This document shows positions 1 through 64,000 of a stretch of DNA of 64,000 nt, in pieces (within the stretch, counting starts at the first letter, position 1; each line of letters opens with the position of its first letter). Below the pieces are notes generated by a model. That model did not search any database. It had not been told where the DNA came from and was given only the letters and a program-made list of their open reading frames with translations. Made by a program: the position numbers and the translations under genes. Origin of the DNA: Actinomycetota bacterium (GTDB taxonomy: Bacteria; Actinomycetota; Actinomycetes; Streptosporangiales; Streptosporangiaceae); contig JAJPIV010000112.1 of assembly GCA_021324595.1 (NCBI GenBank), forward strand, positions 1 through 64,000. The letters are read 5' to 3'.

Positions 1-77
1 CCATGGCCGCCGCCATCTGGCACAACTGGCAGCTCACCACAACCGGCCTGCGATCCCTGATCGCCTACGACCACTGA
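1..77 (+). CDS. IS982-type transposase, C-terminal end only (partial at window edge)
   Basis: The frame is open from the window edge and stops at 75-77. It ends in IWHNWQLTTTGLRSLIAYDH. The ending IWHN...RSLxAYDH is, from memory, characteristic of IS982-family transposases. Only about 25 residues are visible, so the DDE catalytic residues cannot be checked and I cannot tell whether the element is intact. No clear terminal inverted repeat is seen in the 40 bases after the stop. A transposase here means the left side of the window is an insertion-prone spot, which fits the gene fragments at 1.85-2.5 kb. Confidence 0.55.
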   Translation, partial: MAAAIWHNWQLTTTGLRSLIAYDH

Positions 78-254
78 ATCCATAAGGAATCACTCATCTA
101 GGCGCGCCCGCGCCCGGCCCGCACCCGGGTCACCGGGGCCGCGCGGGTGCTGCTCCCCGAGCGCGGCTCCGCCGGGACGACGATCGGCGCCATCAGCGCC
201 TGGTCGGAGGCCCCGGCGGCCGCGGTGGCGGTGACACGCCCGGCTGGACGGGTG
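78..254. other. Intergenic, nothing recognised
   Basis: These 177 bases lie between the transposase tail and the stop of the DUF998 gene. I see no convincing reading frame with a ribosome binding site, no RNA gene and no clear hairpin. The right end of the insertion element should lie here. Confidence 0.5.
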
Positions 255-947
255 TCAGGCGGCGCCGAGGCGGCGGAGCCGGACGGCGAGGGCGGTCAGC
301 CAGGCGAGGACGACGGCGATGACGACCCGTTCGGCTAGCCCCACCAGGCTGCCGCTGACGAACGTGACGACCAGGAGCGCCGGCGTGGCCACCGCCGTGA
401 GCAGGCTGTAGCCGGCGAAGCCGCGCCAGCGGCCCAGCCGGCGCGCGGCGGCCAGCGCGGCGGCCGGGGTGGCGACGAAGAAGATGACCACGGCCATCAG
501 GGCGTGCACGAGGCCGTGCCAGGTATGAGCGCCGGAGATGAGCCGGGCCGGGTCCGTGACGCAGATCCCGGCCGTCACGAACGCGGCCCCCAGGAGGCCG
601 ACCGCCGCGGCGGCCACCCGCCCGGAGAGCCGGTCGCCGGCCACGCAGCCCAGGGCAACGGCCAGCGCGAGCTCCGCCGCGCCGAGGACGACGAAGTTGG
701 CGATCATGATCCAGCCGAGCGGCCCGAGGCTCAGCTCGCTGCCGTAGCGGGCCACCCAGTCGTAGCCGGGCGTGACCAGCCCCAGGGACATCATCACGGC
801 GAAGAAGACGGCGGGGGCGGCCATGGCGGCGCCTGTGGCCACGCCGGCCCAGCGCGGTGAGTCACCGGCCGGCCGGCCGCGGGCGGCGGCGGAGCGGGCT
901 CGCTCGCTGGCGCGGGCGCGCGCTGAGCGCGGGAGAACGGAGATCAT
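255..947 (-). CDS. DUF998 family integral membrane protein
   Basis: The protein has 230 residues. A basic N-terminus of about 35 residues (Arg/Ala rich) is followed by about six hydrophobic segments, the first with AAPAVFFAVMMSLGLV, the last near the C-terminus with VVIAVVLAWLTALAV. The size, the short loops and a region with GAHTWHGLVHA between segments fit DUF998 (PF06197). No enzymatic role is established for that family. The ATG at 947 has a GGAGG eight bases upstream. It is divergent from a TetR gene, and two copies of an inverted repeat lie in the shared 138-bp promoter region, so TetR control is likely. It could be a transport or stress protein induced by the TetR ligand. Confidence 0.75.
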   Translation of the reverse strand: MISVLPRSARARASERARSAAARGRPAGDSPRWAGVATGAAMAAPAVFFAVMMSLGLVTPGYDWVARYGSELSLGPLGWIMIANFVVLGAAELALAVALGCVAGDRLSGRVAAAAVGLLGAAFVTAGICVTDPARLISGAHTWHGLVHALMAVVIFFVATPAAALAAARRLGRWRGFAGYSLLTAVATPALLVVTFVSGSLVGLAERVVIAVVLAWLTALAVRLRRLGAA

Positions 948-998
948 CGTGGCAGCCTCCTCGGGGCGGGCCGGCCGCGGCCAGCGGCGGACGTCTTC

Positions 999-1043
999 TA
1001 GACTGTACGGTCTAGTCTAAGTCTTGGTAGACCGAACTGTCTA
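999..1043. promoter_or_regulatory. Duplicated TetR-type operator, TAGAC-N6-GTCTA
   Basis: Two copies of an inverted repeat with arms TAGAC and GTCTA and a 6-base centre lie at 999-1014 and 1028-1043. Their centres are 29 bp apart, close to three helical turns. They sit between the divergent DUF998 and TetR genes, the usual place for a TetR dimer to repress both directions. The repeat is seen directly; that this TetR binds it is inferred. Confidence 0.65.
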
Positions 1044-1085
1044 GTCCAATGTCGGGTAGGATCATGCCGGCAGCGAGGAGGGTCC

Positions 1086-1778
1086 ATGGGCGCCGAGACG
1101 CCGGCGGCGTACCCCGGGCGCCCGGCGCCAGCCCGCGCGGAGGCGCCGGGCGCCGGCCAGGCCGGGCGGATGGGCCCGGGGTCAGCCAAGCGCCGGGCCA
1201 TCGCCCGGGCAGCCACCGCGGTGTTCCTGCGCGATGGCTACGCGGCCGCCAGCATGGATGAGATCACCGCGGCCGCGGGCGTGTCCAAGCAGACGGTCTA
1301 CAACCATTTCGGGAGCAAGGAGCAGCTCTTCCTGGCCGTGATCCAGGAGGCCATCAGCGGCGTGCTCGAGGAGTTCCTCGCCGCCCTGGCCACCTCCTTT
1401 CCCAGCTCGGACGACCTGGAGGCCGACCTGGTGCGGCTCGGCCGCATCCTGCTGACCAGGGTGCTGGATCCCGAGCTGATGGCCGTGCGCCGCCTGGTGA
1501 TCGCTGAGGTCGGGCGGTTCCCGCAGCTGGGGCGGGCGTGGTACGAGTCCGGCCCTGGCGCCCTCGCCACCGCTCTCGCCGGGAGCCTGCGCCGGCTCGC
1601 GGAGCGGGGAGAACTGCGCCTCGACGACCCGGTTGCCGCCGCCAGCGACTTCAACTGGCTGGTCGTGAGCAGGCCGCAGAACATGATGATGTTCGGAGTG
1701 ACCGACCACTTCGCCCCCGCCGAGATCGAGCGGTTCGTCACCTCCGCGGTCAGGGTGTTCCTCGCCGCCTACCGCTGA
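1086..1778 (+). CDS. TetR/AcrR family transcriptional regulator
   Basis: The protein has 230 residues. The N-terminal ~30 residues are Ala/Gly/Pro-rich and likely disordered. A TetR_N helix-turn-helix follows at about residues 36-80, with AIARAATAVFLRDGYAAASM and the recognition helix region GVSKQTVYNHFGSKEQLF. The C-terminal ligand domain, with RRLVIAEVGRFPQLGRAWYE, resembles the AefR-like TetR_C group. The ATG at 1086 follows GAGGAGGG at 1075-1082. An internal in-frame ATG at 1170 would remove the disordered head. The two inverted repeats just upstream suggest it represses itself and the divergent DUF998 gene. Confidence 0.85.
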   Translation: MGAETPAAYPGRPAPARAEAPGAGQAGRMGPGSAKRRAIARAATAVFLRDGYAAASMDEITAAAGVSKQTVYNHFGSKEQLFLAVIQEAISGVLEEFLAALATSFPSSDDLEADLVRLGRILLTRVLDPELMAVRRLVIAEVGRFPQLGRAWYESGPGALATALAGSLRRLAERGELRLDDPVAAASDFNWLVVSRPQNMMMFGVTDHFAPAEIERFVTSAVRVFLAAYR

Positions 1779-1849
1779 GGTCCCGCGCGGCGGCCTTCTC
1801 ACCGCAGCGGATGACGACCTGAGGAAGCTCGGCGTGGACCAGCCCCTCA

Positions 1850-2215
1850 TCCGGGAGGCCGCCGGCCGCGGAGGAGCAGCTGGAGGCGCTGCAGCCGTTC
1901 CTGCCCGAGGTCCAGTACACCGCGCTGTACGCGCTCGCCTGCGGCATGATGGTGCATGGGAAAAGGTCTGCCAGTACCTGCCCGCGCAGGTCGCCCCGCC
2001 GCCCGCCGCGGGCACCATCGGCCTGGCCTCGGCGTTCGAGCGGACGCCGGGCAGCGTCGCCCCGGTGTCCGGGCCGACCGAGCTGAGGCAAATCCTGGTT
2101 CACCCCTTCGCGACGTGGCGCACGTTCGTACCGGATCATCCGCGCCGCCTGCGGCACCCTGGTGACGGGACCGCGTTGACCATGACGATGACGGCGGCAG
2201 CCTTGCTCGGCCGCG
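1850..2215 (+). pseudogene. Fragment of a UvrD-like helicase, decayed
   Basis: Read across two frames, this stretch gives LEALQPFLPEVQYTALYALA, then EKVCQYLPAQV, FERTPGSVAPVSGPTELRQI and PFATWRTFVPDHPRR. That order matches the region just before the Walker A loop of actinobacterial UvrD/REP-like helicases (…PFxxWRxFLHPSQR…GxxxVTGGxGTGKT). Where the GTGKT loop should follow there is only a scrambled GTALTMTMTAAALLGRA. There is no start codon, frames shift at least twice, and the helicase motor is gone. It is a relic and is joined directly to an unrelated ligase fragment. Confidence 0.5.
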
Positions 2216-2485
2216 CCCCTCCTGTACGTGATCGACCGCGTGGACGTGATCATCTCCGGGGGTTTCATCTGGCCCTCCGAGCTCGGGCAAACGATCGGTA
2301 AGCTCCCCGGGGTCTGGTCGCCGAGGAAGGCACGCGGCTCGGCGAGGAGGAGACGGCGATCGAGGCGGGCCGCACCGCGCTCGGGTCCTACAAGAAGCCG
2401 TCCAGGGTGATCGTGCGGACCGGCCCGCTGCCCGTGAGCCCGGTCGGCAAGTTCCGGCGCAAGGCGCACCGCGACCCGGCTGACC
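2216..2485 (+). pseudogene. C-terminal fragment of an acyl-CoA ligase (AMP-binding), decayed
   Basis: One frame reads LLYVIDRVDVIISGGFIWPS and continues [12 protein letters not shown]. This is the hinge of ANL ligases (…YxxDRxxDMIxxGGxNxxPxExE…HPxV). After a frame change it resumes with [20 protein letters not shown] and KFRR, the C-terminal catalytic-lysine segment (GKxxR). The whole adenylation domain is missing and the frame is broken, so it cannot make an active enzyme. It abuts the 3' end of the thiolase gene on the opposite strand. Ligase plus thiolase debris suggests erosion at this edge of the catabolic cluster. Confidence 0.6.
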
Positions 2486-2489
2486 GGGC

Positions 2490-3676
2490 TCAGCCGATCA
2501 GCTCCAGCAGGGTCGCGCTGGAGGTCCCGCCACCCTCGCACATGGTCTGCAGCCCGTACCGGGAGCCGGTGCGCTCCATCTCGTGGAGCAAGGTCACCAT
2601 GAGCCGCGCGCCCGACGCGCCGAGCGGGTGGCCGAGGGCGATCGCGCCGCCGTTGGGGTTCACCCGCTCGCGGCTGGCGCCGGTCTCGATCAGCCAGGCC
2701 TCCACGACGGGGCGAAGGCCTCGTTCACCTCGAAGACGCCGATGTCGCCGACGGACAGGCCCGCCCGCGCCAGCACCTTGGCAGTCGCCGGGATGGGCCC
2801 GGTCAGCATCAGGATCGGGTCGGTCGCGGTGACCGCCATGGCCGCGATCCGCGCCCGGGGCGCCAGGCCGAGCCGCTTCGCGGCACCGTGGGACGCGATG
2901 AGCAGTGCGGCGGCGCCGTCGGAGATCTGCGAGGAGTTGCCCGCGGTGATGACGCCGTCGGCCTCGAACACGGGCCTGAGCTGCGCCAGGGCCTCCAGCG
3001 AGGTGTCCGGCCTGACGCCCTCGTCGCGGGCGACCACCCGCTCGCCGTCGCCCGCGGGCACCCGCACGGGGACGATCTCGCGGTCGAACCGCCCCTCGGC
3101 CTGGGCGCGGGCCGCGCGGCGGTGGGACTCGAGGCTGAACTCGTCGAGGCGGGCGCGGCTCAGGCCCCACTTCCTGGCCACCATCTCCGCGGAGTTGCCC
3201 TGGTGGACCAGGTCGCCCGAAACGTGGTAGCGCTCCCGGAACCGCTCGCCGTACGGGAGCCCGGGGCCCGATCTGACGTTGGAGAACATCGGTACCCGGC
3301 TCATCGACTCGGTCCCCCCGGCGACGACGAGCTCGTGCACGCCGGACATAACGCCCTGGGCCGCGAAGCTCACCGCCTGCTGGCCGGAGCCGCACTGCCG
3401 GTCGACCGTGACGCCCGGCACGTCCTGCGACCAGCCCGCTCCCAGGGCCGCGCTGCGGGCGATGTTGAGCGCCTGCTCACCCACCTGGAGCACGCAGCCG
3501 AGGATCAGGTCCCCGACGAGCGAGGAGTCCACGCCCGGGCGGTCCAGGACCGCCTGGAGGATGACGGCCGCCAGGTCGGCCGGGTGGATGCCGGACAGGC
3601 CGCCGTCGCGCTTGCCGACCGGCGTGCGGACTGCCTCGACGATGACGGCGTCGCTGTCGCTGAGGGGATGCAGCAT
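2490..3676 (-). pseudogene. Thiolase (acetyl-CoA C-acyltransferase) with a single-base frameshift
   Basis: A thiolase should cleave 3-ketoacyl-CoA with CoA at the end of the cluster's beta-oxidation steps. All catalytic motifs are visible: the nucleophile Cys in [11 protein letters not shown] (~residue 90), [11 protein letters not shown] near the end, and CEGGG. They lie in two frames. The first frame runs to [12 protein letters not shown]-stop (2690), where [15 protein letters not shown] is expected. One missing base in the GGGG run at 2709-2712 explains this exactly. Restoring it gives 395 residues, a normal thiolase length. The ATG at 3676 has AGGAG upstream and the shared operator at 3691-3700. 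It is either a recent mutation or a sequencing error. Confidence 0.85.
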
Positions 3677-3687
3677 GGGATCTCCTG

Positions 3688-3703
3688 TACCGACCGGTCG
3701 ATT
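3688..3703. promoter_or_regulatory. Cluster operator, site A (thiolase promoter)
   Basis: A perfect 10-bp palindrome CGACCGGTCG (3691-3700) sits inside TACCGACCGGTCGATT, directly upstream of the thiolase ribosome binding site. It matches the motif found at five other promoters in the cluster. The position relative to the start would block initiation if bound. Confidence 0.7.
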
Positions 3704-3710
3704 GTTTGTA

Positions 3711-4385
3711 TCATCCGAAGCCACGGCCGGCAACCGGTCCCGGAAGCTCGGCGGGCATCAGCAGGGGGCCGGGCGCGCGCAGCCCGGCCGGCAGCCACGG
3801 CCGCAGGGCGTGCCCGTCCCCCGCCCACCAGGGAGCGCGCACCCAGGCCGCGGCGGCGCCCAGCGCGTCCTTGTGCAGCCTCTCGGCCGGCCCGCACGCC
3901 AGCAGGGGGTCATCTCCCGCGCCGACGGCGGGGGCGGCAGACGACACGGCTCCCAGCCACGACCGGTTCAGCGCGGCACCCTCGGTCACCACGCGGGCCA
4001 GGTCGGCCCCCCAGCCGCCTGCCCCGTCGGCCGGGAGCAGGTGCAGCCCGCTGACCAGGCCGGGCGCCGCTGCGGCGGCCAGCACGGCGACGAGGCCTCC
4101 CGCCCCCTGCCCCGCCAGCAGGCACGGTTCGCCGACGAGCTCCCTGAGCACGCGCACCAGGTCGACGGCGAGGTCGCTGGCCCGGTAGACCCCGCCGGCC
4201 ACCCAGGCGCTCGGTGCGTGCCCGCGCTGGGCATAGGACCATGCCCCCCAGGATCGCCGGGCGGAGTCGAGCCATCGCCGGCGCGCCCCGGGCGGGCTGC
4301 CGGGATCGTGGACGGCCACCACGGCGCGCGTACCCGGCGTCACCGCCAGCGGGACGCGCCCCGGGGTCCATCGCACCTCGGTCAT
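3711..4385 (-). CDS. Degenerate alpha/beta-hydrolase-like protein lacking the nucleophile
   Basis: The protein has 224 residues. It keeps the outline of an alpha/beta hydrolase: VAVHDPGSPPG where the oxyanion loop is expected, SYAQRGHAPS where hydrolases have F.G.GHG.S, and an elbow LLAGQGAGGLVA. The elbow should read GxSxG; the serine position is Gly. The protein also ends before a clear catalytic His. It probably does not hydrolyse anything, or it serves as a structural partner. Its ATG overlaps the stop of the intact hydrolase upstream (ATGA, 4382-4385), so the two are translationally coupled. Function unknown. Confidence 0.6.
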   Translation of the reverse strand: MTEVRWTPGRVPLAVTPGTRAVVAVHDPGSPPGARRRWLDSARRSWGAWSYAQRGHAPSAWVAGGVYRASDLAVDLVRVLRELVGEPCLLAGQGAGGLVAVLAAAAAPGLVSGLHLLPADGAGGWGADLARVVTEGAALNRSWLGAVSSAAPAVGAGDDPLLACGPAERLHKDALGAAAAWVRAPWWAGDGHALRPWLPAGLRAPGPLLMPAELPGPVAGRGFG

Positions 4386-5314
4386 GCCGGCGGCCCGCAC
4401 GCCGGGCGCGCGGCATGGCGCAAGATCGCGGCCGCCACCTGGCCGGGGCGCTCCAGGTGCACGTAGTGGCCCGCTTCCTGGAGCCGGCAGTGCCAGTTCC
4501 CGGGCAGGGCCGCGATCGCGGCATCGCCGGGATAGCGCCCCCGCACCTGGGGGTGGTCCTGGGCCGCGCCGGTCACCGTGAGCACCGGATGAGGCAGCGC
4601 CGCCGTCAGGGCCAGCGGGTCGGCCGGCGGCGCGCCGGACAGGTCCCACGGCCTGGTCCACCCCACCAGCGCCGGGTCCACCCGCCACACGTAGCGCCCG
4701 TCCTGCTGGCGCGCCAGGTGCGGGGCCAGCCAGCGCAGCAGCGAGAGCGGGAGCCTCGGGTTGCTCGCCGCGCGCCGCTCCGCCACGGCGTCCAGGTCCG
4801 CGTAGGTGCGCAGCGGGCGGGCGCTCCCGCCCTGCCTGGCGAGCTGCGCCAGGGCGCCAGGCAGGGCGCCGCCCGGCAGCGACAACGGCGGCGCAACCGC
4901 GTCGAGGTTCACCGCGAAGCGCGCCAGCCGGGGCTCCAGCGCCAGCGCCTGCAGCACCTGGACGCCGCCGAACGAGTGACCGACCAGGCCCAGGGTCGCC
5001 CCGTCCGCCGCCCGCGCCGCCACCGCCCGGGCGACGGCGGCCAGGTCGGCCGCGTGGTCGTACCAGCCGTAAGCGTCCGCCCAGTCCGAACGGCCGTGGC
5101 CGGCGAAGGACAGCGCCACCAGCGCCAGCCCCGGGTCCTGCCGGCGCAGCGCCCCGGCCAGCGGCGCGAAGAACTCGGCGCAGTCGAGGAAGCCATGCGC
5201 GCCGACAAGCACGAGCCGGGCGGATGAGGCATCGCCCCACTCGCACAGCGATAGGGTCAGTCCCCGGGAGCGGATCGCCGGGCGCGCCCGCGGCGCGGGC
5301 CAGTCATGTCGCAC
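4382..5314 (-). CDS. Alpha/beta-fold hydrolase
   Basis: The protein has 310 residues from a GTG at 5314 preceded by GGGGAGGG. The triad is visible: nucleophile elbow GHSFGG, acid Asp in GAAQDHPQVRGR, and His in EAGHYVHLERP. Oxyanion-loop residues lie in VGAHGFLDC, and FAGHGRSDW follows. This is the layout of epoxide-hydrolase/meta-cleavage-product or lactone/ester hydrolases. In this cluster it may hydrolyse an ester, a lactone or a ring-cleavage product, but the substrate cannot be read from sequence. It is divergent from a TetR gene, with an inverted repeat between them. Confidence 0.8.
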   Translation of the reverse strand: MRHDWPAPRARPAIRSRGLTLSLCEWGDASSARLVLVGAHGFLDCAEFFAPLAGALRRQDPGLALVALSFAGHGRSDWADAYGWYDHAADLAAVARAVAARAADGATLGLVGHSFGGVQVLQALALEPRLARFAVNLDAVAPPLSLPGGALPGALAQLARQGGSARPLRTYADLDAVAERRAASNPRLPLSLLRWLAPHLARQQDGRYVWRVDPALVGWTRPWDLSGAPPADPLALTAALPHPVLTVTGAAQDHPQVRGRYPGDAAIAALPGNWHCRLQEAGHYVHLERPGQVAAAILRHAARPACGPPA

Positions 5315-5328
5315 GGAGCCCTCCCCGG

Positions 5329-5341
5329 TCCCGTGACGGGA
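5329..5341. promoter_or_regulatory. Inverted repeat TCCCGT-G-ACGGGA
   Basis: A perfect 6+6 inverted repeat around one central base lies in the 76-bp gap between the divergent hydrolase operon (start 5314) and the TetR gene (start 5391). It differs from the palindrome at the cluster's catabolic promoters. It may be the operator of the adjacent TetR protein (inference). Confidence 0.4.
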
Positions 5342-5390
5342 TCGCCGACGGTGACGCCGCCGACGGCCAGACGGAGAGGAACCCGGCCCC

Positions 5391-6008
5391 GTGCCCAAGC
5401 CACGCCGAGAGCTGCAAAGCCCCGCCGGCATCGCGGAGGCGGCGACCGAGCTGTTCTACCGGCAGGGGTACGAGGGCACGTCGATGCAAGACATCGCCGC
5501 CGCAGCGAAGATCAACAAGTCGAGCCTCTACCACCACATCCGGGGCAAGGAACAGCTCCTGGAGGCGATCTGCGGCCGGGCGTTCTCCGCGCTGACGGCC
5601 AGCCTGGAGCAGGCGGAGGCCAGCCAGGCCGGGCCCGGCGGGCGCGTGCTCGCGGCGTTCACCGGCGCTGTGCGCGCCGCCCTCGCTGACCCGCGCGGGA
5701 CCAGCATCATCATCCGCCTCCAGGGCAAGACCGAGGTGGCCAGGCGCGTGCGCGACTGGCGGCGGGAGTACGAGCGCCGCTTCGCCGAGCTCATCGAGGC
5801 CGCCCAGCGGGCCGGGGAGGTCCGGACCGACATCGAGGCGCTGATGCTCGCCCGGCTGGTCCTCGGCATGGTCCACTGGGTCGTGGAGTGGTTCGAGCCG
5901 CGCAGCTCGCGCGGCGGAGCCTACTCCGCCCCCGTCGTCGAGGCGGCGGTGGCGGGGGTAGCGGCGTACGGCCTGGCGGGGGAGGGGGGTCACCTCAGCC
6001 TGGGCTGA
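5391..6008 (+). CDS. TetR/AcrR family transcriptional regulator
   Basis: The protein has 205 residues from a GTG at 5391. The helix-turn-helix is at about residues 10-55, with AATELFYRQGYEGTSM and the recognition segment INKSSLYHHIRGKEQLLEAI. The C-terminal ligand domain contains GTSIIIRLQGKTEVARRVRDW and LVLGMVHWVVEW, a pattern typical of TetR proteins next to acyl-CoA catabolism genes. It is divergent from the hydrolases, and its last 14 bases overlap the end of the convergent ligase gene. It is one of two TetR candidates for the operator shared across the cluster; the other starts at 11002. Confidence 0.85.
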   Translation: MPKPRRELQSPAGIAEAATELFYRQGYEGTSMQDIAAAAKINKSSLYHHIRGKEQLLEAICGRAFSALTASLEQAEASQAGPGGRVLAAFTGAVRAALADPRGTSIIIRLQGKTEVARRVRDWRREYERRFAELIEAAQRAGEVRTDIEALMLARLVLGMVHWVVEWFEPRSSRGGAYSAPVVEAAVAGVAAYGLAGEGGHLSLG

Positions 6009-7611
6009 GGCCCTCGGCGGACGCGCCGACGCGCCGCTCGCGCTCGCCCCAGTACCGGTCGCGGAGCACGGCCTTCTGGATCTTGCCGGTCGCGGACTTC
6101 GGCAGCGCATCCACGAACAGCAGCGCCTTGGGGACCTTGTACGCGGCCAGGAACTCCCGCGCCGTGCCGAGGATCCTGGCGCGGACCTGCTCGTCGTCGC
6201 CGGCGGCCTCCCGCGCCTTGACCACGAACGCGTGGACGGCCTCTCCCCAGCGGTCGTCGGGAACCCCGATGACCGCGCACTCCAGGACTTCCGGCGACCG
6301 GTACAGCGCCGCTTCCACCTCGCTGCTGTAGACGTTCTCGCCGCCGGAGACGATCATGTCCTTCTTCCGGTCGACCACGTAGACGTAGCCGTCCTCGTCC
6401 AGGTAGCCGATGTCGCCGGTGTGCAGCCAGCCGCCGCGCAGCGTCTGGGCCGTCAGCTCCGGCTTGTTCCAATAGCCCGCCATCACGTTCGGCCCGCGCG
6501 CACAGATCTCCCCCACTGAGCCCGGCGGCAGCGGGGTGTCGTCGTCGTCCACGATCCGCATGAGGTCGCAGTGCTGGGCGCGGCCGGCGGAGGCGATGCG
6601 GCGCCGCTCCGCCTCGGTGGCGTCCGGCGCCAGGCCGCGCCGGTAATCCGCAGCGGACAGGTAGGTGAAGTGGTGGGCCGCCTCCGTCTGCCCGAAGTAC
6701 TGGACGAAGTCGCACTGCCACTCCTGGGAGGCCCGCCGCACGACCTCCGGGTTGATCGGCGCGCCCCCCGTCCCGCAGAGCACGAGCGAGGACAGGTCGC
6801 GGGGCTTGCCGCGCTGGGCATCCATGAGCAGGTTCAGCATGGTCGCGACCGGCACCGTCTTGGTCACCCGGTGGTGCTCGATGAGGTCCAGGCACAGGTC
6901 GGGGCTGAAGTCCATGATCACCACGTGGCAGCCGAGGAACCAGTAGGCAAGCGCCATGTTCAGGACGACGTGGAACAGCGCGCCGGTGACCAGGTACACG
7001 TCCTCGTGGCGGGCGTGGTCAGCGATGCCGAGGTGCACACACTGGACGAAGTTGTTCCGGTGCGTGAGCATCACGCCCTTGCTCATCCCCGTGGTGCCGC
7101 CAGTGTAGCAGATCCAGCAGACGTCGTCGTCGCCGATCTCCGGGGCCGGCGGCTCGCCGGTGCCCTGCCCGGCGAGCAGCGCCTCGTAATCGAGGTCGAA
7201 CCCGTGGCCGACGCCGAAGCCGATGATCGCCCGCACCCCGGCGGTCGCGCCCGCGTCCCGCATGCCCCGGATCAACTCGGCGTACTGGGTGTCGCAGAGC
7301 AGGATCTCGCAGCCGCTGTCGCCGAGCACGTACTCGATCTCCGCGGGCGCGAACCGCCAGTTGATCGGCGAGTAGATCACCCCGATCTTCGCGCAGGCGA
7401 AGAATGCCTCGACGCACTCGATCCGGTTGCGGGCCAGCAGCATCACCCGGTCGCCCTGGGCCGCGCCCTGGGCCAGCAGCACCCGGGCGAGCTGGTTCAC
7501 GCGGTCGTTGAGCTGCCGCCAGGTCCGCGACTCGATGTCCTCGCGGGACACGGCCAGGCCTCCCGGGTACTTGGCCGCGTTGAGCGCGGGGATGTCCCCT
7601 GTCTTGATCAC
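5995..7611 (-). CDS. Acyl-CoA ligase (AMP-binding, ANL superfamily)
   Basis: The protein has 538 residues from a GTG at 7611 behind GGGAGGAGG. It activates a carboxylic acid via an acyl-AMP to the CoA thioester. Visible motifs are the P-loop-like YTGGTTGMSKGVML (~residue 175), YFGQTEAAHH, GWLHTGDIGYLDEDGY, the hinge DRKKDMIVSGGENVYSSEVE, and the catalytic-lysine end SATGKIQKAVLR. It is not obviously a phenylacetate-CoA ligase of the PaaK type, which has a different architecture and length. It probably loads the pathway substrate. Its start overlaps the hydratase stop (GTGA), so it is the last gene of the MaoC-hydratase-ligase operon. Confidence 0.88.
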   Translation of the reverse strand: MIKTGDIPALNAAKYPGGLAVSREDIESRTWRQLNDRVNQLARVLLAQGAAQGDRVMLLARNRIECVEAFFACAKIGVIYSPINWRFAPAEIEYVLGDSGCEILLCDTQYAELIRGMRDAGATAGVRAIIGFGVGHGFDLDYEALLAGQGTGEPPAPEIGDDDVCWICYTGGTTGMSKGVMLTHRNNFVQCVHLGIADHARHEDVYLVTGALFHVVLNMALAYWFLGCHVVIMDFSPDLCLDLIEHHRVTKTVPVATMLNLLMDAQRGKPRDLSSLVLCGTGGAPINPEVVRRASQEWQCDFVQYFGQTEAAHHFTYLSAADYRRGLAPDATEAERRRIASAGRAQHCDLMRIVDDDDTPLPPGSVGEICARGPNVMAGYWNKPELTAQTLRGGWLHTGDIGYLDEDGYVYVVDRKKDMIVSGGENVYSSEVEAALYRSPEVLECAVIGVPDDRWGEAVHAFVVKAREAAGDDEQVRARILGTAREFLAAYKVPKALLFVDALPKSATGKIQKAVLRDRYWGERERRVGASAEGLSPG

Positions 7612-8435
7612 CGGGGCGCCTCCTCCCGGGAGTCCGGCCGCAGCGGAATGGCGGAGAAGTCCGGAGCGCGCTTGCCGGAGAACGCCGCCAGGCCCTCGCC
7701 GTACTCGGGCGAGCCCATCAGCGAGGCCTGGAGCGTGGCCTCCTCGGCGCAGACCTGGTCGTAGCCCATCGTCATCGCCCGGCGCATGAACGCCTTCTCG
7801 GCCATGAACGCGTTCACCGGCCCCCGCGCGATGCGCCGCGCGAGGTCCAGCGAGCGGTCGCGCAGCCGGATGCCCGGGACCGACCGGTTGACCAGGCCCC
7901 ACGCGGCGGCCTGCTTCCCGCGGATGATGTCGGAGGTGTAGACCATCTCCATCGCCCGCTGATAGCCGACGAGCCGGGGCAGGAAGTAGTGGCCGCCGGA
8001 GTCCAGTGCCACTCCCAGCCGCGCGAACGGCGACGACATCCGGGCGTTGTCGGCCGCGAGCACGATGTCGCAGGCGAGGGCGATCCCCAGGCCGATCCCC
8101 ATCGCGGGGCCGTTGACGGCGGCGACGGTCGGCTTGCGGCAGTGGTAGACCGCCGCGAGCATGGGGTTCACGTGGTTGGCGATGATGTCGTAGGCGTCCT
8201 CGTCCGGCTCGGCGGAGGAGATGTCCCGCCCGGCCGAGAATGCCCGGCCCGCGCCGGTGATGAGGACGCACCGCACCTCAAGGTCCGCGTCGGCCGCCGC
8301 CATCGCGTCCCGGAGCTCGGCGACCATGGTCTCGTCGAGGCTGTTCATCTTGTCCGGCCGGTTGAGCAGGACCAGCAGGACGCCGTCGCGGTCGAGGTCG
8401 CAGGCGAGCGTGGTGTAGCCGTCATACCGTGTCAT
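7608..8435 (-). CDS. Enoyl-CoA hydratase/isomerase family protein (PaaG-like)
   Basis: The protein has 275 residues and a crotonase fold. The oxyanion-hole segments are GAGRAFSAGRDIS (~70) and NGPAMGIGLGIALACD (~115). The catalytic acid region is LGVALDSGGHYFLPRLVG (~145). The DSG...LPRxVG pattern is the one seen in PaaG-type isomerases and some hydratases, where the Asp is catalytic. It could isomerise an epoxyphenylacetyl-CoA-like intermediate or hydrate an enoyl-CoA. Its ATG lies one base after the MaoC stop, and its end overlaps the ligase start, so all three are co-translated. Confidence 0.85.
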   Translation of the reverse strand: MTRYDGYTTLACDLDRDGVLLVLLNRPDKMNSLDETMVAELRDAMAAADADLEVRCVLITGAGRAFSAGRDISSAEPDEDAYDIIANHVNPMLAAVYHCRKPTVAAVNGPAMGIGLGIALACDIVLAADNARMSSPFARLGVALDSGGHYFLPRLVGYQRAMEMVYTSDIIRGKQAAAWGLVNRSVPGIRLRDRSLDLARRIARGPVNAFMAEKAFMRRAMTMGYDQVCAEEATLQASLMGSPEYGEGLAAFSGKRAPDFSAIPLRPDSREEAPR

Positions 8436-8436
8436 G

Positions 8437-8892
8437 TCACTCCTCCGGACGGCAGGCCTGCAGCACGCGGATCAGGACGTTGCAGGTCGTGCGGCCGTTC
8501 TGGTTCATCACGTCCCAGTCCAGGTCGACGATGCCGGTCCGGTCATCGCGGCGCTCGAGCCTGGCGATCCGGTTACGCACCCGGATGGTGTCGCCGATGA
8601 AGGTGGGGGCCGGGTAGCGCACCCGGTCGATGCCGTACTGGGCCAGGATCGCCACGCTCTCGGCGGGGACCACCAGGCCGCCCGCAATCGCCATCACCAT
8701 CAGCCCGGGCGCCAGCCGCTCGCCGAACATCGACTCCTCGGAGTAGACGACGTCCGAGTGGATCGGGAACCAGTCGCCGGTGAACATGCACCAGGTCACG
8801 ACGTCGGTCTCGGTGATGGTCCGGCCGCGGGAGATCTCCTCGTCGCCGACCGTCATGTCGTCGAACCACTTGTCCAGCAGGCGCTCTGGCAT
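8437..8892 (-). CDS. MaoC-like (R)-specific enoyl-CoA hydratase
   Basis: The protein has 151 residues and a single hot-dog domain. The hydratase signature FTGDWFPIHSDVVYSE (~38-53) places the catalytic Asp and His as in MaoC/PhaJ, followed by the lid residues RLAPGLMVMAIAGGL. PaaZ of the classical phenylacetate pathway carries a MaoC-type domain as its oxepin-CoA hydrolase half; this free-standing MaoC could fill that step here (inference). It heads the leftward operon MaoC-hydratase-ligase. The promoter region with operator site B is shared with the rightward hydratase at 8960. Confidence 0.82.
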   Translation of the reverse strand: MPERLLDKWFDDMTVGDEEISRGRTITETDVVTWCMFTGDWFPIHSDVVYSEESMFGERLAPGLMVMAIAGGLVVPAESVAILAQYGIDRVRYPAPTFIGDTIRVRNRIARLERRDDRTGIVDLDWDVMNQNGRTTCNVLIRVLQACRPEE

Positions 8893-8921
8893 CGGCCCTC
8901 CTTCGCCGGTCCCGAGTATCG

Positions 8922-8937
8922 TACGACTGGTCGGTCA
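8922..8937. promoter_or_regulatory. Cluster operator, site B (divergent MaoC/hydratase promoters)
   Basis: TACGACTGGTCGGTCA contains CGACTGGTCG, a near-palindrome matching the cluster motif (CGACCGGTCG) with one change. It lies in the 67-bp gap between the MaoC start (8892) and the hydratase start (8960), so one site could control both directions. Confidence 0.55.
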
Positions 8938-8959
8938 AAAACACCAGCCGGAGGTTCCC

Positions 8960-9754
8960 ATGGCTGTCCATGTGAGCGGTCTCGGCTCCGCGGTCGCGGG
9001 CATCACCCTCGACGCGCCCGAGCGCCTGAACGCGTTCGGCCGCCAGGACCTGCGGGACCTGCACCGGGCACTCGGGGCCTGCGAGCGCGATCCCGGCGTG
9101 CGCTGCGTCGTGGTCGGCGGCCGCGGACGGGCGTTCTGCGCCGGGGCCGACCTGGCGTTCATCGAGGAGATCCGGCGCTCCCCCGCGGCTGGCCGCCCCG
9201 CCGCGCTGGCGCTCGCCCCGTCCGCCGTCCGCCGCCTTGCGGGGCTCGCCAAGCCGACGGTGGCGGCAGTGCGCGGGGCCGCCTTCGGCGGCGGCGCCTG
9301 CATCGCGCTGGCCTGCGACGACGTGGTCCTGGCCGAGGACGCCCGCCTCGGCCTGGTCTTCACCAGCCTGGGGCTGCCCGGCGGGGACAGCGCGGCGACC
9401 TGGCTGCTGTCCCGCCGGGTGGGGACGCACCGGGCCTGGCAGCTGCTCGCCCACGGAGCGGTCCTGACCGCGGCGCAGGCGCTGGGGCTGGGCCTGGCCG
9501 ACGAGGTCGTCCCGGCCGACCGCCTGGAGGACGCGGCGCGGGAGCGCGCCCTGGCCTACACCCGCCGCTCCCCCGCGGCCCTGGCGGCCACCAAGCGGCA
9601 GGTGCTCCGCCTGGAGGGGTCGGGAGCGGCCCTCGACCGCGCCCTGGAAGAGGAGGAGGCCGAGATGGCCGCCGCGTTCGGCGGCCCCGATCTCGCCGAG
9701 GCGCTGGCCGCCCGCGCGGAGGGCCGCGACCCGCGCTGGCCGACGCCGGGTTGA
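8960..9754 (+). CDS. Enoyl-CoA hydratase/isomerase family protein
   Basis: The protein has 264 residues. The ATG at 8960 follows GGAGG with a five-base spacer. It is a crotonase-superfamily protein with GRGRAFCAGADLAF (~58-71) and GAAFGGGACIALACDD (~104) forming the oxyanion hole. The catalytic region FTSLGLPGGDSAATWLLSRRVG has a Gly where hydratases often have Glu/Asp, so isomerase or other crotonase chemistry is possible. The C-terminus is acidic (EEEEAEM). It is transcribed away from the MaoC operon. The acyl-CoA dehydrogenase follows after 32 bases, but with its own promoter and operator. Confidence 0.83.
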   Translation: MAVHVSGLGSAVAGITLDAPERLNAFGRQDLRDLHRALGACERDPGVRCVVVGGRGRAFCAGADLAFIEEIRRSPAAGRPAALALAPSAVRRLAGLAKPTVAAVRGAAFGGGACIALACDDVVLAEDARLGLVFTSLGLPGGDSAATWLLSRRVGTHRAWQLLAHGAVLTAAQALGLGLADEVVPADRLEDAARERALAYTRRSPAALAATKRQVLRLEGSGAALDRALEEEEAEMAAAFGGPDLAEALAARAEGRDPRWPTPG

Positions 9755-9777
9755 CATTATTGACCGGTCGGTACAAG
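9751..9777 (+). promoter_or_regulatory. Promoter plus cluster operator, site C (acyl-CoA dehydrogenase)
   Basis: TTGACA at 9751-9756 and TACAAG at 9772-9777 form a plausible -35/-10 pair with a 15-base spacer. The operator TGACCGGTCGGTA (9761-9773) lies between them and overlaps the -10. The GTG start is at 9787, only nine bases after the -10, so the transcript would be leaderless. There is no ribosome binding site, which supports this. Confidence 0.6.
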
Positions 9778-9786
9778 ACTGGCCCG

Positions 9787-10938
9787 GTGGACCTGGACCT
9801 GTCCGAGGACGAGGCCGCGCTCGCGGACCTGGCCGCCACCATCGCCCGGCGCGAGATCGCCCCGGTGGCGGCGCAGGCGTGGGCCGCGGGCCGCTGCCCG
9901 GTCGAGGTACTGCGCCGCATGGGCGAGGCCGGGCTGCTCGGGCTCCTGGTCCCCGAGGAGTGGGGTGGGGGCGGCGCTACGACGGTCGGGTTCGTGGCGG
10001 CCATGGAGCAGATCGGCAAGGCCGACCAGTCCGTCGCCGCGGCATGGCAGGCCCATTCCACGATCGGCAGCATGCCGCTGCTGCGCTTCGGCACCGACGA
10101 GCAGCGCGACCGCTGGCTCAGGCCGCTGGCGGAGGGGCGGGCGCTCGGCGCCTTCGGCCTCACCGAGCCCGGCGCGGGCAGCGACGCCGGGGCGGTCAGC
10201 ACCCGGGCGGAGCGGCGCGACGGCGGCTGGCTCATCAACGGCCGGAAGATGTTCATCTCCAACGCCGGCACGCCGATGAGCTTCGGGGTGACGATCCTCG
10301 CCCGCCTCGGCGACGACGCCGGCCAGGATGGCCGGCCGGCGTACGCGAACCTGGTGGTGGAGAACGGCACGCCCGGCTTCAGCCTCGGACCGAAGCTGAA
10401 CGGGATCGGCTGGAAGGCGCTCGACACGCGCGAGCTCGTCTTCGAGGACGTCTGGGTCCCCGGCGACCACCTGCTCGGGAGCCCGGGGCGGGGCCTGTCG
10501 CAGTTCCTGTCGGTCCTGGCGGTCGGGCGGATCGCCGTGGCCGCGCTCGCGGTGAGCCTGTCCGCGGCACTGCTGGAGATGTCGACCGAGCACGCCCGCC
10601 GGCGCCGGCAGTTCGGGCGCCCGCTGATCGAGAACCAGGCGATCGCGTTCAAGCTGGCGGACATGGCGACCGAGCTCGAGGCCGCCCGGCTGATGACCTA
10701 CCGGGCCGCCGCCCTGCGCGACGCCGGGCGGCCGTTCGAGCACGCGGCCGCGATGGCCAAGCTCAAGGCCAGCAGGACCGCCGTGGACGCGGCGCGGGAG
10801 GCGGTCCAGATCCACGGCGGATATGGCTACATGCTCGACACCGACGTGGCGCGCTTCTACTGCGACGCCAAGATCCTCGAGATCGGCGAGGGGACCAGCG
10901 AGATCCAGCAGATGGTGATCGCCCGCGGGCTCGCCTGA
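9787..10938 (+). CDS. Acyl-CoA dehydrogenase
   Basis: The protein has 383 residues, the usual length. It is a FAD flavoenzyme that introduces an alpha-beta double bond into an acyl-CoA. Visible are the FAD/substrate segments AFGLTEPGAGSDAGAVSTRA (~120), MFISNAGTP, the signature RRQFGRPLIENQAIAFKLAD (~275), and the C-terminal QIHGGYGY and EIGEGTSEIQQMV. The Glu of EGTSEIQ is the expected catalytic base. GTG at 9787 is chosen because the N-terminus then begins at the canonical first helix and the start lies directly behind the operator-controlled promoter. The electron acceptor (ETF) is not encoded nearby. Confidence 0.9.
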   Translation: MDLDLSEDEAALADLAATIARREIAPVAAQAWAAGRCPVEVLRRMGEAGLLGLLVPEEWGGGGATTVGFVAAMEQIGKADQSVAAAWQAHSTIGSMPLLRFGTDEQRDRWLRPLAEGRALGAFGLTEPGAGSDAGAVSTRAERRDGGWLINGRKMFISNAGTPMSFGVTILARLGDDAGQDGRPAYANLVVENGTPGFSLGPKLNGIGWKALDTRELVFEDVWVPGDHLLGSPGRGLSQFLSVLAVGRIAVAALAVSLSAALLEMSTEHARRRRQFGRPLIENQAIAFKLADMATELEAARLMTYRAAALRDAGRPFEHAAAMAKLKASRTAVDAAREAVQIHGGYGYMLDTDVARFYCDAKILEIGEGTSEIQQMVIARGLA

Positions 10939-11001
10939 CCCCGGCCGCGCCCGCCGGTGGTACCTTTCTGCCGGATCGGGAAGCCCACGCGAAGGAGCAG
11001 G

Positions 11002-11646
11002 GTGCCGGGGCAACGGGGCCAGCGCTGGCATGACCGCCGCACGTCGATCGTGGACGCCGCGGCGAGGCTGTTCGCCGAGCGCGGCTATCACGCCACCGGC
11101 ACCGCCGAGCTCTGCGAGGCCGTGGGGCTAGGCAAGGGCTCCCTGTACTACTACGTGGAGTCCAAGGAGAACCTCCTCTACCTCATCCACGACCGGGTCA
11201 TGAGCCAGGTGCTAGAGCTGGCCACCCGCATCTCCGAGATGGACGAGCCTGCGGGCGAGCGCCTGCGCCAGCTCGGCCGGGAGCAGATCGCGGTCATCGC
11301 CGCCTACCCCGACCACGTCTGGGTCTTCCTGCACGAGCACAGGGCCCTGACCGGCGAGCGCGCCCGGCGGTTCACCGCGAGCCGCCGGCAGTACGAGCGC
11401 CGCATCGAGAAGATCCTCACCGACGGCGTGCGCTCGGGCGAGTTCGCCATTGCCGACATCCGGATCGCGGCGCTCGCCTGGCTCGGGATGCACAACTACA
11501 CGTACCTGTGGTACCAGCCGAGCGAGGCGCTGACCGTAGAGCGGCTCGCCGCCGAGTACTACGCGCTGTTCACCGACGGGATCAGGGCGCCGGGTGCCCG
11601 CCCGCCGGCGGGCCGACCGGGGCAGGGACGTCCGGCGCCCCGCTGA
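11002..11646 (+). CDS. TetR/AcrR family transcriptional regulator
   Basis: The protein has 214 residues. GTG at 11002 is preferred because AAGGAG lies at 10992-10997; an upstream in-frame start at 10957 lacks one. The helix-turn-helix covers about residues 12-55 with AAARLFAERGYHATGTAELC and GLGKGSLYYYVESKENLL. The C-terminal domain (EHRALTGERARRFTASRRQY) resembles TetR_C domains of regulators of CoA-thioester catabolism. It sits directly next to the paaABCD genes and overlaps the end of paaD by 65 bases on the other strand. It is therefore my first candidate for the regulator that binds the cluster palindrome. Confidence 0.85.
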   Translation: MPGQRGQRWHDRRTSIVDAAARLFAERGYHATGTAELCEAVGLGKGSLYYYVESKENLLYLIHDRVMSQVLELATRISEMDEPAGERLRQLGREQIAVIAAYPDHVWVFLHEHRALTGERARRFTASRRQYERRIEKILTDGVRSGEFAIADIRIAALAWLGMHNYTYLWYQPSEALTVERLAAEYYALFTDGIRAPGARPPAGRPGQGRPAPR

Positions 11647-12142
11647 CCGGCGCGGCTCCCCCGGTGGAACGCTTGTCCTTCAGCACCTCGAACGGCGTGC
11701 GGCACCGGTCGCAGTAGGCGGCGGACCGGCAGACCGCCGACCCGAACGGGCTCGCCGGGCGGACGTCGGGCGAGCCGCAGAACGGGCAGGCGACCTCCCC
11801 CCCGGCCGCCGGCGCCGCCAGCCCCGCGCCGGCCAGCGCCCGGCGCCCGGCCTCGGTCACGTCCGCTCCCGACCAGCCGCCCGCCCGCCAGGCGACCTCG
11901 CACTCCGCCACCCCGGGCAGCGCGGTGACGGACCGCCTGACCTCGGACTCCACCATCCACAGCGCCGGGCAGGCGAGGAAGGTCGGCACCAGCTCCACCA
12001 CGGCACGGCTGCCGCGGACGGTGACCGCGCGCACCATGCCCAGGTCCACGATGCTCACCGGCAGCTCGGGGTCCTCGACCGCGGCGAGGGCCCGCATGAC
12101 CTCCCGCTCCCGCGCGCGGTCCGGCGGGGGCACGGCGCTCAC
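11582..12142 (-). CDS. paaD: Phenylacetyl-CoA epoxidase-type subunit PaaD
   Basis: The protein has 186 residues. The N-terminal MIP18/DUF59-type domain has AVEDPELPVSIVDLGMVRAV (~20) and PTFLACPALWMVE. The C-terminal zinc- or iron-binding ribbon has CPFCGSPDV, then CRSAAYCDRCRTPF (~145-165). PaaD helps assemble or mature the PaaABC(E) oxygenase. GTG at 12142 overlaps the paaC stop (GTGA). A further ~20 Pro/Gly-rich residues at the C-terminus lie in the overlap with the convergent TetR gene and are probably a late extension. Confidence 0.88.
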   Translation of the reverse strand: MSAVPPPDRAREREVMRALAAVEDPELPVSIVDLGMVRAVTVRGSRAVVELVPTFLACPALWMVESEVRRSVTALPGVAECEVAWRAGGWSGADVTEAGRRALAGAGLAAPAAGGEVACPFCGSPDVRPASPFGSAVCRSAAYCDRCRTPFEVLKDKRSTGGAAPVSGAPDVPAPVGPPAGGHPAP

Positions 12143-12888
12143 CAGCTCCCCGGCGCCGTCTGGTAGACGTCGCGCATCTCGTCCAGCATCGCGCCGAGCT
12201 GGTCCGCCCCGGCCTCCGGCGGGCCGTCGCAAAGGCTGAGCCCGAGCCGCTGGCAGGCTTCGCGCTCGGCGCTGGCCCACTCCCGGCGGGCCCGGCTCAG
12301 GGCCCCCTCCGGCAGGCCCAGCGCCCGCTCCGCCGCGCCGGGGCGCTCCGGCAGGAACGATGCCGCCGCGAGCGGCCACATCCGGTCCAGGGCTCGCTGG
12401 ACCCGGGCCCGGGCGGCATCCGACCGGCGGCTGGTGGTGGCTAGCCACGTCCGCCAGAAGTCGAGGTGGTACCGCTCCTCGTGGGCCATCTCCGCCATCA
12501 GCGCGGCGACGCCGGCCGCCGTGGCGCGGGCGAGCACGGCGGCGCGGGCGTCCGCGGCGGTCTCGAACAGATACTGGCGGGCCAGCAGCAGCTCCCATTC
12601 CCGCGGGTAGGTGCGGGCCAGCAGGCCGGCGCGGAAGGCGGCCGCGGGCCGCTCGTAGACGAGGCGCTCGGCCTGCCCGGCGTCGGCGAACAGGCCGTAG
12701 AGCCGGCGGGCATGGCCGATCTCGTCCTGGCCCATCGAGGACATGGCGACGTTGATCTCCAGCTCCGGCCCCCAGCCGGCCACCGAGGTGAGCACGTGCC
12801 CGGTCAGCAGCTCGTCGTCGGCGAGCCAGGTCAGCGTCGGCTCAAGGTCCCCGTCGGCCGCCTCGGCGACCGCGGAGGCGGGCCTCAC
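12139..12888 (-). CDS. paaC: Phenylacetyl-CoA epoxidase-type structural subunit PaaC
   Basis: The protein has 249 residues, close to E. coli PaaC (248, from memory). It has a ferritin-like helical fold with WLADDELLTGHVLTSVAGWG, MSSMGQDEIGHARRLYGLF (~55) and EMAHEERYHLDFW (~130). PaaC pairs with PaaA as the non-catalytic structural subunit. The GTG at 12888 overlaps the paaB stop by four bases, so the subunits are co-translated. The order A-B-C-D is the standard one; the reductase gene paaE, normally next, is absent. Confidence 0.9.
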   Translation of the reverse strand: MRPASAVAEAADGDLEPTLTWLADDELLTGHVLTSVAGWGPELEINVAMSSMGQDEIGHARRLYGLFADAGQAERLVYERPAAAFRAGLLARTYPREWELLLARQYLFETAADARAAVLARATAAGVAALMAEMAHEERYHLDFWRTWLATTSRRSDAARARVQRALDRMWPLAAASFLPERPGAAERALGLPEGALSRARREWASAEREACQRLGLSLCDGPPEAGADQLGAMLDEMRDVYQTAPGSW

Positions 12889-13157
12889 GCCGGCCCCGCG
12901 GATCTCGCCCGGGCCCCGCCGGAGCGCCGGTAGCCCTTCGCCCGGCCCGCGTCGAACACCTCCGGCGCCCAGTGACTGGCCAGCACGTCGGCCCTGTCGA
13001 CGACCCACAGGCTGCAGCAGGCCTCGCGCCGCGCGAAGTGCTCCTTGGCGAGCACCATGGCGGCCGGGGCGTCGGGCGCCTCCACCTCGCCCACGTGCTG
13101 GTGCGCATCCCCCGGCGCCTTCTGCCGGAAGACCTCGAAAATGCGTAGGTACGCCAC
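12885..13157 (-). CDS. paaB: Phenylacetyl-CoA epoxidase-type subunit PaaB
   Basis: The protein has 90 residues, the usual size (~95). PaaB bridges two PaaAC heterodimers. The family sequence is clear: LRIFEVFRQKAPGDAHQHVG, then DAPAAMVLAKEHFARRE and LWVVDRADVLAS. The GTG at 13157 begins immediately after the paaA TAG (13158-13160 on the other strand), and the end overlaps paaC. The C-terminal ~15 residues (GGARARSAGPA) look non-conserved. Confidence 0.9.
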   Translation of the reverse strand: MAYLRIFEVFRQKAPGDAHQHVGEVEAPDAPAAMVLAKEHFARREACCSLWVVDRADVLASHWAPEVFDAGRAKGYRRSGGARARSAGPA

Positions 13158-14045
13158 CTAGTCCTCCGCGAGCAGCCAGTCGTTGACCCTGCGGGCCGTG
13201 CGCAGGTCGCGCTGCAGGTCGGCTCCCACCGGGCTGCCGCCGCGCAGGAGCGAGGAGAACTCCGCCCAGTCGGGCTCGGTGTAGGCCCACTGCCCGGCCT
13301 CCTCGTCGCGCGCGAGGCTGTCGTCGGGGATCTCCAAGCCCATGGCCCGGATCTGCGGGACGAACTTCGTCAGCCACGACTGGCGCAGGTCCTCGTTCCG
13401 CGCCAGCTTGAGGCCGAAGGCCATCAGCGCCGGGCCATGCCGGGAGTTCTCGTCCCGCGGGCCGAACATCGCCAGGGTCCGCAGCCACCAGCGGTCCACC
13501 CCGCGCTGCACGGCGGCGCGCTGCCGCGGGCCGCCCGCCATCATCCGCCCGATGAGGTACCGGCCGCAGTGGTGATGGAACCCCTCCTCCTTGAGGATCT
13601 TCCGCATCGCCCGCGCGTACGGTCCGTAGCTGCTCCGCAGCAGCGTGGCCTGGCGCTCGATCTCGGCGCCGTCGATGAGCCAGGCCACGATCGCCGGGTC
13701 CACCCACTCGTCCCACGGGTAGTGGAAGATGTTCATGAACCGGGGCGGGCCGTCGAGGATCTGCTCGAGGTACTGGGCGCGCGACTTGCCGGTGAGGTCC
13801 TCGCAGACGCGCAGCAGCATCAGCCCGTGGCCGACCTCGTCCTGGGACTTGGCCGCGAACATCAGCTTGGCCTGCAGCGATGGCGCCCTGGGCACCCACC
13901 GGAACTCGTGCACGGGCCCGACGATCTCGCTCATCATGTGGAACTCGATCATCCGGGTGGCCGCCGCCCGGTAGTCGTCCGGGATGTCCTGCCAGGGCTC
14001 CACCTGGCCGGCCGGTACAGGGTGCTGCTGCGCCGGTGTCGTCAC
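13158..14045 (-). CDS. paaA: Phenylacetyl-CoA epoxidase-type catalytic subunit PaaA
   Basis: The protein has 295 residues (E. coli PaaA ~309, from memory). It is the di-iron monooxygenase that epoxidises the ring of phenylacetyl-CoA in the classical pathway. Carboxylate-bridged iron ligands are visible in KSQDEVGHGLML (~80) and KEEGFHHHCGRYLIG (~150). Other family segments are IEFHMMSEIVGPVHEF, NIFHYPWDEWVD and FGPRDENSRHG. The GTG at 14045 has GGGAGGA upstream and operator site D just before it. Electrons normally come through PaaE, which is not encoded in this window, so an unlinked reductase must serve or the complex is impaired. Confidence 0.92.
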   Translation of the reverse strand: MTTPAQQHPVPAGQVEPWQDIPDDYRAAATRMIEFHMMSEIVGPVHEFRWVPRAPSLQAKLMFAAKSQDEVGHGLMLLRVCEDLTGKSRAQYLEQILDGPPRFMNIFHYPWDEWVDPAIVAWLIDGAEIERQATLLRSSYGPYARAMRKILKEEGFHHHCGRYLIGRMMAGGPRQRAAVQRGVDRWWLRTLAMFGPRDENSRHGPALMAFGLKLARNEDLRQSWLTKFVPQIRAMGLEIPDDSLARDEEAGQWAYTEPDWAEFSSLLRGGSPVGADLQRDLRTARRVNDWLLAED

Positions 14046-14056
14046 GAGTCCTCCCG

Positions 14057-14070
14057 ACCGAACGGTTGGT
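14057..14070. promoter_or_regulatory. Cluster operator, site D (paaABCD promoter)
   Basis: ACCGAACGGTTGGT lies 11 bases upstream of the paaA start, immediately before its ribosome binding site. It fits the pattern ACCGNNCGNNNGGT shared with the other sites. The flanking GTACCAACC on the coding strand places it over the likely -10 region. Confidence 0.62.
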
Positions 14071-14114
14071 ACAAAGTATGCCCCGCCGTCGGCGGCCCGG
14101 TCAACGTGGGGCGC

Positions 14115-15173
14115 TCAGGCCGTGACGTCCACGAGGATCTTGAGGCCGGCGTGGGCACCCGCGGCCATGGGCTCGAACGCCGAGCCGACCACGTCGGCGA
14201 GCGGCACGACCGCGGAGACGAGCGGCCCCGGGTCGATGGAGCCCGCGGCGACCAGGCCGACCACGCGGGGCAGGTCCCGGTTGTAGCCGAGCGAGCCGAC
14301 GATCGTCCGCTCGTACGCGGTCACCGCTGCCGGGCGCACCTCGGCCGCCCCGTGCCCGACGCCCAGCAGCACGACCACGCCGCCGCGCCGAGCCGCCTCC
14401 ACCGCCCCTGCGACCGCAGCCGGGACGCCCGTGCACTCGAACACGACGTCCGGGCCCACCCTGCCACAGCGCAGGAAGACCTCGCGGCGGACGTCGTCGG
14501 CGGTGGGGTCGAACGCCTGCGCCGCGCCGAGCCGCAGCGCGCTCTCGCGGCGGGCAGGAGCCGGGTCGCTGGCGTAGACCGCGGCGGCGCCCGCAGCGCG
14601 GGCGACGAGCACGACGGCGGCGCCGATCGGGCCGGCGCCGACGACCAGGACCGTGTCGCCGACGCCGACGCCTCCGCGGCGCACGGCGTGCAGGGCGACC
14701 GCGAGCGGCTCGGCCAGGGCGGCGACCGTGTCGCCGACCTCGTCGGGCAGCGGCACGAGCCCCTCGGCCGGGACGGTGACCAGGGGCGCGAGCGCGCCGT
14801 CGGAGGCGAGGCCGACCGATCCCCCCAGCCGGCAGATGTGGTAGTCGCCGCGCAGGCACCAGTAGCAGGTCCCGCACCGCCAGCACGGGTCGACCGCGAC
14901 CCGCGCGCCCACCAGGCCCGCCGGGCCGCCCGGGCCGATCGCCGCCACCATGCCGCTGAACTCGTGGCCGAGCACCACCGGCGGGGCCTTCCCGGTCAGC
15001 GGGTGGGCGGACGGGCGGATCAGCACCGGGCCCTCGGCGAACTCGTGCACGTCGGTGCCGCAGATGCCGCAGAAACGCACCGCCACGACGGCCTGGCCCG
15101 GCCCGGGGTCACCCGGCTCCGGGACGTCCTCCACTCGCAGGTCGCCCGCGGCGTGCCACACGGCCGCTCTCAT
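14115..15173 (-). CDS. Zinc-dependent alcohol dehydrogenase (MDR family, butanediol-dehydrogenase-like)
   Basis: The protein has 352 residues. It is a medium-chain dehydrogenase with catalytic-zinc residues in CGICGTDVHEF (~35) and GHEFSG, and structural-zinc cysteines in CWRCGTCYWCLRGDYHIC (~95-112). The Rossmann motif is GAGPIG (~175). Spacing and the glutamate in EPLAVALHAV resemble (R,R)-butanediol or sorbitol-type enzymes. It may oxidise a hydroxylated intermediate or a side-chain alcohol in the pathway. It lies back-to-back with the E1 fusion gene; operator site E is in the gap. The paaA promoter is 70 bases downstream of its stop. Confidence 0.85.
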   Translation of the reverse strand: MRAAVWHAAGDLRVEDVPEPGDPGPGQAVVAVRFCGICGTDVHEFAEGPVLIRPSAHPLTGKAPPVVLGHEFSGMVAAIGPGGPAGLVGARVAVDPCWRCGTCYWCLRGDYHICRLGGSVGLASDGALAPLVTVPAEGLVPLPDEVGDTVAALAEPLAVALHAVRRGGVGVGDTVLVVGAGPIGAAVVLVARAAGAAAVYASDPAPARRESALRLGAAQAFDPTADDVRREVFLRCGRVGPDVVFECTGVPAAVAGAVEAARRGGVVVLLGVGHGAAEVRPAAVTAYERTIVGSLGYNRDLPRVVGLVAAGSIDPGPLVSAVVPLADVVGSAFEPMAAGAHAGLKILVDVTA

Positions 15174-15241
15174 CGGCGCCGCTCCCGTCCCGTCCCGGCG
15201 CGCCCGGGCCTTCCCGGGGCGGCCCGGGCGCGCCGTCTTTT

Positions 15242-15260
15242 ACCGAACAGTCGGTACACT
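15242..15260 (+). promoter_or_regulatory. Cluster operator, site E, overlapping a leaderless promoter
   Basis: ACCGAACAGTCGGT (15242-15255) has perfect ACCGA/TCGGT arms. TACACT at 15255-15260 makes a good -10 box, and the ATG of the E1 fusion starts at 15267, seven bases on. The transcript would therefore be leaderless. The site also lies 70 bases upstream of the divergent alcohol dehydrogenase. Confidence 0.65.
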
Positions 15261-15266
15261 ACAAGG

Positions 15267-17324
15267 ATGGAGCGAGCCGATCCAGGGGCGGGTGCCGCGT
15301 TCCCGCGGCCCCTCCCGCCGCTGCCGGACCTGCTGGAGATGTACCGGCGGATGCTGCTGATCCGCGCCTTCGAGGAGCGGGCGGCTGCCCTGTACCGCGA
15401 CGGCGACATCCCCGGCTTCGTGCACCTGTCGGTGGGCCAGGAGGCGTCCGCCGTGGGCGCCTGCTGGCCCCTCGGCCCCGGGGACGTCATCACCTCCACC
15501 CACCGCGGTCACGGCCACTGCATCGCCAAGGGCATGGAGGTCGCGCCGATGCTCGCGGAGCTGATGGGGAAGACCACCGGCACCAACCGCGGCATGGGCG
15601 GGTCCATGCACATCGCCGACCCGCGCCTGGGCGTGTTCGGGGCGAACGGCATCGTGGCGGCGGGCCTGCCGATCGCGGTGGGCGCCGCCGCCGCCATCAG
15701 GCTCAAGAGGGGCTGTGAGGTCGTGGTCGCGTTCTTCGGCGACGGTGCCACCGCCCAGGGCGCCTTCCACGAGGCCGTCAACCTCGCCGCCCTGTGGCGG
15801 CTGCCCGTCCTGTTCTTCTGCGAGAACAACGGGTACGCGGAGTTCTCCAGGACCTCCGACCAGCATCCCGTCTCGCTCGCGCAGCGGGCCGCCGGCTACG
15901 GCCTCGGGTTCGATCGGGTGGACGGCGACGACGTGCTGGCCGTGGCGGACGCCGCCGCGGCGGCCTGCGGCGAACTCCGGGCGGGGCGCGGGCCGCGCAT
16001 GATCGAGGCGATGACCCACCGGCGGCGGGGCCACTACGAGGGCGACCCGCAGCGCTACCGGGTCGAGGAGGAGCCGCCCGGCAGCGACCCGATCCTGCTA
16101 CACGAGGCCCGCCTCGCCGCCGCCGGCGCGGCGCCGGTGGCCGTCGCCCGGATCCGCGCGGCCGTCGGGCGATTGCTGGCCGACGCCGAGGCCGCCGCCC
16201 GCCGCGCCCCGGACGCCGACTGGGAGACCGCCGCCGCGCTGGCGCTGCCGCGGGCGGAGGACCCCGGCCGCGACCTACACCCCGGCCGCGACCTACCCCG
16301 CCCCGGCGGCCCTCCCCTGGCCAGCTGCCTCCCGCCCGCCGGGGTCGGCCGCGGGACGTTCCGCCTGACGGACGCCGTGCGCGAGGCGCTCGCGCGCGAA
16401 CTGGGCGACGATGAGCGCGTCTTCCTGGCCGGCGTCGACGTCGGCGCCGGGGGCAACGTCTTCGGCATCACCCGCGGGCTGCATTCCCGCTGGCCGGACC
16501 GGGTGCTGGACACGCCCATCTCCGAGACCGCGATCGTGGGCCTGGCGGTCGGCGCCGCCATGTCGGGCCTGCGGCCGGTCGTCGAGCTGATGTACCTGGA
16601 CTTCGTCGGCGTCTGCTTCGACCAGATTCTCAACCAGGCCGCGAAGATGCGCTTTATGACCGGCGGCGCCGCGGCCCTGGGCTTGACGATCCGCACCCAG
16701 TTCGGGGCCGGCCGGTCCTCGGGGGCCCAGCACTCGCAGAGCCTGGAGGCCCTGCTGGCGCACGTCCCGGGGCTGAAGGTGGTGATGCCCCGGACCCCCG
16801 CGGATGCCTACGGGCTGCTGCGCGCGGCGATCAGGGACCCGGCTCCGGTGGTCTTCATCGAGAACCGCCTGCTGTACGGGACCAGCGGGGAGCGCCCGCC
16901 CGGGGACCACCTGGTCCCGCTCGGCCAGGCCGCCGTCGTCCGGCCGGGCACCGACGTGACCGTGGTCTCGTGGTCGCGGATGTGCTCGGAGGCCCTCGCC
17001 GCCGCGGAGGACGTCGCCGCCGAGGGGATCTCCGCCGAGGTCATCGACCTCAGGACGATCACGCCGCTGGACCGGGCCGCGATCGTGGCCTCGGTCCGCC
17101 GCACGTCGAGGCTCGTCATTGCCCAGGAGGCCGTCACCGAGTTCGGCGTCGGCGCCGAGATCGCGGCGACGGCGGCGGACTCCGCGATCTGGAGCCTGGA
17201 CGCGCCCGTCCTGCGGGTCGGCGCCCGGAGCAGCCCGGCCCCGTACGCGCCGGCCGCCGAGCGCCGCTGGCTGCCGGGCCGCGCCGACATCGCCGAGGCG
17301 ATCCGCGCGGCCGCCCGCGCCTGA
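15267..17324 (+). CDS. Fused E1 alpha-beta subunit of a 2-oxoacid/acetoin-type dehydrogenase (TPP-dependent)
   Basis: The protein has 685 residues, two E1 subunits in one chain. The alpha half (1-~330) carries the thiamine diphosphate motif from GDGATAQG (~157) to CENNGY, plus HLSVGQEASAVG and TSTHRGHGH. The beta half (~360-685) starts GTFRLTDAVREALARELG and contains SETAIVGLAVGAAMSG, ELMYLDF and PRTPADAYGLLRAAI, ending in the transketolase C-terminal domain (RTITPLDRAAIV). Such enzymes decarboxylate a 2-oxoacid or acetoin and pass the acyl group to a lipoyl E2. No E2 or E3 gene is in the window. It begins leaderless behind operator site E. Confidence 0.88.
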   Translation: MERADPGAGAAFPRPLPPLPDLLEMYRRMLLIRAFEERAAALYRDGDIPGFVHLSVGQEASAVGACWPLGPGDVITSTHRGHGHCIAKGMEVAPMLAELMGKTTGTNRGMGGSMHIADPRLGVFGANGIVAAGLPIAVGAAAAIRLKRGCEVVVAFFGDGATAQGAFHEAVNLAALWRLPVLFFCENNGYAEFSRTSDQHPVSLAQRAAGYGLGFDRVDGDDVLAVADAAAAACGELRAGRGPRMIEAMTHRRRGHYEGDPQRYRVEEEPPGSDPILLHEARLAAAGAAPVAVARIRAAVGRLLADAEAAARRAPDADWETAAALALPRAEDPGRDLHPGRDLPRPGGPPLASCLPPAGVGRGTFRLTDAVREALARELGDDERVFLAGVDVGAGGNVFGITRGLHSRWPDRVLDTPISETAIVGLAVGAAMSGLRPVVELMYLDFVGVCFDQILNQAAKMRFMTGGAAALGLTIRTQFGAGRSSGAQHSQSLEALLAHVPGLKVVMPRTPADAYGLLRAAIRDPAPVVFIENRLLYGTSGERPPGDHLVPLGQAAVVRPGTDVTVVSWSRMCSEALAAAEDVAAEGISAEVIDLRTITPLDRAAIVASVRRTSRLVIAQEAVTEFGVGAEIAATAADSAIWSLDAPVLRVGARSSPAPYAPAAERRWLPGRADIAEAIRAAARA

Positions 17325-17327
17325 GGG

Positions 17328-18098
17328 TCAGCCATGGGCGAGCCGGGTGGCCGCGTCCAGCCGGATGACCTCGCCGTTGAGCATCGGGTTCTCGCAGATC
17401 GCCTGGACCAGCTTCGCGAAGTCGGCCGGGGTGCCCAGCCGCTTGGGGAAGACGTGGATGTCTGCCAGGCGCTGCCGGAGCTTGTCGCTGGCCGCGGCCA
17501 GCATGCCGGTGTCGAAGATGCCCGGGCAGACGCACACCACCCGGATGCCGTGCGAGGCAAGGTCCCGGGCCAGCGGGAGGGTCATGCCGATGACGCCCGC
17601 CTTCGAGCTCGAGTAGGCGGCCTGCCCGGCCTGGCCCTCGTAGCCCGCGATCGACGCGACGTTCACGATGACGCCGCGGCAGCCGTCGGCGTCGGGCTCG
17701 TTGCCGCTCATCACCCGGGCGCTGTTGCGCACCACGTCGAAGAGGCCGATCAGGTTGATGCCCACGACGCGGGCGTAGGTCTCCAGCGGGAACATTGACC
17801 CGTCGTGGTCCAGCACCCGGGCCGCATCGGCCACCCCGGCGCAGTTCGCCGTGAGGTCGAGGCGGCCGAACCGCTCGACCACCCCGTCAACCGCAGCCCG
17901 CACCTGCCCGGGAACCGTCACGTCGGCCGGCAGGAAGGCGGCCGAGCTGCCCAGCTCCGCCGCCAGGGCCTCCCCCGCGCTCGACGGGAGGTCGACGATT
18001 CCCACCTTGCCCCCTGCCGCCACCACGGCGCGGGCCGTGCCCGCGCCGAGTCCCGAGGCGCCGCCCGTGACGAGCGCGACCGCATCCGCGAACTGCAT
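17328..18098 (-). CDS. SDR-family 3-hydroxyacyl-CoA dehydrogenase-like protein
   Basis: The protein has 256 residues from an ATG at 18098 behind GGGAGGGA. It is a classical short-chain dehydrogenase: cofactor loop TGGASGLGAG (~11), DLPS after the second strand (favouring NAD over NADP), NCAG, catalytic Ser in NVASIAGYEG, and YSSSK. The C-terminal segment HVFPKRLGTPADFAKLVQAI is typical of type-2 (HSD17B10-like) hydroxyacyl-CoA dehydrogenases. It would oxidise the hydroxyacyl-CoA before thiolysis. Three bases separate its end from the convergent E1 gene. Operator site F is in its promoter. Confidence 0.87.
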   Translation of the reverse strand: MQFADAVALVTGGASGLGAGTARAVVAAGGKVGIVDLPSSAGEALAAELGSSAAFLPADVTVPGQVRAAVDGVVERFGRLDLTANCAGVADAARVLDHDGSMFPLETYARVVGINLIGLFDVVRNSARVMSGNEPDADGCRGVIVNVASIAGYEGQAGQAAYSSSKAGVIGMTLPLARDLASHGIRVVCVCPGIFDTGMLAAASDKLRQRLADIHVFPKRLGTPADFAKLVQAICENPMLNGEVIRLDAATRLAHG

Positions 18099-18152
18099 GT
18101 TCCCTCCCTGCTGCGCACCGCCCTGGGCTGTCCGGTGAGCGGCCAGTATAGT

Positions 18153-18166
18153 ACCGACCGGTCGGT
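18153..18166. promoter_or_regulatory. Cluster operator, site F (SDR promoter), perfect 14-bp palindrome
   Basis: ACCGACCGGTCGGT is a perfect palindrome and the best copy of the motif. On the coding strand it is followed at once by TACTATACT, a likely -10 region, so binding would occlude the promoter of the SDR gene. It lies 55 bases upstream of the start. Confidence 0.75.
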
Positions 18167-18254
18167 CGCACTCGCGGCGGGCCGACCACCGCGGGCCAGC
18201 GGGGCGCCGCAAATGGTGCCGGGCAGCCGGGACCTCCGGGCACTGATCGACACG

Positions 18255-18512
18255 GCATCAGGCGCGGGTCTACGACCACTGGCTCGGCGGCAAGGACAAC
18301 TTCGCCGCCGAGCAGGCGCTGGCTGCCGATCCGGGCTGCGGCGCGGCGTCCGGGCCCAGCGGGCGTTCCTCGCCGCCGCGGTCCGGCACCTGACCCGCAT
18401 GGTCGGCATACGGCGTTCCTCGGCATCGGCACCGGCATTCCCACGGCCAGCAGCACCCCACGAGGTCGCCGAGGCTGCCGACCACGGCGCCCCGGTCGTC
18501 TACGTGGACTGA
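18255..18512 (+). pseudogene. Remnant of a DUF574-type SAM methyltransferase
   Basis: Shifting frames give RHQARVYDHWLGGKDNFAAE, then RGVRAQRAFLAAAVRHLTRM, and finally HEVAEAADHGAPVVYVD with a stop. These match, in order, the N-terminal ARVYDYxLGGKxNF, the RAFLxRAVRxLA helix and the THEVAQ…PxARVVYVD segment of the DUF574 (PF04672) methyltransferases abundant in actinomycetes. The SAM-binding FLDIGTG segment is degraded, and the whole C-terminal half is missing. Confidence 0.65.
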
Positions 18513-18862
18513 CGTCGGCGGGAGCCCTTCAGATCCGCGCGCTGGCCATCAGCGCCGCGACAGAGATGGGCCGGAACCGGGTGCGCGAGCTGAACCGGAG
18601 GAGCATGTCGCCGCGCTGGTCGCCGAGGCGCTGGCCGGGCTGCGGCTGGCGCTGTGGGGGAGGCCACCGCCGCAGGACGCCGTTGCTTGCTGTCCTGGCC
18701 GGCGTCGCCGCATCCGGCAGCATCTGCTGTGCGCGGCTGCGATCTCGGCGCCGCGGCGATGACCGCCGCGGCGCAGGGGACCTACTCCGGACGGCGACAG
18801 CGGGCCGTCGCGGCCCGTCCGCCGCCCACCAGCCTGGTGCCGTCCGGTAGGCGTCGTCAGCC
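18513..18862. other. Non-coding or decayed sequence
   Basis: These 350 bases lie between the methyltransferase remnant and the amidohydrolase. Short frames exist (for example 18529-18723 on the minus strand), but they lack ribosome binding sites and match nothing I recognise. PEEHVAALVAEALAGLRLAL on the plus strand may be one more gene fragment. Confidence 0.4.
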
Positions 18863-19717
18863 TCAGCCGCCGTAGAGGTCCTCGAAGTTCTGGTGCAGGA
18901 TCCGGTTCTTCAGCTCCTCGCTGACCGGCTGGCCTGCGATCTTGTAGTACTCGCCCCAGAAGTCGCTCCACGGCTCGTCGGAGGCGAACAGCACCCGGTC
19001 GGCGCCGACGCCCCGCCGCTCGATCTCGGTCAGCAGCCACCGGACCCCGAACCCGATCGCCCAGGTGGTGTCGGTGTACACCTGGTAGCCCTGCTCGACC
19101 CAGTCCAGGAACCGGGGCACCAGGCGGATGTGACCGCTCACCCCGCCGCCGAAGTGCACCAGGTAGGTCTTGACCTCCCGGGCATACCGCTCGACCAGGG
19201 GGATGTAGTTGTTCAGGTCCGAGGTGCCGCCGGGGCTGGTGTGGAAATGGAATACCAGGTCGTGCTCGCGGGCCGCCGCGAAGCAGGCCTCGGCGATCTC
19301 CCGGGTCTCCTCGTCCCAGGTGCCCGGGTCGGGGTTGCCGCCGAGCAGGAACGTGGTCTTGAGCGCGACGATGCCGTCCTCACCCGCGTGCCGCAGCGCC
19401 TCCAGGGTCATCTCCTTGTTCTGCGGCAGGAACGACACCCACAGCCCGCCCTTGATCCGGTCGTGGGCCTTGACCGTGTCGAGCACCAGCGGGTTCAGCG
19501 AGAACGGCTGGCCCTGCACCGGGATCCCGTAGTTGGGGAGCACGAGGGCACGCTCAACCCCGAGATCATCCATGTGCCGCCGGTAGTCATCGCTGGTGGC
19601 GAACTCGTACACGGTCGGCTTGACCGGCTCCTTCAAGTCGTAGAACTTCCACGCGTCCATCGCCCCGATGTGCGAATGCCCGTCGATCGTCCGCCGCGGC
19701 ACTCGATCACCTGCCAT
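18863..19717 (-). CDS. Amidohydrolase family protein (Amidohydro_2 type)
   Basis: The protein has 284 residues. It is a TIM-barrel metal hydrolase or decarboxylase with the first metal motif DGHSHIG (~12-18), a histidine in VFHFHTSPGG (~155), and FASDEPWSDFWG near the end, where the late metal-binding Asp is expected. Members of PF04909 include ACMSD-type decarboxylases and lactone hydrolases (LigI, 4-sulfomuconolactone hydrolase). It could act on a ring-cleavage product of the neighbouring cluster. It has no copy of the shared operator in its 300-bp upstream region, so co-regulation is not shown. Confidence 0.82.
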   Translation of the reverse strand: MAGDRVPRRTIDGHSHIGAMDAWKFYDLKEPVKPTVYEFATSDDYRRHMDDLGVERALVLPNYGIPVQGQPFSLNPLVLDTVKAHDRIKGGLWVSFLPQNKEMTLEALRHAGEDGIVALKTTFLLGGNPDPGTWDEETREIAEACFAAAREHDLVFHFHTSPGGTSDLNNYIPLVERYAREVKTYLVHFGGGVSGHIRLVPRFLDWVEQGYQVYTDTTWAIGFGVRWLLTEIERRGVGADRVLFASDEPWSDFWGEYYKIAGQPVSEELKNRILHQNFEDLYGG

Positions 19718-20014
19718 CTGACCCGCTCCCTCCTGCTGCTGTGCCGCAGATCCCCACCTGCGGACCGTTGCCGTGCACGATCACCATCCGCCGGCTGGGC
19801 ACCTGGAAGAGTCGGATAGGTGATGGAACGTCTAGAATAGTAAACGCGGCGCACGGCTGGCGCAATGGCCTCGCCTGGGCCGGCCACCCCGCGGCGGCCG
19901 CGGCCTGCGCGATGCGGTACCGGCATGTCGCCGCCTCCGTGACAGGCTGAAGGCCCGGACCCCCCGCAACGCCGGCGGTCGCCAGCGTCAGAGGTCCCGG
20001 CGATACTGGAGCAC
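19718..20014. other. Divergent promoter region (amidohydrolase / LAL regulator)
   Basis: About 297 bases separate the two divergent starts. Around 19827-19848, on the minus strand, TTTACTATTCTAGACG has a plausible -10 (TATTCT). I see no palindrome of the cluster type and no gene. A ribosome binding site GGAG precedes the regulator start at 20015. Confidence 0.4.
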
Positions 20015-22966
20015 GTGCTTGCGGCTCCGCGCGGACGGCTGGTCGGCCGCGACGCCGAGCTGGGCCGGCTGCTCGGCCTGCTCGGCGAGGCGGCGGCGGG
20101 CCGTCCCGTGGTCGCGATGCTCAGCGGCGACGCCGGGGTCGGCAAGACCCGGCTGGTCACCGAGGTGGCCATGCTGGCGGAACGGCAGGGGTTCACGGTG
20201 CTGGCGGGCCGGTGCGCCGGGCTCGGCGAGGCGGTGCCCTACCTGCCACTGGCCGACGCGCTGCGGGACGCGGTAACCGGGCCGTCGCCGGGCGGGGCGC
20301 TGCTGGACGCGCTCGCGGCCCGGCCGGTGCTGTCCCGGCTGCTCCCGGACCGGGACGACAGCCAGCCCGCCGGCGGCGACCTGCCCGGCCTGGTGCAGCA
20401 GCGGCTGTTCGGCGCGGTACTCGGGCTGCTGGCCGAGCTGGCCGCGGCCAGCCCGGTGCTGCTGATCCTGGAGGACCTGCACTGGGCGGACAGGTCGACC
20501 CGCGACCTGGTGACCTTCCTCGGCCGGATGCTGCATTCCGGGCCGATCGCGATCGTGGCCACCTACCGCGCCGACGACCTGCACCGCCGGCACCCGCTGC
20601 GGCCGGTGGTCGCCGAGCTGCTCCGGCTGCCGGCGGTCAGCGCGATCGAGCTGGGGCCGCTGGCGCCGTCGGCCATCGCCGAGCACCTGACCGCGTTGGC
20701 GGAGCGACCGCTGGACGCGGCGACCGTGAGCAGGCTGATCACCCGGGCAGAGGGGAACGCGTACTACGCCGAGGAGCTGCTCGCCGCCTCAGCCGTCGGC
20801 TCACGGCTGCCGGCCGGCCTCGCCGACCTGCTGCTGGCCAGGGTGGAACGGCTGTCGGCCAATGCCCAGCAGGCGCTGCGGGCCGCCGCCGTGGCCGGCC
20901 GCCGGGTCGACGACGAGCTGGCCCGGTCCGCCTCCCAGCTGGACGACGCCAGCTATGACCAGGCGATCCGGGAAGCCGTCGCCCATCAGCTTCTCGTGCC
21001 GGAGGGGGACGCGGGCTACGCGTTCCGGCACGCGCTGCTCCGCGAGGCGATCTACGCCGACCTGATGCCGGGCGAGCGGACCAGGCTGCACGCCCGGCTG
21101 GCCGAGCTGCTGTCCGACGAGCGGCGGCTGGCCGAGGTGCCCGGCACGGCGGCAGAACTCGCGCACCACTGCCTGGCCAGCCACGATATCCAGGGCGCGT
21201 TCACCGCGTCGGTGCTGGCCGGGCGGGAGGCGGAGCGCCTGGCAGCGCCCGCCGAGGCGCACCGGCACTACGACCAGGCGCTCGCCCTCTGGGAGCGGGT
21301 GGAGGACCCGGAGAACGCCGGCGGGCTCGGGAGGGGAAGGCTCGCCTTCAAGTCCGCGATCAGCGCCGCGGACGGCGGCGACCTGGCCCGCGCCGTGGGC
21401 CAGCTGCGGCGGCTGGTCGCCGCCCTCGGCCCGGACACCGACCCGCAGCTGCGCTGCCGGGTGCATGAGCGGCTGTCCTACTTCCTCAATGACCTCGGTG
21501 ACGGCCCCGGGGCGGTGAGCGCAGCCGAGGCGGCGGTCGCGGTGCTGCCCGCCGACCCGCCGGCCTGGCAGCGCGCCAGGGCGCTTGCCACCTACGCCAG
21601 GGCGCTGCTGTCCCTGCCGGATCACGCGCAGGCGGCCGTGCGGGCCAACGAGGCGATGGCTGCGGCGCGCGCGGCGCGCGCGCCGTGGGTGGAGGCGGAC
21701 GCGCTGGTCACCCTCGGCCTGATCAGCGAGCGCACCGGGCGGATCGGCGTCGCCCTGGACCAGTTCACCCGGGCGCACCAGCAGGCGATGGAGGCCAAGG
21801 GGCTCGGCGTCGAGCTCCGGGCGGCGTTCATGCTGGCCAGGGTTCACCTTGAACAAGGCGACCTGGCCGAGGCCGCCCAGGTCGCGCACCAGGGCACGAC
21901 CCGGGCTCAGCGGGCCGGGCTGGGGCTCGCGCCATACGGATACGACCTGCAGTACCTGCACTACCTGACGCACTTCGCCGACGGCGACTGGGACCACGCG
22001 CAGGAGATCGCTGACGGATTCACGGTCCGGGTGACGAGCCTGCCTGAGGCCAGGCTGTCCGCGATGGCGCTGTTCCTGGCCGTGGCCAGGGCGGACGCCG
22101 TGGTGGACGAGCGGGTCCGCTGGCTCGGGCCGATGTTCGAGCAGGACCGGTTCGTCGAGTACCTGGTCCAGGGGGCCCTGGCCGAGCACGCCCTGTGGCG
22201 GGGCGATCCCGAGGCAGCGGTCAGGCTGGCCCGTGCCGCGCTCGGCGCGCTGGCAGCCGACCGCGCGCAGGAGCCAGGCCCCCAGGCAATCCGGGTCGCG
22301 GCGGTGGGGCTCGCCGCGCTCGCCGACCAGGCGGCCCAGGCACGCGCGGCCGGTGATGGCGCCCGGGCCGCGGCGCTGGCCGGCCAGGCCGAAGAGCTGA
22401 TCGCGACCGCCAGGGACGGGGCGGCCCATCGCGGTCGCCCCGGCTTCGTGCTCGGCATCGACGGACGCGGCTGGCTGGCACGGGCGGAGGCGGAGTGGCG
22501 GCGCTGCCAGGGCAGCAACGACCCTGGTGCGTGGCGGGCGGTCACGGCCGCGTTCGGCCCCGGGTTCGCCTACGAGGCCGCGCGGTCGCGGTGGCGGCTG
22601 GCCGAGGCGCTGGCCGAGGCGGGGGACCGGGACGCGGCCCGGCGGGAGTGGCTGCCCGCGGTGCGGGCGGCCGCCGGGCTACGCGCCGCACCCTTGCAGG
22701 AGGCGCTGGCGGACCTCGGCCGGCGGGCGCGGATCGGCGGCGCGGACGGCGACCAGGGCGCTCGGGCCGGTCCCATCGCCGGGCTGACCGACCGGGAGCG
22801 CGAGGTTCTCCGGCTGCTCGCAGCCGGGCGCAGCAACCGGGAGATCGGCGCGGAGCTGTTCATCTCGCCGAAGACCGCCAGCGTGCACGTGTCGAACATC
22901 CTGGCCAAGCTTCGCGCGTCCAGTCGCACCGAGGCGGCTGCGGTCGCTCACCGCGAGGGCCTGTAG
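20015..22966 (+). CDS. LAL-type LuxR family transcriptional regulator (AAA ATPase, TPR, HTH)
   Basis: The protein has 983 residues, typical for LAL (MalT-like) regulators. The N-terminal ATPase has Walker A SGDAGVGKTRLV (~37-48) and Walker B LLILEDLHWAD (~150). A long alpha-helical, TPR-like middle part is rich in Ala/Leu. The C-terminal LuxR HTH (925-983) includes LTDREREVLRLLAAGRSNRE and the recognition part SPKTASVHVSNILAKLRA. GTG at 20015 has GGAG upstream. Such proteins activate transcription after binding a ligand and ATP; the target is unknown. It stands alone, divergent from the amidohydrolase gene. Confidence 0.9.
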   Translation: MLAAPRGRLVGRDAELGRLLGLLGEAAAGRPVVAMLSGDAGVGKTRLVTEVAMLAERQGFTVLAGRCAGLGEAVPYLPLADALRDAVTGPSPGGALLDALAARPVLSRLLPDRDDSQPAGGDLPGLVQQRLFGAVLGLLAELAAASPVLLILEDLHWADRSTRDLVTFLGRMLHSGPIAIVATYRADDLHRRHPLRPVVAELLRLPAVSAIELGPLAPSAIAEHLTALAERPLDAATVSRLITRAEGNAYYAEELLAASAVGSRLPAGLADLLLARVERLSANAQQALRAAAVAGRRVDDELARSASQLDDASYDQAIREAVAHQLLVPEGDAGYAFRHALLREAIYADLMPGERTRLHARLAELLSDERRLAEVPGTAAELAHHCLASHDIQGAFTASVLAGREAERLAAPAEAHRHYDQALALWERVEDPENAGGLGRGRLAFKSAISAADGGDLARAVGQLRRLVAALGPDTDPQLRCRVHERLSYFLNDLGDGPGAVSAAEAAVAVLPADPPAWQRARALATYARALLSLPDHAQAAVRANEAMAAARAARAPWVEADALVTLGLISERTGRIGVALDQFTRAHQQAMEAKGLGVELRAAFMLARVHLEQGDLAEAAQVAHQGTTRAQRAGLGLAPYGYDLQYLHYLTHFADGDWDHAQEIADGFTVRVTSLPEARLSAMALFLAVARADAVVDERVRWLGPMFEQDRFVEYLVQGALAEHALWRGDPEAAVRLARAALGALAADRAQEPGPQAIRVAAVGLAALADQAAQARAAGDGARAAALAGQAEELIATARDGAAHRGRPGFVLGIDGRGWLARAEAEWRRCQGSNDPGAWRAVTAAFGPGFAYEAARSRWRLAEALAEAGDRDAARREWLPAVRAAAGLRAAPLQEALADLGRRARIGGADGDQGARAGPIAGLTDREREVLRLLAAGRSNREIGAELFISPKTASVHVSNILAKLRASSRTEAAAVAHREGL

Positions 22967-23244
22967 CGCAGGGGCGGCCTGCGGGACGGCGACGGACCGT
23001 GGGACGGCGGTGGCCTGCGGGGTGACAGGGGCCCGCGGCGTGACAGGAGCCTGAGGCGAGGCGGAAGCCCGCCGCGCGGCGCAGGCCGCCCGCGGGCCGT
23101 GGTGTCCAGGGCCGCCGCGCCGGGGACCCCGCCGCGCCGGGCGCGGCGGGCCTGACGAGCCCGCCGCGCCCCGGCAGCCACCGCCCGCATGTCCCTGACG
23201 TGCTCGGCGGCAAGCTGTGCGACCAGTTCCGGATGCAACTGCAT
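22948..23244 (-). CDS. Small hypothetical protein
   Basis: The reading frame has 98 residues. The first ~35 (MQLHPELVAQLAAEHVRDMR, then an Ala/Arg-rich helix with RRARQARRARRG) look like the short MQLHPE...R-rich proteins common in actinomycetes. The ATG at 23244 has GGAGG five bases upstream. The rest is Arg/Pro-rich low complexity and may be non-native: a true C-terminus may be lost, as the frame runs 19 bases into the 3' end of the LAL gene. Function unknown. Confidence 0.4.
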   Translation of the reverse strand: MQLHPELVAQLAAEHVRDMRAVAAGARRARQARRARRGGVPGAAALDTTARGRPAPRGGLPPRLRLLSRRGPLSPRRPPPSHGPSPSRRPPLRYRPSR

Positions 23245-23537
23245 GGCGACCTCCATGGGCGTCCGGGCCGACCTGGCCCGGCACCGTCCAGGCTCGCCGT
23301 AAGGCCCCCCTTGCCGCATCGGACAGATGCCCTAACGTCCCGGCCCCGGCGCCTTAGGCGCGGGCGTCATCACCGCGCCGCGGCGCCGTTGCCGCCGAGG
23401 CCGGCTGGGGTGCCAGATCGCCGAGCCACCGGGCCGGAACTGGTCCCCGTAGGCATGCGGAACGGCCTGCATCCGGGAACCCGGCCGGTCCTCGCGAGTG
23501 CCCGGGCGCCCGCCGGGACCCGCCCGGGGCCCGGCTC
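23245..23537. other. Intergenic, nothing recognised
   Basis: These 293 GC-rich bases lie between the small ORF start and the GntR stop. No motif-bearing frame is seen. Any terminator for the leftward GntR operon should lie here, but I could not pick a convincing hairpin. Confidence 0.4.
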
Positions 23538-24473
23538 CTAGCCGGGGTGCCCGGCGGCCTGCTCGGTGGCCAGCCGCCGGAAGGCGGCGCGGCGGGCGCT
23601 GTGGATGTGCCGCCGGGCCGCGGCCTTGGCCCGGGCCGGGTCCCTGGCCAGCAGGGCGGCGATGATGTCGGAATGCTCGCGGACCGACCGGGCCGGGCGG
23701 CCGGCGATGGCCAGGGTGGTCTCCATGCTGCGCTCGAGCATCTCGTGCAGGACGGACTGGGTCATGGCGAGGAACCGGTTGCTGGCGAACTCGGCGATCT
23801 GCAGGTGCAGGCGCGCGTCCATGGCCTGGAGCTCGGCGGGCGGCCTGCCGGCCAGGACGGCCTGCTCCAGGCGCTCGAAGGTCACCACCAGCTGCTGCAG
23901 CTGCTCGTCGCTGGCCGCGATCGCGGCCCAGCCCGCGGCCGGGACCTCGAGCACCTCGCGCATGGCGAACAGCTCGTCCAACCCGACCTCGCGCAGCCGG
24001 GCGAACCGGCGCACCGCCAGGTCGTCCCCGCCCGGCGCGGCGACGAACACGCCCTTGCCGTGCCGCACGCCGATCACGCCGCGGGCTTGCAGCGAGCGCA
24101 GCGCCTCGCGGACCGACGCGCGGCTGACCCCCAGCAGCTCGCACAGCTCGCGCTCGCCGGGCAGGCGGTCCCCGGAGGACATGCCGTTGCCCTCGATGTA
24201 GCGCTCGATCTGGTCGGCGACCCGGAGGAACAGCGGGCTGTCCGCCCCGATCCACCGCCACCCGACCCCCATGGCCGTGCCCCCGGCCGAGGGGGTGCCC
24301 GCTGCCGCGGGGTCACCGGCTGCCGGGGAGTGGCCGGCTCCTGCGCGGCGGACGGCTGCCCGGGGATGGCCGGCTGGCGGGGGGGCGCCGGCCTGCGCGG
24401 CAGCGCCGGCCCCGCTGGCATCGCCGCCGCCTGCGGCGGGTGTCACCGGGGCCGGATCGGCACGCTGCGACAA
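23538..24473 (-). CDS. GntR family regulator, FadR/FCD subfamily
   Basis: The protein has up to 311 residues. A ~65-residue Ala/Pro/Gly-rich head precedes the winged helix (GDRLPGERELCELLGVSRAS, VREALRSLQARGVIGVRHG, ~100-145). The FCD ligand domain (~160-300) has metal-binding candidates in MDARLHLQIAEFASNRFL and VREHSDIIAALLARD. The start is probably TTG at 24473, with GGAG overlapping the upstream stop; an internal ATG at 24269 would drop most of the head. It is the last gene of the lyase operon. Operators TGGTCAGACCT in the divergent promoter fit FadR-type half-sites, so it likely controls the whole locus. Confidence 0.82.
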   Translation of the reverse strand: MSQRADPAPVTPAAGGGDASGAGAAAQAGAPPPAGHPRAAVRRAGAGHSPAAGDPAAAGTPSAGGTAMGVGWRWIGADSPLFLRVADQIERYIEGNGMSSGDRLPGERELCELLGVSRASVREALRSLQARGVIGVRHGKGVFVAAPGGDDLAVRRFARLREVGLDELFAMREVLEVPAAGWAAIAASDEQLQQLVVTFERLEQAVLAGRPPAELQAMDARLHLQIAEFASNRFLAMTQSVLHEMLERSMETTLAIAGRPARSVREHSDIIAALLARDPARAKAAARRHIHSARRAAFRRLATEQAAGHPG

Positions 24474-24482
24474 CGAGCGCTC

Positions 24483-25640
24483 CTACGCGCTTGGGAACAG
24501 GCGGGTCGGCGCGAACTCCCGGTGTCCGAGGACCTCGGCGCAGGTCAGCCGGCCATTGATCGTGCGGTCGATGACATTCTCCAGCCTGTCACCGGCCTCT
24601 GCCAGGCTGTAGTCCAAACTCAGCAGGCCGGAGACGTCGACGTCGATGTGCTCGCTCATGGTGGCCACCGTCACCGGGTTCGCGCTGATCTTGATGACCG
24701 GCTCGACCGGGTGGCCGACCACGTTGCCCTGGCCGGTGGGGAACAGGTGAATGACCGCGCCCGCGGCCGCGGTGAGCGTGATGAACTCGGCCGCGGCGCA
24801 CGAAGTGTCCATGAAATTCAGGCCGGGCACCGTCGGCCGCTCGCCCGGGGCGAGCGCGTCCACGACCGGGAAGGTCCCGGTCTTCTCGATGTTGCCGAGC
24901 GCCTTCTCCTCGATGGTGGACAGGCCGCCGCGGATGTTCCCCTGCGTGGGCTGGGAACCGAGGAGGTTCGCGCCGGTTCGCTCGACCATGGCGACGTAGT
25001 CGTCGTAGAAGCGCTGGAACTTCTCGCGGACCTCGTCGGTGGCGCAGCGCGCCGCGATGAGATGCTCGCCGCCGGTCAGCTCGGTGGTCTCGCCGAAGAT
25101 GACCGTGCCGCCCGCGGCGATGTGCCGGTCCACGGCCTGCGAGGTCGCGGGATTGGCGCCCAGGCCGCTGGTGGTGTCGGACTCGCCGCACTTGATGCTC
25201 ATGAGCAGCTCCCCGCGCTCGATGGGCTCTCTGACCAGCTCGCTCGCATCCTGCATCATCTGCGCGGCCCGCCGGGCCGCCATCTCGAGCACTCGCAGGT
25301 CGCCGTTGCGCTCAATCGAGAACTGCGCGACCGGCTTTCCCGTCTCCGCGATGCCCGAGGCGATCCGCTCGGTCCAGGCGGGCTCGATGCCGATGACGAT
25401 CGCGGCGGCGACGTTCGGGTTGGCGCCGGTGCCGATCAGGGTGCGGAAGAACAGCTCCAGGTCGGCGCCGAACTGCAGCCTGCCGTACGGGTGCGGCAGG
25501 GCGAGCGCGCCGGGGACCGCCCTGGCCGCGGATTCGCTCACGGCGTTCGACAGGTCATCCACGGGGATGATCAGGACGTGGTTGCGGATCCCGACGCGGC
25601 CATCGGCCCTGCGGTAACCGGTCAGACGCTGGTGCGCCAC
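24483..25640 (-). CDS. UxaA family dehydratase/lyase, large subunit (altronate dehydratase or sulfolactate sulfo-lyase SuyB type)
   Basis: The protein has 385 residues. Family landmarks are GYRRADGRVGIRNHVLIIPV at the N-terminus, SIKCGESDTTSGLGANPA (~180), the conserved stretch QPTQGNIRGGLSTIEEKALG (~255), and FPTGQGNVVGHPVEPVIKIS (~315). The family uses Fe2+ to eliminate water (altronate, galactarate) or sulfite (sulfolactate). It is split from its SAF subunit, as in SuyAB and some UxaA. The neighbouring ABC transporter is of the sulfonate/nitrate type, which makes SuyB worth considering. GTG at 25640 overlaps the preceding gene by 19 bases. Confidence 0.78.
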   Translation of the reverse strand: MAHQRLTGYRRADGRVGIRNHVLIIPVDDLSNAVSESAARAVPGALALPHPYGRLQFGADLELFFRTLIGTGANPNVAAAIVIGIEPAWTERIASGIAETGKPVAQFSIERNGDLRVLEMAARRAAQMMQDASELVREPIERGELLMSIKCGESDTTSGLGANPATSQAVDRHIAAGGTVIFGETTELTGGEHLIAARCATDEVREKFQRFYDDYVAMVERTGANLLGSQPTQGNIRGGLSTIEEKALGNIEKTGTFPVVDALAPGERPTVPGLNFMDTSCAAAEFITLTAAAGAVIHLFPTGQGNVVGHPVEPVIKISANPVTVATMSEHIDVDVSGLLSLDYSLAEAGDRLENVIDRTINGRLTCAEVLGHREFAPTRLFPSA

Positions 25641-25942
25641 CGCGCGCTCCTCAGGTTGTGGGTATGGACGAGGCTCCCGCGGGCGATCGGCAGCCGGGCA
25701 AGGCCGATGGTGACGCTGTACTCGGTCACCTCGCCATCCGGGGCGATGTCGCGCAGCGCGATCTTGTGCCCGAGCGGTATGGCCTCGCGGACATCGACGC
25801 TGAATCGCTCGCCGGTCGCCAGGCACGCGCCGACGGCAGGCCCCGGCTCTGTGTCGCGCACGGCCACCGCGACGTCGTCGCCGTCGTGATGAGCCAGGAA
25901 GGCGACGCGGTCCACGGGTGGCGGAGACGTGGTGTCCGGCAT
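25622..25942 (-). CDS. SAF-domain small subunit of the UxaA/SuyAB-type lyase
   Basis: The protein has 106 residues, a single SAF domain as in SuyA or the N-terminal part of altronate dehydratase. Visible are DRVAFLAHHDGDDVAVAV, AIPLGHKIALRDIAPDGEVT and YSVTIGLARLPIARGSLVHT with HNLR. The last segment (…G…I..G..VHTHN) is the family hallmark. ATG at 25942 follows GGAGG. It is the first gene of the leftward operon SAF-large subunit-GntR, and its 3' end overlaps the large-subunit start. The operator at 25953-25963 lies 11 bases upstream of its start. Confidence 0.8.
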   Translation of the reverse strand: MPDTTSPPPVDRVAFLAHHDGDDVAVAVRDTEPGPAVGACLATGERFSVDVREAIPLGHKIALRDIAPDGEVTEYSVTIGLARLPIARGSLVHTHNLRSARWRTSV

Positions 25943-25952
25943 GTGACCTCCG

Positions 25953-25963
25953 TGGTCAGACCT
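25953..25963. promoter_or_regulatory. GntR/FCD-type operator, copy 1
   Basis: TGGTCAGACCT is a near-palindrome of the FadR/FCD type (TGGT-N3-ACC). It overlaps the ribosome binding region of the SAF-subunit gene. An identical copy lies at 26112-26122. Confidence 0.6.
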
Positions 25964-26111
25964 CTTCTGTATGCCGCCGTCACAGTAGGGGCCTCAGCCC
26001 CGGCCTGTCAACCAATGCGCCTGCAACCTGCGATCTCGCACGCACGGGCGGATTCGCCCGAGCGGGGCGTTGACAGCGCGGCGGCCCAGAGGTTAGTGTC
26101 CCGGCACCAAA

Positions 26112-26122
26112 TGGTCAGACCT
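26112..26122. promoter_or_regulatory. GntR/FCD-type operator, copy 2
   Basis: An exact second copy of TGGTCAGACCT, 45 bases before the ABC ATPase start. The two copies bracket the divergent promoter region (159 bp apart), so a regulator binding both could repress the lyase operon and the transport operon together. Confidence 0.6.
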
Positions 26123-26166
26123 TAGATGACCTGTCCACTGGCGGGCTGCGAAAGGGAGGCGGTCAC

Positions 26167-27024
26167 GTGGCAGAGCAGGCCGGGGCACGCGCCGGCGTCA
26201 CGGCCGCCGGGTCCGAGCCGGCGGCGGGCGCGGCCGGGCCTGCCGCCGCGGGAGGCGGCCGCATCGAGTGCGAGAGCGTCTACAAGTGGTTCCCCGGCGG
26301 GATCGTCCTGGAAGACGTCAGCCTAGCGGTGGACTCGGGCCAGTTCGTCTGCATCGTCGGGCCCTCCGGATGCGGCAAGACCACGCTGCTGCGGATGATG
26401 GCGGGGCTCGCTGAGCCGGACCACGGCCGGGTCACCATCGGCGGGTCGACGGTGACCGGGCCCGATCCGCGCGTGGCGGTCGTGTTCCAGCACTTCGGCC
26501 TGTTCCCGTGGAAGAGCGTCTACCGCAACGTGGCGCTGCCGCTGCAGCTTGCCAAGGTCGCGCGCGACGAGCTGGACAGCCGGGTGACCGAGGCGCTGCG
26601 CGCCGTCGGCCTGGCGGGCCACGAGCGGAAGTTCCCCGCCCAGCTGTCCGGCGGGATGAAGCAGCGCGCGGGCCTGGCCAGGGCCCTGGCCGCCGCCCCC
26701 GACGTGCTCCTGATGGACGAGCCGTTCGCGGCGGTGGACGCCCAGGTGCGCGAGGTGCTGCAGGAGGACCTGCTCGCGCTGCGGGACCGGCTGCGCCAGA
26801 CGATCGTGTTCATCACGCACAGCATCGACGAGGCCATCACGCTCGGTGACCGCATCCTGGTCATGGATGCCAGGCCCGGGCGTGTCGTGCGCGACATCAC
26901 GGTGCCCATCGAGCAGCCCCGCACCATCTCCCAGGTCCGCCACCACCCCGCCTACGCCGGGCTGCGGGACGAGATCTGGGGCCAGCTCCGGCAGTCCGCC
27001 ATCGACCGGGCAGGTGACCAGTGA
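26167..27024 (+). CDS. ABC transporter ATP-binding protein (nitrate/sulfonate/taurine type)
   Basis: The protein has 285 residues. After an Ala/Gly-rich head of ~30 residues come Walker [12 protein letters not shown] (~66), Q-loop [20 protein letters not shown], signature [15 protein letters not shown] (~160) and Walker [13 protein letters not shown]. The Q-loop wording is that of the TauB/SsuB family. GTG at 26167 has GGGAGG upstream. It is the first gene of a long rightward operon; its stop overlaps the permease start (GTGA). Expected role: ATP-driven import of a small anionic or heterocyclic substrate, with the next two genes. Confidence 0.9.
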
Positions 27025-27932
27025 TCGATCCGGCAAGCACCACGCCCGCGCCCCTCGGCCCGGCGGCGGGCGCCCGGCCCGCGGGCACGGGCCCGGGAGG
27101 CACGGGTGCCGGCGGCCCGGGCGCCGCAGGCACCCGGGAGCAGATCGACGCCGCCATCGCCGAGCGCCGGCGCCGCCGGGAACGCCGTGAGCGCCGGGTC
27201 TACCGCGCCATCCGGATCGGCTCGCTGGTCGTCGTCCTCGCCGCCTGGCAGTGGTACGGCATGCACTCGATCTCGATCATCTTCGACCCGATCACCACGG
27301 TCCTCGCCGCGCTGGGTCACCTGTGGACCCAGGGCGGCCTCCCCGGCGCGATCTGGTACAGCCTGTGGACGTTCGTCCTCGGCTACCTCAGCGGGCTGAT
27401 CGCCGGCGTCGTCATCGGCATGTGCGTCGGCGCCTACCAGAAGGCCGAGGCGGCCGTCGGCCTGTACCTGCAGGCCCTGTACGCGACGCCGATGGTGGCG
27501 GTCGTCCCGCTGCTGAGCATCTGGTTCGGGTTCGGCGTCCTCACCCAGGAGCTGATCATCGCGCTGTTCGTGCTGTTCCCCAGCGTGGTGACGGTCTCCT
27601 ACGGAGTCCGCAACCTCGACGCCGACCTGCTCGAGGTCGCCAGGTCGCTGCGGATGAGCCGGATGAACCTGTGGCGGCACGTGCTGATCCCCGGCACGGT
27701 CCCCTACATCGCGGCCGGCGCCGCCCAGGGCGTCGCCATGGGCCTGGTCGGCATGTTCATCGCCGAGATCTTCACGCAGCTGTCCGGGCTCGGGAACCTG
27801 CTGCAGACCGCGGCGCAGACCTACCACACCGATCAGGCGCTGGCCGTGATCGTCGTGATCATGACGCTGGGCGTGCTGCTGCGCGCCCTGATCACCGTCG
27901 TCCAGCGCAAGGTCGCGCCGTGGGCGAAGTAG
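27021..27932 (+). CDS. ABC transporter permease (nitrate/sulfonate/taurine type)
   Basis: The protein has 303 residues. A Gly/Pro-rich cytoplasmic head (~1-35) and a charged stretch ([11 protein letters not shown]) precede about six membrane segments. The ATPase-coupling EAA loop reads [20 protein letters not shown] (~210), and [20 protein letters not shown] follows, both typical of SsuC/TauC-type permeases. It is coupled to the ATPase by a 4-base overlap. The substrate-binding lipoprotein follows after 65 bases. Confidence 0.9.
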
Positions 27933-27997
27933 CACCTCCCCGCGCCCGCATCCCGGTCCGCTCCCGCCAACCCCGCACAACGATGAGAGGTACCCCC

Positions 27998-29074
27998 ATG
28001 AAAGTCACTGACGGCTCCTCACGCGCGGCCCGGCGCGGCCGTGGCGGCCGCTACGGCCAGGCCGCCGCCGCCGTAGCTGCCGCCGCCGCCTTTGCGCTGG
28101 CCCTCAGCGCCTGCGGCGGCGGCTCGGGCGGCTCGGGCGGCTCGGGCGCCAACGGCTGGGCCACGGTCAACGTCGGCATCGCGCTGTCGCCCCCGAAGGC
28201 AATCTTCATGGGGCCCTACGTCGCCCAGGCCGAGGGCTTCTTCGCCAGGGAGCACCTGCACGTCAAGTTCATCAGCATGCCCAACGGCCTGCAGACCGAG
28301 CTCGGCACCACGGCGGGGAGCATCGACTTCGGGTTCAGCTCGGCGAGCGATTCGATCGAGGCGGCCGCGCAGCACGCGCCGATCCACGCGATCTGGTCGT
28401 ACGGCACCAAGCTGGACACCCAGTGCATCGGCGCGCCGGGCATCAAGTCCGCCAGGGACCTGATCGGCAAGCCGGTAGGCTCCACGGGGACCGACGGCTT
28501 CTCGATCACCTTGCTCCAGGCCTGCCTGGAGCCGGCCGGGGTGCACCTGAGCCAGGTCAAGCCGATCAACATGACCCGCTCGGAGTTCGTCCCCGCCATG
28601 GTCGCGGGGAAGATCGACGCGGCGGTCTTCCACGCCGATGACGCCTACGTGATCACGCACCAGCTCAAGGGCGCCTCCGTCCTGGAGTCGGAGTACAAGA
28701 CCATCCCCCAGTGGTGGTACGGGGGCGTGAGCATGCTGGACGCCTACGGCAAGGCCCACCACGACGTGGTCGTCCGCTTCCTGATGGCGATGATGCTGGC
28801 GGACCGCTGGATGAACAACCCGGCGAACAACGCCGCGCTGGTGGCGCTGGCGGTCAAGACCACCCAGGAGGACCCGGCGGCCGTGGCGTACGCCATCAGC
28901 TTCCTGCGCAAGTCGGGCACCTGGCCCGACAGCGTCGGCCTTGACCCGGCGCAGGTCAACTACACGGCGGGGATCCTGGCCAAGTACAAGGACATCCCGT
29001 CCCAGCCCAGCTTCAGCCAGATCGTCGACCCGAGCTACGCCGACCAGGCCGCGGCCAGGCTGGGAGCGCCGTGA
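27998..29074 (+). CDS. ABC transporter substrate-binding lipoprotein (NMT1/THI5-like)
   Basis: The protein has 358 residues. The signal peptide (basic RRGRGGR, then an Ala-rich core) ends in a lipobox LSAC with the modified Cys at 39. A Gly/Ser linker follows, then the NMT1-like domain: GIALSPPKAIFMGPYVAQAE, GFFAREHLHVKF, and later RSEFVPAMVAGKIDAAVF. This fold binds sulfonates, taurine, nitrate, pyrimidine precursors or phthalate; the ligand cannot be told from sequence. ATG at 27998 follows GAGAGG. Its stop overlaps the next gene (GTGA), tying uptake to the oxidoreductase. Confidence 0.9.
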   Translation: MKVTDGSSRAARRGRGGRYGQAAAAVAAAAAFALALSACGGGSGGSGGSGANGWATVNVGIALSPPKAIFMGPYVAQAEGFFAREHLHVKFISMPNGLQTELGTTAGSIDFGFSSASDSIEAAAQHAPIHAIWSYGTKLDTQCIGAPGIKSARDLIGKPVGSTGTDGFSITLLQACLEPAGVHLSQVKPINMTRSEFVPAMVAGKIDAAVFHADDAYVITHQLKGASVLESEYKTIPQWWYGGVSMLDAYGKAHHDVVVRFLMAMMLADRWMNNPANNAALVALAVKTTQEDPAAVAYAISFLRKSGTWPDSVGLDPAQVNYTAGILAKYKDIPSQPSFSQIVDPSYADQAAARLGAP

Positions 29075-30264
29075 CGGCCCGGGGAACCTCGCCGTCCCGC
29101 GGGACCGCGCCGTCCCGCGGGACCGCGCCTGGCAGCGGGCCGGCGGCGACGGCCGACCCGGGCGGGGCCCGGTCCCGCCAGGCCGACCCGGGCACGGCCC
29201 GGGTCGGCCTGGCCGCGGTCGGCCTCGGCCGGTGGGCCCGGGTCATGGCCCGCGCCTACGCCGGCAGCGAGGTGGTGGAGCTGCGAACCTGCTACACCCG
29301 CAACGCCGAGCGCCGGGCCGCGTTCGCCGCCGACTTCGGGTGCCAGGCGGACGAGTCGCTCGAGGCGCTGCTCGCGCGCGACGACGTCGACGCACTCGTG
29401 GTCACCGCGCCCAACGACCAGCACGCGCCGATCATCGAGGCGGCGGCCGCCGCGGGCAAGCACGTCTACACGGAGAAGCCGGTCGCCGTCAGCCTGGCCG
29501 ACGTCCGGCGCATCCGCCGCGCGGTGCGCGGGTCGCAGATCGTCTTCGCCTGCGGGCACAGCGCGCGGCGCCTGGCCGGCCTGCGGGAGATGAAGCGGAT
29601 GCTCGACTCCGGGCAGGCGGGCTCACCGTCCATGGCCGAGGCCGTCTTCGGGAACGAGCGCGGGCTCGAGCTGAAGGAGGGGGACTGGCGCGCGGACCCG
29701 GCGCAGTGCCCGGGCGGGCCGCTGACCCAGCTCGGCATCCACCAGATCGACAACCTGCAGTACCTGCTCGGCCCGGCCAGGCGCGCGGTCGCCATGGGCC
29801 GGGCCCCCCGGCCGGGAATCGCCAACGAGCTGGCGGTCGGCGTGCTGCTGGAGTTCGAGGAGTCGCTGGGGTACCTGGGCTGCAACTGGCTCTCCCCGGG
29901 CAGCTTCACCATCGACGTGTACTGCACGGCGGCGCGGCTGCGGTACGAGCTGGACTTCACCTGGTGGAGCAAGTCGGCGCAGACCGACGCGCACACCCGC
30001 CTGACCCGCACGGTCATCGCCGCCGACAGCGCCGACCCGGACGCCCGCGTCCTGCGGGCCGACGACGTGCCGCTGTCGCCCCGCGATCACCTGCGCGAGG
30101 AGATCGAGGAGTTCGGACGGGCGGTGCGCGGCGACGACGCGGTCGAGGTCGGGCTCGCCGAGGCGGTGTCCAACGTCGCCGTGCTCCAGGCGGCCGCGCG
30201 GTCCCTGGCCGACGCCAGGCCGGTCGAGGTCGGCGAGATCATGGCGGAGATCGGGGAGGACTGA
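29071..30264 (+). CDS. Gfo/Idh/MocA family oxidoreductase
   Basis: The protein has 397 residues. The first ~40 are Ser/Gly/Pro-rich, from two near-identical 18-bp repeats at about 29088-29123, and unlikely to be structural. The Rossmann domain follows: AAVGLGRWARVMARAYA (~49), DDVDALVVTAPNDQHAPIIE and EKPVAV (~137). The catalytic region GGPLTQLGIHQIDNLQYLLG carries the D/H pattern of inositol or glucose-fructose oxidoreductases. It probably oxidises or reduces a hydroxyl group of the imported compound with NAD(P). It is translationally coupled to the binding protein. Confidence 0.85.
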   Translation: MTARGTSPSRGTAPSRGTAPGSGPAATADPGGARSRQADPGTARVGLAAVGLGRWARVMARAYAGSEVVELRTCYTRNAERRAAFAADFGCQADESLEALLARDDVDALVVTAPNDQHAPIIEAAAAAGKHVYTEKPVAVSLADVRRIRRAVRGSQIVFACGHSARRLAGLREMKRMLDSGQAGSPSMAEAVFGNERGLELKEGDWRADPAQCPGGPLTQLGIHQIDNLQYLLGPARRAVAMGRAPRPGIANELAVGVLLEFEESLGYLGCNWLSPGSFTIDVYCTAARLRYELDFTWWSKSAQTDAHTRLTRTVIAADSADPDARVLRADDVPLSPRDHLREEIEEFGRAVRGDDAVEVGLAEAVSNVAVLQAAARSLADARPVEVGEIMAEIGED

Positions 30265-30323
30265 CCGGCCATGACCGTGACCGCGGGCCCGCGCCCGCCG
30301 CATCCGAGGGGAGGTCGCCGCGC

Positions 30324-31199
30324 ATGACGGCCGTCCCGTCCCGGCGCCGCTTCGACGAGCTCACTGACCCGGAGATCGCGGCCGCCCTCGCGCGCAGCCC
30401 CCGGGTGATCCTGCCCATGGGCAGCATCGAGCAGCACGGGCCGCACCTGCCGACCGGCACCGACTTCTTCGCGGCCACCTCGATCGCGCTGGCCGTGGCC
30501 GATCACCTGGACGCCCTCGTGCTCCCCGTGTGCCCGCTCGGCGTCACGCCGATGCACATGCCGTTCCCCGGGACCGTGTCGCTGCGGCCGCAGACCCTGC
30601 AGGACGTGGTCGCCGACATCGGCGCGTCCGTTGCGGGGCACGGATGCACGGAGTTCGTGATCCTCAACTGGCACGAGGGCAACATCCCGTCGCTGGCGCT
30701 CGCCGCCGAGCACCTCCACCGTGACCTGGGCCTGGCGGTGGTCGTCGTGCAGGCCTGCTACGTCGCGGAGGAGCGGTACGGCCCGCAGGCCGGCGGGCTC
30801 ACCCACGGCGGCAAGATCGAGGCCTGGTCGGTGCTCAGCTGCCGGCCCGACCTGGTGCACCTGGACCGGGCGGCCGGCAGCGGGGACCGGCGGCAGGGCG
30901 AGCTCGTGGACCGGCTCCGCAGGGACCGCGCGTTCCAGCCGGTGCTCACCGACGTGCGGACCATGTCGCCGGCCGGCTGGTATGGCGATCCCGCGGGCGC
31001 CACCGAGCAGGAGGCCCGTGAGTTCGTCGCGGGGCTCGGAGCCGAGATCGCCGACCGGCTGATCGGGGTGCTCGACGCGCTCGCCCAGGTCCAGCCCGGG
31101 CCGGCGCAGGCGCAGGCCCGTGGCGCGCAGGCCCGTGGCGCGCAGGCCCGTGGCGCGCAGCGGGGCGCCTCGGCGCGCGCACCGGGGCTGCCCGCATGA
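30324..31199 (+). CDS. Creatininase family protein (metal-dependent amidohydrolase-like)
   Basis: The protein has 291 residues. The creatininase fold is marked by ILPMGSIEQHGPHLPTGTD (~28-46; Glu, His and Asp metal ligands), the segment VTPMHMPFPGTVSL, and ILNWHEGN (~115). GLTHGGKIEAWSVL adds a late His/Glu pair. Family members open cyclic amides (creatinine) or cleave formamides (MftE, FAPy deformylase). The last ~25 residues come from three exact 15-bp DNA repeats (QARGA). ATG at 30324 has GGGGAGG upstream; its stop overlaps the cupin gene (ATGA). Confidence 0.85.
   Translation: MTAVPSRRRFDELTDPEIAAALARSPRVILPMGSIEQHGPHLPTGTDFFAATSIALAVADHLDALVLPVCPLGVTPMHMPFPGTVSLRPQTLQDVVADIGASVAGHGCTEFVILNWHEGNIPSLALAAEHLHRDLGLAVVVVQACYVAEERYGPQAGGLTHGGKIEAWSVLSCRPDLVHLDRAAGSGDRRQGELVDRLRRDRAFQPVLTDVRTMSPAGWYGDPAGATEQEAREFVAGLGAEIADRLIGVLDALAQVQPGPAQAQARGAQARGAQARGAQRGASARAPGLPA
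31110..31154. repeat. Three tandem 15-bp repeats in the creatininase gene
   Basis: The unit GCGCAGGCCCGTGGC occurs three times exactly (31110-31124, 31125-31139, 31140-31154), followed by a partial copy. It encodes (A)QARG repeats at the C-terminus. Length may vary by slippage. Confidence 0.85.
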
Positions 31200-31612
31200 C
31201 CGCGGTGATCCCGGCGGGATCGGGCCGGCGGCTGGCGCTGCCCGGGCGCTCGGCGATCGAGCTGGCGTCCGCGGCCGAGGGCGGCCACGGCGTGACAGTG
31301 CGCCTGGTGACGATCCCGCCGGAGGGCGAGCCCGGCAAGCCGGAGCGGGCGCGTCCGGGCGGCGCGGCGCGGCCGCGCGGCCCCCACCGGCATGACGGGT
31401 GCGAGGAGGTGATCGTCATCCAGGCGGGCAACGGCACGTTCGAGGCGGGCGGCCGGGCGGTGCCCGTGGGCCCGGGCGACGTGATCGTGGTCTCGCCCGG
31501 GGAGCCGCACCGGACCCGCAACACCGGCACCGGCGACCTGGTGAGCCTGTGCTTCTTCCCGGTGCCCGACCTGGCCGCGGTGACCACCGAGCTGCCGGGG
31601 CCGGCGCGGTGA
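31196..31612 (+). CDS. Cupin domain protein
   Basis: The protein has 138 residues with one cupin barrel. Motif 1 is GPHRHDGCEEVIVIQAGNG (~62-80; His, His, Glu ligands) and motif 2 is VGPGDVIVVSPGEPHRTRN (~96-114; second-motif His). It may be an isomerase, dioxygenase or binding protein for a sugar acid or other small acid; sequence alone does not say. ATG overlaps the creatininase stop (ATGA), and the stop overlaps the dehydrogenase start (GTGA), so it is in the middle of a coupled string. Confidence 0.8.
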   Translation: MTAVIPAGSGRRLALPGRSAIELASAAEGGHGVTVRLVTIPPEGEPGKPERARPGGAARPRGPHRHDGCEEVIVIQAGNGTFEAGGRAVPVGPGDVIVVSPGEPHRTRNTGTGDLVSLCFFPVPDLAAVTTELPGPAR

Positions 31613-32595
31613 GCGCCGACGTGATCTGCCTGCGGCCCGAGGCGGACTTCCGGGAGGTGGAGGTGGCCCCGCCGGGCGCCCTGCGGATCCGCTACGCCGA
31701 GCCCGGGCAGGTGCCCGAGGCCGACCTGGCCAGCGCCCGCGCGCTCGTCCTCGCGTCGGTCGGCCCCCGGATCGAGCGATCCTGGCTCGACCGGATCCCG
31801 AACCTGCAGCTCGTCCAGTTCACCGGCGCGGGGGTGGACAGGCTCGGCACCGCCTGCGCGCACCGGCCGGAGGTGGCGGTGGCGAACGTGCCGGCCGCCA
31901 ACGTGCGCGAGGTCGCCGAGTACGTGCTGCTGGCGGCCGGCGTCCTGCTGCGCGGCCTGGCCCGCGCGGACCGCGGCGTCAGGGCGGGCCGGTACGCGGA
32001 GGTCCGCGCGTCCCTGACGCCAGCAGCGGTGCGCAGCATCCACTCGCGCACCGTCGGGGTGGTCGGCCTCGGGCAGGTCGGCCTCGCGGTGGCCCGCCTG
32101 CTGCGCGCCGCCGGGGCAGCCGTCTGCTACTGCGACCCCGCGCCACCCGACCTCGCAGCGGCGGACGAGCTCGGCCTGGTCCGCCTCGGCCTTGACGACC
32201 TGCTCGCCCGGTGCGACGTGGTGACCCTGCACGTGCCGCTGCTGCCGGGAACCCGCGGCCTGATCGGCGAGGACAGGCTCCGGGCGATGCCCCGCGGCGC
32301 GCTGCTCATCAACGCCTCGCGGGGCGGCGTGGTGGACGAGGGCGCGCTCGCCCGCGCGCTGGCCGACGGGCACCTCGGCGGCGCGGCGGTCGACGTGTAC
32401 GAGCAGGAGCCTCCTCCGGCGGGCTCGCCGCTGCTGAGCCTGCCCCCCGGCGTCGCCGAGCGGGTCCTGTTCACCCCGCACATCGCCGGGGTCGCCTACG
32501 AGGCGGCGCGCGCCCTGTACAGCCAGGCCTGGGACAACGTCACGCGGGTGCTCGTGCGGGGCCTGCCGCCGCTGCACCGCGTCCGTCCGGGCTAG
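31609..32595 (+). CDS. D-2-hydroxyacid dehydrogenase (SerA/GhrA-like)
   Basis: The protein has 328 residues. It is an NAD(P)-dependent 2-hydroxyacid dehydrogenase: GVVGLGQVGLAVARLL (~148) for the cofactor, catalytic Arg in INASRGGVVDEGAL (~238), Glu in DVYEQEPPP, and His in TPHIAGVAYEAAR (~292). It could interconvert a 2-hydroxyacid and a 2-oxoacid in the pathway; dehydrogenases of this family (SlcC) also act on sulfolactate. The TAG stop lies inside a 13-bp perfect hairpin (32584-32623), which may end most transcripts here. Confidence 0.87.
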   Translation: MSADVICLRPEADFREVEVAPPGALRIRYAEPGQVPEADLASARALVLASVGPRIERSWLDRIPNLQLVQFTGAGVDRLGTACAHRPEVAVANVPAANVREVAEYVLLAAGVLLRGLARADRGVRAGRYAEVRASLTPAAVRSIHSRTVGVVGLGQVGLAVARLLRAAGAAVCYCDPAPPDLAAADELGLVRLGLDDLLARCDVVTLHVPLLPGTRGLIGEDRLRAMPRGALLINASRGGVVDEGALARALADGHLGGAAVDVYEQEPPPAGSPLLSLPPGVAERVLFTPHIAGVAYEAARALYSQAWDNVTRVLVRGLPPLHRVRPG

Positions 32596-32623
32596 CTGCC
32601 CGGCGGGGCGGCTAGCCCGGACG
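32584..32623 (+). terminator. Strong hairpin overlapping the dehydrogenase stop codon
   Basis: A perfect 13-bp inverted repeat, CGTCCGGGCTAGC (32584-32596) and GCTAGCCCGGACG (32611-32623), has a 14-base loop. It contains the TAG stop of the preceding gene. There is no T-run, as is usual in high-GC actinomycetes. It probably terminates or attenuates transcription before the LVIVD gene, or protects the mRNA 3' end. Confidence 0.7.
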
Positions 32624-32658
32624 CGTGGCACGGCCAGCACTCGGTGAAGGGAGCGCGC

Positions 32659-33828
32659 GTGGACAACCGGACGGCGACGGCGGCGGGCCTGCGGCTGCTA
32701 GCCCGCCACGACCTGGCGGGTCACGGCGACGGGATGCAGGTCATCCGGCACGGCGACGCCCTGTACGTCGGCCACGCGGGCACGAGCGGGATGGGCACCT
32801 CGATCCTCGACGTCGGCGACCCGCGGCGCCCGCGCCTGGTGAGGCAGTGGCCCGCGCCGCGGTTCACCCACACGCACAAGGTCCAGGTCGCCGACGGCCT
32901 GCTGCTGGTCAACCATGAGAAGTTCCCGGTCAGGGGACCGGCCGGCGGGCCGTTCTCCGCCGGGCTCGCCGTCTACCGCCTCGACGACCCGCTGAACCCG
33001 GCCGAGGCCGGGTTCTGGCGCGGCGGCGGCGGCGGCGTGCACCGCATCGTGTGGACCGGCGGCCGCTACGCGCACATGTCCGCGACGCCGGACGGCTTCC
33101 GCGACCGGATCTGGCTCGTCCTCGACATGAGCGACCCGGCGCATCCCGCGGAGGCCGCGCGCTGGTGGTGGCCGGGGCAGCGGGAGGGGGAAGAGCCCGG
33201 CTGGCCCGAGGGCGCGCGCTACGCGGCCCATCACGCGCTCATCGCCGGCGACCGCGCGTACCTCGGCTACGACGACGCCGGGATGGTCGTGCTCGACGTG
33301 AGCGACATGACCAGGCCGCGGAAGGTGGCCTCGCTGCAGTGGGGCGGCGGCTCCACGCACACGTGCCTGCCGCTGCCCGGCCGGGGCCTCGTCGTGGTCA
33401 CCGACGAGCAGGTGCACAACGGCCCCAGCGCCCCGCAGCGGGCGGTCCGGGTCGTCGGCACGGCGGGCGGCGCGCCACGGGTGCTGGGGATGTGCCCCCA
33501 CCCGGCGGGCTACGATTCCGTGCCGCTGCGGTTCGGCGCGCACAACCTGCACGAGAATCAGCCAGGGGCGTACCGCAGCGAGCGGCTGGTGTTCGCCACC
33601 TACTTCGCCGCCGGGGTGCGGGTGTATGACCTGGCCGACCCCGAGCACCCCGCCGAGGTCGCGCACTGGGTGCCCGTGCCGCCGCGCGGGCAGGCCGCCG
33701 CCCAGATCAACGACCTGTTCGTGGACTCCGGCGGCCTGATCTGGGTGACGGACCGCATCGGCGGCGGGCTCTACGTGCTGGAGCCCGAGCCCGGCCTCGC
33801 GGCGCTGATGGCCAGCGCGCGGATCTGA
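32659..33828 (+). CDS. LVIVD-repeat beta-propeller protein
   Basis: The protein has 389 residues. GTG at 32659 is chosen because AAGGGA lies six bases upstream; GTG at 32644 is possible. Four LVIVD-type repeats are seen: LDVGDPRRPRLVRQW, LDMSDPAHPAEAARWW, LDVSDMTRPRKVASL and YDLADPEHPAEVAHW. Histidines cluster in FTHTHKV, GVHRIVW, AHHALIAG, STHTC and FGAHNLHENQ, which could bind metal. There is no signal peptide. Similar propellers occur with Gfo/Idh and creatininase genes; the function is unknown. A hairpin separates it from the coupled genes upstream. Confidence 0.78.
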   Translation: MDNRTATAAGLRLLARHDLAGHGDGMQVIRHGDALYVGHAGTSGMGTSILDVGDPRRPRLVRQWPAPRFTHTHKVQVADGLLLVNHEKFPVRGPAGGPFSAGLAVYRLDDPLNPAEAGFWRGGGGGVHRIVWTGGRYAHMSATPDGFRDRIWLVLDMSDPAHPAEAARWWWPGQREGEEPGWPEGARYAAHHALIAGDRAYLGYDDAGMVVLDVSDMTRPRKVASLQWGGGSTHTCLPLPGRGLVVVTDEQVHNGPSAPQRAVRVVGTAGGAPRVLGMCPHPAGYDSVPLRFGAHNLHENQPGAYRSERLVFATYFAAGVRVYDLADPEHPAEVAHWVPVPPRGQAAAQINDLFVDSGGLIWVTDRIGGGLYVLEPEPGLAALMASARI

Positions 33829-34022
33829 AAGGTGATCCGAGCCGTCGGGCGGCAGGCAGGTTCACGACGTCCCGCAGGGCCGGCCGGCCGCGGCCCGGAA
33901 CCTGGCCGGCGGCTGAGCCCGTCCGCCGCGCCCGGCCGCTCGGCGGTCAAGCCGGCAGGCGGGCCGGGCAGCGGGCGGCGGCGATGGCCGCGCGGCGGCA
34001 CGGCCGGCCCCCGGGAGCGGGC
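33829..34022. other. Intergenic, nothing recognised
   Basis: These GC-rich bases after the LVIVD stop contain no supported gene. Palindromic GC tracts such as GGCCGGCCGG occur but without a typical terminator layout. Confidence 0.4.
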
Positions 34023-34129
34023 TACACTGAACGATGTGCCGTCGCTCCCCCTCCGCCACGAGCGACGTGCCATGCCCCAGCCGCCGCGCCCGGCGAGGTG
34101 ATCGCCCGGCCCGCGAGTGACGGGCGATC
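34023..34129 (+). promoter_or_regulatory. Possible leader: -10 box, short leaderless ORF and 9-bp hairpin
   Basis: TACACT at 34023-34028 is a good -10. An ATG at 34034, five bases on, opens a 28-codon frame (MCRRSPSATSDV…) to a stop at 34118-34120. A perfect 9-bp hairpin, GATCGCCCG (34100-34108) with CGGGCGATC (34121-34129), overlaps the end of that frame and lies 67 bases before the methyltransferase start. The layout resembles an attenuator, but this is inference. Confidence 0.35.
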
Positions 34130-34195
34130 GGCGCACCGCCTCCCGGCGGTCGCGGGACCGCGGTGACAGGTCGGCGGGCCGACAGCGGAGGCGCG

Positions 34196-34996
34196 ATGCC
34201 GAACGAGCGGGAGCAGCTGCGGCGGATCTTCGACTCCGCGGCGGACCGGTACCAGCGTGCCCGCCCCGACTACCCCGACCGGCTCTACGAGGACCTCATC
34301 CTGCTCTGCGGGCTCTCCCGCAGCGCGCGGCTGCTCGAGGTGGGCTGCGCGACGGGCAAGGCGACCCTGCCGCTGGCGCGGCGCGGGTTCGCGATCACCG
34401 CGCTGGACATCGGCTCGCGGCTAGCCGCCGCGGCGCGGCGCAACCTCGCGCCGTTCCCGCAGGTCGAGGTGGTGGAGGCCGACTTCGAGACCTGGGCCCC
34501 GGCCGACGGCTCGCGGTTCGACCTCGTCTACGCAGCGACGGCCTGGCACTGGATCGACCCCTCGGTGCGCTACCGGCGTGCCTTCGGCCTGCTGCGGCCC
34601 GGCGGGTACCTGGCGTTCTGGCTGGCCGCCCACGTGTACCCGGAGGACGGCGACCCGTTCTTCCGCGAGATCCAGGACATCTACGACGAGATCGGCGAGG
34701 GCCGCGCGGACGCCGGGCACGGCTGGCCCACGCCCGGTGAGCTCGGCGACGACCGCGCCGAGATCGAGGAGAGCAAGCTGTTCGAGGTCGTCGGGATCCG
34801 GCAGTACGACTGGGAGACCCGCTACAGCGCGCAGCGGTACATCGAGCTGCTGGAGACGTTCTCCGGCCACCTCGCGATGGAGAAGTGGAAGCGGGACCGG
34901 CTCTACGCCGAGATCCGCCGCCGGGTCGCGCTGCGGCCGGAACCGGTCCTGCGGCGGCACTGGGGCGCGATCCTGCACGTCGCCCGCCGCGCCTAG
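34196..34996 (+). CDS. Class I SAM-dependent methyltransferase
   Basis: The protein has 266 residues. Motif I is RLLEVGCATGKATLPLARRG (~43-62), motif II region ITALDIGSRLAAAARRNLAP, acidic motif VEADFETW, and YAATAWHWIDPSVRYR, as in methyltransf_25/11 proteins of the type that starts RxxFDxxAxxYxxARPxYPxxL (here IFDSAADRYQRARPDYPDRL). ATG at 34196 has GGAGG four bases upstream. Substrate unknown. It stands alone, just left of the IS256 remnant that begins the mobile region. Confidence 0.85.
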   Translation: MPNEREQLRRIFDSAADRYQRARPDYPDRLYEDLILLCGLSRSARLLEVGCATGKATLPLARRGFAITALDIGSRLAAAARRNLAPFPQVEVVEADFETWAPADGSRFDLVYAATAWHWIDPSVRYRRAFGLLRPGGYLAFWLAAHVYPEDGDPFFREIQDIYDEIGEGRADAGHGWPTPGELGDDRAEIEESKLFEVVGIRQYDWETRYSAQRYIELLETFSGHLAMEKWKRDRLYAEIRRRVALRPEPVLRRHWGAILHVARRA

Positions 34997-35045
34997 CGGC
35001 CAGGGGAACAAGGCCGGAGCCGGAACGGGACCGTTGCCGGTCCGG

Positions 35046-35590
35046 TCACGCTGGGCAGGTCGGCGCGTCGCGGTGAGGCACTCCGCGGCGCACATCTTCC
35101 GCGGCGGGCAGCGCCCTCGGCTGAGGACGCTCCCGGCCAGAGGCCCCCGCCAGGTCCCATGTAGCGGCGGGCTTCGGTCCATTCGTCGTTCTGCTCCAGG
35201 AACACGGCGCCGGCGAGGCGGGTGACAGCCTCGCCGCCGGGGAAGATGCCAGCCCCGCCGGCTCTGCGGCGCAGTTCCCGGTTGAGCCGCTCCTTGGGGT
35301 TGGACGACCAGGCTTGGCGCCAGATCTCGCGTGGCTCGGCGGTGAAGGCGAGCAGGTCATCATGGGCGTCGGGCAGGCGCGTGGCGGCGGGGATCTTGCC
35401 CAGCAGCGCGTCCACGACCGGGCCGAACTGCGCGTCGACCTCGGCGGTGCGGGCTGGCCGGAGGTGGTCCGTACCAGCGTGGCCACCCAGGCTGGCTGGA
35501 CCTGGCGACTTTGGCCGGAAGATCGCGAAGGCGGCGGGTGCGGCATCTTTGCCAGCTCGCGCCTCGGAGACCCGCGACTCCGCGACGCCA
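35046..35590 (-). pseudogene. IS256 (Mutator) family transposase, truncated and frameshifted
   Basis: The C-terminal part reads TAEVDAQFGPVVDALLGKIP, EPREIWRQAWSSNPKERLNR, ELRRRAGGAGIFPGGEAVTR, LAGAVFLEQNDEWTEARRYM, in perfect order for IS256-family transposases. The start of the match shifts frame near QVQPAWVATLVRTT, and a further shift falls after RRYMG, where the tail continues as LAGASGRERPQ to the stop at 35046. Most of the N-terminal half, with two of the catalytic acidic residues, is absent. It marks the left edge of the VapBC/DISARM region. Confidence 0.8.
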
Positions 35591-35780
35591 TCCCGGCCAG
35601 TTTGTACCGGCCGAGGGGCCTCCAGCCCTATTCTCCAGCTGGTTTCCCGGCGGTACCCACAGGTCCGCCAGGACTCTGCGGGATGGGGCGTCGCCAGCAT
35701 CCGCCAGTCAGCCCGCTGTAACGGCACGTCAATCCTGAGGGAGCGCCGTCAGCGCCAGTCAGCACCTCGACGTTGATCTT
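35591..35780. other. Intergenic, nothing recognised
   Basis: About 190 bases between the transposase fragment and the VapBC operator. No gene is supported; it may be the rest of the insertion or its flank. Confidence 0.4.
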
Positions 35781-35801
35781 CGATGTAGGATATGTACATC
35801 G
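35781..35801. promoter_or_regulatory. Inverted repeat at the vapBC promoter
   Basis: CGATGTA (35781-35787) and TACATCG (35795-35801) form a perfect 7-bp inverted repeat with a 7-base spacer. It lies 23 bases before the antitoxin start and covers a possible -10 (TAGGAT). Toxin-antitoxin complexes usually repress their own promoter through such a site. Confidence 0.6.
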
Positions 35802-35824
35802 TCAACATGAGACTGGGGGGACCG

Positions 35825-36046
35825 GTGGCGCTGACACAGATAGATCTCGACGAGGACGCTCTAGCCGAGGCCATGCGGCTGTCTGGGGCGAAGACGAAGA
35901 AGGAGACCGTTAACCTGGCCCTGCGCGAATACGCGGCCCGGCACCGACGGATCGAGGCGCTGGAGCATTACGCGGCGCTCGCGGCGAGCTGGGACTATCA
36001 GGACTGGGAGCGGCGCCGGGCGGAGGAGAAGGATCCCGCGGCGTGA
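35825..36046 (+). CDS. vapB: VapB-family antitoxin
   Basis: The protein has 73 residues from a GTG at 35825 behind GGGGGG. ATG starts at 35792 or 35807 are also possible, but they lie in or close to the operator. The ribbon-helix-helix signature of VapB (PF09957) is clear: ALTQIDLDEDALAEAMRLSG, AKTKKETVNLALREYAAR. The C-terminal acidic and aromatic tail (ASWDYQDWERRRAEEKD) would wrap around the toxin. Its stop overlaps the toxin start (GTGA), the normal arrangement for antitoxin-first modules. Confidence 0.85.
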   Translation: MALTQIDLDEDALAEAMRLSGAKTKKETVNLALREYAARHRRIEALEHYAALAASWDYQDWERRRAEEKDPAA

Positions 36047-36465
36047 TCCGCTTCCTGCTGGATTCCTCGGCGCTATGGCGCGTGCTGCGAGACGCCGAAC
36101 TGCGGGCGGCATGGGCGCCGGTGGTCTCCGACGGCGCGGTCGGCTCCTGTCATCCCCAGCGAGTCGAGTTTCGCCGGTCAGCCCGCAATCTCGACGAGTA
36201 CGAACAGATGACGGAGATGTTCGCCGCGCTCTACCCGGACGTCCCGCTACCCAAGACCACCTGGCGTTGGATGGAATCAGCCCAGTACCGGCTCCTGCGC
36301 AACGGCGCCCACCGCGCCATGTCCGCAGTCGACCTGCTGATCTGCGCCACCGCCGCCCAGCACGACCTCACCGTGCTGCACGACGACAACGACTTCAGCG
36401 CCGCCGCCCGCTACCTGCCCGACCTCCGCGAGCGCAACGTCCGCGACACCCCCAAGATCGACTAA
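36043..36465 (+). CDS. vapC: VapC-family PIN-domain toxin
   Basis: The protein has 140 residues. PIN-domain acidic residues are visible: FLLDSSAL (Asp ~7), QRVEFRRSAR (Glu ~42), MSAVDLLICATAAQ (Asp ~98) and LHDDNDFSAAARY (Asp ~117). The family cleaves tRNA or rRNA when freed from VapB. GTG at 36043 overlaps the antitoxin stop. The pair probably stabilises this region; it is a frequent companion of defence islands. Confidence 0.88.
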   Translation: MIRFLLDSSALWRVLRDAELRAAWAPVVSDGAVGSCHPQRVEFRRSARNLDEYEQMTEMFAALYPDVPLPKTTWRWMESAQYRLLRNGAHRAMSAVDLLICATAAQHDLTVLHDDNDFSAAARYLPDLRERNVRDTPKID

Positions 36466-36549
36466 CCAGGAACCAGCCACCATCCGCAGCCATACGGCCG
36501 GTCATGTTCGCGCGCCGAGCCGCCGTAATGGTCGGCTTGAGGGGCGTCG

Positions 36550-36965
36550 GACGGGAACCTGCTGGCCTGCTTCGCGGCGGTGCCCGATCCCCGGGATCCG
36601 CGGGAGATCAGGCATCCCGGTGGCATATCCCCTCGCCGGGCCGGGCTGGCTGCCCGCCATCGCCGTCGACGGCAAGGCCATGCGCAGCGCGGCCGGCCAG
36701 GACGGCCTGATCCGGTACCTGCTGGCCGCCGTCACCCACGTCATCACCGCCGCGCCGGCCGCACCGTCAAGGTCCACGCCACGCTGATCTGCGAGAAGCT
36801 GCTCGCGCACACGTCTTCACGTCTACGTGCAACACGAAGAAGCCCTGGGAGGAACTGGACGCCCTGGACTGGGAGAGCGTCCCGGTCCAGGTCACCGGCG
36901 CCGCGCTTCTGCCGCTCCCGGGTCCGGGGCAGGAGCCATCCCGGTGGAAGATCAGCCACGAAGCA
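36550..36965 (+). pseudogene. ISAs1-family transposase remnants
   Basis: Three pieces in shifting frames follow the order of an ISAs1-type transposase: LLACFAAVPDPRDPREIRHP (N-terminal DDE_Tnp_1-assoc region), WLPAIAVDGKAMRSAAGQDG (first catalytic Asp, xxxDGKxxR), and KKPWEELDALDWESVPVQV near the C-terminal side. Large internal deletions separate them, so the element is dead. It lies immediately beyond the DISARM drmC stop. Confidence 0.65.
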
Positions 36966-36968
36966 TGA

Positions 36969-37721
36969 TCAGAGCCGCCGTAGCTGGCCGAGTGACCAGA
37001 GCGCATGGACGTGGTCGCGGATGGCCCGGGGCTGCGGGCCGCCGCGGATGAGGATGCCGCATTCGAGGTTGGCCTCCATGGCCCGGCTGGTCAGGTTGGC
37101 GCTGGTGACCAGGGCGATCTCGTCGTCCACGACAATGGCCTTCGCGTGCAGCGACGCGCCCGGGGGCCGCCGGCCGGCGGGCCAGGACAGCCGGGTCGCG
37201 GGGATGCCTGGGAACGGGAGGTCCGGGCCGTGGTAGCCGGGATTGTCCGCGTGCCGTTCGGCGACCAGCACGATCTCGACACGGCGGCGCGCCGCACCGG
37301 CAAGCGCCTCCTCCAGCGCGGGTTCGGCCTGGGTCGCGTAGCTGACCAGCAGGATCTCGTGGCGGGCCGCGCTGACCAGCCCGGTCACGGTGGCGGCGGT
37401 GAGCCGGCTCGTGGAGATCCCGGACTCCGGCCCGGTCCAGACCACGTCCAGGGACTGGCGGGCACGGGCCCGGCGGACCGCGGCGGCCGCGCCCAGCAAC
37501 GCCCCCGCCGCGAAGGCGGGCACCTGGCCGCCGAGCTGTGCGATCACCTGATCGCAGGCATCGCGGACCGGGCCAGGGGCTTGCGCGCGCAGGGCATGCA
37601 CGGCGCCGGCCCCGCTGGCCGCCGCGGCGGCGAGCCGGAGCACGTCAGCCTCGGGCAGCCGTTCGGCGATCCGGCTGGCCCAGTCCACGTCGGAGGGCCG
37701 GGCGGCGTGCCGCGCGGTCAT
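36969..37721 (-). CDS. drmC: DISARM protein DrmC (phospholipase D-like)
   Basis: The protein has 250 residues. A single HKD motif is visible: HAKAIVVDDEIALVTSANLT (~190-209), then RAMEANLECGILI. The N-terminal helical part contains ERLPEADVLRLAAAAASGAG. DrmC is the PLD-superfamily member of DISARM; published work, as I recall, found it dispensable for protection in one system. The ATG at 37721 overlaps the drmB stop (ATGA). It is the last gene of the operon, ending three bases from the ISAs1 remnant. Confidence 0.88.
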   Translation of the reverse strand: MTARHAARPSDVDWASRIAERLPEADVLRLAAAAASGAGAVHALRAQAPGPVRDACDQVIAQLGGQVPAFAAGALLGAAAAVRRARARQSLDVVWTGPESGISTSRLTAATVTGLVSAARHEILLVSYATQAEPALEEALAGAARRRVEIVLVAERHADNPGYHGPDLPFPGIPATRLSWPAGRRPPGASLHAKAIVVDDEIALVTSANLTSRAMEANLECGILIRGGPQPRAIRDHVHALWSLGQLRRL

Positions 37722-39574
37722 CGCGGGAACGCCAGGCCGTCACCGGTGAGGTCCACCAGCACGGCCCGGTCCAGCCAGCGGTTGTTGTTCTCGCAACTGG
37801 TCTCGGAGGCGAACAGGCAGGCGTGGCAGGCGGCGGCGTGCAGGTCGGCGGAGGGGTCGATCGGCACGTGCTCGGCGCACAGCGGGTCGGACGAGCAGCA
37901 CTCGCCGTCCTGGAAGGCCTGGTCCAGCAGCCGCCGGAGGTAGCGTGGCTGGCCGAGGGCGACCAGGCCGCCGAGGGTGCCCTCGCTGTCACTGGCGGCG
38001 GTAGACAGCAGCACCCCGGCGGTGGGCGCCTGGGGCGTGCCGATGTAGAGGCGCTCGCGGATGCTGGCGGAGGAGTACCCGCATTCCAGTGCGACCTGGC
38101 GGATCAGCATGTGGCTGAGGGTGTGGATCAGCGTGAGCCGCGCGACCGGGAAGGCGCCCGGTGCCGCCCGGCCCCGGTCGTGGCGCCAGCGGCGGAACGC
38201 CTCCTCCAGCGCCACGATCCGCTCGTGGCCGGCGACGCGGGCTGCCCACCGGGCTACCTCACTCTCCCGCAGCTCCAGGAAGATGCCCTCGCCCCGCTGC
38301 TCCACGGCGGGCACCCAGGTCGGGGCCGCGCGGGCGAGCGGGACCCGCTGGACCGGCTGCAGATCGTCGCGGTCGGGGGCGGCGAGCCGGGTGAACCCGG
38401 CCAGTGCGCGGACCTCGCGCAGCCGGGACACCAGCACCACCTGGTCGAGCAGCCGGTCGTAGCCCTTGGGGGTGGGGGTGGGGACGGCGCGGAAGTCTGG
38501 GTCCTGCCGGTCGGTGGTGGGCCGCGACAGCAGCCGCCATTCGGCATCGAGCAGCCCGGCCGGGGCCGCGGCGGCCGGGCCGCCGGCGGCCCGGAGCTTC
38601 TCGATGCACGCCCACACCTCCTCGATCGGGGTCCCGCGCAGGCCGCGCAGCGCGTCCATCCCGTCGATGATCGCCTGGGCGACGCCGGGATCGTGCTGGG
38701 CGCCGAGGATCTCCCAGTGCGCGCTCACCTGGTCCTCGACGCTTTGGCCCTGCGGCAGGTGCAGGGCGCTGGCGGTGACGCTGAACCACAGGTTGCTGGC
38801 GCCGAGCACGATCAGGTGCAGCGGTTTCCCGCAGGGGCTGAACCGCTGCAGGTGCGGGTGGCGGCCGCGGCAGGCGGGCAGCTTCTCCCAGCCGTCCCGG
38901 CCGGCCGCGTCCTGGATGTTGCGGGACGCGCCGCATTCGGTGCAGCGCACCGTGACCCGCGGTCCCAGCGTGCTGGCGGCATCCCGCATCGTGAGCTGCG
39001 GGCCGTCGCACGGCCCGGCGGCCTGCGCGTGGACGTACTCGACGTAGGGGAAGTCGTCCAGGTGCCCGGCCTCGCACACGACCAGGAACCGGGCCGGGAC
39101 GCAGGCGCGCCTGTTGGCGTTGCGGGTGGTGGCCTGCCGCGGGCAGCGGGCGTGGACGAACTTGGCCAGGTCGGGGCGGCGGCCGAAGCGGTGGACGAGT
39201 TCGAACTGGCCGGGCGGGTCGAGGGGGCCGAGCCGGTGGCAGCGGGGGCAGCGCACCCAGCGCGGGAACGGGGTCACCGGCACCCCGGTCCGGCTCCACG
39301 GGTCGTCGCGTTCGGCGGGATCCCAGGGTGCGCTGCGCAGCGCCCGGACCTGGTCCCCGAGTACCTCACGGATCCTGGCCAGCAGCCGGGGCTCGTCGAT
39401 GGTGTCCTGCCGTTCCGGGCTCCACGCGTCAAGGCCGCGCACGATCACGCTCATCGACGGCAGGTCGATCACCGAGCCCACCCCGAACGTGGTGATGAGC
39501 TGGCTCGGCCGGGCCTGGCCGATCCTGGTCGGATCCCGGCGCGGGCCCGCGGCCGCGCCGCCGGCCAGCCTCAC
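37718..39574 (-). CDS. drmB: DISARM protein DrmB (DUF1998 domain)
   Basis: The protein has 618 residues. An early zinc pair RCPRCHRLG (~110) and a C-terminal DUF1998 region with GECCSSDPLC, HACLFASETSCENNNRWLDR (~560-605) are typical of DrmB. Other landmarks are ITTFGVGSVIDLPSMSVIV (~27) and RLTLIHTLSHMLIRQVALE (~470). DrmB forms a complex with the DrmA helicase that engages foreign DNA. GTG at 39574 overlaps the drmA stop (GTGA). An upstream extension of the frame to 39802 is Arg/Gly-rich and overlaps drmA, so I reject it. Confidence 0.9.
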   Translation of the reverse strand: MRLAGGAAAGPRRDPTRIGQARPSQLITTFGVGSVIDLPSMSVIVRGLDAWSPERQDTIDEPRLLARIREVLGDQVRALRSAPWDPAERDDPWSRTGVPVTPFPRWVRCPRCHRLGPLDPPGQFELVHRFGRRPDLAKFVHARCPRQATTRNANRRACVPARFLVVCEAGHLDDFPYVEYVHAQAAGPCDGPQLTMRDAASTLGPRVTVRCTECGASRNIQDAAGRDGWEKLPACRGRHPHLQRFSPCGKPLHLIVLGASNLWFSVTASALHLPQGQSVEDQVSAHWEILGAQHDPGVAQAIIDGMDALRGLRGTPIEEVWACIEKLRAAGGPAAAAPAGLLDAEWRLLSRPTTDRQDPDFRAVPTPTPKGYDRLLDQVVLVSRLREVRALAGFTRLAAPDRDDLQPVQRVPLARAAPTWVPAVEQRGEGIFLELRESEVARWAARVAGHERIVALEEAFRRWRHDRGRAAPGAFPVARLTLIHTLSHMLIRQVALECGYSSASIRERLYIGTPQAPTAGVLLSTAASDSEGTLGGLVALGQPRYLRRLLDQAFQDGECCSSDPLCAEHVPIDPSADLHAAACHACLFASETSCENNNRWLDRAVLVDLTGDGLAFPR

Positions 39575-42500
39575 CGCGGCCCCCCCTGCCCGCCGGGCGC
39601 GCCCGCGGCCCCGGCGGCGCCACCGGTGCCAGAGCCACCTCCAGCGCGCGCCGCCCGGCCGCGCCGTCCCCCGCCCGCGCCCGGTGCGCGCTCGTAACTC
39701 CAGGACGGGGCGTCCGCCAGGCTCCGGTCGGGCCGGTCGAGCTGGAGGGTGATCTCCGCCTCGACCTCCCGCAGGCTGTTCGGCACCGACCACAGGCCCC
39801 ACGGCCCCGCGTCCGGGTCACGGAGCAGCCCGGTCACGTCCGCCGCCTCCTGGTAGCCGAGCCTGCCCGTGGCGACGGTCTTGCGCAGGCCATGCCAGCT
39901 ATCGAGCCGGTGCTGAAGCTGCTGGCGGGCCGCCAGCGCCTGCCCGGTGTCGTGGGTCACCTGTTCGGCGCGGTGCTGCACCCCGTCCAGCAGCCCGGTG
40001 ACCGCGGGCCCGGTGAGCGGGATGGTGTGCGCGGCGGTGTTGGGCAGCGCGGCCGTCCCCGAGTGCCGCATCGCCGTCACCAGCACCCCGGTCAGGCCAC
40101 GGTCCAGCGCCCGGTCGCTGAACGGGGTCGTGGTGAGCCCCTCGATCCGCAGCCCGAACGTCGCGTGGCCGTACCCGAACGACTCCAGGTGCGCCAGGTC
40201 ACGCGGCCGGCTCCACTGGTAGATGGTGACCACCAGGCCGGGCCGGCGCCGGTCCCGGCCGATCCGGGAGGTGACCTGGATGTACTCGGCGGTGTTCTTC
40301 GGCTGCCCGGTCACCACCATGAGCCCCAGCCGCGGCACGTCCACGCCAACCTGCAGCATGCTGGTGGCCAGCAGCACGTCCAGCGGCTGCGGCCGGTCCC
40401 GCTCCCTGGCCGCGGCGGGGTCGGCGCGGAACCGTTCCAGCGCCGCGGTGGAATCGAACTCCGGGTCGAACGGGCGTTCCAGGCCGGCCAGCGTGCCCGC
40501 GATCTGGCTGCTGGGCATCCGGCTGGTCAGCTCGCTCACCACCGGGCGGCGCCGCCGGGTGCGGACCTGCTGGCTGGCCAGCCGGTCGGCGACGTCGTCG
40601 TCCATCAGCCGGCGCATCCCGGCGAGCTCCCGGGTGGAGGTGAAGTAGTCGACCACCGTCATGTACGGGTCGGCGGCCTCGCCGCAGCGGTCCAGCAGGT
40701 ACTGGGCGTGCTCCATCAGGGCCGCGACCACCCGGATCTCCACCGACTTCAGCCGCTCGCCCGGCGCCAGCACGCCACGGTACCGCCGCCCGGGGCTGCC
40801 CGGCCCCGGCCGGACCATCCGGGAGAAGAACGTGTCCCCGGCGTCGAGCACCTGCGGCGGGAACACCGCCAGCCCCCGGGCGAACACCTGCCCCACCTGG
40901 TCCCGGGCCCGCCGCACCGTGGCGGTCGAGGCCACCAGGACCGGCCGGACCACCTGGCCGTTCACCGGCCACGTGCACAGCCGGTCGATGGCGGTCTCGT
41001 ACAGGCCGACCATCGACCCGAGCGCGTCGCTGATCAGGTGCAGCTCGTCCTGGATGATCAGGTCCGGCGGGCGCAGCCGCATCGCCGGCACCGGCACCGC
41101 CGCGGGCAGGCCGCCGGCCGCCGGGTGCCGTGTCCGGCAGAACGACTCGAACTCCGGGTTCTGCCAGCCATGACGCGGGCATTCGCTGGCGACCAGGCCG
41201 AACACCGGGGCGGTGGCGGCCCGCCATGGCAACTGGGCGAGCTTGTCCACGGTGGCGATGATCAGCGCGGGCGTGAGCCGGTAGATCTCCTCGTCCACGG
41301 TCAGCACCGGCAGCCCCTCGCCGGGGGAGCGCCGCGGGGTGAACAGGCAGTTGCCTTCCGGGTCGCTGCAATACAGCAGCACCCGCCGCCGCAGGTCGTG
41401 GGTGACCAGGTCCCGGCTGCCCGACAGCGGCGACCCGCACCAGGGGCACGCGGCCAGTTGCAGCGGCCCCCCCAGCGACTGCTCCGCCTGCCGTGCCTCG
41501 GTCACCTGCCGGTAGGCGTCCTCGTAGCTGTTGGGCGTGACGCTCGCGCCGACCCACAGGCCCACCCGGAACGGGGTGGTCCCCCACCGGCGGTCCCCGG
41601 CGTCCAGCCGCTCGCGGCGCAGCGACTCGCACGCGCACACCAGCGCGGCGGCCCGCTGGAACTGCTGGGCGGTCAGCAGCCGCAGCGTGTACCGCATCAG
41701 CACCGCCACGCCCCGGCTCCCGTCCCGGGCATCCGCTCCCTCGCCGACCGTGCCCTGCAGGCGGCGGATCGCGAACGTGTAGGCGGTCAGCCCCAGGTAC
41801 GCCTCGGTCTTGCCGCCGCCGGTGGGGAAGAACAGCAACTGCACCTGCGCGTCCTGCGCGCCGCGCCGGGCGTCGGGGTGGGCGGGGTCGGTGAGCCCCG
41901 GCAGGCACAGCAGCACGAACGCGAGCTGGAACGGCCGCCAGGACCGGTACTCGGCCCGGTCGAACCGGCGCAGCAGCCCGGTGACATCCGCGGCCGGGTC
42001 GGCGAGGCGGGCGCGCACCACTTCGCTGCGCACCCGCTGCAAGGCCATCGCCTGGTTGGCGAACCGGAACGCCTCCCGCGCGATCCCGTCGTCGCGCAGC
42101 AGGTCGATCGCCCGGTCCAGCCGGCCGACCACCGCCCGCGCGGTGGCCAGGGCCTGCTCCCCGGCCGGGGCGTACCGCGCCACCTCCGGGTCGCTGCCCA
42201 TCCGGCTCTCTTGCTCCTCCAGCCAGGCCCGGTACCCGGCGGCCAGCGGGCGCAGCGCCCGCTCCAGCTCGTCACGGGCCAGCTCCGGGCTACCCAGCCG
42301 GGCCATGTCCAGCACCACGCCGGGCACGCTGCCCGGCTCCACCAGCGGGACCTCCGCCGCCGGGAAACACGTGGTGGTCAGCCGCCAGGCCCGGGCCTCC
42401 CCGTCGCGGACCTCGGCGTCCACCGCGCACTGGCGGCCGTGCGCGTACTCGCGGTGGGCGCGGTGCAGCAGCGCCAGGTGCAGCAGCTCATCGTCGTAGC

Positions 42501-43242
42501 TGCTGGGCGGGTTGCCCAGCTCCGGGTCGTTGTGCCCGACGAAGATTGCGCTGCGGCCATCGGCCGCGGTCACCGTCAGCCGCGCCTGGTACACCCGCGC
42601 CGTGTCCGGCAGCGAGGTGACCGGCCGCTGGGCGTTCACCAAGGCCAGCTCCACCACCCGCCGCCGGCCCCGGTGCCGCACGGTGTAGCGGACCACCACC
42701 CCCTCCTGCCGGGGGTCCGGTACCAGGCCGCCGGAGCCCTCGGCATCGAGCGGCACCGTCACCGGTCCCCCGGCCGGGCGGCGCTTCCACACCGTCCGCG
42801 GCCGGCCCTGCTCGGTCTCGTGGACCTCCGAGGGCACCCGCTCGTACCGGCCCCACTCCGCGCTCACCGCCACGGCGCCCACATCCCCGGGCACGGTGAA
42901 CGACAGGCCGATCGCCGAGGCGGCCAGGCTCCCGGCGCGGACCGCCGCCTCGCTCTCCACGTCGGTGTCGCCGGCGTCGGCTGCCGCGGCGACCTCGCGC
43001 TCCACCAGCGCCGGATCGTCTCCCGTGCCCGCTGCATCGGCCGTCGCCGGGTCGACCGGCGCGTCCCGGGGGACCAGGCGCCCCAGCAGGTACCGCTCCG
43101 CCGGCGACGTGCCCGGCGGCAGTTCCTCCTCTGGCCCATCCCAGGGGCCCAGCAGGTCCCGCTCCAGCCGGTCCTCCAGCTCCGCGCGCACCTCCAACGA
43201 GGTGACCGGCCCGTCCGGGCGCCCGGCGCCCGCCTCGGTCAC
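39571..43242 (-). CDS. drmA: DISARM protein DrmA (superfamily 2 helicase)
   Basis: The protein has 1223 residues. Helicase motifs are Walker A FFPTGGGKTEAYL (~475), DExH as IIQDELHLISDALG (~732), and the motif V/VI region LLATSMLQVGVDVPRLGLMV, TSRIGRDRRRPG (~960-995). DrmA with DrmB recognises unmodified DNA, including 5' overhangs, and unwinds or blocks it. GTG at 43242 overlaps the drmMI stop (GTGA). The first ~100 residues are acidic and alanine-rich (VEREVAAAADAGDTDVESEA). Confidence 0.92.
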   Translation of the reverse strand: MTEAGAGRPDGPVTSLEVRAELEDRLERDLLGPWDGPEEELPPGTSPAERYLLGRLVPRDAPVDPATADAAGTGDDPALVEREVAAAADAGDTDVESEAAVRAGSLAASAIGLSFTVPGDVGAVAVSAEWGRYERVPSEVHETEQGRPRTVWKRRPAGGPVTVPLDAEGSGGLVPDPRQEGVVVRYTVRHRGRRRVVELALVNAQRPVTSLPDTARVYQARLTVTAADGRSAIFVGHNDPELGNPPSSYDDELLHLALLHRAHREYAHGRQCAVDAEVRDGEARAWRLTTTCFPAAEVPLVEPGSVPGVVLDMARLGSPELARDELERALRPLAAGYRAWLEEQESRMGSDPEVARYAPAGEQALATARAVVGRLDRAIDLLRDDGIAREAFRFANQAMALQRVRSEVVRARLADPAADVTGLLRRFDRAEYRSWRPFQLAFVLLCLPGLTDPAHPDARRGAQDAQVQLLFFPTGGGKTEAYLGLTAYTFAIRRLQGTVGEGADARDGSRGVAVLMRYTLRLLTAQQFQRAAALVCACESLRRERLDAGDRRWGTTPFRVGLWVGASVTPNSYEDAYRQVTEARQAEQSLGGPLQLAACPWCGSPLSGSRDLVTHDLRRRVLLYCSDPEGNCLFTPRRSPGEGLPVLTVDEEIYRLTPALIIATVDKLAQLPWRAATAPVFGLVASECPRHGWQNPEFESFCRTRHPAAGGLPAAVPVPAMRLRPPDLIIQDELHLISDALGSMVGLYETAIDRLCTWPVNGQVVRPVLVASTATVRRARDQVGQVFARGLAVFPPQVLDAGDTFFSRMVRPGPGSPGRRYRGVLAPGERLKSVEIRVVAALMEHAQYLLDRCGEAADPYMTVVDYFTSTRELAGMRRLMDDDVADRLASQQVRTRRRRPVVSELTSRMPSSQIAGTLAGLERPFDPEFDSTAALERFRADPAAARERDRPQPLDVLLATSMLQVGVDVPRLGLMVVTGQPKNTAEYIQVTSRIGRDRRRPGLVVTIYQWSRPRDLAHLESFGYGHATFGLRIEGLTTTPFSDRALDRGLTGVLVTAMRHSGTAALPNTAAHTIPLTGPAVTGLLDGVQHRAEQVTHDTGQALAARQQLQHRLDSWHGLRKTVATGRLGYQEAADVTGLLRDPDAGPWGLWSVPNSLREVEAEITLQLDRPDRSLADAPSWSYERAPGAGGGRRGRAARAGGGSGTGGAAGAAGAPGGQGGPR

Positions 43243-46200
43243 GGGTTCTCCTCCCGCCACCGCCGCAGGTTCTCCTCCAGCAGCCGGTCCAGCAACTCGA
43301 ACCGGGCCTCCGCGCTCACCGTCCACCGCACCCCGATCTTCGTCGGGTGGTGCCCGATCTTCAGGTCCAGGTCCGCCCACCCGTACGCCCGCAGCACCGC
43401 CTCGTCGACCGCCACGTGAATGTCCCGAAGTTCCTGAACGCCAGCATCGTGGCAATCGGGATCGTGCACCTGGTTGTACGTCGTGGTCAGCCCCCACCAC
43501 CGCCCCAGCATCACCTCCCGCCGCACCCGGTCCAGCTCCTCCCCCAGCTCATGCAGTTCCGCCGTCGGCTGCGGCCTCGGCAGCGTCAGGAAGACATCTG
43601 AGGGTGAGTAATTGATAGAAGTCCCAAGCGTCGAGGTGTAACGGATAGTCCAGGCAATGTGCGCGCTGGATGCCAACACCGCAAGCTGGTCGAGAGCGTC
43701 GGTCGCGAAGATGACCACTTTCTCCGAGTACACGGGTCCGGTTGGTACGCACACCGGTGCCAGCGAGCTGGACACCCGGGCGATCGCCAGCACGTGATCG
43801 AGCCCCTGGATCGCCTCTTCAAGTCCTTGACGGTTCTGCCAGAACTTCCACCATTCATAGACCATTCGCGGATACTTGGCCACGTTCTTTCGTTGCCGCT
43901 CTGGGCGTACCTTGCGTTCCACAATCGCCAAGACGTCCGGATACTTTTGACAGCGTTCGAGCGACCATTCTTGGAAGTTGATGACCCACCGGCTGGCCGA
44001 GCAGTCCGGCCGCTGGTTGAGGTCCCTGCCGATCACATACGGCTGGAGCACGTCGGCGTTGCGCGGGTCGCGGGCGATCAGCTCCCGCGCCTGCTCGGGC
44101 GCCAGGACAAACCCCGTGCCGAGCACATAGGAGCCGATGAACGCGATACCGTCGTTCTCGCGCAGCCGTCTGGGGCGTTCCCGGACCCGCCCGTACGGCT
44201 GGAGGTCGGGGCCGATGGCAGGGACTGCCTCGCCGTCCAGCCAGTGCGCGGCCGCCTTAGCGAGAGGTGCCCGGCTGGCCCAGGTCTCCACGATCTGCAG
44301 GCTCGCGCTCGCGGTCGGCCACGGATGCGGGGACCGCCCGGCGCGGATGGCCAGCCCGCGGCCGGCCGCCTGAACCAGGCCGACTTCCAGGGTGTCTCCC
44401 TCGATGAGGGTGTTGACCGTGACGAAGCCAAGCTGGCCGCGCGCGGACAGCAGGCGCTGCGCGCGGAGCACGAACCGGGCCGCCAGATCGGCGCTACCAC
44501 GAACGGTGTTGCCGTCCCAGCGCTGGAGCCATCCGAGGTAGTCGTCACCCAGCGTGCCGGATATCTTCTTGCCCCCTAGAAATGGCGGGTTACCGATGAT
44601 GGCGTCGAAGCCTGGCTGCGGGGTGTCGGCGAACACCTCGGGGAAGGCCAGCGGCCAGTGCACGGCCGTTCGTTCCGCAGTGCCTTCCGGGCGCCCGGCT
44701 TGCAGCAGCTCACCGGCCCAGTCCCGGAGGCTGCCCGTGCCGTCGGCCATGGCGTTGGCGACCCGTACCTCCAGGCCCAGGAACGCGGCGTCGGACTTCT
44801 TCCCCTTCTGCCCGGCGCAGGCCAGGCCGGCCGCGGTGATAGCGTCGGCGACCGCAGCCAGGGTGCCCGACAGGCCGTTGGCCTCGGTGAGCAGCCGGGC
44901 CTTGTGCTCCACGTCGCGGATCGTGGTCACCGGGGTGGCGGTGATCCGCCGCCGCAGGCCCGCGGCGCGCAGCAGCAGGGTGCGCCAGCCGGAGGTGAAG
45001 TCCAGCGTCCCGGCGTGCAGGCGGCGCCCGGCGGCCGGGTCCATGTGCAGCTCCTCAAGCTGGTCCAGGCTGGTGAGGCCGAGCAGGCTGTCGCCGCTGA
45101 CCAGCCGGTCGTCGAGGAACCCGAACGGGCGCTCGCGGTCCATGGTGATCAGCCAGAGCGACAGCTTGGCCATCTCGACCGCGAGCGGGTTGATGTCCAC
45201 CCCGTACAGGCAGTGCTCGGCGACCTGGCGGCGGGCTTCCAGCAGCACCTGCTCGGCCTCGGCGTCCGCCCCGGCCCGGTAACTGTCCTGGTGCAGCCGG
45301 GCGGCGAGGGCGTCGGCGCGGCCTTCGGCGCGCCAGGCTTCGACCAGCCGGTAGGCGAGGTAGCGGCAGGCGGCGACCAGGAACGCGCCGGAGCCCATGG
45401 CGATGTCGGCGACGCGGAGCTGGAGGATCTCGGGGGAGGGCCGGAGCTGCCAGGCGGACTCGTCGGCGGTGTCGAGCGGGCCGGGCCGGTAGACCAGCGG
45501 CTCCAGCGCCCCGGCCGCGACCTCCTCGGCCAGCGAGCGGGGCGTGTAGTGGGTGCCGGTGGCGGCGCGGCGGCTGGAGCGGGACACGTACCTGCCACCG
45601 GGCAGCGTGATCGCGGGCAGGCCGCGCTCGTCGTAGCGCAGCACCCCGGCCAGCGGTGCGATCGCTGCGGCCAGCCCCGGGTCGGCGCCGGTGACCCGGG
45701 CGATGGCGGCGCGCTGGTCGGCCGTGGCGCCGCCGGCGAGCCGGGCCTTCACCGTGGCGGCAGGCCAGCCGGTGCGCTCGGCCAGCCAGGTGACCAGCGT
45801 CCCGTCGTCTTGGCGGGCTGCCGCCTCCGCCAGGCTGGCCTCGCTGTCGTGCTTGATCTTGCGCGGCCACCGGGCGGGCCGGTGCAGGCCGAGCACGACC
45901 TCGCCGGCGGTGCGGATTTCCAGTTCGAGCAGGCCCTCGTAGACGTAGCCGATCTGTTCCACGTCCAGGGCGCGGAAGCTGAGCCGCCTCCGCTCCCCGC
46001 CGATCTGCACGTACTGGACGGCGCGCAGCATCCGCAGCACCGTCCGGTCGTCCACCGCGGGCGGCCGCGCCGCGGCGGCGGGCTCACCTGGCCGATGGCC
46101 CTCCAGCCACGGGTACCGGCCGGGGTCGAACAGGCCGCCGCCGTAGGCGGGCAGCCGCAGGTCCTCGTGCGCCACCCCGGCGTGGACGGCCCGGGTGAGG

Positions 46201-47339
46201 GCGAGCAGCCGGTGCCAGGCGGCGGTGCGGTGCTCCAGGGCCTGCTCCCCGGCCAGGCTGGCCTGCTGCTCAAGCTGCTCCACGAGCTGGCCGACGCCGT
46301 ACCCGGTGACGTAGAGGTCATCGTCGCTGGGCAGCAGCCGCCGTTCCTCGGCGAACAGCAGGAACACGACCCGCATCATCACCGTGACCACGCCGCTGAA
46401 GAACTCGTCGTCGTCCACCCCGGCGAGCAGCCGCCCGGACGATTCCCGGTCCAGCCCGTCCAGCGTGACGGCGAGCATCTCGACCGCCTCCCGGACCTGG
46501 CGGCCCAGGGTTTCGGTGACCTCCTCCTGCCGTTGCAGGCTTTCGCGCAGCAGCGCGGGCAGCCGGTCGCCCGGCGCGACGGCCAGGAACCGGGCCCGGT
46601 GCAGCAGCGCGGCCAGGGCCCGCAGCGAGGCGGGGTCCTCGCTGAACCAGCCCGCATCCCACACCGCCGCGCCGGTCGTGCCGCCGCGCGGCGCCCACAC
46701 CAGCGCCCACCAGCGACCGTCGGTGGCCACGCCGACCGGCACGTCGCGGGCGCGCAGCAGCACGGCGAGCCGCTCGACCCCGCTGGCGGCCCAGCCGCCG
46801 GTGGTCGTGCGGGCCAGCGGGTGCGTGCCCCACGGCAGGTAGATGCCAAGCAGCCGCCACGGCCCGCGCCCGCCGTCGGGCGCACCGGGCAGGCCAGCGG
46901 CCGCGCCTTCCTCAGCGTCGCCGCTCTCCTCATCGCCCTCTGCGGGGCCGTCGTCCTCGCCAGCCCCGCCGCCAGTGTCGTCCCCGCTGCTGGCGTCGTC
47001 GGCGTAGAAGCCGAAATCGGGGCGGACCAGCAGGCCGTGCTCGGGCACCGGCTCGGCCAGGTGCTCCGGCATGTCCGCGTCGATGCGCAGGTGATGCTGC
47101 CAGTCGAGCACGTCGCGCAGCACGGCGGCGATCAGCGCATGCCGGCTGGCGCCGCGGCTGTCCAGCATGTCCGCGGCCAGCGCCCGGACTCTTGCCCGCT
47201 GCCCGGCCGGGACCGGGGGCAGCCCGCCGGGGAAGGCCCGCTGGACGACCGGCAGCGTCAGGAACGGCCCCGAGGTTTGCAGCAGCTCCAGCCAGGCATG
47301 CGGCCCGCCGGGGGCGCCGCGGGCCCGCCGCGGGCTCAC
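43239..47339 (-). CDS. drmMI: DISARM class 1 DNA adenine methyltransferase DrmMI
   Basis: The protein has 1366 residues. SAM motif I is ADIAMGSGAFLVAACR (~645), followed by VDINPLAVEMAKLSLWL (~715). The catalytic motif is IIGNPPFLGG (~918, NPPF type, N6-adenine). A large N-terminal part (~1-600) precedes the methylase core, and a specificity region (~1000-1300) follows it. DrmMI marks the host DNA so that DrmAB does not attack it. GTG at 47339 overlaps the drmD stop. Residues ~1125-1245 (43600-43960) are coded at 53-60 % GC in lines I counted, against ~73 % in drmA, suggesting an exchanged recognition domain. Confidence 0.9.
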   Translation of the reverse strand: MSPRRARGAPGGPHAWLELLQTSGPFLTLPVVQRAFPGGLPPVPAGQRARVRALAADMLDSRGASRHALIAAVLRDVLDWQHHLRIDADMPEHLAEPVPEHGLLVRPDFGFYADDASSGDDTGGGAGEDDGPAEGDEESGDAEEGAAAGLPGAPDGGRGPWRLLGIYLPWGTHPLARTTTGGWAASGVERLAVLLRARDVPVGVATDGRWWALVWAPRGGTTGAAVWDAGWFSEDPASLRALAALLHRARFLAVAPGDRLPALLRESLQRQEEVTETLGRQVREAVEMLAVTLDGLDRESSGRLLAGVDDDEFFSGVVTVMMRVVFLLFAEERRLLPSDDDLYVTGYGVGQLVEQLEQQASLAGEQALEHRTAAWHRLLALTRAVHAGVAHEDLRLPAYGGGLFDPGRYPWLEGHRPGEPAAAARPPAVDDRTVLRMLRAVQYVQIGGERRRLSFRALDVEQIGYVYEGLLELEIRTAGEVVLGLHRPARWPRKIKHDSEASLAEAAARQDDGTLVTWLAERTGWPAATVKARLAGGATADQRAAIARVTGADPGLAAAIAPLAGVLRYDERGLPAITLPGGRYVSRSSRRAATGTHYTPRSLAEEVAAGALEPLVYRPGPLDTADESAWQLRPSPEILQLRVADIAMGSGAFLVAACRYLAYRLVEAWRAEGRADALAARLHQDSYRAGADAEAEQVLLEARRQVAEHCLYGVDINPLAVEMAKLSLWLITMDRERPFGFLDDRLVSGDSLLGLTSLDQLEELHMDPAAGRRLHAGTLDFTSGWRTLLLRAAGLRRRITATPVTTIRDVEHKARLLTEANGLSGTLAAVADAITAAGLACAGQKGKKSDAAFLGLEVRVANAMADGTGSLRDWAGELLQAGRPEGTAERTAVHWPLAFPEVFADTPQPGFDAIIGNPPFLGGKKISGTLGDDYLGWLQRWDGNTVRGSADLAARFVLRAQRLLSARGQLGFVTVNTLIEGDTLEVGLVQAAGRGLAIRAGRSPHPWPTASASLQIVETWASRAPLAKAAAHWLDGEAVPAIGPDLQPYGRVRERPRRLRENDGIAFIGSYVLGTGFVLAPEQARELIARDPRNADVLQPYVIGRDLNQRPDCSASRWVINFQEWSLERCQKYPDVLAIVERKVRPERQRKNVAKYPRMVYEWWKFWQNRQGLEEAIQGLDHVLAIARVSSSLAPVCVPTGPVYSEKVVIFATDALDQLAVLASSAHIAWTIRYTSTLGTSINYSPSDVFLTLPRPQPTAELHELGEELDRVRREVMLGRWWGLTTTYNQVHDPDCHDAGVQELRDIHVAVDEAVLRAYGWADLDLKIGHHPTKIGVRWTVSAEARFELLDRLLEENLRRWREENP

Positions 47340-50300
47340 CGGCCGCCACCGCCCTCGGGCACGCACACCGCGACCGCGAACGGGAACACCAGCTCGCGCA
47401 CCCCGGCGTACCGGTGCCCGACCGCGGCCAGCTCCCGGGCCCGCTCCTCGTCCAGCCCGTCCAGCCGCGCCTGCCACGCCGCCCGGTCCCGGTCCAGTTG
47501 CGCCCGTTCGGCGGCATCGAGGTCGTCGAAGGTGAGCTGGACCGGCGCGGGGCCCTGCAGGGCCGATTCCAGGGTGAGCCGGAGCTGATCGAACACCGCC
47601 CCGGTGCGCCTGATCTCCTCGTCCCGGCGGCGGGCCAGGTCGCGCTCCAGGGCGGCGACCCGCTCGGCAGCGCGGGCCTGGACATCGGCCGCGAGCGGGG
47701 CCTCCAGCTCTGGCCAGCGGTCCACCACGAGCTGCCGTTCTGCCGCGGATGCCTGCCTGCAGGACTGCGGCTCCAGGGCAGTTTCCACCGCACCGCGCAG
47801 CCGCGCGTACCGGGGCTGCTCCAGCTCCAGCCGGCGGGACCGGCCCTCCGGCGGCACGACGCGGGCGGCCAGCATCACCTCCTCATGCAGCCGCCTGCCG
47901 TCGGCGCCCACGATCACCAGCCGGGCGAACACCGCCACCAGCACCCCGTCGATGCCGGCGCCGGCCGGCGGGGTGAACCGCACCGCCGCGGCCCGGTGCA
48001 GCGGGAGGCGCCCGCCCCACAGCGCGCTGCGCAGCAGCCGGGTCGCCTGGGCCACCAGCGGGTGCTCCAGGTGAGCGAGCACCACATCGTCGCGCCCGGC
48101 GGCCAGCCGCGGGTCGAACGTCAGCGGCCGGGGCTCGCCGGTCAGCGGGTCCGCCAGCCCGGTGACGGTACGCTCCCACCCGGCCCGCAGGTCCGGCGGC
48201 GCGACCAGGCCGCTGACCGGGCCGTCCAGGCCGGCCAGCGGCGGCTGGCCCGCCAGCGCCAGGCCGGTGTCCACCACCCGGCGGACGTTGGCCGGGGCCA
48301 CGTGCAGAGTGTGCACGCTGTCATCGAGCTGCCGGCGGAGCCTGCGGACCTGCTCCCGCACGTCTGCTTCGGCTTTCAGCGCGCTCGTTGACGGCTTGGG
48401 GCTGACGGCCAGCGGGTCCGCCAGCACCGGGCGGCCCAGCATCCGCGCCTCGACCGCGTAGGCCAGGACCGGGTTGACACTGCCCAGGTCTTCCCTCGCG
48501 ACCGCGATCTTCTGCGCGACGCGGGACAGGTACTCCAGGTCCGCCTCATACGACCCGGGCGGCGCGTCGTGCCAGCTCGCGCCCGCGAAGTGGGCCACGT
48601 CCACCTGGTGTTCCTGGAGGTAGCGGTCCAGGCGCCCGATCCGCTGCTCCAGCCGGTTGGGGTTGAACGGGATGTCGTAGTGGATCATGTGGTGGCAGTG
48701 ACGCTGCAGGTCGATCCCCTCGCTGGCGGCGTCGGTCGCCAGCAGTATCCGCACCGGGTCCCGTTCCGGGGCGGCCTGGAACGCGGCCTTGAGCCGCTCA
48801 CGGCGGGCCTCGTCCATCCCGCCATGCAGCAGGCCGAGCCGCTCCCCGCCCAGGCCGCGCGCCTCCAGCAGGCCCGCCAGCCAGGTCTGGGTCGCCCGGT
48901 ACTCGGTGAACACCACGACCCGCTGGTCGTTCCAGGTGCCGCCGGGCCTGCAGATCCGGTCCAGCTCCGCGATCAGGGCCTTGGCCTTGCTGTCGGCGGG
49001 CTCGGCGTGGCGGTGCGCCCAGGCGGCGAGCTGGTCCAGCAGCGCCTGCTCCATCACCGACGACTCGGGCTGGAGTTCCGCGATCCGGTCGAGCAGCTCC
49101 CGCTCGGGGTCGCTGCCGGGCTCCTCATCGGAGGGGTCAGTGTCCCAGTCCAGCGCCTCGGCCAGCCAGGAGGGAACCTCGCCGTCATCGTCGCCGGGGC
49201 CGGCCACGCGGCTGGCCGGCCGGCTCCCGGTGCCCCGGCTGTCCAGGTAGCCATCGAGGGTGGCGGCGAACGCGGCCGGGGAGGAGAACAGCCGCTTCTT
49301 CAGCAGCAGCGTGATCAGGTCGGTGGCCCGGGCGCGCGCCCGGCCCGGCCGGCTCCGTTGCAGCGTGGCGTACTGGTCGATGAGCGCGTGCGCCGCCCGC
49401 TCGGCGTCGGTGTAGGCGATGTCGATCGCGCGGTTGCGCCGCCCCGGGAACCGGGGCGAGCCGTCGGGTTCGCGGATGTCGCCCTTGAGGCGGCGCACCA
49501 TCACCTGGCGCACCAGGGCCTCATCGGGATCCTGGCCGCGGACGAACCGCTGCGGGTCGAGCATCGCCAGCAGCGCCTGCCACGACTCCGGGTACCCGTT
49601 GTGCGGGGTCGCCGACAAGAACAGCCGGTGCTGGCTGTACTCCCCCAGCCGGCGCACCGCCTGGGTCTGCTTGCTGTCCACCGGGTACCCGGTGGCCCGC
49701 GGCGGGGCCGGGGGTGCGCAGTGGTGTGCCTCGTCCACCACCAGCAGGTCGATATAGCCCGGGTACCGGGCCTGCGGGGTCAGCACCTCATCCAGCAGCC
49801 GCTGCACCCGGGGGGTGCGCAGCCACTGCAGGCTGATCACCGTCCGCGGGTACACCGCGAACGGGTTCGCCTCCAGGCCGTGGGTGCGCCGCAGCTCCCG
49901 CAGCGCGGCGGCGTCCAGGATCGTGAACTCCAGGCCGAACTTCTCGGCCAACTCCTCGCGCCACTTCAGCGTCAGCGACGCCGGGCAGACCACCAGCACC
50001 CGCCGGGCCCGGTGCCGCAGCAGCATCTCCTGGATCACCAGGCCGGCCTCGACCGTCTTCCCCAGCCCCACGTCGTCGGCGATCAGCAGGTTCACCCGCG
50101 GCATCGCCAGCGCCCGTGCCACCGGCTCCAGCTGGTACTCCTCGATCCGCACCCCGGACCGGAACGGCGCCTGCAACGTGCGGGTATCCGCGCTCGCCAC
50201 CGTCCCCCACCGGACCGCGTCCAAGAACGCGCCCAGCCGCTGCGGGTCATCCCAGCCGTCCCCGGTGACCTCGGGAAGCTTGGTCGCCGGGACGACCTCC

Positions 50301-50515
50301 CGCCCCGGCTCCACCTCCCAGACCAGCGTCAGCTCCTCCCCCAGGTCGTCGTCGCTGACGCTCGTCAACTGCACCAGGGTCCGGCCGGGCAGGTGGGTCG
50401 CGGCCAGCTCATCGACCGGCTGGCTGCTCTGCTTGACCGCCGCCACCACCCACTGCTGACCGCGCACCCGCACCAGCTGCCCAGCCTCCGGCACCTCCAG
50501 CGTGGCATCGAGCAT
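47336..50515 (-). CDS. drmD: DISARM class 1 protein DrmD (SNF2-family helicase)
   Basis: The protein has 1059 residues. ATG at 50515 is chosen because GGAGGG lies seven bases upstream; an in-frame start at 50551 lacks one. It is a SNF2/RapA-type ATPase: Walker A ADDVGLGKTVEAG (~147), VVDEAHH (~260), LSATPHNG, and the C-terminal helicase motifs LLATDAASEGIDLQ (~590) and QRIGRLDRY (~625). DrmD defines class 1 DISARM, opposite to DrmMII in class 2. It is the first gene of the leftward operon; the 214-bp gap upstream should hold the promoter. Confidence 0.92.
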   Translation of the reverse strand: MLDATLEVPEAGQLVRVRGQQWVVAAVKQSSQPVDELAATHLPGRTLVQLTSVSDDDLGEELTLVWEVEPGREVVPATKLPEVTGDGWDDPQRLGAFLDAVRWGTVASADTRTLQAPFRSGVRIEEYQLEPVARALAMPRVNLLIADDVGLGKTVEAGLVIQEMLLRHRARRVLVVCPASLTLKWREELAEKFGLEFTILDAAALRELRRTHGLEANPFAVYPRTVISLQWLRTPRVQRLLDEVLTPQARYPGYIDLLVVDEAHHCAPPAPPRATGYPVDSKQTQAVRRLGEYSQHRLFLSATPHNGYPESWQALLAMLDPQRFVRGQDPDEALVRQVMVRRLKGDIREPDGSPRFPGRRNRAIDIAYTDAERAAHALIDQYATLQRSRPGRARARATDLITLLLKKRLFSSPAAFAATLDGYLDSRGTGSRPASRVAGPGDDDGEVPSWLAEALDWDTDPSDEEPGSDPERELLDRIAELQPESSVMEQALLDQLAAWAHRHAEPADSKAKALIAELDRICRPGGTWNDQRVVVFTEYRATQTWLAGLLEARGLGGERLGLLHGGMDEARRERLKAAFQAAPERDPVRILLATDAASEGIDLQRHCHHMIHYDIPFNPNRLEQRIGRLDRYLQEHQVDVAHFAGASWHDAPPGSYEADLEYLSRVAQKIAVAREDLGSVNPVLAYAVEARMLGRPVLADPLAVSPKPSTSALKAEADVREQVRRLRRQLDDSVHTLHVAPANVRRVVDTGLALAGQPPLAGLDGPVSGLVAPPDLRAGWERTVTGLADPLTGEPRPLTFDPRLAAGRDDVVLAHLEHPLVAQATRLLRSALWGGRLPLHRAAAVRFTPPAGAGIDGVLVAVFARLVIVGADGRRLHEEVMLAARVVPPEGRSRRLELEQPRYARLRGAVETALEPQSCRQASAAERQLVVDRWPELEAPLAADVQARAAERVAALERDLARRRDEEIRRTGAVFDQLRLTLESALQGPAPVQLTFDDLDAAERAQLDRDRAAWQARLDGLDEERARELAAVGHRYAGVRELVFPFAVAVCVPEGGGGR

Positions 50516-50729
50516 CCGGGTTCCCTCCGCCCGGCGTACGTCCACAGACAAGACGCGTCAGCGCCTCCCGAGGATCGCACCAATGGGCACTTGTGACGGA
50601 GCAACTCCTCAACCATGCGGCTGTCGCCAGCCACTGACCAGACTGCCGGGATCACTTCAAGTCACGCAAGCCATCACCCCGGAGGCCGCACCTGGCCGGC
50701 GGGGCTGGCGGCGGGACGAACCAGCCGGG
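50516..50729. other. Upstream region of the DISARM operon
   Basis: These 214 bases lie between the drmD start and the stop of the serine-protease gene, which reads the same way. A DISARM promoter is expected here, though read-through from the protease gene is possible. I see no clear operator palindrome. Confidence 0.4.
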
Positions 50730-51635
50730 TTAGGGCCGAGCCGACGCGTTCCGGTCGGGCTCGGTGCGATCGGGGGGTTCGAAGTAGCGTCGGTAGACCT
50801 GGGAAGCCGTTTCGCCTTCGTAGATCAGCTTGTCGTCTACTCGCATGGCGAAGTAGCGAGTCCAGATCGTCCAGATCTCCTGCCACCATTCGGAGCCGGG
50901 CTTGAGTTCCTTGATGGGAAGACCGACTTTGCGCGCCTCGGCAGCCCCGATCACCGCCGAATGCACTCGCGGATCGGTGATCAGCCTCTCAGCAACTGCC
51001 TCGATCAGCGCGTCCATTCTCTCTCCCGTACGGCGCGGATTGCTCTCGATGGCCTGACGGGCGATCTCCTTGGTCTGCCCAAGCGCAGATTTCGCGAATT
51101 GGTAGAGCGTGGCATCGACGTTGCCCATGCCGAGCAGAGCGGAATGTAGCGCGTAGGTGCCGGACCGCTTGTGCACGTCGTCCAGTGCATCGTCGACGGC
51201 GGCGATCACCTCCTTGGCGCTGACATAGCCCCGCTCCGGTACGAGCACCTGGGGATCGATCGGGCCGAGATCAGATGGCGGTCCCATGATGATCTCATCG
51301 GCGCCCAGAGCGAAGATCGTTGCAGCGCTCTTGGCGATGTCCGGTACCACGACGACGAACTTGGCGCAAGATGCCTGGGCCATCCGGGCCAGCCGGATCG
51401 CTATTTCGCCGTCTCCTCCTGGGGAGCGGAGCAGCAGGTGAAGCTCTTTGCTGGGATCGGCGCCATGGAGGAGTTCGGCGAAGAGCGTGATGCTATCGGG
51501 GTGGATCAGATCGATCATGACCGCCAATCGACAGTCATGATGGTCCTGGTATGCGCGAATTAGACTGCGGCGCAGGTAGCGGGCTTCGTGCTGCGCCTCG
51601 AAGAGCGGCGTGTAGCTTACCGGCCGCTCCTCCAC
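50730..51635 (-). CDS. SDH_sah-type serine protease (ClpP/SppA-like fold)
   Basis: The protein has 301 residues from a GTG at 51635. The family (PF01972, serine dehydrogenase proteinase) is recognised by FEAQHEARYLRRSLIRAYQD, LLLRSPGGDGEIAIRLARMA (~70), VVVVPDIAKSAATIFALGAD (~95-115; Ser of AKSAAT as the probable nucleophile), then GPPSDLGPIDPQV. Such proteins resemble SppA/ClpP and lack a signal peptide here. The upstream 76-aa ORF overlaps its start by 19 bases. It lies in line with and just before DISARM. Local GC (~58 % in one line counted) is below the window average. A defence link is inference. Confidence 0.82.
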   Translation of the reverse strand: MEERPVSYTPLFEAQHEARYLRRSLIRAYQDHHDCRLAVMIDLIHPDSITLFAELLHGADPSKELHLLLRSPGGDGEIAIRLARMAQASCAKFVVVVPDIAKSAATIFALGADEIIMGPPSDLGPIDPQVLVPERGYVSAKEVIAAVDDALDDVHKRSGTYALHSALLGMGNVDATLYQFAKSALGQTKEIARQAIESNPRRTGERMDALIEAVAERLITDPRVHSAVIGAAEARKVGLPIKELKPGSEWWQEIWTIWTRYFAMRVDDKLIYEGETASQVYRRYFEPPDRTEPDRNASARP

Positions 51636-51847
51636 ATTCCCGGGTGCATGCGCGGGATCCGGGCCGCTCGCGGGATCCGCTTGGACGCCCTCAGCTTGCG
51701 CCCCATCTTCCATGCCTCGACCGCGACTTCGCGCTGCTCCTCCATGGCTGCCGCCTGGTCTTCCCCCTCCTCCCCGGCGTGGTCGGCTTGCGGGATCGGC
51801 AGAGGGTTGTCGTAGTCGGGGGGCACGGTCTCCGGCAAGCGCGTCAT
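51617..51847 (-). CDS. Small hypothetical protein coupled to the SDH_sah protease
   Basis: The protein has 76 residues. ATG at 51847 follows GAGGGGAG, a strong ribosome binding site. Acidic N-terminal half (PQADHAGEEGEDQAAAMEEQ), basic C-terminal half (WKMGRKLRASKRIPRAARIP) ending in HPGMWRSGR. The last 19 bases overlap the start of the protease gene, so the protease is probably translated by coupling. No homologous family is known to me; it might be a substrate, inhibitor or adaptor of the protease (inference). Confidence 0.55.
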   Translation of the reverse strand: MTRLPETVPPDYDNPLPIPQADHAGEEGEDQAAAMEEQREVAVEAWKMGRKLRASKRIPRAARIPRMHPGMWRSGR

Positions 51848-52249
51848 GGCTGCTCCCCTCGGCTTGCATGTCTGCCATCAAGATAACCCTCGGTTGCGAC
51901 ATCACTATGCTGTATGAGCAGGGACTGCATGCCTCCCGGGTTGCCGGTGTGTTTATCTCGGCATCTGTCCTTGGGCTGTCATCGCCCTGTCAAGTGCGGA
52001 AGCGTCTCGGGTCGCGATCCACCGCCCGGTTGCCGGCCAAGCCGTTCGGCCAGTGGAAACGCTCATTCTGCGCGTAGCCGCTACAGCAGCGCTCTTGCCG
52101 ACTCGGCCTACGGCCGTCTGCCTTGCGGATCGGGTCATGGCTGACACCGTCCGCTGGCTACTCCAGACCACGCAGCCGGACCGCAAGCCTCTTGGCCCCG
52201 TCTATGGCCCCACCAGCTTGTTCGAGTCATTCGAATCATGCCTCTGACC
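51848..52249. other. Spacer between the small ORF and tRNA-Thr, nothing recognised
   Basis: About 400 bases with lower GC than the flanking chromosome. Short frames exist on both strands (for example 51953-52186 minus), but none has a ribosome binding site plus a recognisable product. The promoter of the small ORF/protease pair should lie at 51850-51910, where on the minus strand a run TATCTTGATGGC is AT-rich. If the region integrated at the tRNA, the attachment core would be at its right end. Confidence 0.4.
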
Positions 52250-52325
52250 TGGAGCCCCCTTACGGAATCGAACCGTAGACCTTCTCCTTACCATGGAGAC
52301 GCTCTGCCGACTGAGCTAAGGGGGC
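52250..52325 (-). tRNA. tRNA-Thr (anticodon GGT)
   Basis: The minus strand folds into a full cloverleaf: 7-bp acceptor stem GCCCCCT/AGGGGGC with discriminator T and an encoded CCA (52250-52252), D arm with GCTCAGTCGGCAGAGC, anticodon stem TCTCC/GGAGA around loop ATGGTAA (anticodon GGT), and T arm with GGTTCGATTCC. It is 76 bases with CCA. Its 3' end faces the DISARM region, as expected for an integration target. Confidence 0.95.
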
Positions 52326-52559
52326 GAGGCGGGCCGTGCCCGCCCGGGCCGCACGCAGGCATCTCGGGTGATCGCCTGCGCCGCAGCGTGCTAGGCGAGC
52401 ATACACGATCACGGCGGGCGCCGCGGACCGCGATCCTCGCGGCCGGGCCGCGCCACGATCCGGCAGCCGCGCCGCACCATCCCGCGGCGCGGATCGCGCC
52501 ACCTCGCCGGCGAACGCGGCAGATCCGGTCCCGGGCCATCCGCCGGGCGGTCGCGGCGT
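52326..52559. other. tRNA promoter region and spacer
   Basis: On the minus strand GTATGCT at about 52395-52401 is a plausible -10 for the tRNA, some 70 bases upstream of its 5' end. Nothing else is recognised. Confidence 0.35.
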
Positions 52560-52895
52560 TCAGCCCGCCGCAGGCCCCGTCTCCGCTGCGGCCCGGAACG
52601 CCGCCAGCACCGCAGGCCAGGCGCCCGACATCGGGTCGATCACGTCGAAGTGCCCGGCACCGGGCCGCAGGACGCAGATCGCATGATCGCCCGCCGCGCG
52701 CGCCCTGCGGGCGTAGCTCACGCTCACCTGCCACGGGACCTGGTCGTCGGCCGTGCCGTGAACCAGCCGCACCGCCACTCCCGTCGGCAGCAGCTTGGCC
52801 GGGCCGGCCCTGGCGTACCGGTCCGGCACCTGGTCCGGCCCGCCGCCCATCAGGTCTCCGACGGCCTGGCGGCCGAGCGCGAGCCGATGGCACAC
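52560..52895 (-). pseudogene. C-terminal fragment of an alpha/beta hydrolase (prolyl-oligopeptidase-like)
   Basis: The frame encodes 111 residues with LLPTGVAVRLVHGTADDQVP (acid Asp of HGTADD) and LRPGAGHFDVIDPMSGAWPA (catalytic His of GAGHFD), the C-terminal third of an S9/DLH-type hydrolase. The nucleophile elbow and all upstream sequence are missing: the frame above 52895 is Arg/Pro-rich nonsense. It is therefore a truncated relic beside the tRNA. Confidence 0.65.
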
Positions 52896-53071
52896 GAGCA
52901 GGTCGCTGCCGTGGCGAGCGCGACAATCCCGGCGACCGCAGGCCGGCCTCGCGTGCCGCGCCGCGCGGCGGGCGCCCGGGCGCCGGCCGATGGCACGGCG
53001 ATGCTCCGCCGGATACTGTGGACGTCAGCACGGCGACGTGGTCTTGCCCGTTCAATTGCCGGGGTGGTGCG

Positions 53072-54388
53072 GTGCCGTTCGGGATCGTGCGAACTGGGCG
53101 GACGGCGGTGGTGGCCGCGGGCGCGCTGGCGGGCGCGTTCCTGATCGCGCCGGCCCTCGCGGTGGCGGGGACTGCCTCGCCGCCCGGGACGCCGCCCGCG
53201 CGGGCGATGTCACCGGCTCGGCAGGTGCCGTCGGCGCCGGCCAGGGCTCAGGGCTCGCCGTGCGCGGCCGGTACCGGGCGGAACGCCCGGTACGCCAAGC
53301 GGCTGGCAGCCCCCGGAACCCCGCGCTCCCCCGCCCGCCAGGCCAGTCATGGCCCGAGGCCGTCAGGCCCTCACGCCGCGCGTCTCGCGCCGAGCCCCTC
53401 GGGCAGCGCCGCGCGGCCCTCGCGGGCGGGCACGCGCTCGGCGTCCGGCACGCCGAGCCCGAGCCCGTCCTCGGCGAGCCCGTCCTCGGCGAGCCCGTCC
53501 TCGGCGAGCCCGTCCTCGGCGAGCCCGTCCTCGGCGAGCCCGTCCCCAACCCCGGGGCCATCCTCGCCGAGCCCGGCCCCGTCCCCGAGCCCGTCATCTG
53601 CCAGCCCGACCCCGTCTCCCGCGCCTTCGTCCACGCCGCCCCCGACGCCGAGCCCGACCGGCACGCCGTCGCCGTCTCCCTCGCCTGGCGCGATCTGCGT
53701 CACCGCGCGGCTCGTGCGGCGGGACTCGCGGGACGTGCCGGGCGGCGAGCTGACCTACTCGATCTGGGTGTGGAGCACGCTCGCGACCCAGCGGATGACG
53801 GTCCAGGCCCGCAGCACCGGGAAGGGCGCCTGGCCTCCCCGGTTCACCCTGTGCCCGGCGGCGCGCCACCGCGTCTGCTCGGTGGGGCCGCTCGGAGCCG
53901 GTCAGGCGGTCGAGTTGCTGGTCCGGGTCCACGTCGGGCTTCCCGCGACCGCCGGGGAGCAGATCACCCTGATCGTGACCGTTCAGGCACCGGACCTGTC
54001 CCCGGCTCAGGCCTCGGTGGCGGTCCTGGTGGGCCAGGCCATGCCGTCGCCCACGCCGCCGGCGACCGGGTCCGGGCTGCCTCCGATCTCCTACCCCCCG
54101 CTGCCGGGCACGACGGTGCCGCCGAGCAACCTGTCCACCCTGTTCCCCGTCGTCACCCCGTCGGCCAGCGCCAGGCACGCTCGCCGCCAGCGGGCCGTGA
54201 GCGTCGCCCCGGCGTCATCGACCCTTCCGCTGGACCCGCGCCTGATCGGCGGCCAGCTGGCCGGGCTGGCGATCCTCGCGGCGGCGATCGCGATGGCGGT
54301 GGCCCGGGTGTCGCTGCGCCCGGCCGCCCCGAAGCCGGGCGCGAACCCGGAGGAGACCGCGGAGGACCCGGGCCGCGCCGGCGGCTGA
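53072..54388 (+). CDS. Secreted, membrane-anchored Ser/Pro-rich protein
   Basis: The protein has 438 residues. The signal peptide (VRTGRTAVVAAGALAGAFLI, cleavage near AVAGTA) is followed by a long disordered Ser/Pro/Ala region (~35-205), including SPSSA repeats coded by exact 15-bp DNA repeats. A compact Ig/DUF11-like domain follows (~210-320; GGELTYSIWVWSTLATQRMT … ITLIVTVQAPD), then another Pro-rich stretch and a C-terminal membrane helix (LAGLAILAAAIAMAVA). This is the plan of a cell-wall stalk protein. GTG at 53072 has a weak GGGGTGG upstream; the start is uncertain. Confidence 0.65.
   Translation: MPFGIVRTGRTAVVAAGALAGAFLIAPALAVAGTASPPGTPPARAMSPARQVPSAPARAQGSPCAAGTGRNARYAKRLAAPGTPRSPARQASHGPRPSGPHAARLAPSPSGSAARPSRAGTRSASGTPSPSPSSASPSSASPSSASPSSASPSSASPSPTPGPSSPSPAPSPSPSSASPTPSPAPSSTPPPTPSPTGTPSPSPSPGAICVTARLVRRDSRDVPGGELTYSIWVWSTLATQRMTVQARSTGKGAWPPRFTLCPAARHRVCSVGPLGAGQAVELLVRVHVGLPATAGEQITLIVTVQAPDLSPAQASVAVLVGQAMPSPTPPATGSGLPPISYPPLPGTTVPPSNLSTLFPVVTPSASARHARRQRAVSVAPASSTLPLDPRLIGGQLAGLAILAAAIAMAVARVSLRPAAPKPGANPEETAEDPGRAGG
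53461..53535. repeat. Five exact tandem 15-bp repeats
   Basis: The unit GAGCCCGTCCTCGGC is repeated five times without change from 53461 to 53535, with a degenerate sixth copy after it. In the coding frame it gives SPSSA. It is a slippage-prone coding minisatellite, not a CRISPR. Confidence 0.9.
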
Positions 54389-54420
54389 CAGCCCAGCCAC
54401 CGCGCAGAGCCCGGCGCCGC

Positions 54421-56565
54421 TCAGCGGCGAACGTGCTCGACCAGCGGGCGCATCAGCCGCAACTGCGCGGCGAGCCCTGGAACGCTCATCGTCGCCGACA
54501 CCAGCACCCCGAACGTGTCGTTGTCGGCCCACGCGCACTCGGCCGGCCCGCCGTTCACCCCGGGCGCGCAGGCAGCCTCGCCGCCCAGCCGGCCCGGGCT
54601 CGTGGTGACGGACCCGCGCAGCTGGGTCACCATGCCGCTGATGAAGCTGCTCGCCGATTCCCCGCCGGCCAGGTTCCCGCCGATGAGCACGATGACCTGC
54701 GGCCCAGCGGCGGTGCCCGGGCCGGTCTTCTTCTCATAGACCGCGGCGACGACGTTGCTGACCTCGCCCTGCGCCTGCGACACGATCCGGCTCCTGAGCT
54801 GCAGGGCCGTCTCGTTGGCGAGGGCGGCCTCCTTGACCCAGCCGCCCAGCCTGGCCGGCACCGTGATCACGTGACTGGGCGGGCCGGATAGCAGGAAGTA
54901 GGCCGCGACGGCGAGCACCGCGAGGATCGCCGAGCCGCTCACGATCCGCGCTCGCATGGGCAGCCGCCGGATCACGCCCAGGGGACCGCCTGCCCGGGCG
55001 CGCCGGAGCGCCGAGCGAGCGGTCCGCTCGGCGGCCGGGGCCCGCTCGGCGGCCGGAGGCCGGGCGGCTGCTGCTGGTCCGCCCGCGGAGGCGGCCCAGG
55101 CGGCAGGGCCGGCCGCGGCCCGGGCCACGGCGCGGCGTGGCGGATCAGCCGCGAGATCTGTGTCCGGGCCGGCCGGGAGTCCCGCAGGCAGGCGGCCTTC
55201 CCCGGTCACCTGGACCGGCCCGATCACGCGGGACGGCCCGGTCGCGCCGGCCGGTCCCAGGGTGCGCTCCGGCCGGGCCGCACGGGCTGGCCCAGCCAGG
55301 TGCGAGGCTGTGGCGCGGCCCGGCTTCGCGGCGGGCCCGGGCGCCCCGGCCGTCCCCGGCCTTGCCTCGTGCTCCGGGCGTGCCCTGAGCCCGCGCGGGG
55401 CCTCCCGCTCGGAGCCGGCGAACACCTCATGCCCGCGGTCCGACGCCGGCCCGGCCGACTGGCCGTCCCCGCCTCCCCGGCCGCCTCGCCCGGGCCGGCC
55501 GCCGCGCCCTGGCCGGGTCGCTGCGCCACGTCCGGCGCGGCCGCGCAGCTGCCGGAACCCGATCTCCCCGTCCAGGTCGATGTCCAGGTCGCCGGGCGGC
55601 ACCGGATCGCCGGAGCGCCGCTGGCGCGCGGACGCGGCGCCGGCGTCCCGGTCCTCCACGGGCAGCCGCCCGGCCGCGCTCCGGGGCGGCCACTCACCGT
55701 CGGCCAGGGGCCTGGGCCGTGGCCCTCGCGCCGGCCCGGGTCCGGGGGGCCGTTCCCCGGGCGGAACGGCCGCACCGCGGGTGCCAGGGCGCCCGGTGCG
55801 GTCCGGGGCGGAGTCGCCGAGCGGCCGGCCCCGGCTGCCAGGCGCGTGATCACCCTGGCCCGGCCGCTCGCGGCCGCCCCGGTCCCAGGACCGGTCGTCC
55901 CGGGTTCCGGCCGCGCCAGGCCCGCGCACTGGGAACTCACCGGACGGCGACTGCCTGCCCACGGCCGGCCGCGGAAGGCCGGCCAACGGGGGGGGATCGG
56001 CCAGGGGCTGAAGGCCCGCGGGCCGCGGTGGGCCGGCCGGCCGGGGCGCTGACGCCGGCCGGGGCGGAGCGGCGAGGTCCTGGGCCGGGTACAGCGGCCG
56101 GGCGTAGTCGTCATCCCACGACGGGTAGAGCGGCCGGGACTGCTCGTCCGCCGCCCGCCGGCCGGCCGTTCCCCCGGCGAGCCGCCCGGGCCCGGTCCGC
56201 GGCGGCTCGGAAGAGGCCGGAGCCCGGCGATCCGGCCCGGAAGGCGCGCCGCCCCGCCCCTCGCCCAGGTAGCGGTACCACTCGTAGTCGGCGTCGTCGA
56301 TGTCACGGCTCGCCGGGTGGTGGCCGCCCCGTCCGCCCGCGCGCCGTTCCCGGCGCCCCGGCCGCTCGCTGCGCCGCCCGTCGCCCGGCCCGCTGCCGGG
56401 CCATGCCCTGCCCGCGTCCTCATCCAGCCACGTGGGCCCGAAGCCGTCCGAGCTCACGATCCCCGGCTCCTCGCCATCAGGCCAGTCGCTCCCGGCCGAG
56501 CCGAAGCGGCCCGTGGGCGACCCGGACGGGGCCCGGAAGTCACCGTACGGCCGACCGTTGCTCAT
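54421..56565 (-). CDS. Large disordered membrane protein of unknown function
   Basis: The protein has 714 residues. About 525 N-terminal residues are Arg/Gly/Pro-rich and disordered (cytoplasmic). One membrane helix (SAILAVLAVAAYFLLSG, ~555) is followed by a ~150-residue extracellular domain: VITVPARLGGWVKEAALANE, VSNVVAAVYEKKTGP, QVIVLIGGNL, and a Cys pair in EAACAPG and AECAWADNDTFG. The fold resembles small extracytoplasmic domains common in actinomycete hypothetical proteins. ATG at 56565 has GGGGGA upstream. It converges on the stalk protein gene (32-base gap). Confidence 0.7.
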   Translation of the reverse strand: MSNGRPYGDFRAPSGSPTGRFGSAGSDWPDGEEPGIVSSDGFGPTWLDEDAGRAWPGSGPGDGRRSERPGRRERRAGGRGGHHPASRDIDDADYEWYRYLGEGRGGAPSGPDRRAPASSEPPRTGPGRLAGGTAGRRAADEQSRPLYPSWDDDYARPLYPAQDLAAPPRPASAPRPAGPPRPAGLQPLADPPPLAGLPRPAVGRQSPSGEFPVRGPGAAGTRDDRSWDRGGRERPGQGDHAPGSRGRPLGDSAPDRTGRPGTRGAAVPPGERPPGPGPARGPRPRPLADGEWPPRSAAGRLPVEDRDAGAASARQRRSGDPVPPGDLDIDLDGEIGFRQLRGRAGRGAATRPGRGGRPGRGGRGGGDGQSAGPASDRGHEVFAGSEREAPRGLRARPEHEARPGTAGAPGPAAKPGRATASHLAGPARAARPERTLGPAGATGPSRVIGPVQVTGEGRLPAGLPAGPDTDLAADPPRRAVARAAAGPAAWAASAGGPAAAARPPAAERAPAAERTARSALRRARAGGPLGVIRRLPMRARIVSGSAILAVLAVAAYFLLSGPPSHVITVPARLGGWVKEAALANETALQLRSRIVSQAQGEVSNVVAAVYEKKTGPGTAAGPQVIVLIGGNLAGGESASSFISGMVTQLRGSVTTSPGRLGGEAACAPGVNGGPAECAWADNDTFGVLVSATMSVPGLAAQLRLMRPLVEHVRR

Positions 56566-56858
56566 CCGAAGCGGTCCCCCTGACGCTGGCGGTTCGATCG
56601 CTGGCGGCTCTCAGCCGTGCCGAGATTGCTTCATCATCCGGCATCGCCGGCCTCGCCGCGACAAGAACGGCCCGAACCGGTTACCGTCCGCCCCGGCCGG
56701 GCGGGAGATCGCGCCGGGCCGGAGAACATCGCCCAGGCGGGGCGAACCCGCAGGCGGCACAGCCCGGGCTGCGGGGGCGCGCGCCCGGACGGGGCGGGGT
56801 TGCCGTCCGGGGCCGCCCGGTGGACGATCGGCATAGCCGCGACATGGAGGAGCCAACC
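56566..56858. other. Divergent promoter region, nothing specific recognised
   Basis: 293 bases between the disordered membrane protein and the PH-like gene. It should contain promoters for both. I see no strong palindrome or RNA. Confidence 0.4.
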
Positions 56859-57476
56859 ATGCAGGAGCGCATCTCCACCCCGGTGGCCGGGCCTTCGGCG
56901 ATCTTCCCGCGCGGCTTCCTCTGGCAGGTCCCGGTCTGGTACGCGGCCGCCGCGCTCCTGCTCGCGTACGCCCGGCAGCTGCCCGGCTGGTTCCGGCTGG
57001 CCGCGGCGGCGGGCCTGCTCGGCGCGGTGATCACGCTCCTCGCGACGCTGGCCGCGCTGCGGGTGCGCGCGTTCGCCGCCGACGCCGATGGCGTCCGCCT
57101 CGGCCTGCCCGCCTCCACCCGGCGCCGCGGGCGGCGCCGCCGCGAGGCACGGCACCTGCCCTGGCAGCACATCGAGCGGGTGCGGATCGCGCAGCGCCGG
57201 GGCGGGGTGCGCCTGGAGTTCGTGGTGAGCCCGACCGCTCCGGTCATGACCCGCGGCTTCGCGCACGGGCCGCTGTCCCGGGCGCGGCGCTGGCTTCTGC
57301 TGCTCATCCCGTTCTGGTACCTGCTGCGGCCCACGGCGCTGGTCACGCCGCTGCACGGGCCGTCGCCGACGTACCGGCTGACGGTCCGGGGCGTCACGCT
57401 CGACGAGGTCAGGCAGGCGCTGCGCTCGCTGGCGCCGCGGGAGGTCCCGGTCGCGGTTCTGGTCCGGCGGGGCTGA
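56859..57476 (+). CDS. Membrane protein with PH-like domain, function unknown
   Basis: The protein has 205 residues; ATG at 56859 has GGAGGAG six bases upstream. Two membrane segments near the N-terminus ([35 protein letters not shown]) lead to a bacterial PH-like beta domain ([40 protein letters not shown]). A third hydrophobic stretch ([14 protein letters not shown]) interrupts the second half, and the C-terminus ends [11 protein letters not shown]. Small actinobacterial PH/DUF2244-like proteins look like this. A stem-loop follows the stop. Confidence 0.7.
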
Positions 57477-57491
57477 ACCGTATCATCGGCC

Positions 57492-57511
57492 CAGCCGGAG
57501 ACGGCCGGCTG
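57492..57511 (+). terminator. Stem-loop after the PH-like gene
   Basis: CAGCCGG (57492-57498) and CCGGCTG (57505-57511) form a perfect 7-bp stem with a 6-base loop, 15 bases after the stop. A GC palindrome follows. It is a plausible terminator before mscR. Confidence 0.5.
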
Positions 57512-57580
57512 AGGCGGCCGCCGCCGGCCCGGGCCGGCGCGCAGGCATCGTCCTCCTCGGAAGGAAAGGCACGGGACCCC

Positions 57581-58666
57581 ATGGCACACGAGGTGACGGG
57601 CGTGATCGCCCGCAGCAAGGGCGCTCCGGTCGAGCTCGCCACCGTGATCGTCCCCGACCCGGGGCCGGGCGAGGCGCTGGTCCGGGTCCAGGCGTGCGGG
57701 GTCTGCCACACCGACCTGCACTACCGCGAGGGCGGGATCGGCGGGGACTTCCCGTACCTGCTCGGCCACGAGGCGGCCGGGATCGTGGAGGCGGTCGGCG
57801 GCGGCGTGACCGACGTCGCACCCGGCGACTTCGTGATCCTCAACTGGCGCGCGGTCTGCGGGCAGTGCCGCGCGTGCCGGCGCGGGCGGCCATGGTACTG
57901 CTTCGCCACCCGCAACGCCGCGCAGAAGATGACCCTGGCCGACGGGAGCGTGCTCTCCCCCGCGCTGGGGATCGGCGCGTTCGCCGGGAAGACCCTCGTC
58001 GCGGCCGGGCAGTGCACCAAGGTGAGCCCGCGGGTCAGGCCCGAGGTGGCCGGGCTGCTCGGCTGCGGCGTGATGGCAGGGCTCGGCGCGGCGCTCAACA
58101 CCGGCCAGGTGAGCCGGGGCGACTCCGTGGCGGTGATCGGCTGCGGCGGCGTCGGCTGCGCGGCGGTCCTCGGCGCGCGCCTGGCCGGGGCGGGCACGGT
58201 CATCGGGGTGGACATCGACGACCGCAAGCTCGCCTGGGCCCGCGAGCTCGGCGCCACGGACACCGTCAACTCCCGCGCCGCCGACCCGGTGGAGCGGATC
58301 CGGGAGCTGACCGGCGGCCACGGCGCCGACGTGGTGATCGAGGCGGTGGGCCGCCCGGAGACGTACACGCAGGCGTTCTACGCCCGCGACCTGGCCGGGA
58401 CCGTGGTGCTGGTCGGGGTGCCGACGCCGGACATGCGGCTGGAGCTCCCGCTGCTCGACGTGTTCGGCCGGGGCGGGCAGCTACGGTCGTCCTGGTACGG
58501 CGACTGCCTCCCGGACCGGGACTTCCCGATGCTCACCGACCTGCACCTGCGCGGGCGGCTGCCGCTGGAGAAGTTCGTGACCGAGACGATCCCGCTCGAC
58601 GGAGTCGAGGAGGCGTTCGCCAAGATGGGCCGCGGCGAGGTGCTGCGCAGCGTGGTGGCGTTCTGA
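57581..58666 (+). CDS. mscR: S-(hydroxymethyl)mycothiol dehydrogenase (mycothiol-dependent formaldehyde dehydrogenase)
   Basis: The protein has 361 residues, the usual length. It is a class III-like zinc dehydrogenase that oxidises the formaldehyde-mycothiol adduct with NAD. Catalytic zinc: CGVCHTDLH (~40) and GHEAAG. Structural zinc: [15 protein letters not shown] (~93-107). NAD loop: [10 protein letters not shown] (~188), with VDIDDRK after it. The family-specific [12 protein letters not shown] segment and the end [19 protein letters not shown] support MscR rather than a general alcohol dehydrogenase. Often an MBL-fold hydrolase gene follows; here a sulfotransferase-like gene follows. Confidence 0.9.
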
Positions 58667-58740
58667 CCGGCGGGAAGGGTGACGCAGCCGGGCGCGGTGG
58701 CGCGCGGTGCGGGGCCGCGCGGGGCACGGGGCCGGCTCCG

Positions 58741-59481
58741 ATGAGCGAGGTCGCCAGGATCGCGATGTGGTCCGGGCCCAGGACGCTGTCCACGGCCCTG
58801 ATGCGCTCGTTCGGCAGCCGGGCGGACGCCGTCGTCGTCGACGAGCCGCTCTACGGCTACTACCTGGCCCGCACCGGCATCGACCATCCGGGGCGGCAGG
58901 AGATCCTCGCCTCGATGCCCACGGACTGGCGCGAGGTGGTCCGGCGGCTCACCTCGGGCGCGCTGCCGGAGGGCAAGACCGTGTGCTACGCCAAGCACAT
59001 GACCCACCACCTGCTGCCCGAGGTGGACCGCGGCGCGCTCGCCGGGCTCCGGCACGCGTTCCTGATCCGCGACCCGCGCCGGCTCCTCGCCTCCTACGCG
59101 CGGGTGCGGGCCACGCCCACGCTGGCCGACCTGGGCCTGGAGCAGCAGGTCGAGATCTTCCGCCGGTTCGGCGGGCCGGTGATCGACGCGGCGGACCTGG
59201 TGGCCAGGCCGCGGCCGGTCCTGGAGGCGCTCTGCGGCGCGCTGGGGATCGCCTTCGACCCGGCCATGCTCTCCTGGGCGCCCGGGCCGCGCCCGGAGGA
59301 CGGGGTGTGGGGCAGGCACTGGTACGCGAGCGTGTGGGCCTCGACCGGGTTCGGCGCGGGGCCCGGCCCGGATGCGGCGAACGGCCCGGCTCGCGGGCTG
59401 CCCCCGGAGCTCGAGCGGCTCGCGGACCGCTGCCAGCCGTACTACGCCGAGCTCGCCGCCGTCCGGCTGGCCCGCGCCTAG
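58741..59481 (+). CDS. Sulfotransferase-like protein
   Basis: The protein has 246 residues. The N-terminal MWSGPRTLSTALMRSFGSR is the PAPS 5'-phosphosulfate loop of the sulfotransferase family (here SGPRTLST). A later 3'-phosphate site reads HAFLIRDPRRLLASY (~110). Length is short and the acceptor site is unclear. It stands 23 bases before a class IV aminotransferase. In plants and animals a related sulfotransferase-like domain is, from memory, fused to such an aminotransferase, so the pair may work on one substrate. The start lacks a strong ribosome binding site. Confidence 0.75.
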   Translation: MSEVARIAMWSGPRTLSTALMRSFGSRADAVVVDEPLYGYYLARTGIDHPGRQEILASMPTDWREVVRRLTSGALPEGKTVCYAKHMTHHLLPEVDRGALAGLRHAFLIRDPRRLLASYARVRATPTLADLGLEQQVEIFRRFGGPVIDAADLVARPRPVLEALCGALGIAFDPAMLSWAPGPRPEDGVWGRHWYASVWASTGFGAGPGPDAANGPARGLPPELERLADRCQPYYAELAAVRLARA

Positions 59482-59504
59482 CATGACGGCGGGAGGACAC
59501 CGCG

Positions 59505-60419
59505 ATGCTCCAGAGGTTCGACGAGCGCAACCGCGACATCATCGTCAGCGTCGGCGGCAGGCTCACCCACCGGGACAAGGCCGCGGTCAGCCCGTTCGAC
59601 TCGGCGGTCCAGGGCGGCGACGCGGTGTGGGAGGGGCTGCGGCTGTTCCGCGGCCGGATCTTCCGGCTCGAGCAGCACCTGGCCAGGCTGCGCCGGTCGG
59701 CGCTGGCGCTCGCGTTCACGTCGGTCCCGTCCGATGAGCAGATCACCGCAGAGATCAGGCGGACGCTCGCCGCCAACGGGATGACCGACGGCGTCCACAT
59801 CAGGCTCACGCTGACCCGCGGGGTGAAGATCACCAGCGGCATGGACCCGCGGCTCAATCAGGCCGGGCCGACGCTGATCGTGCTGCCCGAGCACAAGGAC
59901 CCGGTCTACGACCCGGCCGGGATCACGCTGATCACCTCCAGCGTGCGGCGGCCCCCGCCGGACTGCCTCGACCCGAAGATCCACCACGCGAACCTGCTCC
60001 CCTCGATCCTGGCGAAGATCGAGGCGAACGCGGCCGGGGCGGATGAGGCGATCATGCTCGACCAGCGCGGGTTCGTGGCCGAGACGAACGCCACCCACCT
60101 GTTCCTGGTCGGCGGCGGCGCCCTCGGCACGCCGTCGACCGCCGCCTGCCCCGAGGGGATCACCCGCGCCGCGGTGCTCGAGCTGGCCGCCGCGGCGGGC
60201 ATCGCGTGCGAGGTGGGCGACTTCTCGCTGGCCCAGTTCTACGCCGCCGACGAGGTGTTCGTGACCGGCACGATGGGCGGGATCGCGCCGGTGACCCGCA
60301 TCGACGGGCGGGTGATCGGCGATGGCCGGCCCGGGCCCGTCACCGCCCGGCTGTCCGCCCTGCTCGACGAGGCGACGCTGGCCACGGGGACGCCGGTGAC
60401 CGGCGCCCCGGCCGGCTGA
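59505..60419 (+). CDS. Class IV aminotransferase (branched-chain/D-amino acid type)
   Basis: The protein has 304 residues; ATG at 59505 follows GGAGG. Fold type IV PLP enzyme: early GGDAVWEGLRLFRGRIFRLE (~36-55), the probable PLP lysine in DPKIHHANLLPS (~155), LAKIEANAAGADEAIMLD, the phosphate-binding segment EGITRAAVLELA (~217), and FVTGTMGGIAPV (~250). It resembles IlvE/4-amino-4-deoxychorismate lyase relatives; the substrate is not certain. It sits in line with the sulfotransferase-like gene and ends at a hairpin. Confidence 0.87.
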   Translation: MLQRFDERNRDIIVSVGGRLTHRDKAAVSPFDSAVQGGDAVWEGLRLFRGRIFRLEQHLARLRRSALALAFTSVPSDEQITAEIRRTLAANGMTDGVHIRLTLTRGVKITSGMDPRLNQAGPTLIVLPEHKDPVYDPAGITLITSSVRRPPPDCLDPKIHHANLLPSILAKIEANAAGADEAIMLDQRGFVAETNATHLFLVGGGALGTPSTAACPEGITRAAVLELAAAAGIACEVGDFSLAQFYAADEVFVTGTMGGIAPVTRIDGRVIGDGRPGPVTARLSALLDEATLATGTPVTGAPAG

Positions 60420-60422
60420 GCC

Positions 60423-60438
60423 GCCGGCGCTCGCCGGC
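60423..60438 (+). terminator. Stem-loop between convergent genes
   Basis: GCCGGCG (60423-60429) and CGCCGGC (60432-60438) form a perfect short hairpin four bases after the aminotransferase stop and before the convergent GH3 gene end (60526). It probably terminates transcription from the left. Confidence 0.45.
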
Positions 60439-60525
60439 CCGGCCCGCGCCGGGACCGCCTGCCGGGGAAGCGGGCGCCGGGCGGGACGTGCCGCGGCGGC
60501 GTGCCGGGGGCCGGGCGCGCCGCGG

Positions 60526-61989
60526 CTAGCCGGGCAGGGTGTGGCGCAGCGCGATCGCCCGCTCGGCGGCGGCGGTGAACGCGGCCCGCTGCGCCGCAGT
60601 GCCCGCCAGGTAGGCGGCCTCCAGCGCGTGCATCGCCGCCGACCCCTCGTGGTAGTCCTGCTCGGCGCACAGGATCAGGTCCATGCCCGCGGCCGCCGCC
60701 AGCCGGGCGCGGCGCGCGATCGAGCCGAACGGCCCCAGCGCGCCGGCCTCCAGGGCATCGGTGATCGTGACCCCGGCGAACCCCAGCCGCCGCCGCAGCT
60801 CGCCCTGCACGACGCGGCTCGACAGCCCGGCCGGGCGGGCGGGATCCAGCGCCGGGTAGATCGCCCAGGAGACCATCACGAGCTTGACCTTCGCGGCGAT
60901 CGCCGACCGGTAGGGCAGCTCGTCGATCGTGCGGATCTGATGGAGCGTCAGGTTCAGCGTGACCGGGCGCTCGTCGGTGTTCTGCCAGGTCGCCGCCGCG
61001 CCCAGGCCGGGGAAGTGCTTGACGGTGGCGGCCACGCCCTTGGCCTGCTCGGCGGTCGCGTACAGCTGGCCGAGCTTGGCCACCTTCTTCGGGTTGCTGC
61101 TGAACGAGCGCTGGTACTGGTCGATGAAGTTCCCCGGCGTCCGGTACACGTCGAGGACCGGCGCCAGGTTGACGTTCAGCCCGACCCCGCGCAGGTTGGC
61201 GCCCGCGCCCGCGCCCGCCGCCCGCGCGGCCGCCCACGGGTGCGCCGACTCCCCGATCTGCTTGGCCGACAGCAGCGGCGGGCCGGGCAGGCGGCGCACC
61301 AGGCCGCCCTCCTGGTCGGTCATGAGCAGCAGCGGGGCGCGGACCGGGTTGCCCGGGCTGGCCGCGGCCCGCTCCAGCTCGCGGACCACGGCGGCCAGGT
61401 GAGCCGGGCTGCCCACGTTTCCGCTGAAGAAGATGACCCCCGCCGCCTCGCCGTGCGCGATCAGCCAGAGCAGGCCGCGCGGCGGGTTGAGGCCGCGGTA
61501 GCTGTAGATGACCCGCTGGCCGGCCAGCTGCAGCGGGGTCAGCTTCGGGATGGCCGCCTCGGCCATCGCGTACCCGGCCCGGACCGGCGACACCGCGCCC
61601 GGGCGCAGCCCGATGCCCGGGGCCACCGCGGCCGGCCTGACCTGCCCCGCGGGATGCCCGGAGGCGCCGCCCCCGGCTCGCCCTCCGCCGCCCTGCCCGG
61701 AGCCTGGCCGGCCGGAGCCGGCCGGCGCCGGCCGGGAGGCGGTGGTGACCGACCGGTGCCCCGAGGCGGCCGGCTGGCGCCGCGCGGCCGCCCCCGCCGC
61801 GAAGAACAGCACCGCGGCGATGACCAGCGCGGCGCAGGTGATGAGGATGATCAGGGTGGACCGCGGCGCCGCGCGCCGGCGGGGCGGCCGGGCGAACGCC
61901 GGCCTGGCCCCGGCAGGGCCGGGCGGGCGGAGCCCCGTCGGCACCCGGTCTCCCGCGCCGCCCCCGTACGGGGCCCGGTGGCTTCCCAT
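60526..61989 (-). CDS. Glycoside hydrolase family 3 protein (NagZ-like), membrane-anchored
   Basis: The protein has 487 residues. A cytoplasmic Pro/Arg-rich head (~1-43) and one membrane helix (LIILITCAALVIAAVLFFAA) anchor an extracellular GH3 domain. Visible are LLMTDQEGGLVRRLPG (~220), KHFPGLGAA (~322) and the nucleophile loop FAGVTITDALEAGAL (~400-414, Asp of TDAL). NagZ-type enzymes remove N-acetylglucosamine from cell-wall fragments. The usual acid/base D-x-H after KHFPGHGD is not evident here (KHFPGLGAAATWQNTDERP), so the catalytic details are uncertain. Confidence 0.82.
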   Translation of the reverse strand: MGSHRAPYGGGAGDRVPTGLRPPGPAGARPAFARPPRRRAAPRSTLIILITCAALVIAAVLFFAAGAAARRQPAASGHRSVTTASRPAPAGSGRPGSGQGGGGRAGGGASGHPAGQVRPAAVAPGIGLRPGAVSPVRAGYAMAEAAIPKLTPLQLAGQRVIYSYRGLNPPRGLLWLIAHGEAAGVIFFSGNVGSPAHLAAVVRELERAAASPGNPVRAPLLLMTDQEGGLVRRLPGPPLLSAKQIGESAHPWAAARAAGAGAGANLRGVGLNVNLAPVLDVYRTPGNFIDQYQRSFSSNPKKVAKLGQLYATAEQAKGVAATVKHFPGLGAAATWQNTDERPVTLNLTLHQIRTIDELPYRSAIAAKVKLVMVSWAIYPALDPARPAGLSSRVVQGELRRRLGFAGVTITDALEAGALGPFGSIARRARLAAAAGMDLILCAEQDYHEGSAAMHALEAAYLAGTAAQRAAFTAAAERAIALRHTLPG

Positions 61990-62073
61990 GGCGCCATGCT
62001 ACGGAACCGGCCGGCCGCGCGCACGGATCGCACCGGCCTCGCCCCGGCGCGGGGAGGACGGCGCCGGGGCCGC

Positions 62074-63546
62074 TCAGCCCCGGGCGCCGATCTCGACGGG
62101 CGGCGGGAACAGGCTCTCGGCCACCCGCTCCGCGGTCCGCCGCGCCCACCGGCCGGTCGTGCCCAGGCCGATCAGCAGGATGGCGGCCCCGCACCCGGCG
62201 ATGATCCACCAGCCGACGTGGCTGGCCGCGGTGAACCCGGCCCGCAGCGGCCCGGTCATGGCGGAGACGACCGCCGACCCGATCACCGCGACGCCCAGCG
62301 AGGATCCGATCTGCCTGCTGGTCGAGGCGATCGCGGCGGCCACGCCCGCCTGGGCGCTGGGCATGCCCGACACGGCCGTGTTGGTGATCGGCGCGTTCAC
62401 CAGGCCGAAGCCCAGGCCGAAGAGCAGGTAGCTGACCACCAGGCTGCCCGGCGGGGTCCCGGGCGCCAGCCTGGTCAGCGTGACCGCGCTCGCGGTCAGC
62501 GCCAGGCCGGCCCCCGCCAGCGGCAGCCGCGGGCCGCGCACGCCGACGATCCGGCCGGACAGCGGGCTGCACAGGGCGGTCATCGTCGCCATCGGCAGCA
62601 TGAACAGCCCGGCGTGCAGCGCGCTGTAGCCGCGCACGTCCTGCAGGTAGATCGTGGACAGCAGGAGGAAGCCGCCCATGGCGGCGAACGCGCAGACCGC
62701 GATCACGGTCGCCCCGGTGAACGGGACGCTGCGGAAGAAGCGCGGGTCGAGCAGCGGCTCGGCGCGGCGGGACTCCCACGCGGCCAGCCCGGCGGCGCAG
62801 GCGGCGCAGGCGGCGAAGCCGCCGAGGATGGCCGGCGAGGACCAGCCGCGGCCCGGGCCCTCGATGATCGAGAACACCAGGGTGGCGAGAGTGGCCATGA
62901 CGAGCAGCTGGCCGGGCGGGTCCACGCGGCGCGGCCGCGGCGCCCTCGACTCGGGCACGAACAGGGCGGTGAGGGCGAGGGCGGCCAGGCCGACCGGGAT
63001 GTTCACCCAGAAGATGCTCCGCCAGCCCACGGTGGTGACCAGCAGGCCGCCGATGATCGGCCCGAGGGCCATGGACACGCCGATCACGGCGCCCCAGATC
63101 CCGATCGCGCGGGCCCGCTCCCGGGGCTCGGTGAACGTGTTCGTGATGATCGACAGCGCGACCGGGTTGAGCATCGAGCCCCCGACCGCCTGCAGCATGC
63201 GGAACGCGACCAGCGCGCCGAGGCTGGGCGCCAGGCTGCACAGCAGCGAGCCGGCGGTGAAGGTCGCCAGCCCCGCCTGGAAGGTGCGCCGGCGGCCGAT
63301 CCGGTCCCCGGTGGACCCGGAGAGCGTGAGCAGGCTGGCCAGCACGAGCGTGTACGCCGCGATCACCCACTGCAGCCCGGAGACCTTCGCGTGCAGCTCG
63401 CGCTGGATCGACGGCAGCGCCAGGTTGACGACCGTCACGTCGAGGCCGACGATGAGCAGGCTCATGCAGCAGATGGCCAGGACGAGCATCCGCCGCGACC
63501 TGGTCAGCTGCCCGTCGTCCACCCGCACAGTATGCCCGCCGGCCAC
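62074..63546 (-). CDS. MFS transporter, DHA2 (14-TM drug exporter) family
   Basis: The protein has up to 490 residues with about 14 hydrophobic segments. The first segment LAICCMSLLIVGLDVTVVNL followed by ALPSIQRELH is the DHA2 signature. The motif A loop is GSTGDRIGRRRTFQ, and motif C is GAVIGVSMALGPIIGGLL. It should export drugs or metabolites with proton antiport. GTG at 63546 has no ribosome binding site; a GTG at 63528 or 63522 may be the true start, possibly leaderless (CATACT just upstream). No regulator is adjacent. Confidence 0.87.
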   Translation of the reverse strand: MAGGHTVRVDDGQLTRSRRMLVLAICCMSLLIVGLDVTVVNLALPSIQRELHAKVSGLQWVIAAYTLVLASLLTLSGSTGDRIGRRRTFQAGLATFTAGSLLCSLAPSLGALVAFRMLQAVGGSMLNPVALSIITNTFTEPRERARAIGIWGAVIGVSMALGPIIGGLLVTTVGWRSIFWVNIPVGLAALALTALFVPESRAPRPRRVDPPGQLLVMATLATLVFSIIEGPGRGWSSPAILGGFAACAACAAGLAAWESRRAEPLLDPRFFRSVPFTGATVIAVCAFAAMGGFLLLSTIYLQDVRGYSALHAGLFMLPMATMTALCSPLSGRIVGVRGPRLPLAGAGLALTASAVTLTRLAPGTPPGSLVVSYLLFGLGFGLVNAPITNTAVSGMPSAQAGVAAAIASTSRQIGSSLGVAVIGSAVVSAMTGPLRAGFTAASHVGWWIIAGCGAAILLIGLGTTGRWARRTAERVAESLFPPPVEIGARG

Positions 63547-63618
63547 GTGGGCGCGGGCGGGCGGGCACGGCGTGCCCGCCCCGTGCCGGGCCGGCCACGA
63601 CCGCGCCCGGAGGCTCGC

Positions 63619-64000
63619 TCACCCGATGTCGCGGCGGCGCAGGCCGGCCAGGCCCGCAGCGCCAAGCGCCGCGGCGACCGCGCTAAGCGCCGCCAGCGGC
63701 GTGGCGCTCACCGTGCCGCCCGGCAGCTTCGGCAGGTGGGTGAACGGCGAGGCGTCCAGCACCCAGTGGCTCAGCCGCAGGATCGCGCCGACAAAGGCGA
63801 GCGCGACCACCAGCCCGAGGGCCGACCAGCTCACTATGGCGCCGATCCGGGGCCTGAGCCCGAGCAGCGCGACCGCGATCCCGGCCATCACCAGGACCGC
63901 GGGCAGCTCGGCGATCCCGGCGCCAGTCATGCGGGCGATCTGGTGCCCCAGGCCGCCGGACTGCGCGCCGGCCCCCACGCCGAGGCCAAGGCCCGCGGCG
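63619..64000 (-). CDS. ABC-2-type transporter permease, C-terminal end (partial at window edge)
   Basis: The frame is open to the right edge of the window. The visible ~126 residues contain hydrophobic segments (LPAVLVMAGIAVALLGL, IVSWSALGLVVALAFVGAIL, then LAALSAVAAALGAAGLAGL) and the sequence LSHWVLDASPFTHLPKLPGG, ending LRRRDIG. The SPFTHLPxLPGG region followed by a last helix and an RRRDxG end is typical of actinomycete antibiotic/polyketide exporter permeases (from memory). The ATPase partner lies outside the window. Confidence 0.7.
   Translation of the reverse strand, partial: AAGLGLGVGAGAQSGGLGHQIARMTGAGIAELPAVLVMAGIAVALLGLRPRIGAIVSWSALGLVVALAFVGAILRLSHWVLDASPFTHLPKLPGGTVSATPLAALSAVAAALGAAGLAGLRRRDIG

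Follow-up and report, generated by a model that had tools for sequence, protein, structure and literature searches.

The question raised by this locus is whether five long minus-strand ORFs, which fill positions 36969-50515 of the window (the whole 64,000-nucleotide stretch that was analysed), form a complete and intact DISARM defence operon. The ORFs have GC3 values of 0.89-0.94, a coding-type signal, and the genome has a GC content of 74%. From 50515 down to 36969 the gene order is drmD-drmMI-drmA-drmB-drmC, with no gene between the five. From the gene content and the similarities described below, we consider it very highly probable that the locus is an intact class 1 (type I) DISARM operon, chromosomal as far as the contig shows.

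The type I definition of PADLOC requires DrmA, DrmB, DrmC, DrmD and DrmMI and forbids drmE (PMC9252829). Profile matches to all five were found in the adjacent genes. drmE is absent between the five genes, and the scanned near neighbours had no PADLOC model match. DrmA and DrmB are encoded by separate genes, which is a hallmark of DISARM, and the whole genome contains one DrmA and one DrmB over the cut-off, both within the 64-kb window. Thus the complete class 1 gene set proposed in the first-pass annotation was found. The claim that the genes stand in the known class 1 order was also borne out, as the same order is seen in plasmid operons of Nocardia, Rhodococcus and Deinococcus, all of them annotated as DISARM.

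The mechanically delimited ORFs overlap one another by up to 260 bases. Their 5' ends extend into the upstream gene and make them too long, and the true starts of the large ORFs lie further downstream. These starts were set by homology and junction analysis and fall exactly at the stop of the preceding gene (Table 1). Since stop and start overlap by 4 nt at each junction, the five genes almost certainly form one operon with predicted translational coupling. The sequence upstream of the drmD ATG at 50515 is GGCGGAGGGAACCCGG.

Table 1. Positions of the operon genes, their junctions and neighbouring features in the window
Feature	Position	Strand	Description
drmD	47336-50515	-	ATG start, 1059 aa, SNF2/RapA-like helicase; GGAGG-like site upstream
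drmMI	43239-47339	-	GTG start, 1366 aa, N6-adenine methyltransferase (Eco57I/MmeI-like)
drmA	39571-43242	-	GTG start, 1223 aa, SF2 (YprA-family) helicase
drmB	37718-39574	-	GTG start, 618 aa, DUF1998/MrfA-type Zn-binding DrmA partner
drmC	36969-37721	-	ATG start, 250 aa, single-HKD phospholipase-D-type nuclease
drmD stop/drmMI start	47336-47339	-	GTGA, 4-nt overlap
drmMI stop/drmA start	43239-43242	-	GTGA, 4-nt overlap
drmA stop/drmB start	39571-39574	-	GTGA, 4-nt overlap
drmB stop/drmC start	37718-37721	-	ATGA, 4-nt overlap
SDH-type ClpP-like serine protease gene	50730-51905	-	upstream of drmD; intact-looking
tRNA-Thr	52250-52325		beyond the SDH gene, upstream side of drmD
VapBC-like pair	35792-36465	+	84-aa antitoxin-like ORF and 140-aa PIN protein, 4-base overlap
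Mutator-family transposase remnant	about 34993-35727	-	matches only the last quarter of the Pfam profile

Four of the proteins match NCBIfam models well above the curated cut-offs: DrmD with 1252.7 bits against NF038317 (cut-off 610), DrmA with 1280.6 bits against NF038325 (cut-off 950), DrmB with 654.4 bits against NF038324 (cut-off 240) and DrmC with 172.6 bits against NF038319 (cut-off 133). DrmD also matches the PADLOC model PDLC02621 over its full length (1264.9 bits). DrmMI has no NCBIfam model or equivalog and is assigned by PADLOC models only, the best of them being PDLC02643 (1561 bits over 11-1316 of 1347). The profile search of each protein, which had been suggested as a check, therefore returned DISARM models with full or nearly full coverage for all five. 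The Pfam domains are SNF2/Helicase_C in DrmD, Eco57I, MmeI_Mtase and MmeI_TRD (the target-recognition domain) in DrmMI, Helicase_C in DrmA, the MrfA Zn-binding domain in DrmB and PLD in DrmC.

DrmD and DrmMI have further hits to BREX, HmaA and DpdE models, and ARMADA systems share with class 1 DISARM a SNF2/BrxHII-like helicase and a PglX-like methylase, that is, genes of the DrmD and DrmMI types (PMC12458937). One possibility is that the locus is ARMADA or another YprA-helicase system and not DISARM. We regard this as extremely improbable. The DISARM models score far higher, and a DrmC-type PLD protein is present. Here the helicase has a gene of its own, separate from that of the DUF1998 part, whereas in ARMADA it is fused with DUF1998 and a Vsr nuclease, and DrmC is missing (PMC12458937). 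Finally, the window helicase aligns to DrmA of Serratia and not to the Vsr-fused helicase of ARMADA.

A second reading concerns DrmMI, which could be a restriction-modification enzyme of type IIG that has helicase genes as neighbours, and would then cut as well as methylate DNA. Indeed, it scores 759.9 bits against the REase_MTase_IIG models of PADLOC, and its relatives are annotated as 'type IIL MmeI'. However, the best model is that of DrmMI (1561 bits). The N-terminal segment RPDF...LGIYLPWG, a possible PD-(D/E)xK site, is unconserved among relatives and contains no E/D-x-K element. With the catalytic residues of the N-terminus absent and unconserved, a cutting enzyme was rejected, and the type IIG reading is very improbable. 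The methylase motifs DIAMGSG (pattern DxAxGSG) and NPPF of DrmMI are present and agree with those of relatives. In several other drmMI genes (L033, L034, L035, L036, L038), motif I reads DIAMGSAAF, with GSA in place of GSG, unlike the window protein.

The remaining motifs that were checked agree with those of relatives as well, in line with the earlier claim that the catalytic motifs are present. DrmD contains Walker A (DDVGLGKT), DEAH and QRIGR. DrmA contains PTGGGKT and DELH, the Walker A and B motifs, and SRIGR. The zinc-ligand cysteine clusters of DrmB are conserved, and the PLDc motif HxKxxxxD (HKD) of DrmC reads HAKAIVVDD.

The helicase pair can be compared with the solved DrmAB complex of Serratia sp. 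SCBI (7s9v, 7s9w), to which both proteins align almost end to end and with which the helicase motifs are shared. Residues 21-1170 of DrmA align to 139-1306 of 7s9v_A (E 5e-259), and residues 15-608 of DrmB to 6-606 of 7s9v_B (E 1.3e-148). V1296 of Serratia DrmA was proposed to be a sensor of DNA methylation (PMC9142583), and its equivalent is kept (LREVEAEI in the window, MREVESGV in Serratia). The trigger-loop region, acidic and of low complexity, is present as well but somewhat shorter than that of Serratia. The Serratia operon has an additional cytosine methylase (PMC9142583); there is none within the window operon.

The two DrmA proteins differ at the N-terminus. The N-terminus of class 1 DrmA was described as EVE-like by Bell et al. 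(PMC12458937). The first residue of window DrmA lies about 20 residues ahead of the equivalent of Serratia residue 139, and Serratia DrmA starts some 118 residues earlier. Judged by protein lengths and this alignment, window DrmA lacks the extension of roughly 120 residues, and no EVE-like N-terminal domain was seen. The extension is missing in most sampled actinobacterial copies too. It is present in Microvirga, Deinococcus, Serratia and a few actinobacterial copies, and the cyanobacterial form looks different. A profile of the extension was dropped as a test, as the cyanobacterial and the EVE-like type, which are unrelated, had both entered its seed. The class 1 assignment of the first-pass annotation thus stands on gene set, order and profiles, and departs from the reported class 1 helicases in this extension. 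Membership is unaffected by the missing domain because PADLOC does not require it.

By analogy with published work on Serratia, from which DNA loading, methylation sensing and phage restriction are taken, the adenine methylase DrmMI would mark host DNA. The DrmA-DrmB complex would be autoinhibited until loaded on unmodified DNA with a 5' single-stranded overhang, for example incoming or replicating phage DNA. Freed from autoinhibition, it would hydrolyse ATP, translocate and block phage replication. The PLD nuclease DrmC and the SNF2 translocase DrmD may be auxiliary degrading or remodelling parts. According to published DISARM work, DrmC is dispensable in the tested systems.

We infer that the operon is expressed and that it defends its host. 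A decayed or silent copy that has lost protection is unlikely. What speaks for it is that a consensus scan, which is uninformative for actinobacteria, detected no promoter; the same scan detected no terminator. On the other hand, the coding signal of the five genes is strong, the motifs are kept, the five protein lengths are close to those of relatives, no frame is broken and the junctions are exactly coupled. These frames, lengths and motifs support the intactness of the copy, which had been claimed together with normal lengths and the absence of frameshifts.

Among genomes of the same class, DrmD exceeds the family cut-off in 10 of 197, and DrmA is over its cut-off in 15 of 396 genomes of the phylum. 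The nearest sampled copy (L075) is that of genome G500, from another class of the phylum; the next relatives are on plasmids of Nocardia sp. NBC_01377 (NZ_CP109567) and Rhodococcus ruber Y14 (NZ_CP129903). Identities to the loci L075/L048/L049 are 69/67/65% for drmD, 64/62/58% for drmMI, 72/67/66% for drmA, 74/71/66% for drmB and 50/50/46% for drmC. All five proteins rank the relatives in the same order, which fits an operon inherited as a unit. The class of the nearest sampled relative and the plasmid location of the next two suggest that the operon spread horizontally.

The Nocardia and Rhodococcus plasmids carry the same five genes in the same order, annotated as DISARM, with about 46-72% identity per protein (66-67% for DrmA). 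Their DrmA is also without the N-terminal extension. There are 0.1-kb gaps before drmA in these operons, whereas the window copy is tighter, with its 4-nt overlaps; it also differs in being chromosomal, within the limits of the contig. The system is therefore the known class 1 DISARM, as had been claimed, and the locus is a well preserved but ordinary copy of it. As a clean, complete and tightly coupled operon of a high-GC actinobacterium, it is of use chiefly in comparisons, such as those of DrmA forms that lack the N-terminal extension. The picture of what DISARM is stays unchanged.

Additional genes are repeatedly found at the junction of drmMI and drmA. Where a locus has both genes, they are separated by 0.9-5 kb in about half of the cases, and this slot is filled in L033, L050, L051, L053, L071, L073, L074, L075, L079, L081 and L085; in the window it is empty. 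The slot contains an AlbA-like ATPase-type protein in L075 and a Mrr-like enzyme in L081; GIY-YIG, XisHI and a methyltransferase pair were found in other relatives. In L079 (genome G406), a cassette consisting of XRE-ImmA, a 174-aa protein and an SDH protease (10072-11097 and neighbours) lies on the opposite strand between drmMI and drmA of a class 1 DISARM operon.

In some relatives the two halves of the operon stand 9-48 kb apart. The pairs of drmD and drmMI without drmA in L035, L036 and L038 were considered as a separate system. This was rejected because the same genomes carry drmA at such a distance. In L036 (99-5772) and L037, genes encoding a LmuA-like nuclease fusion, a MkoA-like SF1 helicase and a MkoB-like protein directly precede drmD. 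The three genes resemble a system related to Mokosh/Lamassu that has been joined to DISARM.

The gene upstream of drmD encodes an SDH-type protease. Its conserved region begins at about 51680 and keeps the AKSAAT motif, and a small ORF (51617-51847) precedes and overlaps the gene. The family is rare, being found in 3 of 246 genomes of the class at E 1e-10. Plasmid homologues close multiubiquitin-E2-ThiF-DUF6527 operons, whereas the window gene stands alone. No homologues of Ubl, E2 or E1 were found in the 64-kb window, and membership in such a ubiquitin-like operon was rejected. A homologue with 47-48% identity (G252, L092) adjoins genes of a type IIG-like R-M enzyme and of an XRE-ImmA protein.

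SDH homologues occur in 5 of 16 DISARM-bearing genomes and in 35 of 396 overall (Fisher p about 0.009, or 0.03 without this genome; the test ignores relatedness and the counts include weak homologues). However, nearly all of the roughly 30 other DISARM loci have no such gene beside them, and the protease was rejected as a regular DISARM part. Given these features of the test and the absence of the association at nearly all loci, the gene is treated as a probable neighbour of the operon. It seems improbable that, at some actinobacterial DISARM loci, the protease is a true accessory that contributes a proteolytic step to the defence.

The 3' end of the tRNA-Thr gene is not repeated anywhere in the genome assembly, the window included. 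Therefore there is no att pair, and an island integrated at this tRNA was rejected. At the other side, the VapBC-like pair adjoins the 3' end of the operon, and metabolic genes lie further out. On another contig of the same genome (G000, C101), a gene for a HmaA-like helicase (L043, 2134-5802; 1500.9 bits against HmaA of PADLOC) is followed by one for a second SNF2 helicase (L043, 5858-8203). This pair is perhaps another defence locus.
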